A program made the position numbers and the translations under genes. 64,000 nt of DNA. Source: Erinaceus europaeus. Its lineage: Eukaryota; Chordata; Mammalia; Eulipotyphla; Erinaceidae. Below are positions 1-64,000 of this stretch, piece after piece. The DNA lies in NCBI RefSeq assembly GCF_950295315.1, contig NC_080185.1, forward strand, positions 46,667,237-46,731,236, in the 5' to 3' direction. The notes under the pieces were generated by a model. The model was given only the letters and a program-made list of their open reading frames with translations, was not told where the DNA came from and made no database searches. Position 1 is the stretch's first letter. The number at the start of each line of letters is the position of its first letter.

Positions 1-880
1 CCTGGCAAAGTAGCACATTAACCAAGAGAACTATTCCATACACCATCTTGGGAATGTGCCAGCCCACCTCTCCCTGATCCACCTGGATCCTGGACCCTAC
101 AGGAGAAGCTACAACGCCCTAGGCATGATCAAATCTAGAAACCTGATTAACTACTCATCCCCCTTCAGCTTTCACTGCAGCCCACTGCTCCTCAGGAACA
201 GAGATGGCAGAGATGAGGGGGAGGGAGGGACGGCAGGAAGGGCACCCTTGGCAGTTCAGGGTCCTCTGAGGTGGAGGTGCAGTCAGGTTGCCCAAGGGAG
301 AAGCCGGGGTCTTTGCCGCGCTGCGTGCCGCGACCAGGTTACACGCATTTTCCATTCTTAGCTTTCCTTTCCCAGAGTGGGCTGCTGGGCGCTGCTGGAG
401 GAGCCTCTGGGAGCTCAGTGGACCCTGCTATCCTTAACCCTCTGAGAGCAGCCTTTGTCTCAGGTATCCTGGACAGGTGTTTGTCACCCCTGGTTTGCAC
501 AATCAACCCCCAAACAGCAGCTCCCGTTCAGCCCGACCTTTTAACAGTTTGAGAGCCCTCCAGATACCCCTGCGGCAAGAATGCGGCTACCAGCTGCCTT
601 AGATACAAGAAAGAGAAAGGCTGCCCCCAACAGTGGAGACGATGCAAGCGGCCCTTGAGCCCACTCTGGTGCTCCAGCATGTCCAGCCTGCCGCTCTGGA
701 AAAAGGAAAGCTGAGAACTCAACACTAATATAATACATGGCCGCACAATGCATGGGAGTAGTTGATTGCGGCGGGAGGAGGGGTGGGGGTGGGGGGAAGG
801 AGGAGGAGAAAGCCTTCTCATTCTGTCACTTGACTTGGGCGGGGCCAACTGGAGTTCTTAGTGGGCAGGTCAGACTGCAC
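1..880 (+). repeat. GC-rich module A, left arm
   Basis: First of a family of diverged modules; relatives lie at 2395-3160, 5000-5640, 6250-6540, 9060-9900 and 18546-19440. It runs from ctggcaaagtagcacatt through an agctttcctttcccag segment (about 360-376) and its inverted partner (about 685-715). Open frames here (for example 56-361 and 271-552 on plus, 155-355 on minus) are not backed by codon-level conservation and I do not call a gene. Function unknown. Confidence 0.75.
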
Positions 881-1015
881 AATGGTTAAAGGAAAAGACT
901 TGCCTGCCTAAGGCTAAAATTCCAAACCCATAAAACAGAGTGAGGAGTGGTCTCATAGTTAACCCTCTCCCTCTCTCTCTCTCTCTCTCTCTCTGTATCT
1001 TTCTCTACACATCTC
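860..1015 (+). mobile_element. Diverged SINE-C-like element
   Basis: A tRNA-like head around cagactgcacaatggttaa is followed by a pyrimidine-rich body and a (CT)n run at about 966-995. It is much older than the SINE-A copies. The mirror copy at 15602-15757 differs by one base and a 1-bp indel near 867-883. Confidence 0.5.
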
Positions 1016-1140
1016 TTATTAAAATATGTTTTCAGTAGTAGGTCAATATAATGAATAGATATATCACTAAAGAAGAGACAGATATGGTGCACAGACATAT
1101 GAAGAACTTTTCCCCTTCGAGAATATTAGAAACGGACATA

Positions 1141-1406
1141 GAGGGAGAGGGGCAGTAGCACAGCTAGTTAAGCACAGGCCGGCACAAAATGCAAAGACCA
1201 GCATAAGGATCCCGGTTCGAGCCCCAGCTCCCCATCGGCAGTGGAGTCCCTGAACAAGCAGTGAGGCAACTCTGCAGATGTCTATCTTTCTCTCCTGCTC
1301 TCTGTCTCCCCTCCTCTCTCCATTGCTATCTGTCCTATCCAACAACAGATGACATCAATAGCTACAACAATAAAATAACAAGGGCAACAAAAGGTAATAA
1401 ATATTT
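1141..1406 (+). mobile_element. SINE-A copy
   Basis: A box-like region tagcacagctagtt and B box ggttcgagccc are followed by the CT-rich body ending in gacatcaatagctacaac and an aataaat tail. Full length for the short form (about 260 bp). Mirrored at 15211-15476. Confidence 0.85.
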
Positions 1407-1436
1407 TAAAATAAGTAAGTTTGAAAATAAAGAATT

Positions 1437-1955
1437 GGACATGGAAATGACACTGAGAGTCCATCTCATACATGTGACAATCCTCTAAATCAACAAAACT
1501 GGAGATGACAGGTGTAGCTGAGGTTCAGCAAAAAAAGAAAAAAAAATCACTTACACTATTTATGGGAATGCAAACTGCTGTAGCCCCTTTGAAAATTACT
1601 GAGTCTTTAAGCAGAAATAATTCAATTACTGATGGTCTCCCAATGTCCCTCCTAGGCATTTACACAAAGGACACACAAACACCAACTAGAGGAGAAATGG
1701 GAGTGCTGGAGTCACACAGACACCAAGTCTTAGTGTTGGCTGTGGTTGTGGTGATGACGGTGAGACACTCTCACAAGTCAGAGAAAATACTCACACAACA
1801 TATATGTTATGATGCAGTAATAGTCGGAAGGCACAGAAAGTTGAGTATATGTTCCAAAGAAATGTGAATTTCAAAAGAACTAAAGAGACCAAGTAGAAGG
1901 TAACAGGTACTAGTTGTGCCCCTAATTGTCATGATAAATAATGTACAGGAGAGTG
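1437..1955 (+). mobile_element. L1 fragment, sense
   Basis: Resembles the 3' part of mammalian L1 ORF2 in sense orientation (a block before aaacaccaa-type motifs and the cctcctaggcatttacac stretch at 1650-1668). Many stops; dead. Mirror at 14662-15180, and a third diverged copy at 17413-17990. Confidence 0.6.
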
Positions 1956-1956
1956 T

Positions 1957-2065
1957 CCACGCTGTAGCACACCAGGCTGAGAGCACATGCTACACTGCAC
2001 AAGATCTGGGTTTAAGCACCCAGCCCCCACATGCATGGGGAACGTTTTGCCTGTGTTGAGGCAGT
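1957..2065 (+). mobile_element. SINE-B head, truncated
   Basis: The tRNA-like head of SINE-B (tagcacaccaggctgag, B box gggtttaagcaccc) is interrupted near 2065, where an opposite-strand SINE-A begins. The intact equivalent is at 17211-17412 on minus. Confidence 0.6.
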
Positions 2066-2268
2066 GCTAGATAGGACAGAGAGAAATGGTTAGCAGAGGG
2101 GAAGACAGAGATGGGGCAAGAAAGATAGATACCTACAGACCTGTTTCACCTCCTGTGAAGAGACTCCCCTGCAGGTGGGGAGCTCGGATCCTAACTCTGG
2201 TCCTTGAACTTTGCTCCATGTGCGCTTAACCATCCCGTGTGCTTAACCTGCTTCACTATCGCCAGCCT
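2066..2268 (-). mobile_element. SINE-A copy, tail-truncated
   Basis: Minus-strand SINE-A: ggacagagagaaatggtt begins the reversed body, followed by the cctgcaggtggggagc core and the head ending gccagcctcc. It abuts the SINE-B head and lacks the usual caa/aataaat tail. Mirror at 14349-14551. Confidence 0.75.
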
Positions 2269-2394
2269 CCTATTTTTTTGTCCTGCTTCTACCAATCAGA
2301 AGATAGATGCAGAGGGAGTGAAAAAGAGCACAGCGCAAAATTTGCTTCCATGTGGTGGGAGCTGAGCTGTAACCTGGGTCCTGCACCTGGCAAA

Positions 2395-3160
2395 GTAGCA
2401 CATTAACCAAGAGAACTCATCCAGACACCTCCTTGAGACTGTCCCATCCGCCCCTCTCTATCCATCTGAATCCTGGGTCCCACAGGGGAAGCTACAACCG
2501 CTGGGCGGGACCAAATCCAGAAACCTGATTGGCCACCCCTCCCCTTCAACTGTAACTTCCATCTCCAACTCCTCTCTGGAACAGAGATGGCAGACATGAG
2601 AGGAGGGGCTGCAGAAATGGCACACAGGCAGTTTAGGCTCCTCTGAGGTGGCGGTCCGGTCACGATGCCCAAGGGTGAGACTTGGAGAAGCCTTGGATTT
2701 TGCCGCGCTGTTTGCCGCGACCAGCTACATGCATTTTCCATTCTTAGCTTTCCTTTCCCACAGCCGGCTGCTGGGCACTGCTGATAGAGTCTTTGAGGTC
2801 TCAGGTATCCTGGACAGACTTCTGTACGTCCAGTTTGCTGTCCCCCAAAAACCACAGCTCCCGATCAGCTGGACCTCTTGGCTCTTTGAGAGCCCTCCCA
2901 ATATGACACCCGCAGCTGAAGAAAAACAAGTCTTGCCCACATGCTGGCAAGGAAGGGGGAGGGGGCCTCTTCAGGCCACAGAGCTGCTCCAGCATGTCCA
3001 GCCTTCTGCTCTGGGAAGGAAAGCTGAGAAATGAACACACATATGTGGTCGTGGCACAGCATATTGCCAGTTCACTGCAGCAAAAACAAGGGTTCTCACA
3101 TTCTTACACTTGAGCGGGACTAACTGGAGGGTCAGACAGCACAATGGTTATTCAAAAGTC
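2395..3160 (+). repeat. GC-rich module B, left arm
   Basis: Same architecture as module A at a spacing of about 2.4 kb. The shared start is aagtagcacattaaccaag. It has a CCAAT-like gattggccacccc (about 2528), gcgggaccaaat, and two inverted copies of the agctttcctttcccaca segment (about 2745-2795 and 2990-3035). A 150-codon minus-strand frame (2403-2855) is identical to that in the mirror arm, but module A and D equivalents are short and broken. Confidence 0.75.
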
Positions 3161-3300
3161 TTATGCCTGACACTTCACTGTTCCAGGCTCATAAGCAAGA
3201 GCGGAGACATAGTTTGGTAGGAGTCAATCTCTCGCTATCTCTTTCATTCTCTCTCTCTCTCTCCCTCTCTCTCTTTCTTATAAATAAAATGTTTTACAAT
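3125..3300 (+). mobile_element. Diverged SINE-C-like element
   Basis: Head cagcacaatggttattcaaa with a (CT)-rich tail at 3243-3282. It occupies the same place relative to module B as 860-1015 does to module A, so the insertion predates duplication of the 2.5-kb unit. Confidence 0.5.
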
Positions 3301-3309
3301 TAGACCTAA

Positions 3310-3876
3310 CAACTGCATACAGTTGGAAAGGAGAGATGGATGACATGTCACACAGATATATGAGGAAATCTCCACACTTCACTAGTACTACAGTGTTTCA
3401 AAAAACAATTTAAAATTACGCTGAGAGTCCATCTCATACACCTGAGAATGGCCTACACCAGCAAAACAGGAAATGACAGGTGTTGGCCAGGTTGTGGAGA
3501 AAAAGGGACACTGCTATACTGTTGTGGCAAAGCAAACTAGTGCGGCCCCTTTGGAAACTGTTAAAGTCCTTTAACAAATAGAAATGGAATTACTTTCTGA
3601 TCCACTACGATCCCTCCTAGGCATTTATAGAGAGGACATGCAAACACCAATTGGAAGAGACAGGGGAGCAGTGGACTCATGCAGACACCAAGCCTTTGTG
3701 GTGACCGGTGGTGCTGCTGCTGGTGGTGGTGGTGATGGGGAGGGGGAGAAAGACTTAACTAAATCACAGCAAATATTCACACAACTTAGATGTGGTAATG
3801 GACTAATATTCTAGGCTGCCCAGAAAATCTGTTCTGTGTTCTCAGGACATGTGAATTCCAAAACTGTAAAGAGAGG
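3310..3876 (+). mobile_element. L1 fragment, sense
   Basis: Sense L1 ORF2 3' region, paralogous to 1437-1955 in the neighbouring unit; both share cctcctaggcattta. It carries a short GGT-rich expansion at 3710-3740. Mirror at 12741-13307. Confidence 0.6.
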
Positions 3877-4107
3877 GGGCCGGGCAGTAATGCAACAGGT
3901 TAAACACACATGGCTCAAAGTGCAAGGACCGGCCTAAGGATCCCAGTTCAAGCACTGGCCTCCCCACCTGCGTGGGTTTGGGGGGTGATTCACAAGCAGT
4001 GAAGAGGGTTGGAGGTGCTTTCTTTTCCCCTGCCTTCCCTTCTTCTCTCCATTTCTCTGTCCTATCCAATAACAACAACAGCAATGATGACAATAAGAAT
4101 ACATACA
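3877..4107 (+). mobile_element. SINE-A copy
   Basis: Diverged head (gtaatgcaacaggttaaac), B box cagttcaagcact, and a body carrying a small T/G-rich insertion near 3973-3990. Directly abuts the next SINE. Mirror at 12510-12740. Confidence 0.75.
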
Positions 4108-4322
4108 AAGGGGACGGGTGCTGGCACACCTGGTTAAGCACACACATTACAGTGTGCAGGGACCCGGTTCGAGCCTCCAGTCCCTACCTGCAGGGGGAAA
4201 GCTTTGCAAGGGGTGAAGCAGGGCTGCAGGTGTCTATATGTTTCTCTCCCTCTCTATAACGCCCATCTGTCTTGGTTTCTGGCTTTCTCTATCCAATACA
4301 TAAACATAATAAAAATTAACAC
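4108..4322 (+). mobile_element. SINE-B copy
   Basis: Head gctggcacacctggttaag and B box ccggttcgagcct, core cagggggaaagctttgc, short ataataaaa tail. Second element of a run of three head-to-tail SINEs (3877-4600). Mirror at 12295-12509. Confidence 0.8.
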
Positions 4323-4325
4323 AAA

Positions 4326-4600
4326 GGGAGTCGGGCTGTAGCGCAGTGGGTTAAGTGCAGGTGGTGCCACGCAAAGCACAAGGACCGGCCGAAAGGATCC
4401 TTGTTCGAGACCCGGCTCCCCACCTGCAGGGGAGTCACTTCACCACTGGTGAAGCAAGTCTGCAGGTGTCTTTCTCTCCCCCTCTCTGTCTTCCCCCTCC
4501 TCTCTCCATTTCTCTCTGTCCTATCCAACAACAATGACAACAATAATAACTACAACAGCAAAACAACAAGGGTAACGAAAGGGAATAAATAAAATAAACA
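4326..4600 (+). mobile_element. SINE-A copy
   Basis: Near-consensus head (tgtagcgcagtgggttaag) and a B box with one change (tgttcgagacc). Tail ends in gggaataaataaaataaac. In the right-arm partner this tail is followed by an AT-rich expansion absent here. Confidence 0.85.
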
Positions 4601-4659
4601 TTAAAAAAAATAATACAAAAAAGAAAGAAAAATAACACTTACTTATAAAAAAAAGAATA

Positions 4660-4790
4660 CATACAACAAGGGCAACAAAACGGAAAAAGTGACCTCCAGG
4701 AGCAACGGATTCATAGTGCAGGCACAGAGCCACAACGAGAACCCTGGAGGCAACACAAACAAAAACAAAAACAAAACAAAACTGTAAAGA
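4660..4790 (+). mobile_element. SINE-A-long 3' module fragment
   Basis: Only the tail of a long-form SINE-A: caagggcaacaaaacgg, then the 3' module starting gacctccaggagcaac and ending ccctggaggcaac. Mirror at about 11806-11900. Confidence 0.65.
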
Positions 4791-4948
4791 GACTAAGCAG
4801 TAGACAAAATGAATTACACCCTGCCTCCCATTTATGATAAAGCATGTGTAGGGCAGACTACACAGCAGACTAGTCCAGTGCAACACAAGTAGCTTCGTAG
4901 CTTCATTTTCCTCCTCTTCGGCCACTCAGAAGAGAAGCACAGGTAGTT

Positions 4949-4969
4949 AAAAAAAAAAAAAAAAAAAAA
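4949..4969 (+). repeat. Poly(A) tract
   Basis: About 20 consecutive A residues at the junction between SINE-derived sequence and module C. The mirror tract at 11600-11614 is shorter, as expected for a fast-changing homopolymer. Confidence 0.9.
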
Positions 4970-4999
4970 GGCCACAGCGAGCTAGCTTGCTTGCTCGAG

Positions 5000-5640
5000 T
5001 TGGGAAGTGATCAGTAACCTGGATTTTGATCTGGGAAAGCAGTTTATTAGCCCAGTGAGCTACTCCACCAGCCTTCCTCTGCGCCCCGCCCCATCTGGTC
5101 CCAGGGACCTGGAGGGGAAGCCCAATCCCACTGGGCGGGGCCAATATCCAGGAACCCGGATTACCACACCTCCCCCCCTCTTCTGCTTTAACTTCAGTCC
5201 CTGGTTCCTCACCAGAACAGGAAGAGCCCGCAGACATGGGGTGGGTGCCCTGTGTTGCATTGCGCCTCGGGAACCCACGAGTTGCAGACCCTGGTCTTCT
5301 AGGTGGAGTCCCAGGCAGACCACCCAGGGGTCAGTCTTCCAGACGCTTCGGTTTATGCTGCGACTGGCTGCTGCAACCAGGTACGTGTTTCTTAGCTTTC
5401 TTTTCCAGAGCGGGCTGCTGGGCCATGCTGGAGCGGCTTTGTGTTCTCCGGGGTTTCTTCTGTCCCCATGGCATGCTGGGAGGCCTTGTTTGTGCATGGG
5501 AGGCAGGTCTGTCTGGTAGCTGCCTTCTTGCCAAGGTGGCATCGGCTGCGCTCCGGAACCCAGGGCTGGTCCCGCTGATTGGAGCTGACATTTTAGCAGA
5601 GACTGTAAAGCAGGGCAGGCTTCATCCCCACTCGGGCATG
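5000..5640 (+). repeat. GC-rich module C, left arm
   Basis: The most GC-rich module, with a GC box next to a CCAAT box (actgggcggggccaat, 5130-5145). It contains only one of the two foldback segments (about 5392-5425). Overlapping open frames of 160-180 codons (5007-5519 plus, 5060-5542 minus, 5236-5778 plus) reflect high GC content; the largest ends in a lysine run encoded by a simple A tract. No domain recognised. Confidence 0.75.
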
Positions 5641-5832
5641 AGTTCTGCTTTTATTGGGGTTTTAAAGGCAGGGGTCTGGGCTTCTAGTGTACAGCAAGGG
5701 AAAGATAAAAAAAAAAAAAAAAAAAAGAAGAAACAGACAAAAACAGAGGCACAAGAAAAAATATGGCACAGTGGCTAAAATGATGAATTGAAGAATGCTA
5801 CTGGGTCCAGAGTTCAGTTCCTAGCATAGCAT
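5641..5832 (+). mobile_element. Module C tail with SINE-C-like head
   Basis: Follows agttctgcttttattgg, an A tract at 5708-5726, then a tRNA-like cacagtggctaaaatgatg with B-like agagttcagttcct. Module F at 9640-9870 has the same order, so this tail belongs to the module. Palindrome identity is visibly lower here (about 85-90% by eye). Confidence 0.5.
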
Positions 5833-6245
5833 GTGTCAGAGCTGATGGCCCTCTTCTCTCATGATGAAAAACATTCCTCCTTGATTCCCTACCCTACATG
5901 ATGTGTGGGATTGTGTGACTTGTTTTCTGTCTTTTATGCTTCGTGTTGAAGTTTCCCAGAGTCCATGGTACCTGAGACTGTCTTCCTAGGCATTGAATGA
6001 GATGACTTTAGGTGCCCATTGTGTCTCCAACATCTCAGTGATAGGCAGAGGGGCTACAGTACCCGGGGGCTATGGAAACAAGCAGGGATGAAAACTTGGT
6101 AAGAGGATTGCTTTCCTTATAGCCTCTGAGGCTGTAGGGCTGTGGCTAGTAAATGGCCGTTTTAGGAATGGGAGTGTTTAGATTTCTGAGGGATTTTTAC
6201 ACCATGCTCTTGGTGGACAAATAAAGCCATCTATTGAGCTCCACA
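5833..6245. other. Unassigned spacer sequence
   Basis: No ORF of note, no SINE head and no L1 block that I can recognise. Possibly old unique or decayed repeat sequence. Confidence 0.4.
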
Positions 6246-6249
6246 TATT

Positions 6250-6540
6250 CTCACAGCCACAGGGAACTGTTAATTAAAGGTCGCGTTACAGACCATTGGG
6301 TCCATTTGTTTTGTCATGGTGTCTTCAGCTGAGCTCTGGAACCAAGGGCAGGTCCAGCTGATTGGTGTTGACATTTTAGCAGAGGCTCTGTAAAGCAGGG
6401 TACGGTTCATCCTGACTTGGCCATGCATGGCTTGTGAAGTCACTTGGTCTGCTAGTCCAGGGCAACCGCAGGTGGGACCTGAAATGCAATAAATCTTGGA
6501 GCTTCTATCCATCACAACATTAATGGGGAAAATTAAAATT
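6250..6540 (+). repeat. Partial GC-rich module E
   Basis: Matches the 3' half of module C: gctctggaaccaaggg, ccagctgattgg, tgacattttagcagag, taaagcaggg (6335-6400) against 5551-5612. Same orientation as the left arm. Confidence 0.65.
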
Positions 6541-6544
6541 TTGG

Positions 6545-7180
6545 TCCCTTTGTCATATATTACATGACTACATGTGTGAGTTTATTTCTGGGCTCTTGAT
6601 TCAGTGCTATTGATCCAAGTGTCCATTTTTATAGATCTTTATAGTATAAACTGAAGTTGAGGAGTGTACCTTTTCTCAGGAGTGGTATGTGTATGTGTGG
6701 TTACCTGCAAATCTTTCATTCTTTCCTGTTTTCTTATGATCCCTTTAATATTTACATACACAAGTATGTTTAATGAATATATATTAATTAATATATATAT
6801 ATATATCATATGCAGCTTAAACCCTAAATGTCTGGCTTTTTTATTTTTAAATTTCACAGGTCCTGTAATACTGCAGAAAACAAACTTGGAAATGTTCAAA
6901 CACCGACTATGACAATATGGACTCTGCTACACTTAGTTCCCTGGAATGATACGAGTACAAAATAGTTTTCACAGCTGATTGCCTGCATAACAAAAATAAT
7001 TTTATGACCAGGATGAATTTTAACCAAATGACTCCAAATTTCTGACTTTAATCATGGTAAGAATCCTCTTACTAATAACTTAAAAGTCACACCTCCTATA
7101 ATGCTGTGCAGGAACCATTTTAGTTGTTTAACAGACTAGTAAATGAAGTGTAAACCTGTGCTTTGGGAAAAATGATACTT
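6545..7180 (-). mobile_element. L1 fragments, antisense
   Basis: The stretch gtgagtttatttctgggctc and following text matches the antisense of the L1 ORF2 middle as I know it from mammals. The later part (6900-7180) is less certain. An (AT)n run lies at 6779-6806. Confidence 0.5.
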
Positions 7181-7182
7181 CA

Positions 7183-7365
7183 AAAGTTGGTGGGGGACTG
7201 GGCAGCGGTCCACCTGATGAAGCCATGCCGCTGCTCCGCACCTGAGGGGGGGCAAGTCTCACAAGCAGTGAAGCATGCCTGCAGGTGTTTCTCTTTCTCT
7301 ACCACCCCCTCCCCTCTCAATTTCTCTCAGTTCTATCAAATAAAGTAGACAGAAAAAACGGAAAA
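7183..7365 (+). mobile_element. Degenerate SINE-B copy
   Basis: Head worn (ggactgggcagcggtccacc) but the core is clear: cacaagcagtgaagcatgcc, then a CT-rich body and tctatcaaataaag. Confidence 0.55.
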
Positions 7366-7480
7366 ATAAAATAGCTGCCAGGAGCAGTGGATTCCTGGTC
7401 CATTCACAGGGCCTCAAGGACAGCTCTTATGGCAAAAGAAATCAGTGGACAGAAAAACTGTATGAAAATAAATTATCCTG

Positions 7481-7697
7481 GGGCCAGGTGGTGGCACACC
7501 TGGTTAAGTGCTCACATCACAGTGCACAGGTTCAAGCCCCTGGTACCCACCTGCAGGGGGAAAGCTTCACAAGTGGTGAAGCAGGGCTGCAGGTGTCTCT
7601 CTGTCTCTTTCCCTCTGTATCTCCCCTTTCCCTCTCAAAGTCTCTGTCTCAATCCAATAATAAATAAATAATAATAAAATGAATAAATAAATAATCC
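7481..7697 (+). mobile_element. SINE-B copy
   Basis: Head ggtggcacacctggttaag, B box ggttcaagcccc, core ctgcagggggaaagcttc, tail of repeated aataaat units. Confidence 0.85.
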
Positions 7698-7754
7698 TAT
7701 GACATATTGACAGTATTCAAATGAAAGTTATGAGTGTTTATTTTAATTTGAACT

Positions 7755-8288
7755 GCTATTTTGCCACCAGGGTTACCTCTGGGGCTTAGTGCCTGGATGA
7801 TTCTATTGCTCCTAGTAGCCAATTTTTTAAAGATTTTTTTATATTTTATTTATTTTCCCTTTTGTTGCCCTTATTTTATTGTTGTAGTTGTTGTTACTGT
7901 TGTCATTATTGATGTCCTCATTGTTGGATAGGACAGAGAGAAATGGAGAAAGGAGGAGAAAACGGGGGGAGAGAAAGATAGACACCTGCAGATCTGCTTC
8001 ACTGCCTATGAAACGACTCCCCTACAGGTGGGGAGCCAGGGGCTCAAGCCAGTATCCTTATGCCGGTCCTTCCGCTTTGCACCATATGCGCTTAACCTGC
8101 TGCTCTACCACCTGGCTCCCACCAATTTTTTTTTTAATAGAGGGTGAGAGAGAGAGGAAGACAGAAGGAGAAACATCACAGCACTATTCCATTTCAGTTT
8201 CCTCCCTGCATGTGGCCAGGACCTCAAACCTGGATTGTAGTACATGGTAATGTATGAAGTTTACTAGATGAACTACCTACTGGCCCCA
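7755..8288 (-). mobile_element. Older SINE split by a SINE-A insertion
   Basis: Flanks 7755-7829 and 8120-8288 look like one older minus-strand SINE. The copy of ccaatttttt at 7820-7829, repeated at 8121, fits a target duplication made by the nested SINE-A. Confidence 0.45.
7830..8119 (-). mobile_element. SINE-A copy, nested
   Basis: Reversed tail ttcccttttgttgccctt, ggataggacagagagaaatg core and head ending ctctaccacctggctccc. Full length. Confidence 0.85.
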
Positions 8289-9055
8289 ATTGTTTAAATT
8301 GTAATGATTTGTCTTTTTTCTTTTTACAGTACATATGGTTTTGCTTTTTAAATTCAGTGTTTGTTATTACTTTATTTACTTGTCATAACCAGGGTTTTGC
8401 CACTCCGAGCTGACTTATTCAGATGAGGGTAGGGAATAATCCAGAGTACCAAAGTTTTCTCCAGTGTAGTGGACTGAGGTCAAACCAGCTTCATAGACAC
8501 GGCAAAGCAGCATACTATCCAGATAAGCTCTTAAGCCCACCCAGATTAGTATTCTTTTTTTTCTTGTATTGGGAATTTAATAATGGTATACAAAATTGTA
8601 AGATTTCAGGGGTATAGTTCTTTTCCTAACCTACCACCACAGTTCTGTGACCTCCACCATTACCCTCTTAGGAGGATAAGTACTATAGTTTTCACAGTCT
8701 TAGCAACAGTTTTACTACTCTTTATTTTCAAAAGATTGTATGTTTTGTTTATATTGCAAATATGGACAAGCCATCCTATAGTTGCCTTTCAGAGAAATGT
8801 AGGTCATTTGATAAGTTATATATTATAACAATGAGAATCCTTCAACACATACAAAAAAACTGAAGGCTAAAACTCAGACTTTACCTCTTCCCCTCTCTAC
8901 CCAGTATTTTAATTACTTCTTTGGGAGAAACGATCATTTACAAGACTGTTGATACTGGTACACAGTTTTCCTGTCTCTCCATAGTAATTCGCAACACACC
9001 ACATTCCGCTAACTTATCTTCCTCCCCCATAGGATACTCGCATCCCCTCTCAGAC
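8289..9055. mobile_element. Probable antisense L1 3' sequence and unassigned DNA
   Basis: 8572-8720 resembles the other L1 3'-end copies here (taataatggtatacaaaatt, then agttctgtgacctccacc). The rest (8720-9055) is AT-rich with nothing I can name. Confidence 0.35.
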
Positions 9056-9059
9056 TCCT

Positions 9060-9900
9060 TTTAGAGTTCTAGGGAAATCACAGTTTGCAGTTTAGGGCCC
9101 ACTGGGGTGGAGGTCCAGTCAGGCCCTTCCATGGATAAGGATATGAGAAGTCTCAGTTCTGCCACTAACAGGTATGTGTGTTCCATTCTTAGCTTTTCTT
9201 TCCCAGAACAAGCTGCTGGGCCCTGCTGCAGTGGCCTTTGTGGTTTCAAGAGCCTCCCCCTATCCTCTCCAGCTTGCAGGCAACCTTTATCTACATTGTA
9301 ACTACAAGCAGCTGCAGCTGCCTTCTTGCCAATGCAGGATCCTGTGTGCTATGGAACTACTAGGAGGTCTGGCTGATCTGCAACTGTGGTTTGGGTGAAG
9401 ACCCTGTAAACTAGGGCTGGGGAATGTCCTCACTCAGACATACATAGCCTGTGAATTATTTTGGTCTGGCCCTGTCAAGGCAACCACAGGTGTAATTCGA
9501 ACTCAATATCTAGAAGTGTTTTTCCATAACAACATTAATTGGGAAACTTTAAAGCAAGTTTGTTGCTTCATTGCAACACAAGGGAAATTACAGATAAAAA
9601 ATAGAGAATGGGAGTCTGAGTTCTGCTTTTACCACAGTTAAAGGCAGGGAACTGGGTTTCTAGCTCTCACATTCTTTATTGGTGTATTTAAAATTTTAAG
9701 CATGGGAAGCTAGAGTACAGGAATGGAAGAACCATGAAAAATAAATAATAATAATAATAATAATAAAGCAGAAAAATAAAAGAATGGCACAATAGTAAAG
9801 CACTGAACCTAAGAGCATAAGGTCCACAGTTCAGTCCCCAGCATATCACCATCATAAGCCAGAGCTGATCAGGAGCAGAGCTGTGGTAAAATAATTAAGT
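9060..9900 (+). repeat. GC-poorer module F in spacer
   Basis: Contains gtggaggtccagtcagg, ttccattcttagcttttc, aagctgctgggccctgctg, and the same tail order as module C (gagttctgcttttaccac, A-rich tract, SINE-C-like head). An (AAT)n run is at about 9744-9766. Same orientation as the left arm. Confidence 0.65.
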
Positions 9901-10336
9901 CAATGAATATCAAAAAATAAATCATAAGCAAAATTGTAGTATTGAATAACATATATCTAGGATATATCCACCTCCATTCCTAGGGTACCTGATAGGAATT
10001 CCTAAGAATGAAATCATACTCCCTCTCTTCTTTAATCCAAAAGGGGCTAACTTGTTGTCATAGCAAGTTTGAGGAATAGTGATCCATAGGCTTTTTTTTT
10101 CCACTTAGCAAAGGGCAGGGGAAGAGGACACTAGGTTTGTACATTTGCATTGCTTGAAACATACTGCCTTCATATGGAAAATACTCCGCAATTCCATAAA
10201 TTCCTCTAATCTCAAAAGATCCCAAGCTCCCTCTGGCAAAAGGGAGGTGACTTCCACAAATAGAGGCTGTATTGTACTCTGGAAGGTCCAGACAGAAGAC
10301 TGGTCCAGATGTAAACACTGAAAAAAACAACAGGAT
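9901..10336. other. Unassigned spacer sequence
   Basis: Several short minus-strand frames (109 codons at most) without recognisable domains. It leads directly into an L1 3' end-like block and may be part of a longer degraded repeat. Confidence 0.35.
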
Positions 10337-10518
10337 GAGAGGGGTACAACTCCATACAATTCCTACCACCAGGACTCCGTATCCCATCCCCTCCTCTGAT
10401 AGCTTTCCTATTCTTTAACCCTCCAGGTGTATGGACCAAAGTATATTATGGGGTGCAGAAGGTGGAAGGTCTGGCTTCTGCAATTGCTTCCCTGCTGAAC
10501 ATGAGAGTTAATTTTTTT
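10337..10518 (-). mobile_element. L1 3'-end fragment, antisense
   Basis: Block gaggggtacaactccatac ... tatggaccaaag ... ggtctggcttctgcaattgc recurs at 21560, 21905, 24465, 30785 and 62651, and on the opposite strand at 28160. Its L1 identity is inferred from the 62651 copy, which is a typical truncated insertion. Confidence 0.55.
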
Positions 10519-10521
10519 TGT

Positions 10522-10720
10522 GGGGCCAGGTGGTGGCGCACCTCCTTAAACTCACATATTACAGTGTTCAAAGACCCAAGTACAAGCCCCCCACCTACAA
10601 GGGTAAAATACAAAAATGGTGAAGCAGGGCTTCAAGTATCTCTCCCTCTCTATCTTCCCCACCCCTCTCAATTCCACTGTCTCTATCCAATAATAAATAA
10701 ACAAAAATAATTTTAAGAAA
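10522..10720 (+). mobile_element. SINE-B copy
   Basis: Head gccaggtggtggcgcacctc, weak B box (agtacaagcccc), tail ataataaataaac. Ends 21 bp before the right palindrome arm begins. Confidence 0.75.
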
Positions 10721-10929
10721 ATTTTAATTGCTACCAGAGATATGCTATGCTAGGAACTGAACTCTGGACCTAGCAGCATATTTCAATTCATTACTTTAGC
10801 CACTGTGCCATATTTTTCTTGTGCCACTGTTTTTGTCTGTTTCTTCTTTTTTTTTTTTTTTATCTTTCCCTTGCTGTACACTAGAAGCCCAGACCCCTGC
10901 CTTTAAAACCCCAATAAAAGCAGAACTCA

Positions 10930-11568
10930 TGCCCGAGTGGGGATGAAGCCTGCCCTGCTTTACAGAGTCTCTGCTAAAATGTCAGCTCCAATCAGCGGGA
11001 CCAGCCCTGGGTTCCGGAGCGCAGCCGATGCCACCTTGGCAAGAAGGCAGCTACCAGACAGACCTGCCTCCCATGCACAAACAAGGCCTCCCAGCATGCC
11101 ATGGGGACAGAAGAAACCCCGGAGAACACAAAGCCGCTCCAGCATGGCCCAGCAGCCCGCTCTGGAAAAGAAAGCTAAGAAACACGTACCTGGTTGCAGC
11201 AGCCAGTCGCAGCATAAACCGAAGCGTCTGGAAGACTGACCCCTGGGTGGTCTGCCTGGGACTCCACCTAGAAGACCAGGGTCTGCAACTCGTGGGTTCC
11301 CGAGGCGCAAAGCAACACAGGGCACCCACCCCATGTCTACTAGCTCTTCCTGTTCCGGTGAGAAACCAGGGACTGAAGTTAAAGCAGAAGAGGGGGGAGG
11401 TGTGGTAATCCGGGTTCCTGGATATTGGCCCCGCCCAGTGGGATTGGGCTTCCCCTCCAGGTCCCTGGGACCAGATGAGGCGGGCGCAGAGGAAGGCTGG
11501 TGGAGTAGCTCACTGGGCTAATAAACTGCTTTCCCAGATCAAAATCCAGGTTACTGATCACTTCCCAA
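10930..11568 (-). repeat. GC-rich module C, right arm
   Basis: Mirror of 5000-5640 with a handful of base changes (for example a shorter C-run near 11393-11401 and changes near 11310-11360). The GC/CCAAT pair is preserved at 11425-11440. Confidence 0.8.
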
Positions 11569-11805
11569 CTCGAGCAAGCAAGCTAGCTCGCTGTGGCCTT
11601 TTTTTTTTTTTTTAACTACCTGTGCTTCTCTTCTGAGTGGCCAAAGAGGAGGAAAATGAAGCTACGAAGCTACTTGTGTTGCACTGGACTAGTCTGCTGT
11701 GTAGTCTGCCCTACACATGCTTTATCATAAATGGGAGGCAGGGTGTAATTCATTTTGTCTACTGCTTAGTCTCTTTACAGTTTTGTTTTGTTTTTTTGTT
11801 TGTGT

Positions 11806-11900
11806 TGCCTCCAGGGTTATCGCTGTGGCTCTGTGCCGGCACTATGAATCCGTTGCTCCTGGAGGTCACTTTTTCCGTTTTAATACCCTTATTGTATGTA
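11806..11900 (-). mobile_element. SINE-A-long 3' module fragment
   Basis: Mirror of 4660-4790: gcctccagggttatcgc to gctcctggaggtcac, then the reversed linker. About as diverged as the rest of the inner arm. Confidence 0.6.
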
Positions 11901-11939
11901 ATCTTTTTTTTTAAGGGAGTGTTATTTTTCTTTCTTTTT

Positions 11940-12045
11940 TGTGTTAATTTTTAATATATTTTTATATTTTTATTATATTTTATATTTTTATTATATTTTT
12001 ATTTTATTATTTTTATATTTATATTAATATATATTTTATTTATTC
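11940..12045. repeat. AT-rich expansion in right arm only
   Basis: A run of tttttatatttttattat-like units about 50 bp longer than the left-arm equivalent (4600-4620). It is the largest indel between the arms and sits in the SINE-A tail. Confidence 0.85.
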
Positions 12046-12291
12046 CCTTGTTGTTTTACTGTTGTAGTTATTATTGTTGTCATTGTTGTTGGATAGGACA
12101 GAGAGAAATGGAGAGAGGAGGGGGAAGACAGAGAGGGGGAGAGAAAGACACCTGCAGACTTGCTTCACCAGTGGTGAAGTGACTCCCCTGCAGGTGGGGA
12201 GCCGGGTCTCGAACAAGGATCCTTTCGGCCGGTCCTTGTGCTTTGCGTGGCACCACCTGCACTTAACCCACTGCGCTACAGCCCGACTCCC
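12046..12291 (-). mobile_element. SINE-A copy
   Basis: Mirror of 4326-4600, with an identical 75-codon shadow frame on plus (12074-12301) confirming arm identity. Confidence 0.85.
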
Positions 12292-12294
12292 TTT

Positions 12295-12509
12295 GTGTTA
12301 ATTTTTATTATGTTTATGTATTGGATAGAGAAAGCCAGAAACCAAGACAGATGGGCGTTATAGAGAGGGAGAGAAACATATAGACACCTGCAGCCCTGCT
12401 TCACCCCTTGCAAAGCTTTCCCCCTGCAGGTAGGGACTGGAGGCTCGAACCGGGTCCCTGCACACTGTAATGTGTGTGCTTAACCAGGTGTGCCAGCACC
12501 CGTCCCCTT
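12295..12509 (-). mobile_element. SINE-B copy
   Basis: Mirror of 4108-4322; the translated shadow frame is unchanged. Confidence 0.8.
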
Positions 12510-12740
12510 TGTATGTATTCTTATTGTCATCATTGCTGTTGTTGTTATTGGATAGGACAGAGAAATGGAGAGAAGAAGGGAAGGCAGGGGAAAAGAAAGC
12601 ACCTCCAACCCTCTTCACTGCTTGTGAATCACCCCCCAAACCCACGCAGGTGGGGAGGCCAGTGCTTGAACTGGGATCCTTAGGCCGGTCCTTGCACTTT
12701 GAGCCATGTGTGTTTAACCTGTTGCATTACTGCCCGGCCC
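12510..12740 (-). mobile_element. SINE-A copy
   Basis: Mirror of 3877-4107, sharing its private T/G-rich body insertion. Confidence 0.75.
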
Positions 12741-13307
12741 CCTCTCTTTACAGTTTTGGAATTCACATGTCCTGAGAACACAGAACAGATTTTCTGGGCA
12801 GCCTAGAATATTAGTCCATTACCACATCTAAGTTGTGTGAATATTTGCTGTGATTTAGTTAAGTCTTTCTCCCCCTCCCCATCACCACCACCACCAGCAG
12901 CAGCACCACCGGTCACCACAAAGGCTTGGTGTCTGCATGAGTCCACTGCTCCCCTGTCTCTTCCAATTGGTGTTTGCATGTCCTCTCTATAAATGCCTAG
13001 GAGGGATCGTAGTGGATCAGAAAGTAATTCCATTTCTATTTGTTAAAGGACTTTAACAGTTTCCAAAGGGGCCGCACTAGTTTGCTTTGCCACAACAGTA
13101 TAGCAGTGTCCCTTTTTCTCCACAACCTGGCCAACACCTGTCATTTCCTGTTTTGCTGGTGTAGGCCATTCTCAGGTGTATGAGATGGACTCTCAGCGTA
13201 ATTTTAAATTGTTTTTTGAAACACTGTAGTACTAGTGAAGTGTGGAGATTTCCTCATATATCTGTGTGACATGTCATCCATCTCTCCTTTCCAACTGTAT
13301 GCAGTTG
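12741..13307 (-). mobile_element. L1 fragment
   Basis: Mirror of 3310-3876. Antisense L1 ORF2 on plus, recognisable by catttcctgttttgctgg and gagatggactctcag. Confidence 0.6.
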
Positions 13308-13316
13308 TTAGGTCTA

Positions 13317-13492
13317 ATTGTAAAACATTTTATTTATAAGAAAGAGAGAGAGGGAGAGAGAGAGAGAGAATGAAAGAGATAGCGAGAGATTGACTCCTAC
13401 CAAACTATGTCTCCGCTCTTGCTTATGAGCCTGGAACAGTGAAGTGTCAGGCATAAGACTTTTGAATAACCATTGTGCTGTCTGACCCTCCA
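13317..13492 (-). mobile_element. Diverged SINE-C-like element
   Basis: Mirror of 3125-3300, with a (GA)n run at 13343-13370. Confidence 0.5.
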
Positions 13493-14222
13493 GTTAGTCC
13501 CGCTCAAGTGTAAGAATGTGAGAACCCTTGTTTTTGCTGCAGTGAACTGGCAATATGCTGTGCCACGACCACATATGTGTGTTCATTTCTCAGCTTTCCT
13601 TCCCAGAGCAGAAGGCTGGACATGCTGGAGCAGCTCTGTGGCCTGAAGAGGCCCCCTCCCCCTTCCTTGCCAGCATGTGGGCAAGACTTGTTTTTCTTCA
13701 GCTGCGGGTGTCATATTGGGAGGGCTCTCAAAGAGCCAAGAGGTCCAGCTGATCGGGAGCTGTGGTTTTTGGGGGACAGCAAACTGGACGTACAGAAGTC
13801 TGTCCAGGATACCTGAGACCTCAAAGACTCTATCAGCAGTGCCCAGCAGCCGGCTGTGGGAAAGGAAAGCTAAGAATGGAAAATGCATGTAGCTGGTCGC
13901 GGCAAACAGCGCGGCAAAATCCAAGGCTTCTCCAAGTCTCACCCTTGGGCATCGTGACCGGACCGCCACCTCAGAGGAGCCTAAACTGCCTGTGTGCCAT
14001 TTCTGCAGCCCCTCCTCTCATGTCTGCCATCTCTGTTCCAGAGAGGAGTTGGAGATGGAAGTTACAGTTGAAGGGGAGGGGTGGCCAATCAGGTTTCTGG
14101 ATTTGGTCCCGCCCAGCGGTTGTAGCTTCCCCTGTGGGACCCAGGATTCAGATGGATAGAGAGGGGCGGATGGGACAGTCTCAAGGAGGTGTCTGGATGA
14201 GTTCTCTTGGTTAATGTGCTAC
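13457..14222 (-). repeat. GC-rich module B, right arm
   Basis: Mirror of 2395-3160 with no difference seen. Read on plus it shows tctcagctttccttcccaga (13588) and, about 240 bp later, the inverted partner gggaaaggaaagctaag (13857-13873). Confidence 0.8.
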
Positions 14223-14348
14223 TTTGCCAGGTGCAGGACCCAGGTTACAGCTCAGCTCCCACCACATGGAAGCAAATTTTGCGCTGTGCTCTTTTTCACT
14301 CCCTCTGCATCTATCTTCTGATTGGTAGAAGCAGGACAAAAAAATAGG

Positions 14349-14551
14349 AGGCTGGCGATAGTGAAGCAGGTTAAGCACACGGGATGGTTAAGCGCACATG
14401 GAGCAAAGTTCAAGGACCAGAGTTAGGATCCGAGCTCCCCACCTGCAGGGGAGTCTCTTCACAGGAGGTGAAACAGGTCTGTAGGTATCTATCTTTCTTG
14501 CCCCATCTCTGTCTTCCCCTCTGCTAACCATTTCTCTCTGTCCTATCTAGC
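14349..14551 (+). mobile_element. SINE-A copy, tail-truncated
   Basis: Mirror of 2066-2268; the head begins near ggaggctggcgatagtg. Joined to the SINE-B head without a tail. Confidence 0.75.
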
Positions 14552-14660
14552 ACTGCCTCAACACAGGCAAAACGTTCCCCATGCATGTGGGGGCTGGGTG
14601 CTTAAACCCAGATCTTGTGCAGTGTAGCATGTGCTCTCAGCCTGGTGTGCTACAGCGTGG
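14552..14660 (-). mobile_element. SINE-B head, truncated
   Basis: Mirror of 1957-2065. The unit-D copy at 17211-17412 keeps the body missing here. Confidence 0.6.
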
Positions 14661-14661
14661 A

Positions 14662-15180
14662 CACTCTCCTGTACATTATTTATCATGACAATTAGGGGCA
14701 CAACTAGTACCTGTTACCTTCTACTTGGTCTCTTTAGTTCTTTTGAAATTCACATTTCTTTGGAACATATACTCAACTTTCTGTGCCTTCCGACTATTAC
14801 TGCATCATAACATATATGTTGTGTGAGTATTTTCTCTGACTTGTGAGAGTGTCTCACCGTCATCACCACAACCACAGCCAACACTAAGACTTGGTGTCTG
14901 TGTGACTCCAGCACTCCCATTTCTCCTCTAGTTGGTGTTTGTGTGTCCTTTGTGTAAATGCCTAGGAGGGACATTGGGAGACCATCAGTAATTGAATTAT
15001 TTCTGCTTAAAGACTCAGTAATTTTCAAAGGGGCTACAGCAGTTTGCATTCCCATAAATAGTGTAAGTGATTTTTTTTTCTTTTTTTGCTGAACCTCAGC
15101 TACACCTGTCATCTCCAGTTTTGTTGATTTAGAGGATTGTCACATGTATGAGATGGACTCTCAGTGTCATTTCCATGTCC
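14662..15180 (-). mobile_element. L1 fragment
   Basis: Mirror of 1437-1955. Also about 95% similar by eye to 17413-17990 outside the palindrome, showing an older direct duplication. Confidence 0.6.
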
Positions 15181-15210
15181 AATTCTTTATTTTCAAACTT
15201 ACTTATTTTA

Positions 15211-15476
15211 AAATATTTATTACCTTTTGTTGCCCTTGTTATTTTATTGTTGTAGCTATTGATGTCATCTGTTGTTGGATAGGACAGATAGCAATGGAGA
15301 GAGGAGGGGAGACAGAGAGCAGGAGAGAAAGATAGACATCTGCAGAGTTGCCTCACTGCTTGTTCAGGGACTCCACTGCCGATGGGGAGCTGGGGCTCGA
15401 ACCGGGATCCTTATGCTGGTCTTTGCATTTTGTGCCGGCCTGTGCTTAACTAGCTGTGCTACTGCCCCTCTCCCTC
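15211..15476 (-). mobile_element. SINE-A copy
   Basis: Mirror of 1141-1406. Reads ttgcccttgttattttattg to gctgtgctactgcccctctc. Confidence 0.85.
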
Positions 15477-15601
15477 TATGTCCGTTTCTAATATTCTCGA
15501 AGGGGAAAAGTTCTTCATATGTCTGTGCACCATATCTGTCTCTTCTTTAGTGATATATCTATTCATTATATTGACCTACTACTGAAAACATATTTTAATA
15601 A

Positions 15602-15757
15602 GAGATGTGTAGAGAAAGATACAGAGAGAGAGAGAGAGAGAGAGGGAGAGGGTTAACTATGAGACCACTCCTCACTCTGTTTTATGGGTTTGGAATTTTA
15701 GCCTTAGGCAGGCAAGTCTTTTCCATTAACCATTGTGCAAGTCTGACCTGCCCACTA
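15602..15757 (-). mobile_element. Diverged SINE-C-like element
   Basis: Mirror of 860-1015 with a (GA)n run at 15622-15650. Carries the single-base and 1-bp indel differences that shift the arm register. Confidence 0.5.
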
Positions 15758-16615
15758 AGAACTCCAGTTGGCCCCGCCCAAGTCAAGTGACAGAATGAGA
15801 AGGCTTTCTCCTCCTCCTTCCCCCCACCCCCACCCCTCCTCCCGCCGCAATCAACTACTCCCATGCATTGTGCGGCCATGTATTATATTAGTGTTGAGTT
15901 CTCAGCTTTCCTTTTTCCAGAGCGGCAGGCTGGACATGCTGGAGCACCAGAGTGGGCTCAAGGGCCGCTTGCATCGTCTCCACTGTTGGGGGCAGCCTTT
16001 CTCTTTCTTGTATCTAAGGCAGCTGGTAGCCGCATTCTTGCCGCAGGGGTATCTGGAGGGCTCTCAAACTGTTAAAAGGTCGGGCTGAACGGGAGCTGCT
16101 GTTTGGGGGTTGATTGTGCAAACCAGGGGTGACAAACACCTGTCCAGGATACCTGAGACAAAGGCTGCTCTCAGAGGGTTAAGGATAGCAGGGTCCACTG
16201 AGCTCCCAGAGGCTCCTCCAGCAGCGCCCAGCAGCCCACTCTGGGAAAGGAAAGCTAAGAATGGAAAATGCGTGTAACCTGGTCGCGGCACGCAGCGCGG
16301 CAAAGACCCCGGCTTCTCCCTTGGGCAACCTGACTGCACCTCCACCTCAGAGGACCCTGAACTGCCAAGGGTGCCCTTCCTGCCGTCCCTCCCTCCCCCT
16401 CATCTCTGCCATCTCTGTTCCTGAGGAGCAGTGGGCTGCAGTGAAAGCTGAAGGGGGATGAGTAGTTAATCAGGTTTCTAGATTTGATCATGCCTAGGGC
16501 GTTGTAGCTTCTCCTGTAGGGTCCAGGATCCAGGTGGATCAGGGAGAGGTGGGCTGGCACATTCCCAAGATGGTGTATGGAATAGTTCTCTTGGTTAATG
16601 TGCTACTTTGCCAGG
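15735..16615 (-). repeat. GC-rich module A, right arm
   Basis: Mirror of 1-880. The module continues smoothly to ggaaggacccaggttactg outside the arm as seen in this window. Confidence 0.75.
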
Positions 16616-16721
16616 GGAAGGACCCAGGTTACTGCTCGGTTCTCACCACATGGGGGCACCCTTGTGTTCTTTCTTTCACTCTCTCTGCTGCTATCTTCTG
16701 ACTGGTACAAGCCAGAAAAAA

Positions 16722-16773
16722 AAAGAGAGAATGAGAGAGAGAGAGAGAGACAGACAGAGAGAGAGAGAGAGAC
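16722..16773. repeat. (GA)n simple repeat
   Basis: GA-rich run with interruptions (gagagaatgagagagagaga and onward), part of a SINE-C-like tail in unit D. Confidence 0.9.
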
Positions 16774-16806
16774 TCCTTGTGCTACCTTAAGACTTTCTAC
16801 TCAGTG

Positions 16807-17160
16807 GTGGTCGGGCGGTAGCGCAGCAGGTTAATCGCAGGAATCGCAAAGGCCACCGTAAGGATCCCGGTTCAAGGCCCCGGCTCCCCACCTGCAGGGG
16901 AGTTGCTTCACAGGCAGTGAAGCAGGTCTGTAGGTGTCTGTCTTTCTCTCCCCCTCTCTGTCTTCCCCTCTTCTCTCAGTTTCTCTCTGTCCTATCCAAA
17001 AACAACATCAGTAGCAAGGATAATAACCACAACAATGATAAAAACAACCAGGGTAACAAAAGGGAATAATGGCCTCCGGGAGCAGTGCATTCGCGGTGCA
17101 GGCATCCAGCACCAACAATAACCCTGGAGGCAAAATAATAATAATAATAAAATAAAAAAT
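16807..17160 (+). mobile_element. SINE-A-long copy with target duplication
   Basis: Complete long form: head ggcggtagcgcagcaggtta, B box ggttcaaggcc, body, then the 3' module tggcctccgggagcag ... ccctggaggcaaa and an (aat)n tail. Flanks aagactttctactcagtg (16789) and agattttctactgagtg (17162) form an imperfect target duplication; the related unit at 19510 lacks the insert. Confidence 0.9.
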
Positions 17161-17210
17161 AAAGATTTTCTACTGAGTGTATACACTCTATTCCATAAAG
17201 TATATTTCTT

Positions 17211-17412
17211 AATTTATTTATTCATTGAGTAGAGAGAGAGAAATCTGGAAGGAAGGGGAGAGGTAGAAAGGAGAGAGACAGAGAGAGATACATGGAGCAC
17301 TGCCTCACCACAGGCAAAACGTTCCCCATGCAGGTGGGGGCTGGGTGCTTAAACCCAGATCTTGTGCAGTGTAGCATGTGCTCTCAGCCTGGTGTGCTAC
17401 AACGTGGACGCT
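17211..17412 (-). mobile_element. SINE-B copy
   Basis: Reversed body with GA-rich stretch, core ttccccatgcaggtggggg, head ending ctggtgtgctacaacg. Intact version of 14552-14660. Confidence 0.75.
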
Positions 17413-17990
17413 CTCCTGTACATTATTTATCATGACCACTAGGGGCACAACTAGTACCTGTTACCTTCTACTTGGTCTCTTTAGTTCTTTTGAAATTCAC
17501 ATTTCTTTGGAACATGAACCCAACTTTCTGTGCCCACTGACTATTACTGCATCATAACATATATGTTGTGTGAGTATTTTCTCTGATTTGTGACAGTGTC
17601 TCACCCCCATCACCACAACCACAGCCAACACTAAGACTTGGTGAATGTGTGACACCAGCACTCCCATTTCTCCTCTAGTTGGTGTTTGTGTGTCCTTTGT
17701 GTAAATGCCTAGGAGGGACATGGGTAGATCATCAGTAATTGAATTTTTTTTTTGCTTAAAGACTCTTGATAGTTTCCAAAGGGGCTACAGCAGTTTGAAT
17801 TCCAATGAAATGTGTGAAAGATTCCTTTAATTTTTTTTTTTTTTGCCTCAACTTTTGCTACGACTGTCATCTCTCATTTTGTTGATGTAAATGATTATCA
17901 CGTGTGACATGGACTCAGTGTAATTTCAAAGTGCATTTCTTTAATATTCAGTAAGTGGAGCAGTTCTTCAGTTGTGTGTGCACCATCTCT
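17413..17990 (-). mobile_element. L1 fragment, antisense
   Basis: Paralogous to 14662-15180 at an offset of about 2.75 kb; extends to ttcttcagttgtgtgtgcacc. Confidence 0.6.
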
Positions 17991-18006
17991 CTCTCTCTCT
18001 CTATCT

Positions 18007-18350
18007 TTTTTTTTTTTTCCTCCAGGGTTAATGCTCGGGCTTCGTGCTTACACCACGAATCCACAGCTCCTGGAGACCATTTTTTTCACTTTGGTTGCCC
18101 TTGTTGTTTTTATCATTGTTGGGGTTATTATTATTATTGCTGTTGTTGCTGTCGTTGGATAGGACAGAGAGAAATGGAGAGAGGAAGGAAGATACGGGGA
18201 GAGAAAGATAGACACCTTCAGACCTGCTTCACTGCCTGTGAAGCGACTCCCCTGCAGGTGGGGAGCCAGGGACTTGAACCGGGATCCCTATGCCAGTCCT
18301 TGACTTTCATGCCACCTGTGCTTAACCCGATGAGCTACTGCCTGATTCCC
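18007..18350 (-). mobile_element. SINE-A-long copy
   Basis: Reversed 3' module tcctccagggttaatgctcg to gctcctggagacca, then body and head ending actgcctgattccc. Inserted in the L1 fragment: L1 text resumes after it (atatctctctttttagaaat). Confidence 0.85.
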
Positions 18351-18379
18351 ATATCTCTCTTTTTAGAAATACGTCTATT

Positions 18380-18545
18380 CAGTTCTTTGGCCCACTTTTG
18401 ATACCATACTTCTGTAATGAGAGATATGTAGAGACAGAGGCACAGGACACAGAGTATGTACTCACTATTGTTTTATGAGCCTGGAATGTGAAAGTCTTAG
18501 GCAGGCAAGGCTTTTGCATAACCTGTGAGCAGCAGACCTGCCCCC
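18380..18545 (-). mobile_element. Diverged SINE-C-like element
   Basis: Third copy of the element next to each module, with head region tttgcataacctgtgagcagc on plus. Lacks a long simple-repeat tail. Confidence 0.45.
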
Positions 18546-19440
18546 TGAGAACTCCACTTAGCCCCACCCAAGTCAAGTGAAAGAAGCTGAGAAGTTCTCT
18601 CCTTCTCCCCATGAACTGCTACTAGCTAAGTAACCACATATGTATGTGGAGTTCTCAGCTTTTCTTTTTCCAGAGCGGAAGGCTGGACATGCTGGAGTGC
18701 CTCAGTGGTCTGAAGGGAGCCCCCATCCCCTCTACTGTGTGGGCAGCCTTTGTTTTCCTTGCATCCGAGGCAGCCAGTAGCAGCCTTCCTGCTGTAGGAG
18801 GGAGGATCTGGAGAGGTCTCAAACTGCTCAAAGCTCTGGCTGATCAGAGGCTGCTGTTTGGGGTTTGTGGGGAGTGGAGACTGCAAACCAGGGTGACTAA
18901 CATCTGTCCAGGATACCCGAGACAGAGGCTGCCCTCAGAGGCAGAGGCGTTGGCATAGCGGGGTCTATTGAGCTCACAGAGGCTCCTCCAGCAGCGCCCA
19001 AGAGCCCACTTTGGGAAAGGAAAGCTAAGAATGGAAAATGCATGTAGCTGGTCCCGGCAGCCAGCGCGGCAAGAGAACAGAGCTGCTCCAAGCCTTACCC
19101 TTGGGTCTCTTGACTGGACTTCCACCTCAGAGGACCTTAAAATGCCATGTGTGTCATTCCTGCATTGCCTGCCCCCCCCCCCCCATCTCTGCCATTTATG
19201 TTTCTAATAGGAGCTGGGGACAGAAGTTAAACTGAAGTGGGACAGGTGGTTAATCAGGTTGCTGGGTTAGGTCACACCCAGTGGGTTGTGGCTTGCTCCA
19301 GTGTAGGGCATAGGGCCTCAAGGGGGCGGGGAGAGGAGGGCTGATGCAAGAGCTCACTGGAGGAATAGGCTGCTTTGCTGGGTGCAGGCCCCAGGCTAGA
19401 GATCAGCTCACACCTCACAGCAGCAAGCATGGATGCTGTG
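18546..19440 (-). repeat. GC-rich module D
   Basis: Same orientation as the right arm, with no partner in the window. Has both foldback segments (18655-18705 and 18975-19035) and a C-run at 19171-19183. Short minus and plus frames are shared only piecemeal with A and B. Confidence 0.75.
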
Positions 19441-19544
19441 CTCTCCTTCAGTCTCTCTGCCTCTGTCTCTGACTGGCAGCAGGGGAGAAAACTGAAATTC
19501 CTCGTGCTGCTTTAGGACTAGTCTACTGGGTGTGTACACTCCTT

Positions 19545-19760
19545 CCCGTTAATTATTAATTAATACAGGTGAGACAGAAATCTAGAAGGAATGTGGAGGT
19601 AGAGGGGACAGACAGAGAGATACCTGCAGCCCAGCCTAAGCACCCATGAAGCTTTCCCCCAGCAGGTGGGAACCAAGGGCTTGAACACCATATCCAGTCC
19701 TTGTTTCACTTTCTGCTCCCCCTCCCCCAAGTCCTTTGTATTGGTGAAACAATGCCCAGT
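19545..19760 (-). mobile_element. SINE-B copy, diverged
   Basis: Reversed body, core cccccagcaggtgggaacc, B box remnant cttgaacacc; the head is replaced by C-rich text near 19715-19735. Confidence 0.6.
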
Positions 19761-19784
19761 CCCTGAAAGATCATCTTATTTTTG

Positions 19785-20095
19785 TGCTTCTTTAGTTCTG
19801 GGCTCTCAGTCCTGTTGCATTGGTCTGTAGGTCTGGTTTTGTTCCCGTACCACATTCTTCAAGGACTATTGCTTTGTAGTGTAAACTGAAGTTGGGACTT
19901 GTAATGTCTCCATTTTTTTTTCCTTGTTCCTCAAGAGTGCTTTTACTATTTGGGAGTGGTTTTTTTTTTTTTTTTTTATTTCCACATGGATTTTCCAATA
20001 ACTTATTCAATTTCCTGGAACTGTGTCATTGGGGTTTTAATAGAGCTTGCCTGACTCTATAGATTGCTCTCGACAAAACTGTTACTTTATTTTAT
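19785..20095 (-). mobile_element. L1 fragment, antisense
   Basis: Contains ttagttctgggctctcag and ctttgtagtgtaaactgaag, the antisense of a well-known L1 ORF2 region. Homologous to 6580-6670. Confidence 0.6.
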
Positions 20096-20123
20096 TTTTA
20101 GTATTTTAATTAATTTTTTGTTT

Positions 20124-20502
20124 GGCTCCAGAGTTATTGCTCTGCCTCATTGCCTGCGCTATGAATTCACTGCTCCTGGAGGTTATCTTTTCCCTCGTGA
20201 AGCCCTTTTTATCATTGTTATTATTATTGTTTTTGTTGTTGCTGTCATTCTTGAATAGGACAGAGAGAGGAAGGGAAGACAGAGTGGGGGAGAAAAAGAT
20301 AGACACTTCAACAAGGGCCACAAAAGGGAAAATAAAGAAATAAAATTTAAAAGAAAAGAAAGGTAGACACCTGCAGACCTGCTTCACCGCTTGTGAAGCA
20401 CCCCCCTGCAGGAAGGGAGGTGGGGGCTCGAACCAGTGTCCTTATGCTGGTCTTTGCGCTTTGTGCCATGTGCCCTTAACCTGCTGTGCTACTGCCTACT
20501 CC
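20124..20502 (-). mobile_element. SINE-A-long copy with internal insertion
   Basis: Long form in reverse. Between the body halves lies a 60-70 bp extra stretch (20305-20365: aacaagggccacaaaaggg, then A-rich) that looks like a SINE-A tail in the opposite direction, so a tail fragment was inserted or fold-back copied. Confidence 0.75.
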
Positions 20503-20514
20503 TTTTTCTTTATC

Positions 20515-21130
20515 GGGGGGATTAATTGTTGACAGTAAACACAGTTATTAACTCATGTGAAAATTTCTCAGATTTCTGTGAAACACTCTTACAGTCTTCC
20601 TCTACCATCATGTACCAGGACCTGAATGCCCCCAAACCCCCACAGTCCTTTTCTTTGGTGCAATACACCAAACCCAGTCCAAGTTCCACTTTGTGTTTCC
20701 CCTTTGTGTTCTTACTTCTCAACTTCTGTCCATGGGTGAGACCGTCCCAAAGTCATCCATCTCTTTCTGCCTTCTCTCACTTAACATGATTTCTTTAAGT
20801 TCCATCCAAGATGAGGTGAAGAAGGTGAATTCATCATTCTTAAGAGCTGAGTAGTATTCCATTGTCTATACCACTTTCACCACCAACATTCTGTGCTCTA
20901 ACCCCACTGCAATGTTAACCTAATAGTTTTCCAAGATCATAGATATGGGTTGACTATATATATATATACACACATTTTTGTTCTTTTTTCAATTTCATAT
21001 GTTTCAATTTTCTATATTCTACATAAGAATGAAATCTGTCTGTCATTGTCCTTCACTTTATTATTTCACTAAGCGTAATCAACAACAGTACCATAAATTT
21101 TTTTGAAAGGACACAATATAGTCTTTTTCT
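20515..21130 (-). mobile_element. L1 fragment, antisense
   Basis: The segment acttaacatgatttctttaa ... gagtagtattccattgtcta is the antisense of the ORF2 3' end of mammalian L1. (AT)n at 20957-20969. Interrupted by the SINE at 21131-21480. Confidence 0.7.
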
Positions 21131-21480
21131 TTCTTTCTTTTTTTTTTTTTTGTCTCCAGGGTTATTGCTGGAGCTTGGTGCCTTCGTCATGACTCCAGTG
21201 CATATCACGAATATCATGAATCCGCTGTTCCTGGAGGCTATTTTTTCCCCTTTGTTGCCCTTTTTGTTTATCGTTATTATTATTGTTGTTGTTGTTGCTG
21301 CTGTCATTGTTGTTTGTTAGAACAGAGAAATGGAGAGAGAATGGGAAGAAAGAGGGCGAGAGAAACATACCTGCAGACCAGCTTCACCGCTCGTGAAGCA
21401 ACCCCACTGCAGGTGGGGAGCCCCGGGCTGAACCGCATCCTTTGCCCAGTCCTTGCACTTTGAACCATGTGAGCCTGAGC
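21131..21480 (-). mobile_element. SINE-A-long copy
   Basis: Reversed 3' module with a small internal duplication (catatcacgaatatcatgaa). Head worn. Flanks caatatagtctttttc and cagtatagtgttttta fit an imperfect target duplication. Confidence 0.75.
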
Positions 21481-21559
21481 CCAGTATAGTGTTTTTAATC
21501 CTTTGAGTAGTAGTCCATTTATTATATGTTCTGTAACTTCTAGTTTTGTACTTATAATT

Positions 21560-21900
21560 CTTGAATGACTTATCAGAGGTACAATTCCACATAATCCCTG
21601 CCACCAGAGTTCTGTGTCCCATCTCCTATATTTGAAGGTTCCCTATTCTTTATTCCTCTTTGGGAATATGGACCAAAATTCTTTATGGGGTACAGAAGAT
21701 GGAAAGTCTGGCTTCTGTAATTGCTTCTCCACTGGACCTGGACATTGGCAGGTTGATCCATACCCCCATTCTGTTTCTATCATTCCCTAGTGGGGCAGGG
21801 TTCTGGAGCAGTGAGGTTCCAGGACACACGGTGAGGACTTCGGTCCCGGGAGGTCAAGATGCCATGTCTTTTGAATTTGCCCGCCCTTAGTCTGACCTCT
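21560..21900 (-). mobile_element. L1 3'-end copy, antisense
   Basis: cagaggtacaattccacata ... tatggaccaaaattc ... ggcttctgtaattgcttctc. Directly followed by a second copy. Confidence 0.55.
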
Positions 21901-21904
21901 GCTT

Positions 21905-22639
21905 GAACTATTATTATTTTTAAAGTTTTTATTAGTGATATAATGATAAACAAGATTGTAGGATAACAGGGGTATAATTCTGTACAGCTCACATCAGCAG
22001 AGTTCCATGTCCCATCCTCTCCTTTGGAAACTTGACTATTTTTTATCCCTCTGTGAGTGTATGGACCAAAATTATTTATGGGGTACAGAAGGTGGAAGGT
22101 CTGGCTTCTGTAATTGATTCTCCACTGGACATGGATGTTGAAAGGTCAAGCTATACCCAGATCCCCTTTTTATCCTTTCGTAGTTGGGTAGGGCTCTGGG
22201 GAGGTGAGACTTTAGGACACATTGGTGAGGTCGTCTTCCCAGGGAAGTTAGGATGGCATCATAGTTGCGTTTGCAACTTGGTAGCTGCAAGGAACTAAGA
22301 TATAATGCAGGACACATTTTTTACTAAACAGGAACCCAAAGATAGGAATAGGGCAGATTAAAATGAGCAGTCTTCACGTGGAAAGAAGCTGGGCAGTCTA
22401 TTTTAGGTATGTTCTAAGGGGCATGTGTCATTAGTAATTTTTGCCTGAGCCTGATAGCTAATATGCAGGTAGACTAAAAATATTGTCTGGGAAGATGGTG
22501 TCAGAATTGAGAATAAGACTAGCAGCCTGGATTAGGACTGAGCATAGCCTCAAATACAAGAAAAGTATATAAATACCGTTAACTATAAACCCCATGGATC
22601 TGACCTAATGCCCATATCTATTCATATTTAGTACAGGAG
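21905..22639 (-). mobile_element. L1 3'-end copy, antisense, longer
   Basis: Same family as 21560-21900 but extending further, to at least 22320. The far part (22320-22639) is AT-rich and resumes after the LTR at 22640-22961, so the LTR landed in it. Confidence 0.5.
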
Positions 22640-22961
22640 TGTTGTATGCTTTACATTGGGTTATTCTAGTTCTCCCCCACCAAGAGAATTGGATCAGTCC
22701 AGTTAGTTTCAGGGGCCTGCTTGGCCCCACCCCTAGGAACCCCGCCAGAGTTCCAGAGTTGCAGAGTTAGAGAGTGCTGGCACCGCCGTGGGGAAAGAGG
22801 CAGCAGAGTTCTGTTTGGTGATTAGTTTGGTTTAGTTTATGAATCGTTGTTCCTGAATAAAGAAATACAGCTTCCCTGCCCAGCCGTACGTCTCTGGTCG
22901 TCTCTGTTACCCGCCCGTGAAGCTGACCCGGCCAGCTGGAGCCTCCGAAATTTTAACAACA
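22640..22961 (+). mobile_element. Solo LTR, ERV family 1, copy 1
   Basis: Begins TGTTGTATGC and ends TTAACAACA, flanked by the 6-bp duplication caggag (22634-22639 and 22962-22967). Contains the polyadenylation signal aataaa (22856-22861) followed by a U5-like GC-rich end. A 6-bp duplication is usual for class II (beta-type) ERVs, but no internal region is present, so the class is only suggested. Confidence 0.88.
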
Positions 22962-22967
22962 CAGGAG

Positions 22968-23524
22968 CCTATGTAACCTTGAGTCCTTCTCAGTCTAAGC
23001 TCACAGTCCATGACCACAGCTAGGAAAATTCTGGCTGCACTCCTTTCAGGACCCAACTTCCTGGAGTGTCAGGGTATGTTGACCCAGCCTCTCTTTGGAG
23101 AGTGGGGAAGTCCCTACCTTTACTGCTCTACAGTGAAGGGAAGGTCCTAGAGAGGCCTACAGAGGTTTTATGATAAGATTCCTGATGACAGTGACCAGTG
23201 ATGGTGGAGAGAGGCATCTGTTAGAGGTCTGGGCCCATCACATCTTATGTGGGTATCCAAGAATTCCCCGCCTAGAGCACTAGTAGTTGGTCAGAAAGGC
23301 CACCATGAAGTGAGCCAGTCTCTTGCCCTTATGCAGCTTTTGTGGTCCTTTCTTTATCTGACAAGGTTACACTTTCTCCCATTCATTAAACCTTTGAGTG
23401 TCATTTGTTGTTTCCAAACTGGTGTTGGGTTTATGGGATCTGACCTCAAGCGAGGGAGGGAGTAACCCTAGGGTTTCAGTGGAAGTCTACGTTAACTTTA
23501 AGTATTACTGCATTTTGCTTGTTT
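22968..23524. other. Unassigned sequence between two solo LTRs
   Basis: Moderate-complexity sequence with short frames only; probably the continuation of the repeat that both LTRs entered. No primer-binding site or gag/pol-like frame, so the two LTRs are not ends of one provirus. Confidence 0.5.
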
Positions 23525-23530
23525 GGTGAA

Positions 23531-23924
23531 TGTCGTATGCTTTACATTGGTTTGTTCTAGCCCTCCCCCCGCCAAGAGAATTGGATCAGGCCTGCTAATT
23601 TCGCGGGCCCACTTGGCCCCGCCCCAAAGGAACCCCGGGAGAGGGTTCCTGAGTTCGAGAGTGCCAGAGTTTCAGAGGGTTCCCCAGTACGAGAGTTCCA
23701 GAGTTCCAGAGTTGGAGAGTTCCCGAGTTACAGAGTAAGAGGGAGTGCTTGTGCCGCCGCAAAGAGACAGCCGAGTTCTGTTTGGTGATTAGTTTGTCTT
23801 AGTTTGTGAATCGTTGTTCCTGAATAAAGAAATACAGCTTCCCTGCCCAGCCGTTGTCTCCGCGTCTCTGTTACCCGCTGTGAAGCCAGCCCGGCCGGCA
23901 AGAGCCACCGAAAATTTAACAACA
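23531..23924 (+). mobile_element. Solo LTR, ERV family 1, copy 2
   Basis: Begins TGTCGTATGC and ends TTTAACAACA, flanked by ggtgaa (23525-23530 and 23925-23930). Same layout as copy 1, with aataaa at about 23824. It is about 70 bp longer because of a tandem run of 9-10-bp gagttccaga-like units at 23645-23740. Confidence 0.9.
23645..23740 (+). repeat. Short tandem array inside LTR copy 2
   Basis: About nine imperfect units resembling agagttcca/gagttccaga in the U3 part; copy 1 has about two or three (22750-22775). Confidence 0.85.
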
Positions 23925-23930
23925 GGTGAA

Positions 23931-24464
23931 GAGATAGGATAGAGGTTGTCATAGGGTCCTGTTGTGCACTAAGTGGTTCATGTTTCCAAGACCTTAGGAT
24001 TCTACTGAAGCATCCAGTAGAAGATTCATAGCAGTGCCTTTGTTCTTTTTGCCTCCTTCAGGTCATCATAGAGGACTGTTAACACTTTAAAACATTTAAA
24101 GATATTCAATCCTTTTGATAAAAAAACAACTTTTGCTGCTATCACTCATTTTTGATATATTGAGCCATTTTTCTATGTTGAGTTGAGAGTCTTTAAAAAT
24201 TTCACGAGTGATTTATAAGAGGAATGTAGCCCCATACCTTTCCCACCACAGAAGTTCTGTGCCTCCACTAGCCAAGGATAGTCACTGCACTTCTTGAATT
24301 GAGATTCTTTATTTCTGTTCCATCTTATGAAGATGAATTTTCTTAATTCTTTGCTTGTTAATTTTTCTAATTCTGTGTCTTTATGTTGTTTCCCTGAATG
24401 TCATTCTTAGGGAAGTCTACCTTATTTTCACAAAGGCTGCCTGATAAATTTTTTTCTTTTAATT
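23931..24464. other. Unassigned, probably decayed L1
   Basis: AT-rich, with short pieces resembling antisense L1 (gaattttcttaattctttgc; tctaattctgtgtctttatg). Not firm. Confidence 0.3.
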
Positions 24465-24995
24465 TTATTAGTGACTTAATATTGATTGACTTACAAAATT
24501 GTAAGATAACAGGGGTATAATTCCACCCTGTTCCCAGCACCAGAGTTCTGTGTCCTCATTCCCTCCATTGGAAGTTACGGTAGTTCTCCCAAGGTCACAG
24601 GTATGGGTTGACTACCTGACAAAGTTTTCTTCTTACACTTCTGGTTTAGCATCTTTTGCTTTCCTGCAGTTTACACCGTGGCTGTGGTGGGGCAATTCTC
24701 ATTTGCTTATATCACGTGAGGTGGCAGTGGTGGATGGGGGTATCATAAAACGTTATAGATTACAGTGTTGGTACAGTTGAGTGTGTGTGGATTATGCACT
24801 CTTGTAGGAAGACTCCACATTGCACCTTAGCCTTTGCAACCTCTCCTAATTCCTATTCTAGCAACATACCTGTGCCACGGTTCTTCACATCTGGATTACA
24901 GCCTAATTTCCAACTGGTAAAATCCCCTGGAACAACCAGAGAAGGGACTTAGCTGGTCTAGTTGGTACTAACTTCAAAGACCAGAATGTAGATCT
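24465..24995 (-). mobile_element. L1 3'-end copy, antisense
   Basis: tttattagtgacttaatatt ... aggggtataattccaccctg, followed by L1-like antisense text. Confidence 0.5.
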
Positions 24996-24997
24996 CC

Positions 24998-25060
24998 TCT
25001 TTTCCCTTCCCTTCCCTTCCCTTCCCTTTCCTTCCCTTCCCTTCCCTTCCCTTTCTTCTC
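24998..25060. repeat. (TTCCC)n homopyrimidine tract
   Basis: About eleven ttccc units with three tttcc variants. The strand is purely pyrimidine for about 60 bp, so it could form triplex (H-DNA). Confidence 0.95.
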
Positions 25061-25120
25061 TTTGTTCTCTCCTCTCCACCTCCTTCTCCACTTCCTCCTC
25101 CTTATGTTTCTTTCTTTTCT

Positions 25121-25349
25121 TTTTTTTAAAATATTTATTTTATTTACTTATTCCCTTTTGTTGCCCTTGTTGTTTTATTGTTGTAGTTATTATTGTTGTT
25201 GTCGTTGTTGGATAGGACAGAGAGAAATGGAGAGAGGAGGGGAAGACAGAGAGGAGGAGACAAAGATAGAAACCTGCAGACCTGCTTCACTGCCTGTGAA
25301 GCGACTCCCCTGCAGGTGAGGAGCCGGGGTTCGAACCGGGATCCTTATG
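25121..25349 (-). mobile_element. SINE-A copy, head-truncated
   Basis: Near-consensus body and B box (gttcgaaccgggatcc reversed) but the head stops at ccttatg, so the A box is missing. Confidence 0.85.
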
Positions 25350-25354
25350 TCTTT

Positions 25355-25483
25355 TCTTTTTTTTTACCAGAGCATTGCTTATTGATGGCTTATGGTGGTG
25401 TTGGGTATTGAACCTGGGACCTCAGAGCCTAGAGCATGAATCTGTTTGCATAACTATTATGCCATCTTTCCCACCAATCTTTC
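25355..25483 (-). mobile_element. SINE-C copy
   Basis: Reversed head: accagagcattgcttattg ... attgaacctgggacc ... gcataactattatgcc. Directly downstream of the truncated SINE-A. Confidence 0.75.
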
Positions 25484-25489
25484 TTTTTT

Positions 25490-26100
25490 AATCAGTGATT
25501 TAATAATGATTTCTAAGCTCATAAAATAACTGCTGTCTAATTCAACACTACATCCACTGCCAGGTTTCTGTGGCCCCACTTTCCTGAAGATAGCTACCAC
25601 GGTACTTCCGAGGTCTCAGAGACACTTTGGCTACGTTTTTTTCTTTGCAAGTTTATGTGTTTCAATTCTTTATATTTGATGTCAGTGTATGTTTTTCCCT
25701 TTCCCAGTGCCCTGTTCCTGTAATCAGTGCAATCACTTGTCCCCTTTGCGAAGTGTTTGGATGCCAGGACTATATAATGTCTTTAGCTTCTGTCTGAGAG
25801 TCTTGAGTGTGTGAGTCTGGTAACAGCTATGGCAACTGGCTCTCCAGAGAAGGAATATTAGCTCCATCAGATTTAATTCTCCCTGTCAACTGCAGCCACA
25901 AGCCTTGAGATATATTCATGCTTATGTCACTCAGGAAAACAATGCTGGTGAGGTTTTCCTGTGATTTGTTGCTGGTAACTTTACTTTGGCAAGGAGCACT
26001 GCTTTTGATGTCTCTTCAACCGTGACTCTGTCAACTCCTGTCCAAATAAGTTTTAAATACTGGGGAAGAAACACTGAGCCTAGGCTTTATACAAACACTT
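25490..26100 (-). mobile_element. L1 3' fragment, antisense, diverged
   Basis: Starts like other L1 3' ends (tcagtgatttaataatgatt) and contains gtttcaattctttat. The second half is uncertain. Confidence 0.4.
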
Positions 26101-26104
26101 GCCA

Positions 26105-26305
26105 GGGGCTGGGTGGTGATGCGCTCCGCTGAGCACACACGGTCCCATGTACAGTGATCCGGGTACCCACCTGTAGGGAGAAAGCTTCACAAGTGGTGAT
26201 GCAGACCTCCAGCTGTCTCTCCCTTTCCCCTTTCTGTCTTCTCCTTCCATCTCAGTTTCTCTCTGTCTTTCTCCAATAAATGAATCAATAAATAAAATAT
26301 TTGGA
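26105..26305 (+). mobile_element. SINE-B copy
   Basis: ggggctgggtggtgatgcgc head, gatccgggtacccacc in place of a clear B box, aatgaatcaataaataaa tail. Confidence 0.75.
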
Positions 26306-26375
26306 AATTGCCACCAGGCTTATTATGTGGGGCTTGGTGCGTACATAATGAATCCAACAATCCAGTTAGCTATTT

Positions 26376-26632
26376 AAATTTTTTTTCAATATTTATTCCC
26401 TTTTGTTGCGCCCTTGTATTATTATCATAGTTATTCTTATTGTCGTTCTTGGATAGGACAGAGAGAAATGGAGAGAAGGGGAGAGAAAGAAAGACACCTG
26501 CAGAACTACTTCACTGCTTGTAATGTGACGCCTCTGCAGGTGGGGAGCCCGGGACTCGAACCGGGATCCTTACTTTGGTCCTTGCACGTTGTGCCACCTG
26601 TGCTTAACCCGCTCTGTTACTGCCAGACTCCC
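26376..26632 (-). mobile_element. SINE-A copy
   Basis: Full length in reverse, B box gactcgaaccgggatcc; preceded at 26310-26372 by a degraded reversed 3' module. Confidence 0.8.
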
Positions 26633-26734
26633 AATGTATTTACTTATACCAATGTTATATGACTGTGAGGGAAAATAAACAGGGTCCTTGGAAAACGAGA
26701 ACATTTTTCTTTTTAAAAGTCTAATATACTTTTT

Positions 26735-27188
26735 TTAGTGATTTTGTAGTGGGTTGCAAGCTTCTAAGACTACGGGGTTACAATTTCTCCCCACACCCAT
26801 CTCCAAAGTTTTCTGCCCCTCCTCATAAACTAGTTGGTCAGAGGAGTGACATGAGGCAGCTGCAATACCATGGCTACATCTCTGGACATCACTCCTTAGT
26901 GTCATCTTTTTAATTGCAGAATTGTATTCCATTAATATCGATCCTACAAGTTCTTTATCCAGTCACCAACTGATGAGCATTTACGTTGCTTCTACTCCTT
27001 GGAAGTTCATAGGTGTGAGTAATGTAGTTATGAACACAGGGGTACATATGTCCTTTTGAATTCGTTTGTAGATAAAGGAACTCTGTTATTTGCTGGTCAG
27101 AATGCAAACTGGTGCAACCCCCAGGGGAAAAAGTTGAGTGGATCTGGAAACAAAATCTGAAATACCTTACAATCCAGCAGTATCACAC

Positions 27189-27190
<2 letters not shown>
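26735..27190. mobile_element. L1 fragment with strand switch
   Basis: 26880-27090 reads as antisense ORF2 3' end (gaattgtattccattaatat, cagtcaccaactgatgagc). 27100-27190 reads as sense L1 (cagaatgcaaactggtgca, tacaatccagcagtatcaca). Head-to-head joining fits a 5' inversion. Confidence 0.6.
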
Positions 27191-27222
<32 letters not shown>

Positions 27223-27237
27223 ATAAAGAGCATGTGC

Positions 27238-27279
<42 letters not shown>

Positions 27280-27280
27280 T
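27190..27280. repeat. (TG)n microsatellite
   Basis: Two TG runs (27199-27222 and 27244-27278) broken by ataaagagcatgtgcatata. Z-DNA-prone. Confidence 0.95.
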
Positions 27281-27321
27281 TGCAAAGGATAAGATTAAAC
27301 AAATGAGCTCTTAAAGCCTGT

Positions 27322-27581
27322 CATGGGGGAGTCAGGTAGTAGCGCAGCGGGTTAAGCGCACGTGGGGCAAAGCACAAGGACCTGCGTAAGGATCCGGGTT
27401 CTAGTCCCTGGCTCTGCACCTGCAGGGAAGTAGCTTCACATGTAGTGAAGCAGGTCTGTAGGCGTCTATCTATCTTTCTCTCCCCTTCTCTGTCTTCCCC
27501 TACTCTCTCCATTTATCTCTTTCCTATCCAACAATGACGACATCAATAACAGCAACAATAATAACTACAACAAGGGCAGCA
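27322..27581 (+). mobile_element. SINE-A copy with target duplication
   Basis: Head ggtagtagcgcagcgggtta, B box gggttctagtccc, tail caagggcagc. The 9-bp duplication aaagcctgt flanks it (27313-27321 and 27582-27590), marking a fairly recent insertion. Confidence 0.92.
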
Positions 27582-27590
27582 AAAGCCTGT

Positions 27591-28155
27591 TGTGGAAAAA
27601 ATTCAGTGTCTGGAGGCTATTCTCTGTTCGGTCACTAGAGGGAGATCATGAATCATTTTTGACTGGATTAGAAACATTTCCAAGAAGTGAACTTGTTTTT
27701 TCCATTCTTCCTGCTCCAAGCCATTATTTTCTTTCCAGGGGATCACTGTCTTTCTATACATTTCATTGGCTCAAGAGGTCTAGATATTTGAGAGGACTAA
27801 TTTGTTTCTGAAAATATGATGGAAGCTAATACAATTTGTATTTGTTCGTGTTGGTTAGTCAGCAGAGATGCTAGAAGCCTGAGTCCTGCTGTATCTGCAG
27901 CAATGGAAGTGCTGTCTGGCTGTTTGAGTTGTAATTGTCTTCCTCTTTCTCATTTTACAATCGCTGCTGTAAATGACTGAGCTTGGGTTTAGTGAGGCAG
28001 CTAGTGGTGAAAGAAAGTTTGGGTTTTTTTTTTTTTTTCAGTTACAGTCTTGAAAATGTTTTTAGCTCAACATCTGTCAAAATTAGGTAGGCTTCCTATG
28101 GCCTTGTTGGTCATTATTACATCAACAAAAAATTAAGTAGCCTTAGAAATGCAAT
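27591..28155. other. Possible single-copy sequence
   Basis: One of the few stretches with no match elsewhere in the window and no recognised repeat. Contains a CTCF-core-like cactagaggga (about 27626). The 73-codon plus frame at 27590-27811 has no recognisable domain. Confidence 0.4.
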
Positions 28156-28159
28156 GGGA

Positions 28160-28560
28160 AAGCACTGAATTATTCTTTTAAAAAAAATACTGGTTGTATT
28201 TGCAGATGCTGCTATGATTCCATCCTGACTCCCCTGGGCAGAGGACCTCACCAGTATGTCCTCTCCTGGACCCTGCCTCAGTGGGAAAGGAGGAAACAGG
28301 CCGGGGGTATGGATCATACTGCCAGCACTCATGTCCCATGGAGAAGCAATGACAGAAGTCAGAACTCCCACTTCTGCACCCCAAAAAGAACTGTGGTCCA
28401 TACTCCCAGAGACATAAAGAATAGGAAAGCTTGTAATGGAAAGACTGAGACCTAGAACTCTGGTGGTGGGAACTGTGTAGAATTAGACCCTTGTTAGCTT
28501 ACTGTCTTGTAAATCATTATTCAATCACTAATAAAAGATTTTAAAGGATACAGTTTATTA
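28160..28560 (+). mobile_element. L1 3'-end copy, sense
   Basis: Opposite orientation to the others: gcttactgtcttgtaaatca ... cactaataaaagatttt. Shows the 3' terminus and an aataaa signal in sense. Confidence 0.6.
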
Positions 28561-28980
28561 CAATTTTAACACTATTTTGTCTCTATTAGAGGTGGTAGAG
28601 TTGGCTACTAGGAGATTATCTATATGTATTCATGTCTAGAAAATAGGAAAACTTCAAAAGAAGTAAACATAGCCTTCAAATTAAAATGTGAATCAGCCCA
28701 CTAAGGGGACAGCTTTTTTTTTTTTACACAGATAACTGATATTAGACCCAGGAATTGCAGGTAGTCTTTGATTCTTTTGCTAAGGAGCCACTTTAAGTAC
28801 TAAAATACCTTACCTATGGGCCTATAAAATAGCTCACTTGGACAGGGCACTGCTTTCCCATGTGTGTGACCTAAGTTTTATCCCAGCCTCTACTACACAG
28901 CTTCATTGTTGTGGTGTCTCTCTTTCCCTAACAAATATAAAGATAAAAACAAATAAACAAAAACTGTACTCTTGTTTAAA
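28561..28980. other. Mostly unassigned, with SINE-C-like part
   Basis: 28820-28950 resembles a degraded SINE-C (aatagctcacttggacaggg, gtgtctctctttcccta). The rest has no recognisable content. Confidence 0.35.
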
Positions 28981-28984
28981 AAAT

Positions 28985-29188
28985 GTTTTATTGTCTTTAT
29001 TTATTTATTGAATAGAGACAGCCAGAAGTTGGGAGGGAAGGGAATGAGAGAGAGACAGAGAGACAGAGACCTGCAGCACTACTTTACCACTCAAAGCTTT
29101 CCTTCTGCAGGTAGGGACCGGGGCTTGAACCTGAGTCCTTGCACATTGTAACATGTGCACACAACCAGTTGCACCACCACCTGGCCCC
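28985..29188 (-). mobile_element. SINE-B copy
   Basis: Reversed: ttgaatagagacagccagaa, core ttctgcaggtagggaccgg, head gttgcaccaccacctggcc. Confidence 0.85.
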
Positions 29189-29545
29189 AAAACTGTACTC
29201 TAAGGTGAGCCCAGAACCTGAGATATATGTAATGGTACAAGTGCTGGGAGTGAAAACACAACTTTTGGTAATATAAGTAAGGCTGTTTGGAATACAGAGG
29301 TGTAGAGACTCTACCCTTTTGAATATCACTTGGAGCGGACCAAATGGTGGGCTTGTAGAGGAGTGGGTGTGACATTTGAATGATAAGTGAGTACGTAGTA
29401 AACAGGGTTTATTTTTCCTTAATGATATTACTCATTGTATTCTCTCTCCGAAGAATTAAATAACAAGAACTTGGCTTTGGCATATCCAGGTTAAGGGCTA
29501 CACACTACTATACACAGGGACTCGGGATTGAGCTCCCCTCCTGCC
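29189..29545. other. Unassigned sequence
   Basis: Two overlapping minus frames (81 and 94 codons) run through it but extend into the SINE-B, so they are not genes. Nothing else recognised. Confidence 0.35.
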
Positions 29546-29862
29546 TATTTATTTATTTATTTATGTGTTGCCTCCAGGGCTATTGCTGGGGCTTGGTGCC
29601 TGCACTATGAATCCACTGCTCCTGGAGACCATTTTTCTCATTTTTGTTGCCTTTGTTGAAGTTATTGGGTAGGGCAGAGAGAAATCCATGGGGGAGGGAA
29701 GACAGAGAAGGAGAAAGATAAACACCTGCAGACCTGTTTCAAGGCTTCTGAGGCAACCCCCCTGCTGGTGGGGAGCCTGGGGCTCACACCGGGACCCTTA
29801 TGCTGCTGATCCTTGAGCTTCTTGCCATGTGCGCTTAACCTGCTCTTCTACCGCCTGCCCCC
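29546..29862 (-). mobile_element. SINE-A-long copy
   Basis: (tttа)-type tail, reversed 3' module gcctccagggctattgctgg to gctcctggagacca, head ending ctaccgcctgccccc. Confidence 0.85.
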
Positions 29863-29904
29863 GGAAATCGTCATTTTTAAAAACTCCTTAGATGATTGTA
29901 ATTT

Positions 29905-30184
29905 TTTTTTATTTTATTATATTTATTTTCCCTTTTGTTGCCCTTGCTGTTTTTATTGTTCCTGTTGTTATTGATGTCATTGTTGGAGAAGACAGAGAGA
30001 AATGGAGAGAGGAGGGGAAGACAGAGAAGGGGAAAGACAGACACCGACAGACCTGCTTCACCGCCTGTGAAGCGACGCCCCTGCAGGTGGGGAGCCGGGG
30101 GCTCAAACCAGGATCCTTCTGTTGGTCCTTGAGCTTTGCTCCACGTGCGCTTAACCCGCTGCGCTACCTCAGGACTGACTCCCC
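29905..30184 (-). mobile_element. SINE-A copy with target duplication
   Basis: Full-length short form. The 15-bp duplication agatgattgtaattt lies at 29890-29904 and 30185-30199, so this is a clean, young insertion. Confidence 0.95.
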
Positions 30185-30229
30185 AGATGATTGTAATTTG
30201 CCATGAAATGTGAAAATACTTTTTTTTAA

Positions 30230-30560
30230 ATGCCTTGAGGGGGGCTATAAAATGGATGGAACTCAAGTGAAATCAGAAAAGAAATGAAAGATAACAATTA
30301 GATGGTTTCACTCATATGTGAAATATAATTAAGGCAAACAAACTTGAAATGGAGACTCTTGCACTTTGTGAAAACTATGATGGTTATTGGGGGGAGTGGG
30401 GAGCGGCCAGAGGAGGTAGGCAGAAGTGGTCTCTGAAGAGATGGCACTGGAACTTTTGTGGCGGATGTTTTAAATCTAAACACACATATAAGTGATAAAT
30501 TATATCCCCTGATTTTGCAGTATTGCAAATGAGTGATCAGTTGATTAAATATAAGAAAAA
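30230..30560 (+). mobile_element. L1 fragment, sense
   Basis: ORF2 end/3' UTR-like: atggtttcactcatatgtg followed by a G-rich stretch (attggggggagtggg). Confidence 0.6.
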
Positions 30561-30784
30561 AATTGACTCAGAAACTGAAAGACACTGAGGTGCTGGCATA
30601 ATCATAGATTTTAGAATCTCAGAGCCATAAGGTCAAAATCTGCTTCTGCCACTTACTAAATGTTTTCTCTCAGTTTTCTTTAATCTTTCTGTTGGGAGAG
30701 AGGCTAATGAATTACATTAAAGTTGTTGATACATGGGTAAAATTTTTTTTTGTAAAATAAACCTTTATTGCTATATAAAGCTAT
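30561..30784. other. Unassigned AT-rich sequence
   Basis: No ORF or repeat head recognised; contains two T/A-rich runs (30749 and 30787). Confidence 0.3.
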
Positions 30785-31080
30785 TGTTTTTTTAAAATTG
30801 ATTTAATAATAATTGGCAAGAGCCTAGGATAAGAGGGGTACAATTCCCACCACCAGATTTTCGCATCCCGTCCCCTGATAGCTTTCCTATACTTTATCCC
30901 TCTGGGAGTATCGACCAAAGATCTTTATGGGGGGCAGAAGATGGAAGGTCTGGCTTCTGTGATTGCTTCTCCTCTGGATATGGGCGTTGGCAGGTCGATC
31001 CGTACCTGTGGACTCCCTGCATGCCGATGGATCATTTGGAAATGCCCGTGACACTGCATTTTCCTCAGTCTTCACTGGGA
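30785..31080 (-). mobile_element. L1 3'-end copy, antisense
   Basis: ttgatttaataataattgg ... agaggggtacaattcccacc ... gggcagaagatggaagg. Similar length to the 21560 copy. Confidence 0.55.
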
Positions 31081-31384
31081 TCTGTAAGACTACTTACTAA
31101 TCATTAATGCCCTTCTATATATGCCTATAGGGTACATACAGTTGGTGTAACATCTTTGACTTGCACTGGTCTATGTTCAGCTGCTTCATCTAACCTGGAT
31201 ATTCATGGGACATGAAAGTGGATGGGGGGGGAGTGGAAGGAAGTTGATGTTTCATTCCAGTCTCAAAGCCTCTAAGAAGACCATACCCTTTACATTTCCA
31301 GTACTATATTATATCATCTCCTGCATTTGGTGACCCAGGCCCACTTTTATTTGCTCTAGTTCCACACTTCTCAGAGTTTTTGAA

Positions 31385-31558
31385 ACAGCCTGAAGTCAAG
31401 AGAGAAGGGAGTAATAAAGATAGAGAGAGGCAGAGACACCTGCAACACCGCTTTACCACTTGCAAAGCTTTCCCCTTGCAGGTGGGAACCAGTGCCTCAA
31501 ATGCAGGCTCTTGCACACTGTGTGTGTGTGCTCAACCTGTTGCACCATCACCCAGCCA
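31385..31558 (-). mobile_element. SINE-B copy
   Basis: Reversed SINE-B with core ccccttgcaggtgggaacc and head gttgcaccatcacccagcc. The body is interrupted by gagagaagggagtaataaag. Confidence 0.75.
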
Positions 31559-31604
31559 CTGTCCGTGTGTTTCTATAGTGTACAATGTGATGATTTAATT
31601 TTTT

Positions 31605-31721
31605 TTAATTTGTAAAATGGAGATATTGAAAAGATCATAGAATAAGAGGGGTACAGTTCCACACAGTTCCCACTACCAGAACTCCCTATCCCATCCCATT
31701 CCACCTGAAAGCTTTCCTATT
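31605..31721 (-). mobile_element. L1 3'-end fragment, antisense
   Basis: Short piece: gaataagaggggtacagttc ... ctttcctattcttt; immediately followed by a SINE-A tail. Confidence 0.5.
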
Positions 31722-31943
31722 CTTTTTTTTTATATTTATTTTCCCTTTTGTTACCCTTGTTGTTTTTTACTGTTGTTGTAGTTATTGTTGTTATTGTCGT
31801 TGTTGTTGGATAGGACAGAGAAATGGAGAGAGGAGGGGAAGACAGAGGGGAAGAGAAAGATAGACACCTGCAGACCTGCTTCACCACTCATGAAGCGACA
31901 CTCCTGCAGGTGGGGAGCTGGCGGCTCAAACTGGGATCTTTAA
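31722..31943 (-). mobile_element. SINE-A copy, head-truncated
   Basis: Ends at ctcaaactgggatcttta, where the block P duplication starts, so this edge is a likely duplication breakpoint. Confidence 0.8.
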
Positions 31944-32387
31944 ACTGGACTTTTCAGTCCTGGTAAGAAAGGCTCTCATTCCAGATCCTGATTGTAGAAC
32001 TAGAAATAAGGACCTGCATGAACCACCATGTAGACCACTAGCATGAACACATAGGGTGTTACTAGTTCCCCTCAGTGTGCTTGAATTTTTGCCAATGCCT
32101 GCAAATACAACAGCAATAGAATTATAGAAAGGCAAATTCAAACTCAGAAAAAATGAAGAGAAGGCAAGTCATGTGACCTCTTTCATTTCCAGTAGGTGGC
32201 TGATCTAGAGTTGCAGAGATAGTAATGACTTAGCTCTTCATGGATACATGTGAGACCATTTAGCATTGAGTGTAGTCCTCAGTCAATGTATGAAGCAAAG
32301 ACAGTGATACTGTGATTCCATTTGACATTGGCCATGCTTCCATATCACATTCTCAAATTTCTTAAAAAATAAAAAGCCGGGGCGGGG

Positions 32388-32706
32388 TTTGGGGGGTCAG
32401 TAGTGCAGTGGGTTAAATGCACATGGTGCCAAGTGCAAGGCATGAGGATCCCAGTTTGAGCCCCGGCTCCCCACCTGCAGAGGGGTTACCTCACAAGCGG
32501 TGAAGCAGGTCTGCAGGTGTCTGTCTTTCTCTCTCCCTCTTTGTCTCCCTTCCTCTATCAATTTCTCTCTGTCCTGTCCAGCAACAATAGCATCAATGGC
32601 AGCAATAACACCAACAACAAGGACAACAAAATGGAAAAAAATGGCCTCCAGGAGCAGTGGATTTGTAGTACAGGCACCGAGCCCCAGCGATAACCCTGGA
32701 GGCAAA
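32388..32706 (+). mobile_element. SINE-A-long copy, model full length
   Basis: Best long-form example: head gtagtgcagtgggttaaatg, body, then acaaaatggaaaaaaatgg and the 3' module cctccaggagcag ... ataaccctggaggcaaa. Confidence 0.9.
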
Positions 32707-32711
32707 ACACA

Positions 32712-32762
<51 letters not shown>

Positions 32763-32764
32763 AT
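32712..32764. repeat. (AAAT)n microsatellite
   Basis: Thirteen aaat units grown from the tail of the preceding SINE. It produces the long YLFI-repeat frames on minus, which are artefacts. Confidence 0.97.
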
Positions 32765-32765
32765 A

Positions 32766-33035
32766 GTGCCGGTTGTTGGCACACCTGGTTGAGCGCATGT
32801 ACCACCATTCACAAAGACCTGAGTTTGAGCCCCAACTCACCTGCAAGGGGGCACTTCATCAGTGGTGTGGCAGAGCTGAAGGTGTCTTATCTTCCTATCT
32901 CCCTGTCTATATATCTCCTCCTAATTTCTCTCTGTCCTATCAAGCTTAAGAAAGAAAAATAAATAGGGAAAAATGGCCACTGGGAGCAGTGCTCCGAGCC
33001 CCAATGATAACCCTGGTGACAAAATAAATAAGGTA
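32766..33035 (+). mobile_element. Chimeric SINE: B head with A-long 3' module
   Basis: Head gttggcacacctggttgagc is SINE-B. After the CT-rich body comes the A-long 3' module (tggccactgggagcag ... taaccctggtgac). Either recombination between families or template switching during retrotransposition. Confidence 0.75.
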
Positions 33036-33103
33036 AATACATTAAAATTAAAAAATAGTAATAATAATAGTAATAGAAAATAAAAGGCATCTCCTATAGT
33101 ACC

Positions 33104-33815
33104 TGTTGTAAATGACGTCCAATTAAAATTACTTATCAGGAGTCAGGCGGTAGCACTGCAGGTTAAGCGCAGGTGGCTCAAAGCGCAAGGGCTGGCATAA
33201 GGATCCCGGTTCGAGCCCCCGGCTCCCCACCTGCAGGAGAGTCGCTTCACAGGCGGTAAAGCAGATCTGCAGGTGTCTTATCTTTCTCTCCCCATCTCCT
33301 TCTTCCCCTCCTCTCTCCATTTCTCTCTGTCCTATCCAACAACGACATCAATAACAACAACAATAATAACTACAACACTAAAACAATAAGGACAACAAAA
33401 GGGAATAAATAAATATTTATAAATAAGTAAATAAAATAAAATTACTTATCAAGGCAAAAAGTAAGGAGTTGAAGCAAGGCATTTATTCTTTTGCAAAAGG
33501 GTGTGTTGTCAACAGTGGCTGCCAGGCAGCAGCATGTCCCCCTCAGCCTTTTCCAATATTTTATACCTGCCTCAGAACTGTCTGAGGGCTGTGCTTCAGA
33601 GCTCACAGTCTCCCCGTGCCTAAATAAGGAAAGGAGGAAGAGAATCTGAGGGTCTCTGCTGGGGGATTAGCAAGCACTACAAGGAGCTGACCTAAAGAAT
33701 ACAAAACTACTGGCCATAGATAGATGGTCATAGATAACAATTCATAAAAAGAATTTTGGTACTAAGCAATTGTTCTATTAATGTTCTTTTAAAGAGAAAA
33801 CCTAACTATCTCTCA
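33104..33815 (-). mobile_element. Solo LTR, ERV family 2 (antisense), split by SINE-A
   Basis: TG...CA ends; flanked by tagtacc at 33097-33103 and 33816-33822. In minus orientation it has a TATA-like aggtataaaatattgg, then aataaa about 70 bp later, and a short end. About 410 bp without the inserted SINE. The paralogous site at about 49850-49857 is empty. Confidence 0.82.
33138..33437 (+). mobile_element. SINE-A copy inside LTR, with target duplication
   Basis: Flanked by the 13-bp duplication aaaattacttatc (33125-33137 and 33438-33450). Younger than the LTR it interrupts. Confidence 0.95.
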
Positions 33816-33842
33816 TAGTACCCAAATACTCTAAGTTGTAAT

Positions 33843-33976
33843 CTTTTTTTTGTTTGTTTGTTTACCAGAGTACAGCTCAGCTCTGGCTTAAGGTGGTGTG
33901 GGGGATTGAACCTAGGACTATGGAGCTTTAGGCACAAGAGTCTCTTTGCATAACCATTATGCTATCTACTCCCACC
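33843..33976 (-). mobile_element. SINE-C copy
   Basis: Reversed: accagagtacagctcagctc ... gattgaacctaggac ... gcataaccattatgc; tail is a tttg repeat. Confidence 0.8.
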
Positions 33977-33987
33977 CTAGTTGTACA

Positions 33988-34284
33988 CTTTTTTTTTTAT
34001 TTTTAAAAAATATTTATGTATTCCCTTTTGTTGCCCTTGTTTTATTGTTATAGTTATTATTGTTGTTTTATTGATGTCATCATTGTTAGATAGGACAGAG
34101 AGAAATGAAGAGATGGGGAAGACAGAGAGGGGGAGAGAAAGATAGACACCTGCAGACCTGCTTTACCGTCTGTGAAGTGACTCCCCTGCAGGTGGGGAAT
34201 CAGGGGCTTGAACCGGGATCCTTATGCCAGTCCTTGCGCTTTGAGCCACCTGTGCTTAACCCGTTGTGCTACCGCCCAACTCCC
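33988..34284 (-). mobile_element. SINE-A copy
   Basis: Complete reversed short form; head ends gtgctaccgcccaactccc. Inserted 12 bp after the SINE-C. Confidence 0.88.
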
Positions 34285-34483
34285 AGTTAAACTCTTTATA
34301 TGAGTTCCCAGGATCCTATGCATACTTAAGTGTTTGATATACTTGACCTTCTTTCCTACTAAAATTGTCAGGATATTGACCTTTAGCCTACAGCAAGAAT
34401 ACTTTTGGAAATATGAGGTCACAACAGGTGACACTCCCTGACTTATGCCTACCATGTTCCATAATTAATACCAAGAGCCCAGT

Positions 34484-34507
34484 AAAAAAAAAAAAAAAAA
34501 AAAAAAA
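34484..34507 (+). repeat. Poly(A) tract
   Basis: 24 A residues within block Z. The paralogue at 50050 has no tract there (cccagtgggaaaagattt), so it expanded or was inserted locally. Confidence 0.95.
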
Positions 34508-34646
34508 GGTTCTCTGGGCCCTTTCTATAGCCTTACTATGTGTGACTCATCTCCTTCTTTATATCCTTGCTCATGACTGTGAGCACAGAAACCCTTCTCT
34601 GTTTGGCTACTTGAGGTATATTGGTTTTGCTGGACTCATGACAACT

Positions 34647-36041
34647 TCACCCGCCCAAGCTGGTTTCTGCCCAGGAAGATCTACCTGCGAACAAGTCCTG
34701 GCCCTCTCAACTTACATTGAAAATGGATTCCAGAAGAATTTAAAGACGGGTACTATCTTTGTTGATCTCACAGCAGCCTATGACACGGTCTGGCACCGTG
34801 GTCTCCTAGTCAAGATCTCAAGATTCCTGCCTCCATGGGTGGCCAACACTATATAGTTTCTTCTCCAAAACAGAAGATTCCGGGTGCATCTGGGTGACAA
34901 GTCTAGCAGATGGAGACTTGTCTCAAGTGGCCTCCCCGAGGGCTCTGTTCTGGCTCCTACACTATTTAATATTTACATCAATGACCCTCCAGAAACTTCT
35001 TCAAGGAAGTTCATCTACGCCGATGACATCTGCTGTACAACTCAGGCATCCAAGCTCGACATCCTCAAGGAAACACTCACGAAAGACATGTCTCTGATAT
35101 CTGATTACTGTAAAAAATGGCGACTAATCCCTATCACTGCAAAAACGGTATCATCTGTTTTCCATCTACACCATGCCTCGGCTTCGCGTGAGCTTAATGT
35201 GCAGCTTGACGATACGAGAATCCGGCATGAAGCCCAGGCAGTCTATCTTGGTGTTACTCTAGATCGCACTCTGTCATTTCACAAACATCTCATAAAAACT
35301 GCAGCAAAGGTGGGTGCGAGGAATAACATCATTGCAAGACTGGCCAGCTCCTCATGGGGCGCGAGCGCTTCCACACTGCGATCATCATCTCTGGCATTAT
35401 GCTATTCCACTGCAGAATACTGTGCCCCAGTATGGTTCCGTAGCCCCCATGTCCACTTGGTCGATTCCAAATTATATTCCTCCATGAGGATAATTTCTGG
35501 AACCATCCGTTCCACCCCGGTTCCATGACTGCCAGTTCTTAGCAACATCACCCCGCCAGATATTCGTTGGGATGCGGCATCATCTAAGTTCATTTCCCAC
35601 GTCTACGCTCGACCGGACCTGCCAATATACGCGGATATCTTCGCCCACCCTGTCCAACGCTGGACGTCTCGTCACCCAATCTGGTCCCCTACGCTTACAC
35701 TGAACTTCTCTGTTCCAGTCTCTTGGAAACAGAGTTGGCAGTCAGCTGAGGTAAAGAACAAACATCTCATCACAGACCCCTGCAAGCGTCAACCCGGCTT
35801 TGACCTAGCACGTTATGATTGGGCCCTCCTCAATCGCTATCGAACAGGCCATGGCCGGTGCGCCGCTATGTTCCATCGCTGGGGAGCCAGAGATGACCCG
35901 AACTGCCCCTGCGGCTACAGACAGACTATGACCCACATAATCAACGACTGCCACCTCTCCAGATTCAAAGGAGGTCTCGAAACTTTACATCAGGCTCAAA
36001 CTGACGCTGTTGACTGGCTACGGAAGAAGGGCAAACGCTAG
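34647..36041 (+). pseudogene. Reverse transcriptase ORF remnant (LINE)
   Basis: One reading frame of 464 codons plus stop (36039-36041), with nonsense codons TAG at 34854-34856 and TGA at 35526-35528 and no frameshift. RT motif A is FVDLTAAYD (34758-34784, catalytic D at 34764-34766). The GLPEGSVLAP block (about 34935-34965) precedes the catalytic box YADD (35016-35027). Later come LGVTLDRTLSFHKH (thumb-like) and a C-terminal C-x-C ... H ... C pattern (NCPCG, THIINDC) as in jockey-type elements. The endonuclease and the first RT motifs are missing because of 5' truncation. Not functional. The region ahead of 34647 that is open in the same frame is host block Z, not element. Confidence 0.93.
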
Positions 36042-36048
36042 AAGAAGA
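34647..36048 (+). mobile_element. 5'-truncated non-LTR retrotransposon, not L1-like
   Basis: A 1402-bp insertion flanked by a perfect 9-bp duplication atgacaact (34638-34646 and 36049-36057). Removing it restores continuity with the paralogous block near 50475 (ggactcatggtaactattaa). It begins inside the RT domain and ends shortly after a stop codon with agaagaagaa, so it has a short GAA-type tail and no poly(A). Known family behaviour: LINEs are copied from the 3' end and often truncated at the 5' end. The protein is unlike mammalian L1, L2/CR1 or BovB/RTE and resembles jockey-superfamily-like elements common in arthropods, including those labelled tick transposons. That family placement is from memory and needs a search. 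Confidence 0.93.
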
Positions 36049-36057
36049 ATGACAACT

Positions 36058-36904
36058 AGTAAAATGCCATATTGAGAATGTACCTTACTGAGCATAAGAT
36101 GGGGTACTTCAGTCTCTGCCTATCTCTGAGATCTCAGGCAAACTTGAACTGCTAATTATATTTCTGTGCATCAGTTCAAATCCTATGTTGCCTCATGGGA
36201 AGTTGTCACTTTTAGGTCATGAAAACAGGCTAAGAAATTACTACAGAGATGAGGTCATGCGGGGTGGTATATCAGACTGAAGCATGCACTCAGGTTAGAC
36301 ATATATTGATGTTTTTTTCTTCAGCAAAGGAAGGAGAGAGAGAGGATAATGGACTGAAAAGGGAGCATCTTGGCATTTCTGAAGCAGTACTGCCATCAGT
36401 TTTTTTCAATCTGGTGAACCCTCAACTGTTACTTTCTTGGTAGAAAGGAGAGCGAGTCAGAGACCATGGATAGTTTGTGTAGAAGATCTGGCATAAAGTT
36501 GTCAGTGGGGAAAGGGCATATAAGGGAATCATGAGCAACCTTAGACATGTAAGTCCAATGCTGTACCAACCAAGCCATCTCCCTAGTTGCTACAAGCTTG
36601 AGGCTGCCTGATTTCAGGGAAAAGGAGATATAACCCTACTCATCCCTACTATTGTATTGTTCCCACACAAAATGAAGGGCAAAAGGTAGAGGACAAAGAG
36701 TAGAAGGAACAGAAAAAAAGAAGGCAAATCTCTACATCACATTATTTTGCGTGAGTAAGCACTGTGAGCAGTGGAGACCCTTGGCCTTTGATTACTTTAA
36801 CTCATTGACCAGGTTGACCCTGTATTCTTCCCACCAATGATAGGCTAGGTTACCTCATACTTTTGTGCAGATACTGTGACTTGGAGTCTTTTCATCATTG
36901 TCGT
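36058..36904. repeat. Block Z, part after the LINE insertion
   Basis: Continues the sequence interrupted at 34646 and matches 50480-50960 (ggggtacttcagtctctgcc / gggatacctcaatctctgct; tcttcagcaaagg). Beyond 36470 the similarity fades and I see no recognised element. Confidence 0.6.
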
Positions 36905-36920
36905 AAAAATTAACTGGGAG

Positions 36921-37175
36921 GGGAGTCAGGCTGTAGCGCAGCGGGTTAAGCAAACATGGCACAAAGCACAAGGATCCCGGTTTGAGCCCCCAGCTCCCCA
37001 ACTGCAGGGGAGTCGCTTCACAGGCAGTGAAGCAGGTCTGCAGGTGTCTTTCTCTCCCCCTCTTTGTCTTCCCCTCCTCTCTCCATTTCTCTCTGTCCTA
37101 TCCAACAACAATGACATCAATAATAAAACAACAATAAAACAACAAGGACAACAAAAGGGAATAAATAAATATTTT
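36921..37175 (+). mobile_element. SINE-A copy with target duplication
   Basis: The 16-bp duplication aaaaattaactgggag lies at 36905-36920 and 37176-37191. Clean head gctgtagcgcagcgggttaa. Confidence 0.95.
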
Positions 37176-37374
37176 AAAAATTAACTGGGAGAACCCTACT
37201 TAGATAAGAGCTTGCAGAATGGAGCCTCAGATATTGGAGCCCGCCCCCGCCCCCATGGCCAAAATGGTGAGCAAACTAGCTTGTGTTACTCAGACTGGAC
37301 AAGTATGGAATTTTTTTTTTTCTTCAACAAAGGGTGGAGGGAGATAACTTGGGTGATGGGCTAATAAGGACATC

Positions 37375-38710
37375 TTAGTATTTCTGAAACAATACTGCCA
37401 TCAAGTGGATCACATTTACCAACCCCAAGAATTCTACACTATCATTCTTTGGGATGTGTAATAAGTAGAGAGACAACAGACAGTATCTCTAAAAGGTCCA
37501 GAGCCCCACCAGAGTAATGGGAAGCAGTGGAGGAATCATGAGTCAAACATTCGAGATGTGAAAAATGCAGAAGTGAGTCAGCCAGACCAAATGCGAGCCC
37601 AACCGGGCACCAGATGCAAAACTAGGAGACCTGTTGGCTGCCATGTTGGCAGGGACTACAGATTGCTGCTTTGACAGAGCCCAAGCCAGGAGATGTAGAC
37701 ATTCATCTTTGCATCCCCTTCCCAGGCAGGAACCTGGGTGCAGGAATGTGGGGTGCAGCATATAGAAACTCTCTTAAATCCATGTAACAACCAACCATAA
37801 TACACTGATGACATGGATTTCTGCTGCCATTGGAGAATAAATACTCTGGATAATAGGTGTAGCTTTGTTCACAGACATGAGAAATATAAGCATGTGTTCC
37901 AGTTCTGAGCCTTTATTGGTCCTCAAAATGGTTAATTTTGCTCCGGTGCTAAAGTCATAGTACCTGGCTTCAATTCCTTATATCAGAACATGGCAACTTG
38001 TGTACTGGGAGATAAGTACATCAGGCTCAACCTGACGCTGTTGACTGGCTACGGAAGAAGGACAAACGCTAGAAGAAGAAGTCATCTGGAAGATCATACA
38101 CATAGCCATACACAAAGCCCCGAATTCAAACCATGGAAGCATGGCAAAAAGTCAGCCTGGGTGCAGTGGAATCACACATGTGCCAGACCCTGGTGACACA
38201 AAAACAAAACAAATCAAACACATGATAATTCAGTTATATTTAATCATACCTATTTAATCATATGTAATCATTTTTGTGCTTTCTAAATCAATACCATCCT
38301 TTTTTAGATATAATATAAACCTTTCAATTATATAAATTCCACGTTGTTTAAGTTTAATTTCTTGAATTTCTCCAGCAGACAATATTTCTTACTACTATTT
38401 ACTCATATTTCTTCTCTCTGAAATATGTAATTTGTCGATTTCAGTGAGTAAGTGGTTCTAAGAAATGTACAAAAATATTATGTTTGCTCTTTGTTCAGAT
38501 TTGAACACTAGAGAATTTTCTGTTATGATTTTTTTCCCTGCACATTCATGAGAGAACGTTTGCTTTGTTTCACACCAGTAGCAGTTACAGTATTAATAAA
38601 AAGCATTTTGACTGAGTAGAAAGCAATGATAAAGATAAAAATAGATAATATGTAGTGTGATATTGCATTTATTATTATTAGTGTGTTTTATGTGAAGTAT
38701 CTTTTAAGAA
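37375..38710 (+). repeat. Block W, copy 1
   Basis: Matches 52530-53720 and, in part, 48770-49360. Starts with the recurrent actgccatcaagtggat motif and includes gctgccatgttggcaggg. Open frames are under 80 codons. Unknown function; likely an old repeat or a decayed duplicated sequence. Confidence 0.65.
38017..38080 (+). mobile_element. 64-bp 3'-end copy of the non-L1 LINE
   Basis: Matches 35987-36048 of the large copy with two substitutions, and ends in the same agaagaagaa tail. The paralogous block at about 53410 lacks it. Flanking aagt at both sides suggests a short target duplication. Confidence 0.85.
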
Positions 38711-38711
38711 A

Positions 38712-38883
38712 GTAGATGTATTTATTTATTTACTATAAATGTATTATAAATGAAGACAAGGGGAGATAGAGAAAAAGAACTGTAGCACTGTTTTACCTTT
38801 ACTGAATCTCCCTCTACAGGTGGGGACTGGGAGCTTGAACCCCCGTGTCCTTGTGCATTGTAGCATGTATGCACAACCAAGTA
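38712..38883 (-). mobile_element. SINE-B copy, diverged
   Basis: Reversed core cctctacaggtggggactgg, B box remnant gagcttgaaccccc, head atgcacaaccaagtatacc. Confidence 0.65.
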
Positions 38884-39969
38884 TACCTGGTACAGGTCAG
38901 GCAAATGAAAATAATTTATCTGTCCTTCCCAATAAGTAGTATTATGAATAAATGACTCTTGAAAGAAAAAATACAGCATGGTGGCTGCTGATGCCACAAC
39001 CTCTGTGCATATGTGCATAAAGGCCTTCCTACTAGAGACTGTGGTGGGTAACCAGGGTCTATGCAATTCATATTCTTCCACAGCTAAATGTGAGGTGCCT
39101 GGTGCCTCAGTGCTACCCCCAAGTCATCTGAATACCCACAAACCAGAATTCATATCTTTCAGGCCAAGTCACCCTTTTGGAGCCACAGAAACTACTGGAG
39201 GCATGCTCAATAAGCTTCTGCTTCATGGCACTGTTATGAGAGTCATGTACACCTTAAATGACTTGGGAATGTTAACATCACTGCCTCCTCTCAAGTTGGA
39301 TTATCCAGAAATTTACGCTAGGCCGGCTATGTGGATACTTTGGGCCTGTGGGATACAGTCAAACTCTATTAATAGAGTGACTAAAGGAATATCAGTCTTT
39401 AGAGCAGATGGCCCGATGGGGCAAATATACTATGCTCCTTGTATTAGCAAGGTTGGATAGATGTGTGTGGTATTTATCCCCAAGCAAAGAACTGAAGAAT
39501 GGAGGGTCGGGTGGGTGTGTGTGGTTGCTTGCTATATCTGGTACAATACTGCCATCAAGCGGATGATTTTTACCAATTCCTTTAGACCTGCATTGTCGCT
39601 TCCTGGGGAGGAATGACAAGGGTGTGAAGACATGGAAAAGTGAAGATTTCTCCAGAAAATCAGGAACTCCATAGAACAGAAAAAAGAGAGTAAATTGTGG
39701 TGACAGCCATATAAGACCTTGGAAATTCTAGCGATAGTAACCCAGACAACATACACAACTCTTTGCGCCATTCTATACTAGAGGCTGCCATGTTGAGTGG
39801 GGCTACGGAAGCCTGTGGGTTCCTGAAGTCTCAATGAGCAAGAGCCTCCGTACCCCTAGAGATTTGGGGGGGCAAGCTTTTCTCTTGGAGCAAGGCTTAT
39901 ACAAGCCCGGGGACATGGACACCTCTATGATCATGATAGAATCAAGAGAAAGAATAGCTGTGGTTCTTT

Positions 39970-40425
39970 TTTTTTTTCTAACACATTTATTTTATTTTAT
40001 TTATTTATTCCCTTTTGTTGCCCTTGTTGTTTTCTTGTTGTAGTTATTATTGTTGTTGTCGTTGTTGGATAGGACAGAGAGAAATGGAGAGAGGAGGGGA
40101 AGACAGAGAGGAGGAGAGAAAAATAGACACCTGCAGACCTGCTTCACCGCTTGTGAAGCAACTCCCCTGCAGGTGGGGAGCCGGGGTTCGAATCAGGATC
40201 CTTATGCCGGTCCCTGTGCTTTGCGCCACCTGTGCTTAACCCGCTGCGCTACAGCCCGACTCCCCTCTAACACATTTTTTAAAAGATTTTATTTACTTAT
40301 TAATGAGAAACATAGGAGGAGAAAGAGCCAAACATCACTCTTGTACATGTGCTGCCAGGGATTGAACTCAGGACCTCATGCTTGAGAGTCTGCTGCTTTA
40401 TCCACTGTGTCACCTCCTGGACCAC
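39970..40425 (-). mobile_element. SINE-D copy split by SINE-A
   Basis: A SINE with reversed head (cagggattgaactcaggacc ... cactgtgtcacctcctggac) flanked by the 17-bp duplication agaatagctgtggttct (39951-39967 and 40426-40442). Its T-rich tail was later hit by SINE-A. Confidence 0.85.
39989..40265 (-). mobile_element. SINE-A copy nested in SINE-D
   Basis: Own 12-bp duplication tctaacacattt (39977-39988 and 40266-40277). Near-consensus sequence. Confidence 0.95.
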
Positions 40426-41238
40426 AGAATAGCTGTGGTTCTGATGGCCCTTGATGGATTTAAATCCTGAGCTGGACAAATGGCTTTGTCGCTGGGCCAG
40501 AGATCTGTATCTGTTGTTAAGTCTTGTGCCTCCTGTGAGATGAGAATCCAGGGACTTCATTAGCCTTCCTCACTCCTGCACTGAGGGCTGTGATCCAGGG
40601 ATCAGAAGCTGTCAGAGCTTCAGCTTCTTTCTAAATATCATGGCGGCTACTGAGGCCACATCCCCACATTCTCTGGACTCAGAAATTGTAGGATTCTGGA
40701 CTTTTTGGTGGAAGCCCCTGGCTCATAGCTCCTCCTCTTATCATTTTTAGTCGGCCACTGTAGATGTTTGATACACAAACTCCAGAACCTTTTGAGTGTC
40801 TGACTACACACCTTTTCAGTTCACAGAGAACTCAAGTGACAGACAGCATATACTGGAGTTCTTGCTCAAGAAACTCCCTATTGATGGCACTGTTGTTTTA
40901 GAAATGTCATAACCTTTCTGCATGGCCTCTGCTTCTACCCTGGGAGCAGCCAGGAACTGGTTTATTTGGAACTCTGGACTTTCAGACTTAGAAATCTGAG
41001 CTCTCCATATCGATACACAGCACCATATAGCAAAAATCAGTGGTCTGGTGTCTCTATCTCCCCCTCTCCCTCCCTCTCTCTACTTATTTCCAGTAAATAA
41101 ATAATATTTAAAATAATTGATGACTTAATAATGGTTTACAAGATTATAAGGTAACAGATGTGTAGTTCCACACTGCACCTGCCACCAAAGTTCTATACCC
41201 CCCCAACCCCCAAAGATAACCACCAGAGTTTTCTAAGT

Positions 41239-41447
41239 TTTTTTAATTGTTATTATATTTATTTATTGGATAGAAACAGCCAGAAATAGAGAGGGAATGG
41301 CGTGAAAGAGAGGGAGAGAGACTCCTGTAGCCCTGCTTCACCACTCATGAAGCTTTTGCCCTGCAGGTGGGGACCAGGGACTCCAACCCAGGTCCTTGCA
41401 CACACTGTAACATGTGCACTCAGCTGGGTGCACCACCACCTGGCCCC
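41239..41447 (-). mobile_element. SINE-B copy
   Basis: Reversed: ggatagaaacagccagaaat, core ccctgcaggtggggaccag, head gggtgcaccaccacctggcc. Confidence 0.85.
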
Positions 41448-42133
41448 TCACAAAGTCTTAAAGACAATTTGACAACAGTTTTTTTTTTGCATTTGAATTC
41501 TCTAGATTCCACATATGAGCAAAGTCATTTTGCAGTTGTTGTTCAACACCTTAGTTATTTATCCAAAAATAATCATCTCTGATTCCATCCGTTTAGCCCC
41601 AAAGGATATAATATCACATTTTTGTATTGCACAGTAGTGCCCTGTGTAGTATATATTTCATAATATCTCCATCTAGTCATGTATCAATGGGCATTTAGTC
41701 TGCTTCCACTGCTTTCCTATTGTGAAAAATACAGATATGAACATAGTGGTTTGTATGTCCCTTCGAATTAGTGTTTGTATGGCCTTTGGATAAAGGCCTA
41801 AGTGTGGCATCACTGCATCATAAGGTGTTTCCATTTTCATTAATTTAAGGACTGTCCATCCAGTCTTTCAAAGGGATTGCACCAGTTTACATTCCTACAA
41901 ACAATAACAGTCCCTTTTTCTCCAACCTTGCTAAAACCTGTCGTTTCCTGTCTTGTTAATGTAAACTATTCGCACAAGTTTGAAGTGGAATCTTAAGTGT
42001 AGTTTTAATTTGCATTTCGCTACTGATGACTTAAGTGGAGCATTTCTTTACATATCAGAGGGCTATATATGTCTCCACTTTATAAAACTGTCTATTCAGT
42101 TCTTTGGTCAACTTTTTGGGTTGTTATTTTTTT

Positions 42134-42405
42134 TTAATATTTATTCCCTTTTGCTGCCTTTGTTTTATTGTTGTGGTTATTATTATTGTTGTTATTGATA
42201 TCATTATTGTTGGATAGGACAGAGAGAAATGGAGAAAGGAGGAGAAGATAGAGGGGGGAGAGAAAGATACCTGCAGACCTGTTTCGCCACCTGTGAAGTG
42301 ACTCCCCTGCAGGTGGGGAACGGGGGACTAGAACTGGGATCCTTACTCTGGTCCTTGCGCTTTGCGCCATGTGCGCTTAACCCGCTGCACTACCGCCCGA
42401 CTCCC
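42134..42405 (-). mobile_element. SINE-A copy with near-perfect target duplication
   Basis: Flanked by tttgggttgttattttttt (42115-42133) and the same with one change at 42406. Inserted in the L1. Confidence 0.9.
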
Positions 42406-42454
42406 TTTGGGTTATTATTTTTTCTTTTGTTGAGTTGTAGGATTTGTATGTAGT

Positions 42455-42672
42455 TACTTGCTTATTGATTTGTGTATTTATTTATGAGATAGAGACAGAG
42501 AGAAACCGAGAGGGAAAGATAGAGATAGAGAGAAAGAGAGAGAGAGAGAGACCAGTGGCATAGCTTCATCATTTGAGAAGCTGTCCCACTGAAGGTGGCT
42601 ACCAGGGTCTTGAACCCTGTCATTGTATTGTAATATGTGCACTCAGTCAGTTATCTCACTGCCACGTCCCTG
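42455..42672 (-). mobile_element. SINE-B copy, old
   Basis: Long GA-rich body with (GA)n at 42530-42551; core ccactgaaggtggctacc; worn head. Confidence 0.65.
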
Positions 42673-43032
42673 AGCTGTACTATTTCTTTATGGATATTTG
42701 ATATCAATCACTTGTCAGATGTGAAACATGCAAATATCTTCTTGCAAATGCTGGGTTTCCTGTTTATCCTTGTGGGGTTTGCCTGTGATATATAGAAGCT
42801 ATTTAGTCTGATGTAGTACCACTGATTTAATATTGTTTTCATTTTGCCATATCCATGGGGTTGAGTCTCCAAATATCTTTTATGTTAGATCTTTCAGTGT
42901 TTTGCTAGTGTTTTCTCCACTATAGGAAACTTTCATCATCCTTTCATCCGCCCTTTTAGAGTTCTTGAATCTGCTGTAATAAAACGCTGCTAATTAAAGT
43001 TTCAGCCTATATCTTCCCTCTCTTTTTCTTTG

Positions 43033-43327
43033 TTTTATTTTTAATTTTTTATATTTATTTATTTATTTTCCCATTTGTTGCCCTTGTTGTTTAACGTTGT
43101 TGTGGTTATTGATGTCGTTGTTGTTGGATAGGACAGAGAGAAATGGAGAGAGGAGTGTAAGAGAGGGGGAGAGAAAGATAGACTCCTGCAAACCTGCTTC
43201 ACTGCCTGTGAAGCGACTCCCCTGCAGGTGGGGAGCCGGGGGCTCAAACTGGGATCCTTATGCTGGTCCTTGTGCTTTGGGCCACATGCGCTTAACATGC
43301 TGCACCACCGTCCTACTCCCCCCCCCC
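43033..43327 (-). mobile_element. SINE-A copy
   Basis: Complete reversed short form followed by a C-run (43317-43329), with ctttttctttg on both sides. Confidence 0.88.
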
Positions 43328-43570
43328 CTTTCTTTTTCTTTGATCCTTTTAGTTATTTCATAGTAAAAGATGTGAGGTGATTATTGAGTTTCATTCTTTT
43401 ACATATTCCTATGTGGTTTTCCACACTGTTAGCTGAAGAGAGTTTCCTGATTCAATGTTTTTAGCTCCTATTTCACTGGTTAGCTGTTCATATGTATGTG
43501 GATTTATTTCTGGGCTTTAAGTTCTATCCGTGGAGCAGTGTTTCTACTTTTGTTTGTCTCATACCATTTT

Positions 43571-43830
43571 TTTTTTAATTTTCCCTTTTTTGTGTTGCCC
43601 TTGTATTTTTCATTGTTGTTGTTGTTGTTATTGATGTCATTGTTGTTAGCTAGGACAGAGAGACATGGAGAGAAGAGGGGAAGTCCGGGAGAAAAAGACA
43701 CCTGCAGACCTGCTTCACTGCCTGTGAAGCGACTCTCCTGCATATGGGGAGCCTGGTTCTCAGATCCTTATGCGGGTCCTTGTGCTTTGTGCCGCTTGAA
43801 CTTAACCCGCTGCCCTATCGCCCGAATCCC
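43571..43830 (-). mobile_element. SINE-A copy with target duplication
   Basis: tctcataccatttt (43557-43570) and tatcataccatttt (43833) flank it, interrupting the L1 at a site corresponding to cacaccatttt in the 62.6-kb L1. Confidence 0.85.
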
Positions 43831-43950
43831 TGTATCATACCATTTTAATTACTGTAATTTTGTAGTATAGCTTGATGATAACTGCTATGATTTGTCCTCT
43901 ATTTTCTCAGGATTGCTTTGGTAATTAGGGATCATTTGGGTTCCAAATTT

Positions 43951-43969
43951 TATATATATATATATATAT
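43951..43969. repeat. (AT)n run
   Basis: Short run of about nine AT units within the antisense L1. Confidence 0.9.
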
Positions 43970-44299
43970 TCCTTAGTGAATATTACTGGAATTTTATAAA
44001 AATTGCATTGAATTTGTGTAATCTTTCAAACGTGTAATTATTTTAATGATGTTGCTACTATCAATATTAGGAAAGAATATTTATGTGTCTTTTTTTATTG
44101 ACTATAGGGTTCAGTATACGAATGTTCCACTTCCCTTGTTAATTTTTTTCTTTTTTTTGTCATTTTATTGGAGGTTTAATAGTCTACAGTACAGTTGTTG
44201 GCCCTTGTTAAATTTATTCCAAGGTTCCTTATATGCAGTTGTTAGTAGAATCGCTTTCTTAATTTCTTTCTCTTCTACTTAAGATTTGTATTATATAAG

Positions 44300-45430
44300 G
44301 ATTTACAGAAAGTTGGCCGCTTGCTATTTCTGGTATAATACTGCCATCAAGCGGATGCTTTTTGCCAATTCTTTAAGCCCTGCACTGTCACTTCCGGGTA
44401 GGAGTACCAAGATGAAGTTGTTGACAAGTGACATTTTATCTCGAAAGTCAAGAACTAACTAAAATAGAAAAAAATATGTATATACAGTGGGGAAATTTTG
44501 GTTTAAGCCATACAAAGCCTTGGAAGTTCTAGATACGGGAAGCTAGAACACAAACAGAATTCCTTGGACCTTGTATGCTGGAGGCTACCATATGTGGACG
44601 GGGCTACGGAAGCCTGAAGGTTCCAGCGCCCCCTCTATAAGTGTAGGCTTCTTTTTCTTCTTCATCCTTTTCCCTTGAAGCAAGGCTTATAGTAGCTCAG
44701 GAACCTATAACTGATTATGGTAGACTCAACTGTAGAACTGTGATTCTGCTAGCTTTTGGTGGATGTAGATGTTGAGCTGGATAAACAATTTGGTCTCTGG
44801 ACCAGACCCTGTATCTGATTGTTGAGTCTTGTGCCTCTTATGAGCCTGAGTAGCCAGGGGGCTTCACTAGCTCCACTCATTACTACACTGAGGGCTATCC
44901 AGGCATCAGAAGCTATCAGAGCTTCAGCTCCTTCCTGGGTATCATGGCGGCTACTGAGGCCACACTCCCATGTTCTCTGAGCCCAGAAATTCTAGCATCC
45001 TGGACTTTTTAGTGGGAGACCCTGGCTCATAGTTCCTTCTTTGGATTTTAATCTATCTTGTAGATGTATGGTGACTGGTACGACCTCTAGAACTCTTGAG
45101 TATCTTACACAGCATTTCCAGCTCTCATCACTGACAACTCAAGGGACAGACAGCAAATAATAAAATTGTTACTCCAAAAGCACCCACTTAATGGCACTGT
45201 TGTTCTAGAAATGCCAAAAATCTCCTGTGTGTGGCCACTCCCTCCACCCTTTGTAGATCAAAAAATGCCCTTATAGCAGCCAGGAATTGGAATGGTGGTG
45301 GAATTCTGGACTTGAAGACTTCAAGCAGAGATTCCCATTTAGACATTCTAAAGTAATGATCTGGCACTTGCTATCTCTCTCTCTCTCTCTCTCTCCACTT
45401 TTTCCTAGTAAATAAATAATTCAAAAAAAT
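44300..45430 (+). repeat. Block X, copy 2
   Basis: Begins ggccgcttgctatttctgg, keeps the ctgccatcaagcgg motif (44341-44354), a cgtggacggggctacgg-like stretch (44593-44613), and atcatggcggctactgagg at 44941. Ends with a (CT)n at 45376-45394. Confidence 0.75.
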
Positions 45431-45441
45431 ATTACTTGTTT

Positions 45442-45652
45442 AGGGGCTGGGTGGTGGCGCACCTGGTTGAGTGCACATTACAATCCGCAAGAAGCAGGGT
45501 TCAAGCCCCCAGTCCCCACCTGCAGGGGGAAGCTTCAGGACTGGTGAAACAGGGTTGCAGATGTCTCTCTGTCTCTCTTCCTCTCTGTCTCCCCCTTCCC
45601 TCTCGATATCTGACCATCTCTATCAAATAAATAAAGGCAATAAAAGACTTTT
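45442..45652 (+). mobile_element. SINE-B copy with target duplication
   Basis: aaaatattacttgttta before and aaaatattactggttta after. Full-length SINE-B with aataaataaagg tail. Confidence 0.9.
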
Positions 45653-45655
45653 TAA

Positions 45656-46880
45656 AATATTACTGGTTTATAATAGTGGTTTACAAGATTGTAAGATAAC
45701 AGATGTATGGTTCCACACCTCACCCTCGACCAAATTTCTGTGCCCCCACCCTCCAAGGAAAATCGCCATCGTTTTCACAAAGTGTTAGAGATAATTTAGC
45801 TGACTTTATTTATTTATTGCAAGTTTTTGTTTTTCAATTTTCTAGATTCCACAGCCACCGGGTTTCACCTCTTCACTTAGATCTCTGCATATAACCATAT
45901 CCACTTCCATACATACATCCCAAAGGATACAACACCATCATTTTTTATTGCACAGTAGTGCTCCACAAAGTATATATCCGGGAACTTCGTTAGCCAGTCA
46001 TCTATCAATGACCATTAACGCTATGAACATAGTGGTGCATTTGTTTCTTCAAATTAGGTTGGCATGTCCTTTGGATAAATGCCTAAAGTGGTATTAATTG
46101 TTCACAAGTTATTTCCTTTTTTTTTTTTTCTGTTAAGGATTCTCCATACCGTCTTCCCGTGGAGCTGCACCAGTTCGTATTCCCACCAATATAACAGAGT
46201 TCCTTTTTTCTCCCCAACCTCTCCAACACCTGACCTTTCCTATTTTGTTGATGTAGAGTTTTAGCGCAAGGATGTAAGGATCCCAGTTCCAGCCCCCGGC
46301 TCCTCACCTGCAGAGTGGTCACTTCACAAGCGGTGAAGCAGGTCTGCAGGTGTCTGTCTCTCTCTCCCCATCTCTGTCTCCCCTCCTCTCTCCATTTCTC
46401 TCTGTCCTATCCAACAACATCAGTAGCAACAATAACAACAAAGGCAACAAAATGGGGGGGGGGGATGGCCTCCAGGAGCAGTAGATTCATAGTGCAGGCA
46501 CCAAGCCCCAGCAATAACCCTGGAGGCAGAAAAAAAAATGTCACTGGATTTTTAAATAAAAATTGTATTGAATTTGTATAATACTTTGGGCAGATCATTA
46601 TTTTGATGATGTTGATTCCACCCATCCATGAAGAAAAAAATACCTTTCCCTTTCCTGTGTCTTGTATTTCTTTTAACAAAGATGGTAGGGTTAGGTGTAC
46701 AAATGTTTCACTTTTTCTGTTAAATATATTCCAAGTTTCCTGATTATTTTCAGATGCACTTGTAAGTAGAATTATTTTCTTAATTATTTTCTCTTCTATT
46801 TCATTATCTGTATATAGAAATGCTAATCTTGTAGCAAGGATACTTTTTAAATATCTTAGAAAATTTGGACTTCAAGTACT
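45656..46880 (-). mobile_element. L1 fragment, antisense
   Basis: Same 3' start as 41091 and same inner text (attgcacagtagtgctccac; gaattagg-type junctions), shortened by internal deletions. Interrupted by a SINE-A-long. Confidence 0.7.
46258..46528 (+). mobile_element. SINE-A-long copy, head-truncated
   Basis: Starts at tttagcgcaaggatg, missing half of the head; has a G-run (46455-46464) before the 3' module ggcctccaggagcagtag. Confidence 0.85.
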
Positions 46881-46904
46881 AGTTTAACTTCTTTTTAAAA
46901 AAAT

Positions 46905-47190
46905 ATTTATTTGGGAGTCAGGCGGTAGCGCAGCGGGTTAAGTGCATGTGTTGCAAAGCACAAGGACCAGCATGAGGATCCTGGTTCGAGCTCCCGGCTC
47001 CCGACCTGCAGGGGAGTCGCTTCACAGGCGGTGAAGCAGGTCTGCAGGTGTCTATCTTTCTCTCCTCCTCTCTGTCTTCCCCTCCTCTCTCCGTTTCTCT
47101 CTGTCCTATCCAACAATGACGACATCAACAACAGTAACTACAACAATAAAAACAAGGGCAACAAAAAGGAAATAAATAAAATTTTTAAAA
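46905..47190 (+). mobile_element. SINE-A copy
   Basis: gggagtcaggcggtagcgca, consensus-like; a tail of aataaataaaa merges with the tail of the next, oppositely oriented SINE. Confidence 0.9.
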
Positions 47191-47194
47191 AATT

Positions 47195-47508
47195 ATTTAT
47201 TTATTTATTCCCTTTTGTTGCCCTTGTTTTGTTTAACTTATTTTTTTATCTTTATTTTCTCTTGTGTTGCCCTTGTTGTTATATTGTTGTTGTAGTTATT
47301 AATGTCGTTGTTGTTGGATAGGACAGAGTGAGATGAAGAGAGGAGGAGAAGACAGGGGGAGAGAAAGATAGACAGACACCTGCAGACCTGCTTCACCACC
47401 TGTGAAGCAACTCCCCTGCAGGTGGGGAGCTAGGGGGAGGGGCTCGAACCAGGATCCTTACTCGAGTCCTTGGGCTCTACACCACCCGCTGTACTACCGC
47501 CTGACTCC
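47195..47508 (-). mobile_element. SINE-A copy with duplicated tail segment
   Basis: Its reversed tail appears twice (ttcccttttgttgcccttgt at 47208 and tctcttgtgttgcccttg at 47258), so it is about 50 bp longer than usual. Confidence 0.85.
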
Positions 47509-47524
47509 CTTAACTTCTTTTTTA

Positions 47525-47797
47525 AAAAACTTTTTTTAACCTTTTTTCCCTTTTGTTGCCCTTGTTTGTCGTTGTTGTTGTTGTTATTGTCATTGTTGTT
47601 GGATCAACAGAGAGAAATGGAGAAAGGAGGGGAAGACAGTGGGGAGAGAAAGATAGACACTTGCAGACCTGCTTCACAGCCTGTGAAGCGAACCCCCTGC
47701 AGGTGGGGAGCTGGGGGCTCAGACCAAGATCCTGATGCCAGTCCATATGCTTTGCGCCATGTGCGCTTAACCTGCTAGGCCACCACCTGGCTCCCCT
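47525..47797 (-). mobile_element. SINE-A copy
   Basis: Complete reversed form, with a deletion in the conserved ggataggacag (reads ggatcaacag). Confidence 0.88.
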
Positions 47798-48088
47798 AGT
47801 TCAACTTCTTTACACCCTCCTACTGATTGTCAGCACAGAACCCCTTCTCCATTGTGCTACTTGAGATTAATTGACTTATGGTGACTTGTTAGATTCTCCA
47901 GTGTGACTGACCAGTGGAGCATGAATCCAACAGAGCAAGAACCCCATGGACCATTGAGCCTGCACACACTCTAGTGTGTTTATGACGTCTCACACAAACC
48001 TAAAATGCTAACTATAGAGTTATAGATGGGTTCATATCCAGTGTTAGAGTACCATGATGGGACGTTGTTACTTTTTACTAATGAAGAG
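47798..48088 (+). repeat. Block Z, partial copy
   Basis: ttctttacaccctcctactg ... cagcacagaaccccttctcc matches 34550-34640 and 63885-63925, and shows the site without the LINE. Confidence 0.65.
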
Positions 48089-48535
48089 TGTTGGGTTTGT
48101 GTGACAGTAAAGTGTTAGAGTTATAGAGGCATAAAATAAGTCAAGCAGAGTCAGGAGACAAGATAAAGAAAAACTTTTAATCAGATAAGAAGAGTCAAGA
48201 GTGGCGAACTCTCTGTGTGTCCGTTAGGGCATCAAGAGTGAAGAGCCACCCCAGGGTAGGCTGGGGTCATTTTTATATTGTCCAGGACTTGTTTGTTTTT
48301 AGCCTGGAGGTCCCTGGAAGTTTATATTTTCCCAAGTTTTATGACCCAATTCTAGCTGGAAATGTCCTTTCTGGCGTGGGTGTCAGTATTGTTTCAGTTC
48401 TGGTTGAAGATGTTTGATGTAGGTGGAGAACAATTCCATCAATTCCTGTGTGGGTGAGGGGTTTACTTTTTCTGTTTCAGCAAAATAATCTCTTCCTATG
48501 AGATGACGGAGTCAAGTCTCAGAGTATTTCCTTCA
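48089..48535 (-). mobile_element. Solo LTR, ERV family 3 (antisense)
   Basis: TG...CA termini (tgttgggttt ... ccttca) with a 5-bp duplication aagag (48084-48088 and 48536-48540). Minus orientation shows the TATA-like acaatataaaaatgac and a downstream attaaa-type signal (gattaaaag). Unrelated in sequence to the LTRs at 22.6/23.5 and 33.1 kb. Confidence 0.8.
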
Positions 48536-48540
48536 AAGAG

Positions 48541-48658
48541 AGTCTGAAATCCTTCCAGAAATGAAGCCATGTGTGGATGGGGCATCAGATTTTAGAGTCT
48601 GCACCCCAAAAGTGATCAAAATAGAGCCACCTTGTGTTAGGCAGGGTGAACATGTATT

Positions 48659-48717
<59 letters not shown>

Positions 48718-49364
48718 CAACAAAGTGTGGAGTAGAGAATCAAGCATACTTGGCTCAACAAGGCAGTTAGGCATTTCTGATGCAATACTGTCATCATGTG
48801 GAAATGTATTTGCAATCTGCTGCATACGCAAGGTCCTTTTCTTCAGAGGAATGACAAAGAACAGTCAGCAACAAAAGCAGTGTCTCTGGGAAGTCCCCAT
48901 CCCCTCCAGGGTAATGGGAAGGAGTGGGGAAATCATTGGCTTAGTTGTATTAAGCTGTTGAATCTCCAGAAGACAGGCAACTGAAACAGGTACCTGGTCA
49001 ACAGTACATATGAAACAGAGCTAGGAACCCTGCAGGTACCATGTCTAGGTAGTACAAGAGATTGCTGCAGTGAAGAGGCCTAGCCAAGGCCTTTAGGCAG
49101 TTTTCCTTGTATGTTCTCATACTGAGCAAAGAACATCTCTTTCCTTGCAGAAGAGACAGGAATGGAAAAGAAAGGAAATGGAAGGAAATTGAGGACACCG
49201 CTCATTTCTAGACACTGATCCTCTGGTGAGTGCCATATATTTCATTCCTTCTCCTTTTCCAACAGAATGTGTTTCATCATTGGCAAATGACAGTGATGTT
49301 TTAGTGTATCTCAAGGAAGAAAGGCTCCCACAGCTATTATTACAGATAATCATGTAATAATTTG
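48541..49364 (+). repeat. Block W, copy 2 (partial)
   Basis: Corresponds to 52530-52870 (cctccagggtaatgggaag / ccagagtactgggaagg) and then to 54690-54760 (actgagcaaagaacatctc), skipping the middle. Preceded by a long TG repeat. Confidence 0.55.
48658..48716. repeat. (TG)n microsatellite
   Basis: About 28 uninterrupted TG units; likely polymorphic. Source of the VCVCVC and THTHTH frames. Confidence 0.98.
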
Positions 49365-50171
49365 GAATTTTCAGTCCTGGTGAGAAAGGCTCTCATTCCA
49401 GATCCTGATTGTGGAACTAGAAATAAGGATCTGCGTGAACAACCATCTAACCCACAAGAATGAACACAGAAGCTTTTACTAGTTCACCTTAGTGTGCTTG
49501 AATTTTTGCCGGTGCCTGCAAATGCAGCAGCTGTAGAATTATAGAAAGACAAATGTAAGCTCAGAAAAAAGGAGAAAAGGCAATGTCATGTCACTCTTTT
49601 CATTTCCAGTTGGGAGGAGCTGGCTGATTTGGAGTTGCAGAGATAGTAATGACTTAGTTCTTCATGGATACATGTGAGACCATTTGGCATTGAATATATT
49701 CCTTCAGCCACTGTATGAAGGAAAGAATGACTCTCATAACACTCCCCAAAAATAGAAAAACAGAGTAAATGGAAGCTGTGATGTCATTTGACATTTATAA
49801 TGCTTCCACATCACATTCTCAGATTCCTCAGAAAGTAAAAGGCATCTCCTGTGGTACCCAGATGGTCTTAAATTGTAATCCTCATGAGTTTCCAGGATCC
49901 TATGCCTACTTGAGTGTTTGTCATTGGAGTTGTCAGGATATTGATATTCAGCCAACTGGAAGAACACTTTTAGATTTATGGGGTCATATTCAACTGCCCT
50001 CCCTACTGCTTAGTGTCAGCCACTTTCTATGATTAATACCAAGAGCCCAGTGGGAAAAGATTTGGTCCTCTTGGCATTATCCATGGTCTTACCATGTGTC
50101 GTTCAACTCTTTCTGGCACGTCTGCTGGGGTCTGTGAACACTGAAGCCCATCTCTATTTGATTACTTGAGG

Positions 50172-50455
50172 GTTTTTTGTTTTGTTTTGTTTTGTTTTTT
50201 ATTGCCTCCAGAGTTATTGCTGGGGCTTGATGCCTGCACTAGGAATCCACTACTAGAGGCTACTAGAGGCCATTTTTTTCCCTTTTGTTGCCCTAGTTGT
50301 TTGTCATTGTTGTTGTTATTGCTGTCATTGTTATTGGTTAGGACAGAGAGAAATCGAGGAAGGGAAGACAGAGGGGGAGAGAAAGACACCTGCAGACCTA
50401 CTTCACCACTTATGAGTCAACTCCCCTGCAGGTGGGGAGCCAGGAGCTCAAAACT
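50172..50455 (-). mobile_element. SINE-A-long copy, head-truncated
   Basis: (tgttt)n tail, reversed 3' module attgcctccagagttattgc with a local duplication of actagaggc; stops before the B box. Confidence 0.82.
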
Positions 50456-50928
50456 TCAGTTTTTTCACTTGAATGGACTCATGGTAACTATTAAGATGCC
50501 CTAAAGATAATGTGGCCTACGGAGCAGAAGCTGGGATACCTCAATCTCTGCTCATACTCAATATGTCTGTAAGGTCTCATTCAAACCTGAGGTGCTAATT
50601 CCCTAACTATGAATGAGTTCAAATTCAGTTTTACCAAATGGGACATTATCATTCTTTGGTCCATTCTGTAGGAGTTCCTACAGAGGTGAGATCATATGGG
50701 ATCCAGGATCCAACTGGAACATGCAGTCTGTGATTAGTCAAAATGGAAGGCGACTTCATGTTAACCAGAATAGATACGTCTCGGTGTTTTTTCTTCAGCA
50801 AAGGGAGGAGAGAGAAAGCATGAGTAATGGACTGAAAAGAGACATCTGGCCATATCTAAAACAACACTGCCATCAAGTGGAACATATTTTCAATCTGGTG
50901 AACCTTCAACTATTACTTCCTTGTTAGA

Positions 50929-50946
50929 AAAAAAAAAAAAAAAAAG
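50929..50946 (+). repeat. Poly(A) tract
   Basis: About 18 A residues at the end of block Z copy 2. Confidence 0.9.
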
Positions 50947-50960
50947 CAATTCATGAACAA

Positions 50961-51660
50961 TGGATAGTGTATCTGGAGAGCCTTGCATAAAGGCCTAGGG
51001 CTTAGCCCCCTTGGGAATAGAGGGAGGGGGCTTATAAAGGAAAAACTGGGAAGGGCCATTTGGGATCTGGTAAACTCCAAAGAAAAGCTCTGGTCTAGAT
51101 ACTTGCCACAGGTGTCTAGCCAGTCTGGCACAGGAAACCCAAGGTAGAGACCCATATGTGGGTTGGATTCGTGGATGCTGCTCTGAAGGAACTTGGGCCA
51201 ACAGCTGTGGACCTTTGGCCTCACACTCTTGTCTCCTCTGCATAGGAGACTGGTTTGTCCACCTATTCCCAGGCCCTTGAAGTCTCTCTTGGCTATGGTG
51301 CAGCTTATCAAATGAAGACTTGGGGCACAGGAGTTCAGCTGCCATTGCTGACCTATATGATATTCCAGAGATATGGCCATGATTGTTGGGCTTGAGATCC
51401 AGAGGCCATGAAAAGTTCTTCTTCCTGAACATGACTGCCAATGAGTCCACACCACCACAGTCTGTAAGCCTAGAAGGTTTGTTATCCAGGACTCCTTGGT
51501 GGATGTTCCAAGCACAGTGCTTCTCATGTTGCTTCCACACTAATTTTGGGCATGCCAGGTGACTAAGACCAGAGCCTGAACCTTCTCCCTATGTGGGAAA
51601 TCCTTTATATCTTCTCTGGAAACAAAGAGACATATAGAGAGTTGTCCATTTTGCTTGATT
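50961..51660. other. Unassigned, two overlapping minus-strand open frames
   Basis: Minus frames 50913-51527 (204 codons) and 50995-51540 (181 codons) overlap almost fully in different frames. I recognise no domain. On minus there is a TATA-like cctttataagccccctcc (about 51020-51037). It could be a decayed repeat, an LTR remnant or a gene fragment. It has no counterpart in unit 1. Confidence 0.35.
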
Positions 51661-51675
51661 GCTTATGCCACAATC

Positions 51676-51679
<4 letters not shown>

Positions 51680-51729
<50 letters not shown>
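51680..51729. repeat. (CT)n microsatellite
   Basis: About 24 CT units leading into the T-rich tail of a reversed SINE-A-long. Confidence 0.97.
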
Positions 51730-51733
<4 letters not shown>

Positions 51734-52037
51734 CCTCCAGGGTTATCACTGGAGCTTGGTGCCTGCCCTATGAATCCACTGCTCTTGGAGGCTATTTTTT
51801 CCATTTTGTTGCCCTTGTTTGTTGTTGTTGTTGTTGTTGTCATTGCTGTTGTTGTTGGATAGGACAGAGAGAAATAGAGGAGGGGAAGAAAGGGGGGAGA
51901 AAGATAGACACCTGCAGACCTGCTTCACTGCCTGTGAAGTGACCCCCCTGCAGGTGGGGAGCTGGGGGCCTCAAACCAGGATCTTTAAGCCAGTCCTTGC
52001 GCTTAGCGCCATGTGCGCTTAACCCACTGTGCTACCA
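51730..52037 (-). mobile_element. SINE-A-long copy
   Basis: Complete long form in reverse: cctccagggttatcactgg to cttggaggc, (gtt)n linker, body, head ending gtgctaccaccc. Confidence 0.88.
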
Positions 52038-52039
52038 CC

Positions 52040-52168
52040 CTTTTTTTTTTTTTTTTTTTTAACCAGAGCACTGCTCAGCTCTGGCTTATGGTGGTGCAGG
52101 GGACTGAACCTGGGATTTTGGAGCCTCAGGCACAACAGTCTCTTTGCATAACCAAAAACTTTCTACCA
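52040..52168 (-). mobile_element. SINE-C copy
   Basis: T18 run, then aaccagagcactgctcagct ... gactgaacctgggatt ... gcataacca. Adjoins the SINE-A-long head. Confidence 0.85.
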
Positions 52169-52529
52169 GTACATACTTGGCATTTGGAGTCTCTCACAGA
52201 AAATAGTTCTACTGGCCTTGGAACATCTGTATAGAGTAATCATCCAGTTCTTCTGGGTCCTCCCCACTACTCCCCTCATCAGAGCACTGCCAGCCCTTGC
52301 TTATAACAGTGCTGGAGATGAACCAGGAACCACTGTGCTCCAGGCATGAAGAAAGTCTTTTGCATAATCCACATATCTTTTTTGGTATCCAACTGTGGTA
52401 AGGTGCCTATATATCTGGGTGGCAGGTATGTGTGTGTGCACAGGAACATGGGTTACTTAAGAGATTTTTCTCCTCAGTGAAAGATGGAAGGAAGAAACTT
52501 GGGTGACTGGCTAACAAAAGCCACCTTGG
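52169..52529. other. Unassigned sequence before block W
   Basis: Short SINE-C-like remnant at 52265-52375 (agagcactgccagccctt; gcataatcc); the rest not recognised. Confidence 0.35.
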
Positions 52530-53720
52530 CATTTCTAAAGCAATACTGCCATCAAGTGGATAATATTTGCTAATTACTGGACCTCCACACTGTCACTCTT
52601 GTGGAGGTGTGAAAGAGGCATGATGAACAGTGTTTCTAGAAGGTTCAGAGCTCCACCAGAGTACTGGGAAGGAACGAAGGAATCATGAGTTGAGAGTATT
52701 TGAGCTGTGGAAGCTCTAGAAGTCAGCCAGCCAGTCCAGATGTCAGGCTGATCAGACACCGGAAGCACAACTAGGGACCAGGTGGCTGCCATGTTTGACT
52801 ATGAGTACAGACTGCTGCTATGAGAGAGCCCAGGCCAGGGGTTGTAGCATTCATCTGTGCATCCCTTTCCTCAGCAGGTCAGGCTGGTTGGATGCGACAT
52901 AGTACCAGTCTCTCTGCTCATGGAAAAACCAACTATAAGACATTGCTGACATAGATTTCTGCTGCCATTGTAAAATATAGATACTGGATGATAGGTATAA
53001 TAATTTGGTTGCTGGCATGAGAAATACAAACATGGACTCCAGTTCTGACATTTCCTTGCTTCTAAAAACACACTCATGCCACTGTTTGGCCTTGCTCCTG
53101 CATAGTGGTCCATGGTTTTTGGAATGATAGATTCAGTTCCTTTTTATTTTATTTTATTATCTTTATTTATTTACTGGATAGAGGCAGCCAGAAATTGAGA
53201 GGAAGAGGGAGATAGAGAGAGACAGAGACACCTGCAGCGCTGCTTCACCACTTGTGTAGCTTTCCCCTTGCAGGTGGGGACTGGGGGCTTTAACCCTGGT
53301 CCTTGCACATTGTGAAACATGCACTCAACCAGGTGCACTGCCCACCACCCAGCCCCATGGATTCAATTTCTTATATCCAAACATAGTTATGGGGCTGGGA
53401 ATTGGTTATCGGGTAGGACATACACATTACCATGCACAAAGCTTGGGCTCATATTTGTGCATCACAGCACCACAGGAAAAAGTCAGTCTGGGAGCAGTGG
53501 AGTCACGTGTGCAAGTCCCTAGTGATTTAAAAAGAAAAAAAAGACATGGTGACTTGAAATAGTTTGTGGTAATCATATTTTTGTGTTTTCTAAACTGATA
53601 TATAAATCATATTTAGTTAATCCTATTTTTGTGTTTTCTAAATCAACACTGTCCTACGTGTAGTGTGTTATATTAATATGGTTAGTGTGTTTTATGTTAA
53701 GTACATTTTATGAAAGTAAT
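52530..53720 (+). repeat. Block W, copy 3
   Basis: Matches 37375-38710 in order, including gatttctgctgccattg (52949) and tttttgtgttttctaaa (53577-53640). Broken by a SINE-B. Confidence 0.7.
53140..53356 (-). mobile_element. SINE-B copy
   Basis: Reversed: ctggatagaggcagccagaa, core ccttgcaggtggggactggg, head accaggtgcactgcccacca. Flanks agattcagttcc / ggattcaatttc suggest a diverged target duplication. Confidence 0.85.
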
Positions 53721-53723
53721 TGT

Positions 53724-53885
53724 TGGGGGGGTAGATAGCATAATGGTTATGCAAAGAGATTCTCATGCCTGAGGCTCCAAAGTCTCAGGTTCAATCCCCC
53801 GCACCACCATAAGCCAGAGCTGAGCAGTGCTCTGGTGTTTCTCTCTGTGTCTTTTTCTCTCTGCAGTTCTCTCAAAAATAAAAAT
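53724..53885 (+). mobile_element. SINE-C copy, model
   Basis: Clearest SINE-C: tagatagcataatggttatg head, B box aggttcaatccc, then ataagccagagctgagcagt and an A-rich tail. aattgtt occurs on both sides of the SINE plus microsatellite (53718 and 53982). Confidence 0.88.
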
Positions 53886-53981
53886 AGAGAAAGAAAGAAA
53901 GGGAAGGGAAGGAAGGAAGGAAGGAAAGAAGGAAGGAAGGAAGGAAGGAAGGAAGGAAGGAAGGAAGGAAGGAAGGAAGGA
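53886..53981. repeat. (GGAA)n microsatellite
   Basis: About 20 ggaa/aagg units, purely purine on this strand, grown from the SINE-C tail. GGAA arrays can bind ETS-family factors; no function is implied here. Confidence 0.96.
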
Positions 53982-54059
53982 ATTGTTTCCCTTGTAAAGT
54001 TGTTTTAGGTCTGGCTACTCAAGGCATTTTGTCTTGCCTTTCCACAGAGAAGTTTTCAG

Positions 54060-55608
54060 TTTTATAAATCAGTTTCTCTTTGAAAGAAAAAAATACAGAG
54101 CGTGGTAGCTGCTAAGGTCACACCTCCTCTTCTTGTCTGTCTAAAAGCCTTCATACCAGAGACTTTGTGGTGGGCACCCAATCTCTATGCAATTCATGTT
54201 CTTTCTACAGATACATTGAGCTATCTGATGGCTTAGTCCTACCCATAAGTCATCTGAATGCCCACAACCCACACTCTATAGCTCTCAAGACAAGTTAAGA
54301 CCCTCAAGTATTACTGGAGGCCATGCTTAATAATATTCTCCTCTATAGCACTGTTGCTCCATATGAGCCACACACCAGCTTATGCATTGCCTCTCCCTCC
54401 ACCTTTCTGTGAATCAGAAAGAACCGGGGGAGACAAGAAGCTATCCTAGCACTTCAAATGGGGTTGGAACATGAAAAGTCTGGAATGTTATGTCTGTTCT
54501 TTTGAGGCATGCTGGTTGACTGAAGGAATATATATACAAAATCATCAACGGAATAAATATATCTATGAATCTACACCCACAAGTTTGTAGGAATTTAAGT
54601 TTCACATTTTCTTGGAACTGTGTAAATATTTTTTGTAAACTCTTCCAGGTTGATGAACATAGCTCTCTGCTAGCAGCACTGTGCTATTGTCACACTGAGT
54701 AAAGATCACTCTGTGCTTTCATTGCAGATGACACAGTGGTCAAACTAAATGAAATAAAAGGAAGATGAATTCACTGATGAGAAGCCAAAACTTTGCCCTG
54801 AGTTAACCAAGATGACTTCTGTGATTGTCAAGCATGATCCCCTAAAGGCAGAGTACCACACCCATTAAAAAAAAATACTACTACCTTTGCTGTATGGATC
54901 TTTCCTCTCTCTGCTGATAATGAAACCAAAAGGTAAGTCTCAAGACTTCCAGAAAATTCGTATGTATAAATGACAGACCCATCATGCGAGTTATACAGGC
55001 CTGTATCATGTGTCCTTTCTGACTGACTGGATTATGAAGATATTAACCCTGGGATAATGGATATATGGAGACTTTTGGGCCTCTGAGATACATTCAGAGG
55101 CTCTAGATCTGTTAGAGTGACTAAAGAATATTAAGAATAGACTATCAGTCTTTAGAACAGATGACCCAACAGGGCCAATAATATGTTCCATCTTCTGTTA
55201 GCAAAGTTGGATATATGTGTGGTGTTTGTTCCCAAAGAGCTGAAGAATTGGGGGTAGGGAATGGGGCTGCTTGCTATTTCTGGTACAATACTGCCATCAA
55301 ATGGATGCTTTTTGCTAATTCCTTTAGCCTTGCACTATTACTTCCCAAAGAAGAATGGCAAGAGTATGAAGTCCTGGAAAACTGACATTTTACCCAGAAA
55401 GTAAATATTCACTAAAAAAAATTTTAAAGTACATGTGGATATTTTGGTAAAAGTCATATAGGGCCTTGGAATTTCTAGAGACAATAATCCAAACCACACA
55501 CACAACTCCCTGTGCCTCTGTGCACTGGAGGCTGCCATGTTTGGGCAGAACTACGGAAGCCTACAGGTTCCTGAATTCTCAATGAGCAAGTGCCTCCATA
55601 GGCTTTTT

Positions 55609-55663
<55 letters not shown>

Positions 55664-56445
55664 CTCTTTCTTTCTTAAAAAAAAAGACTTATAGGAATAC
55701 AGGGACCTGGACACCTCTAACCATGGTACAATCAAAACAATAGAACAACTGTGGTTCTGCTGGCCTATGGTGGCTTTAGATGTTGAGCTGGATAAATAGC
55801 TTGATCTCTGGGTCAGATCTATATCTGATTGTTGTGCCTATGCTTCCTGTAAGATCAGAATCCGGCAATTTCACTAGGCCTCCTCATTCTAGCACTGAGG
55901 GCTGTGATCCAGGGATTGAAACTGTCAAAGTTTTGGCTCCTTCTTGGATATCATGGTGGCAACTGGGGCCGCACCTCCACACAGTATCTGAACCCAGAAA
56001 TTCCAGGATCCTGGACATGTTGGTGGGAGACCCTGACTCATAGCCCTCCTATGGCTTTTAGTTGACCTTTTAGATATATGGTGGCCAGCATGAGCTCCGG
56101 AATATTTTAAATGTCCTATACAGCATTTCCAACTTTCATCACTGACAACTCAAGGAGCAAACACCAAGTAGTGGAGCTTTTGCTCCAAAAATCTGCTGCT
56201 TGATGGCACTGTTGTTATAGAAATATCAAAATTCCTCTTTATGGCCTTAACCTCCACCCTTTTTAAATGGGGGGGGAGCCTAGAAGCCCCTATGAATTCT
56301 TACAAGGTAGAACTCTTACATTTGCAGACTTGAAAACCTGAGATCCCCATTTTCACCCACCATCACTTAAGCAAAATCAGTGGTATGGTGTTCTCTCTCT
56401 CTCCAACCATTCCAGTAAATAATAATAGTTTAAAAAGTAGCATTA
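54060..56445 (+). repeat. Block X, copy 3
   Basis: Full-length relative of 38900-41090: atgttctttctacagataca-type start region, then the ctgccatcaaatgg motif (55291-55304), ctacggaagcct (55550) and atcatggtggcaactgggg (a changed YY1-like site). Confidence 0.7.
55604..55676. repeat. (TTTC)n microsatellite
   Basis: About 17 tttc units inside block X; the other X copies have only a short T/C-rich stretch at this place (39870, 44650, 58215, 60460). Confidence 0.96.
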
Positions 56446-56460
56446 AAAATGATAAATGAG

Positions 56461-56735
56461 GGAATTGGGCGGTAGCGCAGCGGGTTAAGTGCAGGTGGCT
56501 CAAAGCCTAGAGACTGGTGTAAGGATCCCGGTTTGAGACCCTGACTCCCCATCTGCAGGGGAGTTGTTTCACAAGTGAAGCAGGTCTGCAGGTGTCTATC
56601 TTTCTCTCCCCCTCTCTGTCTTCCCCTCCTTTCTCCATTTCTCTCTGTCCTATCCAACAACAACATCAATAATTACTGCGACAATAAAACAAGGGCAACA
56701 AAAGGGAATAAATAAATATTTTTAAAAATTGTAAA
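56461..56735 (+). mobile_element. SINE-A copy
   Basis: ggcggtagcgcagcgggtta head, complete body, aataaataaatattttta tail. Confidence 0.9.
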
Positions 56736-56798
56736 AAAAAATATTAATGAAACCCTTCACCAAAGTTATATATGCCCAAGGATAAGAACCATAGTTTT

Positions 56799-57084
56799 CG
56801 GAGTCGGTTGGTAGTACAGTGGGTTAAGCGCACGTGGCGCAAAGCCCAAGGACTGGCTTAAGTAACCTGCTTCGAGCCCCTGGCTCCCCACCTGCAGGGG
56901 AGTCTCTTCACAGGTGGTGAAGCAAGTCTGCAGGTATCTATCTTTCTCTCCCCCTTTCTGTCTTCCCCTCCTCTCCATTTCTCTCTGACCTAACAACAAC
57001 GACATCAATAACAACAATAACTACAGCAACAATGAAAAATAAGGGCAAAAAAGGGAAAATAAATATAAAAAAATTTTTTTAAAT
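56799..57084 (+). mobile_element. SINE-A copy with target duplication
   Basis: The 12-bp duplication aaccatagtttt lies at 56787-56798 and 57085-57096, within antisense L1. Confidence 0.95.
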
Positions 57085-57118
57085 AACCATAGTTTTCACA
57101 GTCTTGAAGACAATTTAG

Positions 57119-57161
<43 letters not shown>

Positions 57162-57885
57162 TGTGTGCATTAATCTCTAGATTCCACATACGAGTAAAGT
57201 CATTTTCAATGGTCTTTCACCTCCTTACTTATTTTTCTAAACATAATCACTTCCTATTACATCCATTTTCTTTCAAAAGATAAGACATCACTAGTTTTAT
57301 TGTACAGTAGTGCTTCATGGAGAATATATTGTATAACTTCTCTATCTACTCACATATTGATGGATATTTAATCTGCTTCCACTGTTTTCCTCCTGTGAAA
57401 AAATGCAAGTATAGAACAGTGTTTCTACCTTTGACCCAGTACCATTCCATACCATTTTAATTACTATAACTTTGTACTGTAATTTGATGACAGGTACTTT
57501 GATTCATCTACTCTATTTTTCTCAGGATTGCTTTAGCAATTAGGGGACTTTTGTGTTTCCAAACACGTTTTAGTCACGTTTGTTTTAGTCCCTTAATGAA
57601 TATTAGTGGAATTTTTATAAAAATTGCATTGAATCTGTATAATGCTTTGGGGAGTATGCTCCTTCTAATGATGATGGTTCTAGCAATCAATGAGGAAGGA
57701 ATACCTTTTCCTTGTCTCTTCTATTTCTTTTAACAATGACTATAGGGTTTGGTATACAAATGTTCCACTTCCTTTGTTAAATTTATTTCAGGTTCCTGAT
57801 TGTTTTATAATACAACGGTTAGTGTGACTGTTTTCCTAATTTCTTTCACTTCTATTTCATATTTGTATTCATAAGGATGGGCAAT
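57085..57885 (-). mobile_element. L1 fragment, antisense
   Basis: agattccacatacgagtaaa ... attgcattgaatctgtataa ... ccacttcctttgttaaattt. Contains (AT)n at 57121-57158. Confidence 0.78.
57121..57158. repeat. (AT)n microsatellite
   Basis: About 19 AT units; cruciform-prone. Confidence 0.97.
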
Positions 57886-57889
57886 GTGT

Positions 57890-58915
57890 TGGCACTTGCT
57901 ATTTCTGGTACAATACTGCCATCAAGTGGACGCTTTTTACCAATTGCTTTAGCCCTGTACCGTTACTTCCTAGGGAGGAATGACAAGGGAGTGAAGTCAT
58001 GGACAGGTGACATACACAGAATGCCAAGATTCACTGAAATAGAAAAATGTACATTTGGATATCTTGGTAAAAGTCATATAGGGTCTTGGAAATTCTAGAA
58101 ACAGTAACCCAGACCACACGAACAACTCTCTGAACTTTTGTGCGCCATGTTTGGGTGGCTACGGAAGCCTACAGGTTCCTGAATTCTCATTGAGCAAGCG
58201 CCTCCATGGGGAATTCTTTTTTGGCATCCTTTTCTTTTAGAGCAAGGTCTATTGAAGCACAGGGACCTGGACACCTCTATGATCATGGTAGAGTCAAAGG
58301 AAAGAACAACTGTGATTCTTCTGGCTTCTGACGGAATTAGATGCTGAGCTGGAGAAACTGCTTGGTCTCTAGGCAAGGGAACTATATCTGATTATTGTGT
58401 CCTATGGGCAAACGCTAGAAGAAGAAGAATTGTGTCCTATATTTCTTGTGAGATGAGAATCCGGGCACTTCACTAGCCATCCTCACTCCTGTACTGGGGC
58501 TTGTGATCCAGAAATCAGAAGCTGTCAGAGCTTCAGCTCCTTCCTGGATATTGTGGCGGCTACTGAGGCCACACCCCCACGGCCCCCATGATATCTGAGC
58601 CTGGAAATTCTAGGCACCTGGAAGCCTTGGTGGGTGACCTTTGCTCATAGATCTTCCTATAGCTTTTAGTCTGCATTGTCGATATTTGGTGACTGGCATG
58701 AGCTCCAGAACATTCTAAATGTCCTACACAGCATTTCCAGCTTTTATTACTGACAACTCTAGAGACAGACAGCAGATACTGGAGTTCTTACTCTAACAGC
58801 TCCCACATGACAGCACTGTTGTAGAGAAGTATGAAAATTCCTCTGTGTTGCTTTTCCCTCTACCCTTTGTAATGACAAAAAAAAAAAAGCCCAGAGAACA
58901 GCCAAGAATTGGTAT
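57890..58915 (+). repeat. Block X, copy 4
   Basis: Closest relative is 60135-61200 (about 93-95% identical by eye), so the last duplication here was local, with a step of about 2.24 kb that includes the antisense L1. Confidence 0.8.
58406..58428 (+). mobile_element. 23-bp 3'-end copy of the non-L1 LINE
   Basis: Only gggcaaacgctagaag plus aagaaga, matching 36029-36048 of the large copy. Flanked by the perfect 12-bp duplication attgtgtcctat (58394-58405 and 58429-58440). The paralogous position at about 60635-60650 (attgttgtgtcctgtatttc) is empty. Confidence 0.92.
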
Positions 58916-59164
58916 TTTATTTATTTACTTTCCCTTTTGTTGCCCTTGTTTTTCATTGTTGGTGTAGTTATTGTTGTTGTTATTGATGTCATCGTTGTTA
59001 GATAGGACAGAGAGAAATGGAGGGAGGAGGGGGAGAGAAAGATAGACACCTGCAGACCTGCTTCACCGCCTGTGAAAAGACTCCCCCGCATGTGGGGATC
59101 CTTATGCTGCTCCTTGGGCTTTACGCCACGTGCACTCAACCTGCTGCACTACCGCCCAACTCCC
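58916..59164 (-). mobile_element. SINE-A copy with internal deletion
   Basis: Reversed form missing the B-box part: cccgcatgtggggatcctta joins core to head directly. Confidence 0.88.
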
Positions 59165-59448
59165 CAAATGTTAGTTCTACACTGCACCTGCCAAAGTTCT
59201 GTATGCCTACCCCCAAGGTTAACCACTATAGTTTTCACAAAGTCTTTAAGACAAATACACACACATATATGCAAGTTCATTTGCTTTATTCCTTTAGATT
59301 CCACATGAGCAAAATTATTTAGCAATTGTCTTTCATCTCCATACTTATTTCTGTGTATATACTCACCTCTTATTACATATGTTTTCCTGCAAAGGACATG
59401 ACTTTTATTGCACAGTAGTGCTCCATGGAGTATATAATCGTCCTTGAT

Positions 59449-59656
59449 AGGACAGAGAGAAATGGAGAGAGGAGGGGAAGACGGGGAGAGAAAGACACCT
59501 GCAGACCTGCTTCATCTCTTGTGAAGCAGCTCCACTGCAAGTGGGGAGCCGGGGGCTCGAACGGGGGGGGGGGGGGGGGGGGGAGTGTGTGTCTTATGCA
59601 GGTCCTTGCGTTTTGCACCACCTGCACTTAACCCACTGCGCTTCCGCCGGACTCCC
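59449..59656 (-). mobile_element. SINE-A copy with poly(G) run, tail-truncated
   Basis: The body starts abruptly at gataggacagagagaaatg without a tail. A 22-G run (59563-59584) replaces the usual gggatcctt region. Confidence 0.88.
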
Positions 59657-59915
59657 TGTACTATAATTTTGATGACAGGTACAGCGATTCATCCACTCTA
59701 TTTTTCTCAGGATTGATTGCTTTGGCAATTAGGGAACTTTTGTGTTTCCAAACATGTTTTAGTCATGTTTGTTTTAGTCACTTAATAATATTATTGGAAT
59801 TTTTATAAAAATTGCATTGAATCTGTATAATACTTTGGGGATTATGAGCCTTCTGATGATGATGGTTCTAGCAATCAATGAGGAAGGAATACCTTTTCCC
59901 TGTCTCTTTTTTTTT

Positions 59916-60056
59916 TTTTCAATTTATTCATGAGAAAGGTAGGAGGAGAGAAAGAACCAGCCATCACTCTGATACACGTGCTACCGGGGATTGAATTCAG
60001 AACCTCATGCTTGAGAGTCTAGTGCCTTAGCCACTGCTCCACCTCCCAGGCCACTC
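59916..60056 (-). mobile_element. SINE-D copy
   Basis: T-run, ttattcatgagaaaggtagg ... ggggattgaattcagaacc ... ccactgctccacctcccagg. Same kind as 40278-40425 and absent from the parallel L1 at 57.7 kb. Confidence 0.8.
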
Positions 60057-60134
60057 TTCTGTTTCTTTTAACAATGACTATAGGGTTTGGTATACAAATG
60101 TTCCACTTCCTTTGTTAAATTTATTTCAGGTTCC

Positions 60135-61200
60135 TTGATATTTCTGGTACAATACTGCCATCAAGTGGACGCTTTTTACCAATTGCTTTGGCCATGTACT
60201 GTCACTTTCTGGGGAGGAATGACAAGGGAGTGAAGTCATGGACAGGTGACATTATACACAGAATGCCAAGATTCACTGAAATAGAAAAATGTACATGTGG
60301 ATATTTTGGTAAAAGTCATATAGGGTCTTGGAAATTCTAGAGACAGTAACCCAGACCACACGAACAACTCTCTGAACTTTTGTGCGCCATGTTTGGGTGG
60401 CTACGGAAGCCTACAGGTTCCTGAATTCTCATTGAGCAAGAGCCTCCATGGGGAATTCTTTTTGGCATCCTTTTCCTTTAGAGCAAGGATTATAGGAGTA
60501 TAGGGACCTGGACACCTCTATGATCATGGTAGAGTAAAATGAAAGAACTGTGGTTCTGCTGGCCTCTGGTGGATTTAGATGTTGAGCTGGAGAAACTGCT
60601 TGGTCTCTGGGCCAGGGAGCTACAGCTAGCTAATTGTTGTGTCCTGTATTTCTTGGGAGATGAGAATCCAGGGACTTCACTAGCCATCCTCACTCCTGCA
60701 CTGAGGTTTGTGATTCAGGAATCAGAAACTGTCAGAATTTCAACTCCTTCCTGGATATCATGGCGGCTACTGAGGCCACACCCCCATAGGATAGCTAGCC
60801 CAGAAATTCTGGGATCTGCGTCTTTTGGGGGTGACATTGGCTCCTAGCTCCTCCGTAGTTTTTATTCTGCCTTGTCGATGTATGGTGATTGGCATGAGCT
60901 CCAGAACATTCCGAACGCCCTACATGGCATTTCCAGCTCTTATTCCTGACAGCTCTAGGGACAGACAGAAGATACTAGAGTTCTTGCTCTAAAAGCTCCC
61001 ACTTGACGGCACTGTTGTTCTAGAAATATCAAAATTCCTCTGTGTTGCTTTTCCCTCCACCCTTTGTAATGACAAAAAAAAAAAAGTGCCCTGGGAGCAG
61101 CCAGGAATTTGGTGCTGTGGTGGAACTGTGAACTTTTAAGCTGAGGTCACTCAATATATAGACACTCAGCAACCTATATGGCAAAGAAATGGTCTGACTC
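60135..61200 (+). repeat. Block X, copy 5
   Basis: Near twin of copy 4 without the 23-bp LINE insert. YY1-like atatcatggcggctactgag at 60756. Confidence 0.82.
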
Positions 61201-61401
61201 ACTATCTCCTGTAAATAAATAAGTGTAAAAATTATTAATGATTTGATAGTGGTTTGTCATATTATAGGATAACTGATGTAGAGTTCCACAAAAATTCTAT
61301 ATTTCCAGTCCCCAGTATAACCAAATTAGTGTGTTTATGTCATTTGGATAAATGCTTAAAATGGTATTGCTAGATCATAAGGTAATTTCATTTTCATTTT
61401 T

Positions 61402-61639
61402 TTAGTATATTTATTCCCTTTTTTGTTGTCCTTTTTATTATTGTTGTAGTTATTATTGTTGCCATTGTTGTTGATAGGACAGAGAGAGGAGGGGAAGACA
61501 GGAGGAAAGAAAGACACTTGCAGACCTGCTTCACCGCTTATGAAGAGACTCCCCTGCAGGTGGAGGGCTGAGGGCTCAAATCCGGATGCTTGCGCTTTGT
61601 GATGCCTGCGCTTAACCCGCTGCGCTACCGCCCAACTCC
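61402..61639 (-). mobile_element. SINE-A copy
   Basis: Reversed and slightly shortened in the ggataggac core (ttgataggacagagagagg). Flanking ttttcatttt on both sides. Confidence 0.88.
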
Positions 61640-62650
61640 CTCCATTTTCATTTTCAAGGACTGTGCTTACAGTCCTTTTTAAAAAAGTGATTTTTATTGG
61701 TTATTAATAATTTGTTATAAGATTATAAAATTAGTGTGTAATTCCACACCAAAGTTCAGTATCCCCACCCCCTCTAACTTCCCAAGGATAGCCGCCCGCA
61801 TAGTTCACAAAGGTGTTGCAGTTTGTTACTCAGTACAGTCTCCCAAAGGGGATACACCAGTTTGCATTCCTACCAACAGTGTTAGAGTCCCTTTTGCTCT
61901 ACCATCTCACAGACATCTGTCCCTATCTATTTTGCTGATGCAGGCCATTTTCACAGATGCCAACTGGAATCTCAGTGAAATTTTGTTTTGCGGTTCTCAA
62001 ATGATAAGTGAAGTGGATCATATCTTCATATGCCTGTGGGACAGATGTGTCTCTTTATAAAACTATTCAGTTCTTTGGGCCACTTTTTAATATTTTTTTT
62101 ATTTTATTTTTGTTGAGCTGGTGGATTTCTTTATAGAGTTTTTAATATCATGCACTTGTCAGATGTGCAGTGTACAAATATCTTCACCTAGTGCTTGGTT
62201 GCCTGTTTATCATTGTGTAGTTTGTTTCCAATGTGTCAGAAGTTTGTTACTTTGATATAGTCCCATGATTTTAAAATCCTGTTAAAGTCTTTTGTGTTTT
62301 ACCGCCATAGGATACTTTCATCACCCTTCCATCTTTCCCTTTATAGTTCTTCAATCAGCTGTAGTGAGCTGTAATGGGCCACTGCTTACTTTCAAACTGC
62401 CTGCATCTTCCTTTTCTTTGTCTTTAATCCTGTGTGTTAATTTTTTAGTACATAGTGTGAAATGGTGATTGAGTTTCATTGTTTTGCATGTTCTTAGGTT
62501 TTCCCTACTGTTTAGCAGAGAGCTTTTTGTTCCATTTATTAGCTCCTTTGTCAATGATTATCTATTCATATATGTGTGGATTTATTTCTGGTCTCTCAGT
62601 TCTATCCATGAAACAGTGTTTCTACTTCTGTTTTAGTACCACACCATTTT

Positions 62651-62822
62651 TTAAATTGTATTAATGATTTAATAATGATCGACAAGATTGTGGGATAAGA
62701 GGGGTACAATTCCATACAGTTCCCATCACCAGAGTTCCATATACTCTTCCCTCCACTGGAAGGGTCCCTAGTCTTTATCCCTCTGGGAGTATGGACCAAA
62801 GGTTTTCACTGGATATAGGAGG
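62651..62822 (-). mobile_element. 172-bp truncated L1 3' end with target duplication
   Basis: Flanked by the 16-bp duplication agtaccacaccatttt (62635-62650 and 62823-62838), inserted into older L1. A T-rich start followed by taatgatttaataatgatcg marks the L1 3' end read backwards, which supports calling the related copies L1 3' ends. Confidence 0.9.
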
Positions 62823-63009
62823 AGTACCACACCATTTTAATTACTATGATTTTGTAGTATAGTTCAATCATGGAAAATGTGATTCTTCTACTCTTATTTT
62901 CTCAGAATGGCTTTGACAATTATGGCCCTTTTCTGGTTCCAAACAGTTAGTCATATGTGCTCTAGTTCCTTAAAGAATGTTACTAGAATTTTAATAAAAA
63001 GTACATTGA

Positions 63010-63285
63010 GGGAGTTGGGCTGTAGCGCAGTGGGTTAAGCACACGTGGTACAAAGCGCAAGGACCAGAGTAAGGATCCCGTTCGAGCCCCCGGCTCCCCA
63101 CCTGCAGGGGAATCACTTCACCGGCAGTAAAGCAGGTCTGCAGGTGTCTATCTTTCTCTCCTCCCCTATGTCTTCCCCTCCTCTTTCCATTTCTCTATCC
63201 TATCCAACAACGATGACATCAATAACAACAACAATAAAACAAACAAAAAGGGAATAAATAAATAAAAGAGATTATACTTTTAAAA
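63010..63285 (+). mobile_element. SINE-A copy
   Basis: ggagttgggctgtagcgcag head, B box cgttcgagccc, with tacattga on both sides. Confidence 0.9.
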
Positions 63286-63527
63286 AATTACATTGAATAT
63301 GCACACTGCTTTGATAGTATGATCATTTTAATGATGTTGATTCTCCCAATCCATGAGGTGTCTTCTATTTCTTTTAACAGTTACTATAGGATTTGGAGTA
63401 TAAATGTTCCACTTTCTTTGTTAAATGTATCCTAAGGTATCTGATAATTTTCTGATGCAATTGTTAATGAAATTGTTTTCTTAATTTCTTTCTCTTCTGT
63501 TTTATGCTTTGTATATAGAAATGCCAG

Positions 63528-63721
63528 GGGGCAGGTGGTGGCACACTTGGTTAAGTGCACAGATTACAATGCACAAGTACCGGGGTTCAAGCCCCAAGTC
63601 TCTGCCTACAGGGGGAAAGCTTCATGAGTGGTAAGGCAGGGCTACAGGTGTCTCTTCTATCTCCCCCTTCACTCTCAGTTTCTCTCTGTCCTATAAAATT
63701 ATATAAAGTTAATAAATAAAT
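63528..63721 (+). mobile_element. SINE-B copy with target duplication
   Basis: The 9-bp duplication aaatgccag is at 63519-63527 and 63722-63730. Confidence 0.92.
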
Positions 63722-63880
63722 AAATGCCAGTATTCTGTATGTTAATTTTGTAGCAAGGTTGCTTTTTTACCATAGGAATCAAACATTGCTGCATTTAATA
63801 CTGTCTTTTGTTTATCAACTTCTATTGTGAAACCCCAGGGACCCTTTGTTAGATCAGGTCCTTCAGCACTGATTCAAATT

Positions 63881-63925
63881 CTTTACACTCTCCTAATGGC
63901 TGTCTGTACAGAACCCCTTCTCAGG
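63881..63925 (+). repeat. Block Z start, last copy
   Basis: ttctttacactctcctaatg ... cagaaccccttctc matches 47806 and 34546, so another duplication unit begins at the window end. Confidence 0.6.
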
Positions 63926-64000
63926 GAGTCCAGAGGTAGGGCAGCAGGTTAAGCACAGGTGGTGCAAAGCACAAGGACCAGCATAAGGATCTTGGTTCAA
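63926..64000 (+). mobile_element. SINE-A copy, cut by window end
   Basis: Head gggagtccagaggtagggca to ggatcttggttcaa; the rest lies outside. Confidence 0.85.

Follow-up and report, generated by a model that had tools for sequence, protein, structure and literature searches.

A dead, 5'-truncated non-L1 LINE copy in hedgehog DNA, very probably a member of the known Vingi-1 family

The stretch of Erinaceus europaeus DNA analysed here, 64,000 nucleotides long and called the window below, contains at 34647–36048 a segment that we assign, with a probability of about 0.92, to the Vingi-1 family known from hedgehogs, as a copy that is 5'-truncated and dead; the family name is inferred, from the literature. 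The Vingi clade, the sister of Ingi in the reverse transcriptase (RT) phylogeny, goes back to a 2011 report on hedgehogs by Kojima, Kapitonov and Jurka and is said in that work to be without RNase H, unlike Ingi. A foreign-looking LINE does lie in this mammalian DNA, but most likely it represents the family reported in 2011 and is no new finding; the main inference of the original prediction, that a LINE entered this mammal horizontally and retrotransposed there, is already in print. The parts of the copy and its immediate flanks are as follows.

34638–34646, no strand: left target-site duplication ATGACAACT, an exact match to the right copy
34647–36048, + strand: 5'-truncated Vingi copy, 97.0% identical to positions 1677–3078 of a full-length copy (3078 bp) at another genomic site
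34647–35525, + strand: reverse transcriptase region (RVT_1), with an in-frame stop TAG at 34854–34856
35529–36041, + strand: C-terminal region with a CxC...H...C pattern and without a Pfam match, directly preceded by an in-frame TGA (35526–35528)
36039–36041, + strand: the family's own stop codon TAG, at the end of the C-terminal region
36039–36048, + strand: stop codon and GAA-type 3' tail, without a separate 3' UTR
36049–36057, no strand: right target-site duplication ATGACAACT, an exact match to the left copy

The sequence features from which a LINE insertion had been predicted were all recovered. The 9-bp duplication is exact at both ends; the frame holds the motifs FVDLTAAYD, GLPEGSVLAP and YADD, and both RT pieces match Pfam RVT_1, with scores (30.5 and 35.6 bits) just above the cut-off of 29.6; the predicted C-terminal C-x-C/H/C pattern is present as CPCG...H...C; and the 3' end consists of TAG directly followed by AAGAAGA, a GAA-rich end with no poly(A). 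The predicted frame, 34647–36041, is not open, and its two in-frame stops (TAG at 34854–34856, TGA at 35526–35528) mean that the copy is dead. No Pfam match of any kind, and hence no RNase H, was found downstream of its RT (E up to 10, filters on). The RT piece 34857–35525 had no relative among phage records or viral contigs and no solved structure in a sequence search at E 1, and Rfam at gathering score gave no match anywhere in the window. The CpG observed/expected ratio is 0.69 in the copy versus 0.23 in the remaining window, and none of 299 other window stretches of equal length rises above 0.43, as would be expected if CpG-rich sequence had been inserted recently.

The segment belongs to a large family in its own genome. 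A 36-base probe for the 3' end, which counts 3' ends whatever the length of the copy, gave 39,302 matches with at most 3 mismatches in the 2.72-Gb genome and 15,695 exact matches genome-wide, while the reversed control gave 0 in both cases; with tens of thousands of 3' ends, this is not a lone insert. When the window segment was used as query, all 40 matches scored, out of 5352 first-look candidates and with the window copy included, were 97–100% identical and spanned nearly the whole query. The 3078-bp copy likewise gave 40 of 40 scored matches at 97–100% (out of 8197 candidates), 39 of which begin at its positions 1–4, and the long copies are spread over many chromosome-size contigs.

Six copies were taken with extra upstream DNA to define the full-length structure, and three of them (L021, L022 and L024) share a common 5' end and a length of about 3.08 kb. 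In the full-length element a leader of some 90 bp at the 5' end precedes a single frame of about 990 codons, which encodes, in order, an AP-type endonuclease, a reverse transcriptase and a Cys/His-rich end; the GAA repeat adjoins the stop codon directly. L021 and L024 align to residues 1–990, and L022 to residues 20–990, of the full-length relative P0122 at 56–58% identity, and P0122 carries PF03372/PF14529 (endonuclease) together with PF00078 (RT); neither it nor P0002, the nearest protein found, has a Pfam match to RNase H at E 0.01. Endonuclease and RT thus lie in one frame in the family, and the window copy retains the RT part alone. In all three full-length copies examined the frame is interrupted; of 19 other copies (L002–L020), 14 show no premature stop or frameshift within the last 1.19 kb at the 3' end. 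At locus L035, positions 2139–2756 are joined to 2889–3078 across an internal gap. GAA is present in all copies displayed, with a tail length that varies between copies. In L028 and L029 an array of roughly 100–150 bp, with self-matches at 6-bp steps, directly follows the Vingi tail; such tails may seed microsatellites.

Target-site duplications were assessed in 26 copies, namely the window copy and 25 of 38 loci, 13 loci having been set aside beforehand: L001, L005, L011, L012, L014, L015 and L026 as duplicates of copies used, L009, L016 and L018 for inversions, L032 because the element touches the locus edge, L035 for its internal gap, and L027, which is the second 3' end in the window itself. 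An exact terminal duplication of at least 8 bp was found in 15 of the 26 copies versus 1 of 155 displaced control comparisons, so the duplications are not due to chance; in the remaining 11 copies the duplications measure 2–7 bp, no better than in the controls. The 5' truncation point differs from copy to copy. Target duplications, many copies and the RVT_1 match together bear out the prediction that a non-L1 LINE had retrotransposed in the host genome. Confinement to a contaminant contig, which had been named as an outcome that would overturn that prediction, was not what we found, and the probability that the element reflects assembly contamination or a chance resemblance is close to nil: 39,302 3'-end matches stand against 0 in the control, long copies lie on many chromosome-size contigs, copies carry target duplications, and one SINE unit recurs 44 times in the same window. 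We have rejected contamination on the first two of these points.

Divergence between the window copy and 19 others (L002–L020) is 2.68–3.02% (mean 2.93%), and the 19 differ among themselves by 1.59–3.19% (mean 2.26%). If half of their mean distance, about 1.1%, is taken as the own age of the others, that of the window copy is then 1.8%. Mammalian rates are 2–4 changes per billion years per site, at which the window copy and the copies compared with it would be roughly 3–9 million years old. Some copies are older, being 92–95% identical to one full-length copy, so the family did not spread in one burst only; the copies were picked either as best matches or for an identical 3' tail, and their age spread is accordingly biased, toward young copies in the case of best matches. 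Over 34857–36048 the window copy has the most private changes relative to L002–L020 (17 versus 6–13). As a separate observation, CpG transitions make up 1 of these 17 changes and 1–8 of the 6–13 in each other copy, a share in the window copy below that of nearly all others despite its high CpG ratio.

Two further Vingi 3' ends in the window had been overlooked in the original prediction.

38017–38081, + strand: second Vingi 3' end, a GGACAAACG variant
58406–58428, + strand: third Vingi insertion, 23 bp long after truncation, flanked by 12-bp duplications ATTGTGTCCTAT (58394–58405 and 58429–58440)

Thirty-eight of 40 scored genome matches to the second 3' end lie in other places and are identical over 65 bp. 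It is enclosed by a possible 7-bp duplication, AAGTCAT, at 37952–37958 and 38079–38085, within which 58 bp of non-Vingi sequence precede it; the pair could mark a longer chimeric insert or be due to chance. When this piece was searched against the genome, 39 of 40 scored matches spanned just the last 65–68 bp and one was the window itself, so no nonautonomous family is shown for this piece. Upstream of the two small 3' ends, 37355–37422 and 57876–57943 are 77% alike over 70 columns, followed by a weaker stretch at 62%, and are taken for an older repeat unrelated to Vingi. SINEs are dense: a unit at 36871–37095, which we presume to be tRNA-like and to resemble an Erinaceus SINE, has 45 matches in the window, itself included, the other 44 at 69–88% identity. 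The window also holds a large inverted repeat with arms at 1–5832 and 10742–16615 and a spacer of about 4.9 kb, in which 1–4634 and 11983–16615 are 99.5% identical over about 4.6 kb, and 4584–5832 and 10742–11974 are 95.7% identical over 1.25 kb. Its outer arm touches the left edge of the window and may continue beyond, and the structure at 1–16615 reflects either a palindromic duplication of recent date or a fold-back in the assembly.

The origin of the family is a matter apart from its identity, and here we lean, with reservation, towards horizontal transfer into the hedgehog lineage followed by expansion. The nearest protein, P0002, is 95% identical and comes from an ENA contig of 2072 bp; its longest stretch is 94.5–97.6% identical to copies in all 20 loci examined, and no relative of it was found among genome contigs of bacteria and archaea. 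In one locus, L013, the antisense strand of the element matches residues 1–20 of P0002, which suggests that P0002 is itself a 5'-inverted copy. We infer that P0002 most likely represents hedgehog DNA within a metagenome and not a donor. Beyond P0002, relatives reach at most 63% identity (in the best 120 of 1362 and the best 120 of 721 matches), and none falls at 62–95% among the best 120 of 1362. The second of these observations agrees with an arrival from elsewhere, while the first means that no close donor has come to light.

Few of the relatives carry organism names (6 of the best 120 of 1362, 3 of the best 120 of 721). The closest named one among the matches listed is from an eel, Synaphobranchus kaupii (60% identity over 72% of the query), with a second eel protein at 50% over 45%. 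The named arthropods among these matches are Phlebotomus (49%), Cordylochernes, a pseudoscorpion (47%), Nilaparvata (46–47%), Choristoneura and Leguminivora (both 45%) and Uroleucon (43%). From 183 proteins, all from two relative searches, 34 rows were chosen for a tree with a midpoint root for drawing only. It places the window copy with eel and unnamed sequences in one group of 16, which is fully supported, and the six named arthropods without exception in the other group, of 18. A long branch (0.53) carries the window copy and P0002 within the fish-containing clade, a further point in favour of horizontal transfer.

The suggestion that hedgehog ectoparasites such as ticks might have been the source fares poorly against these results. 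Vingi-clade elements do exist in arthropods, as described for locust in PMC3391268, but nothing found here supports a recent direct transfer from an ectoparasite: the six named arthropods listed, at 43–49%, are more distant than the eel protein at 60% and occupy a separate branch of the tree, and no tick or mite name occurs in the best 120 of 1362 and the best 120 of 721 matches, although few of these are named and the closer, unnamed relatives may include an arthropod. We set an arthropod source aside and regard such a transfer as very improbable.

A more serious, if still doubtful, alternative is vertical survival, in which a Vingi lineage of early amniotes persisted toward hedgehogs, while other mammals lost it or retain it as fossils. 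Vingi has been reported from reptiles too, a human Vingi relic, X12_LINE, is on record (PMC5753468), and one pre-amniote Vingi protein fossil in human is given in PMC9004415. By the same accounts the human relics are few and old, whereas the hedgehog family is young, with copies about 3% apart; an unbroken active line in hedgehogs only would also be unusual. Horizontal transfer, which we prefer, draws further support from the closeness of the best-matching copies to each other (mean 2.26% among 19) and from the abstract of the 2011 work, which reportedly found related elements in none of 33 further mammalian genomes. The copies at 92–95% to one full-length copy, which imply more than a single burst, count against it. 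Transfer of hedgehog Vingi has already been proposed in the literature, PMC3183009 placing it among "likely horizontal transfers in mammals".

Among known systems, Vingi-1_EE and Vingi-1_AAl agree with the present family in host type, in a single endonuclease–RT frame without RNase H and in their many copies, and no difference was found, the likeness being one of description. The Vingi-1_EE family presumably includes nonautonomous derivatives made by internal deletion. Dfam files Vingi under I-Jockey, and by that naming the "I-Jockey" LINE copies counted in the African hedgehog presumably belong to the Vingi family. That count is 4476 in PMC12026660, whose main text does not use the word Vingi; for Erinaceus europaeus, PMC3183009 gives 311 copies of Vingi-1N3_EE under 1% divergence.

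The arthropod Jockey clade resembles the present family in endonuclease plus RT, a CxC-type C-terminus and 5' truncation but has a poly(A) tail where the hedgehog element has GAA, and none of the named arthropod relatives listed (43–49% identity) is labelled Jockey. The predicted "jockey-superfamily-like" affinity therefore holds in the broad sense of the Dfam label and fails for Jockey proper, since the element ends in a GAA microsatellite and not in poly(A). Mammalian L1 shares target-primed insertion, 5' truncation and 5' inversion with the hedgehog family, and differs from it in its poly(A) tail and in its duplications, about 15 bp in human L1 according to PMC4245944 versus 8–13 bp where detected here. 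BovB/RTE is likewise a non-L1 LINE of some mammals, for which horizontal transfer has been published (PMC6036668); no such name appears on the matches listed.

Vingi would move by target-primed reverse transcription, to judge from the form of its copies. The endonuclease would nick the target DNA and the enzyme would then copy Vingi RNA starting at its GAA 3' end; copying that often stopped early would yield 5' truncation, double priming would yield 5' inversion, and a short target duplication would be left behind at the insertion. Inversions of this kind, with an inverted 5' piece joined to a sense 3' part, are present in 3 of 20 loci (L009, L016 and L018), and the whole inverted inserts are flanked by duplications of 12 bp in L016, 12 bp in L018 and 11 bp in L009 (extended as L039), compared with 6 bp at most in displaced controls. 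Such structures are what target-primed reverse transcription combined with twin priming should produce, and the twin-priming signature is best known from L1. In the cell assays of PMC4245944, hardly any 5' inversions were seen outside L1 in human cells, the exception being one Nimb insert in chicken cells. Vingi 5' inversions with a twin-priming signature are a small extra for which we claim no priority. We judge it slightly better than an even chance that hedgehog Vingi is a natural non-L1 LINE undergoing twin priming in a mammalian host; if it is, inversions would follow from duplication length and host factors, and not from the L1 enzyme.
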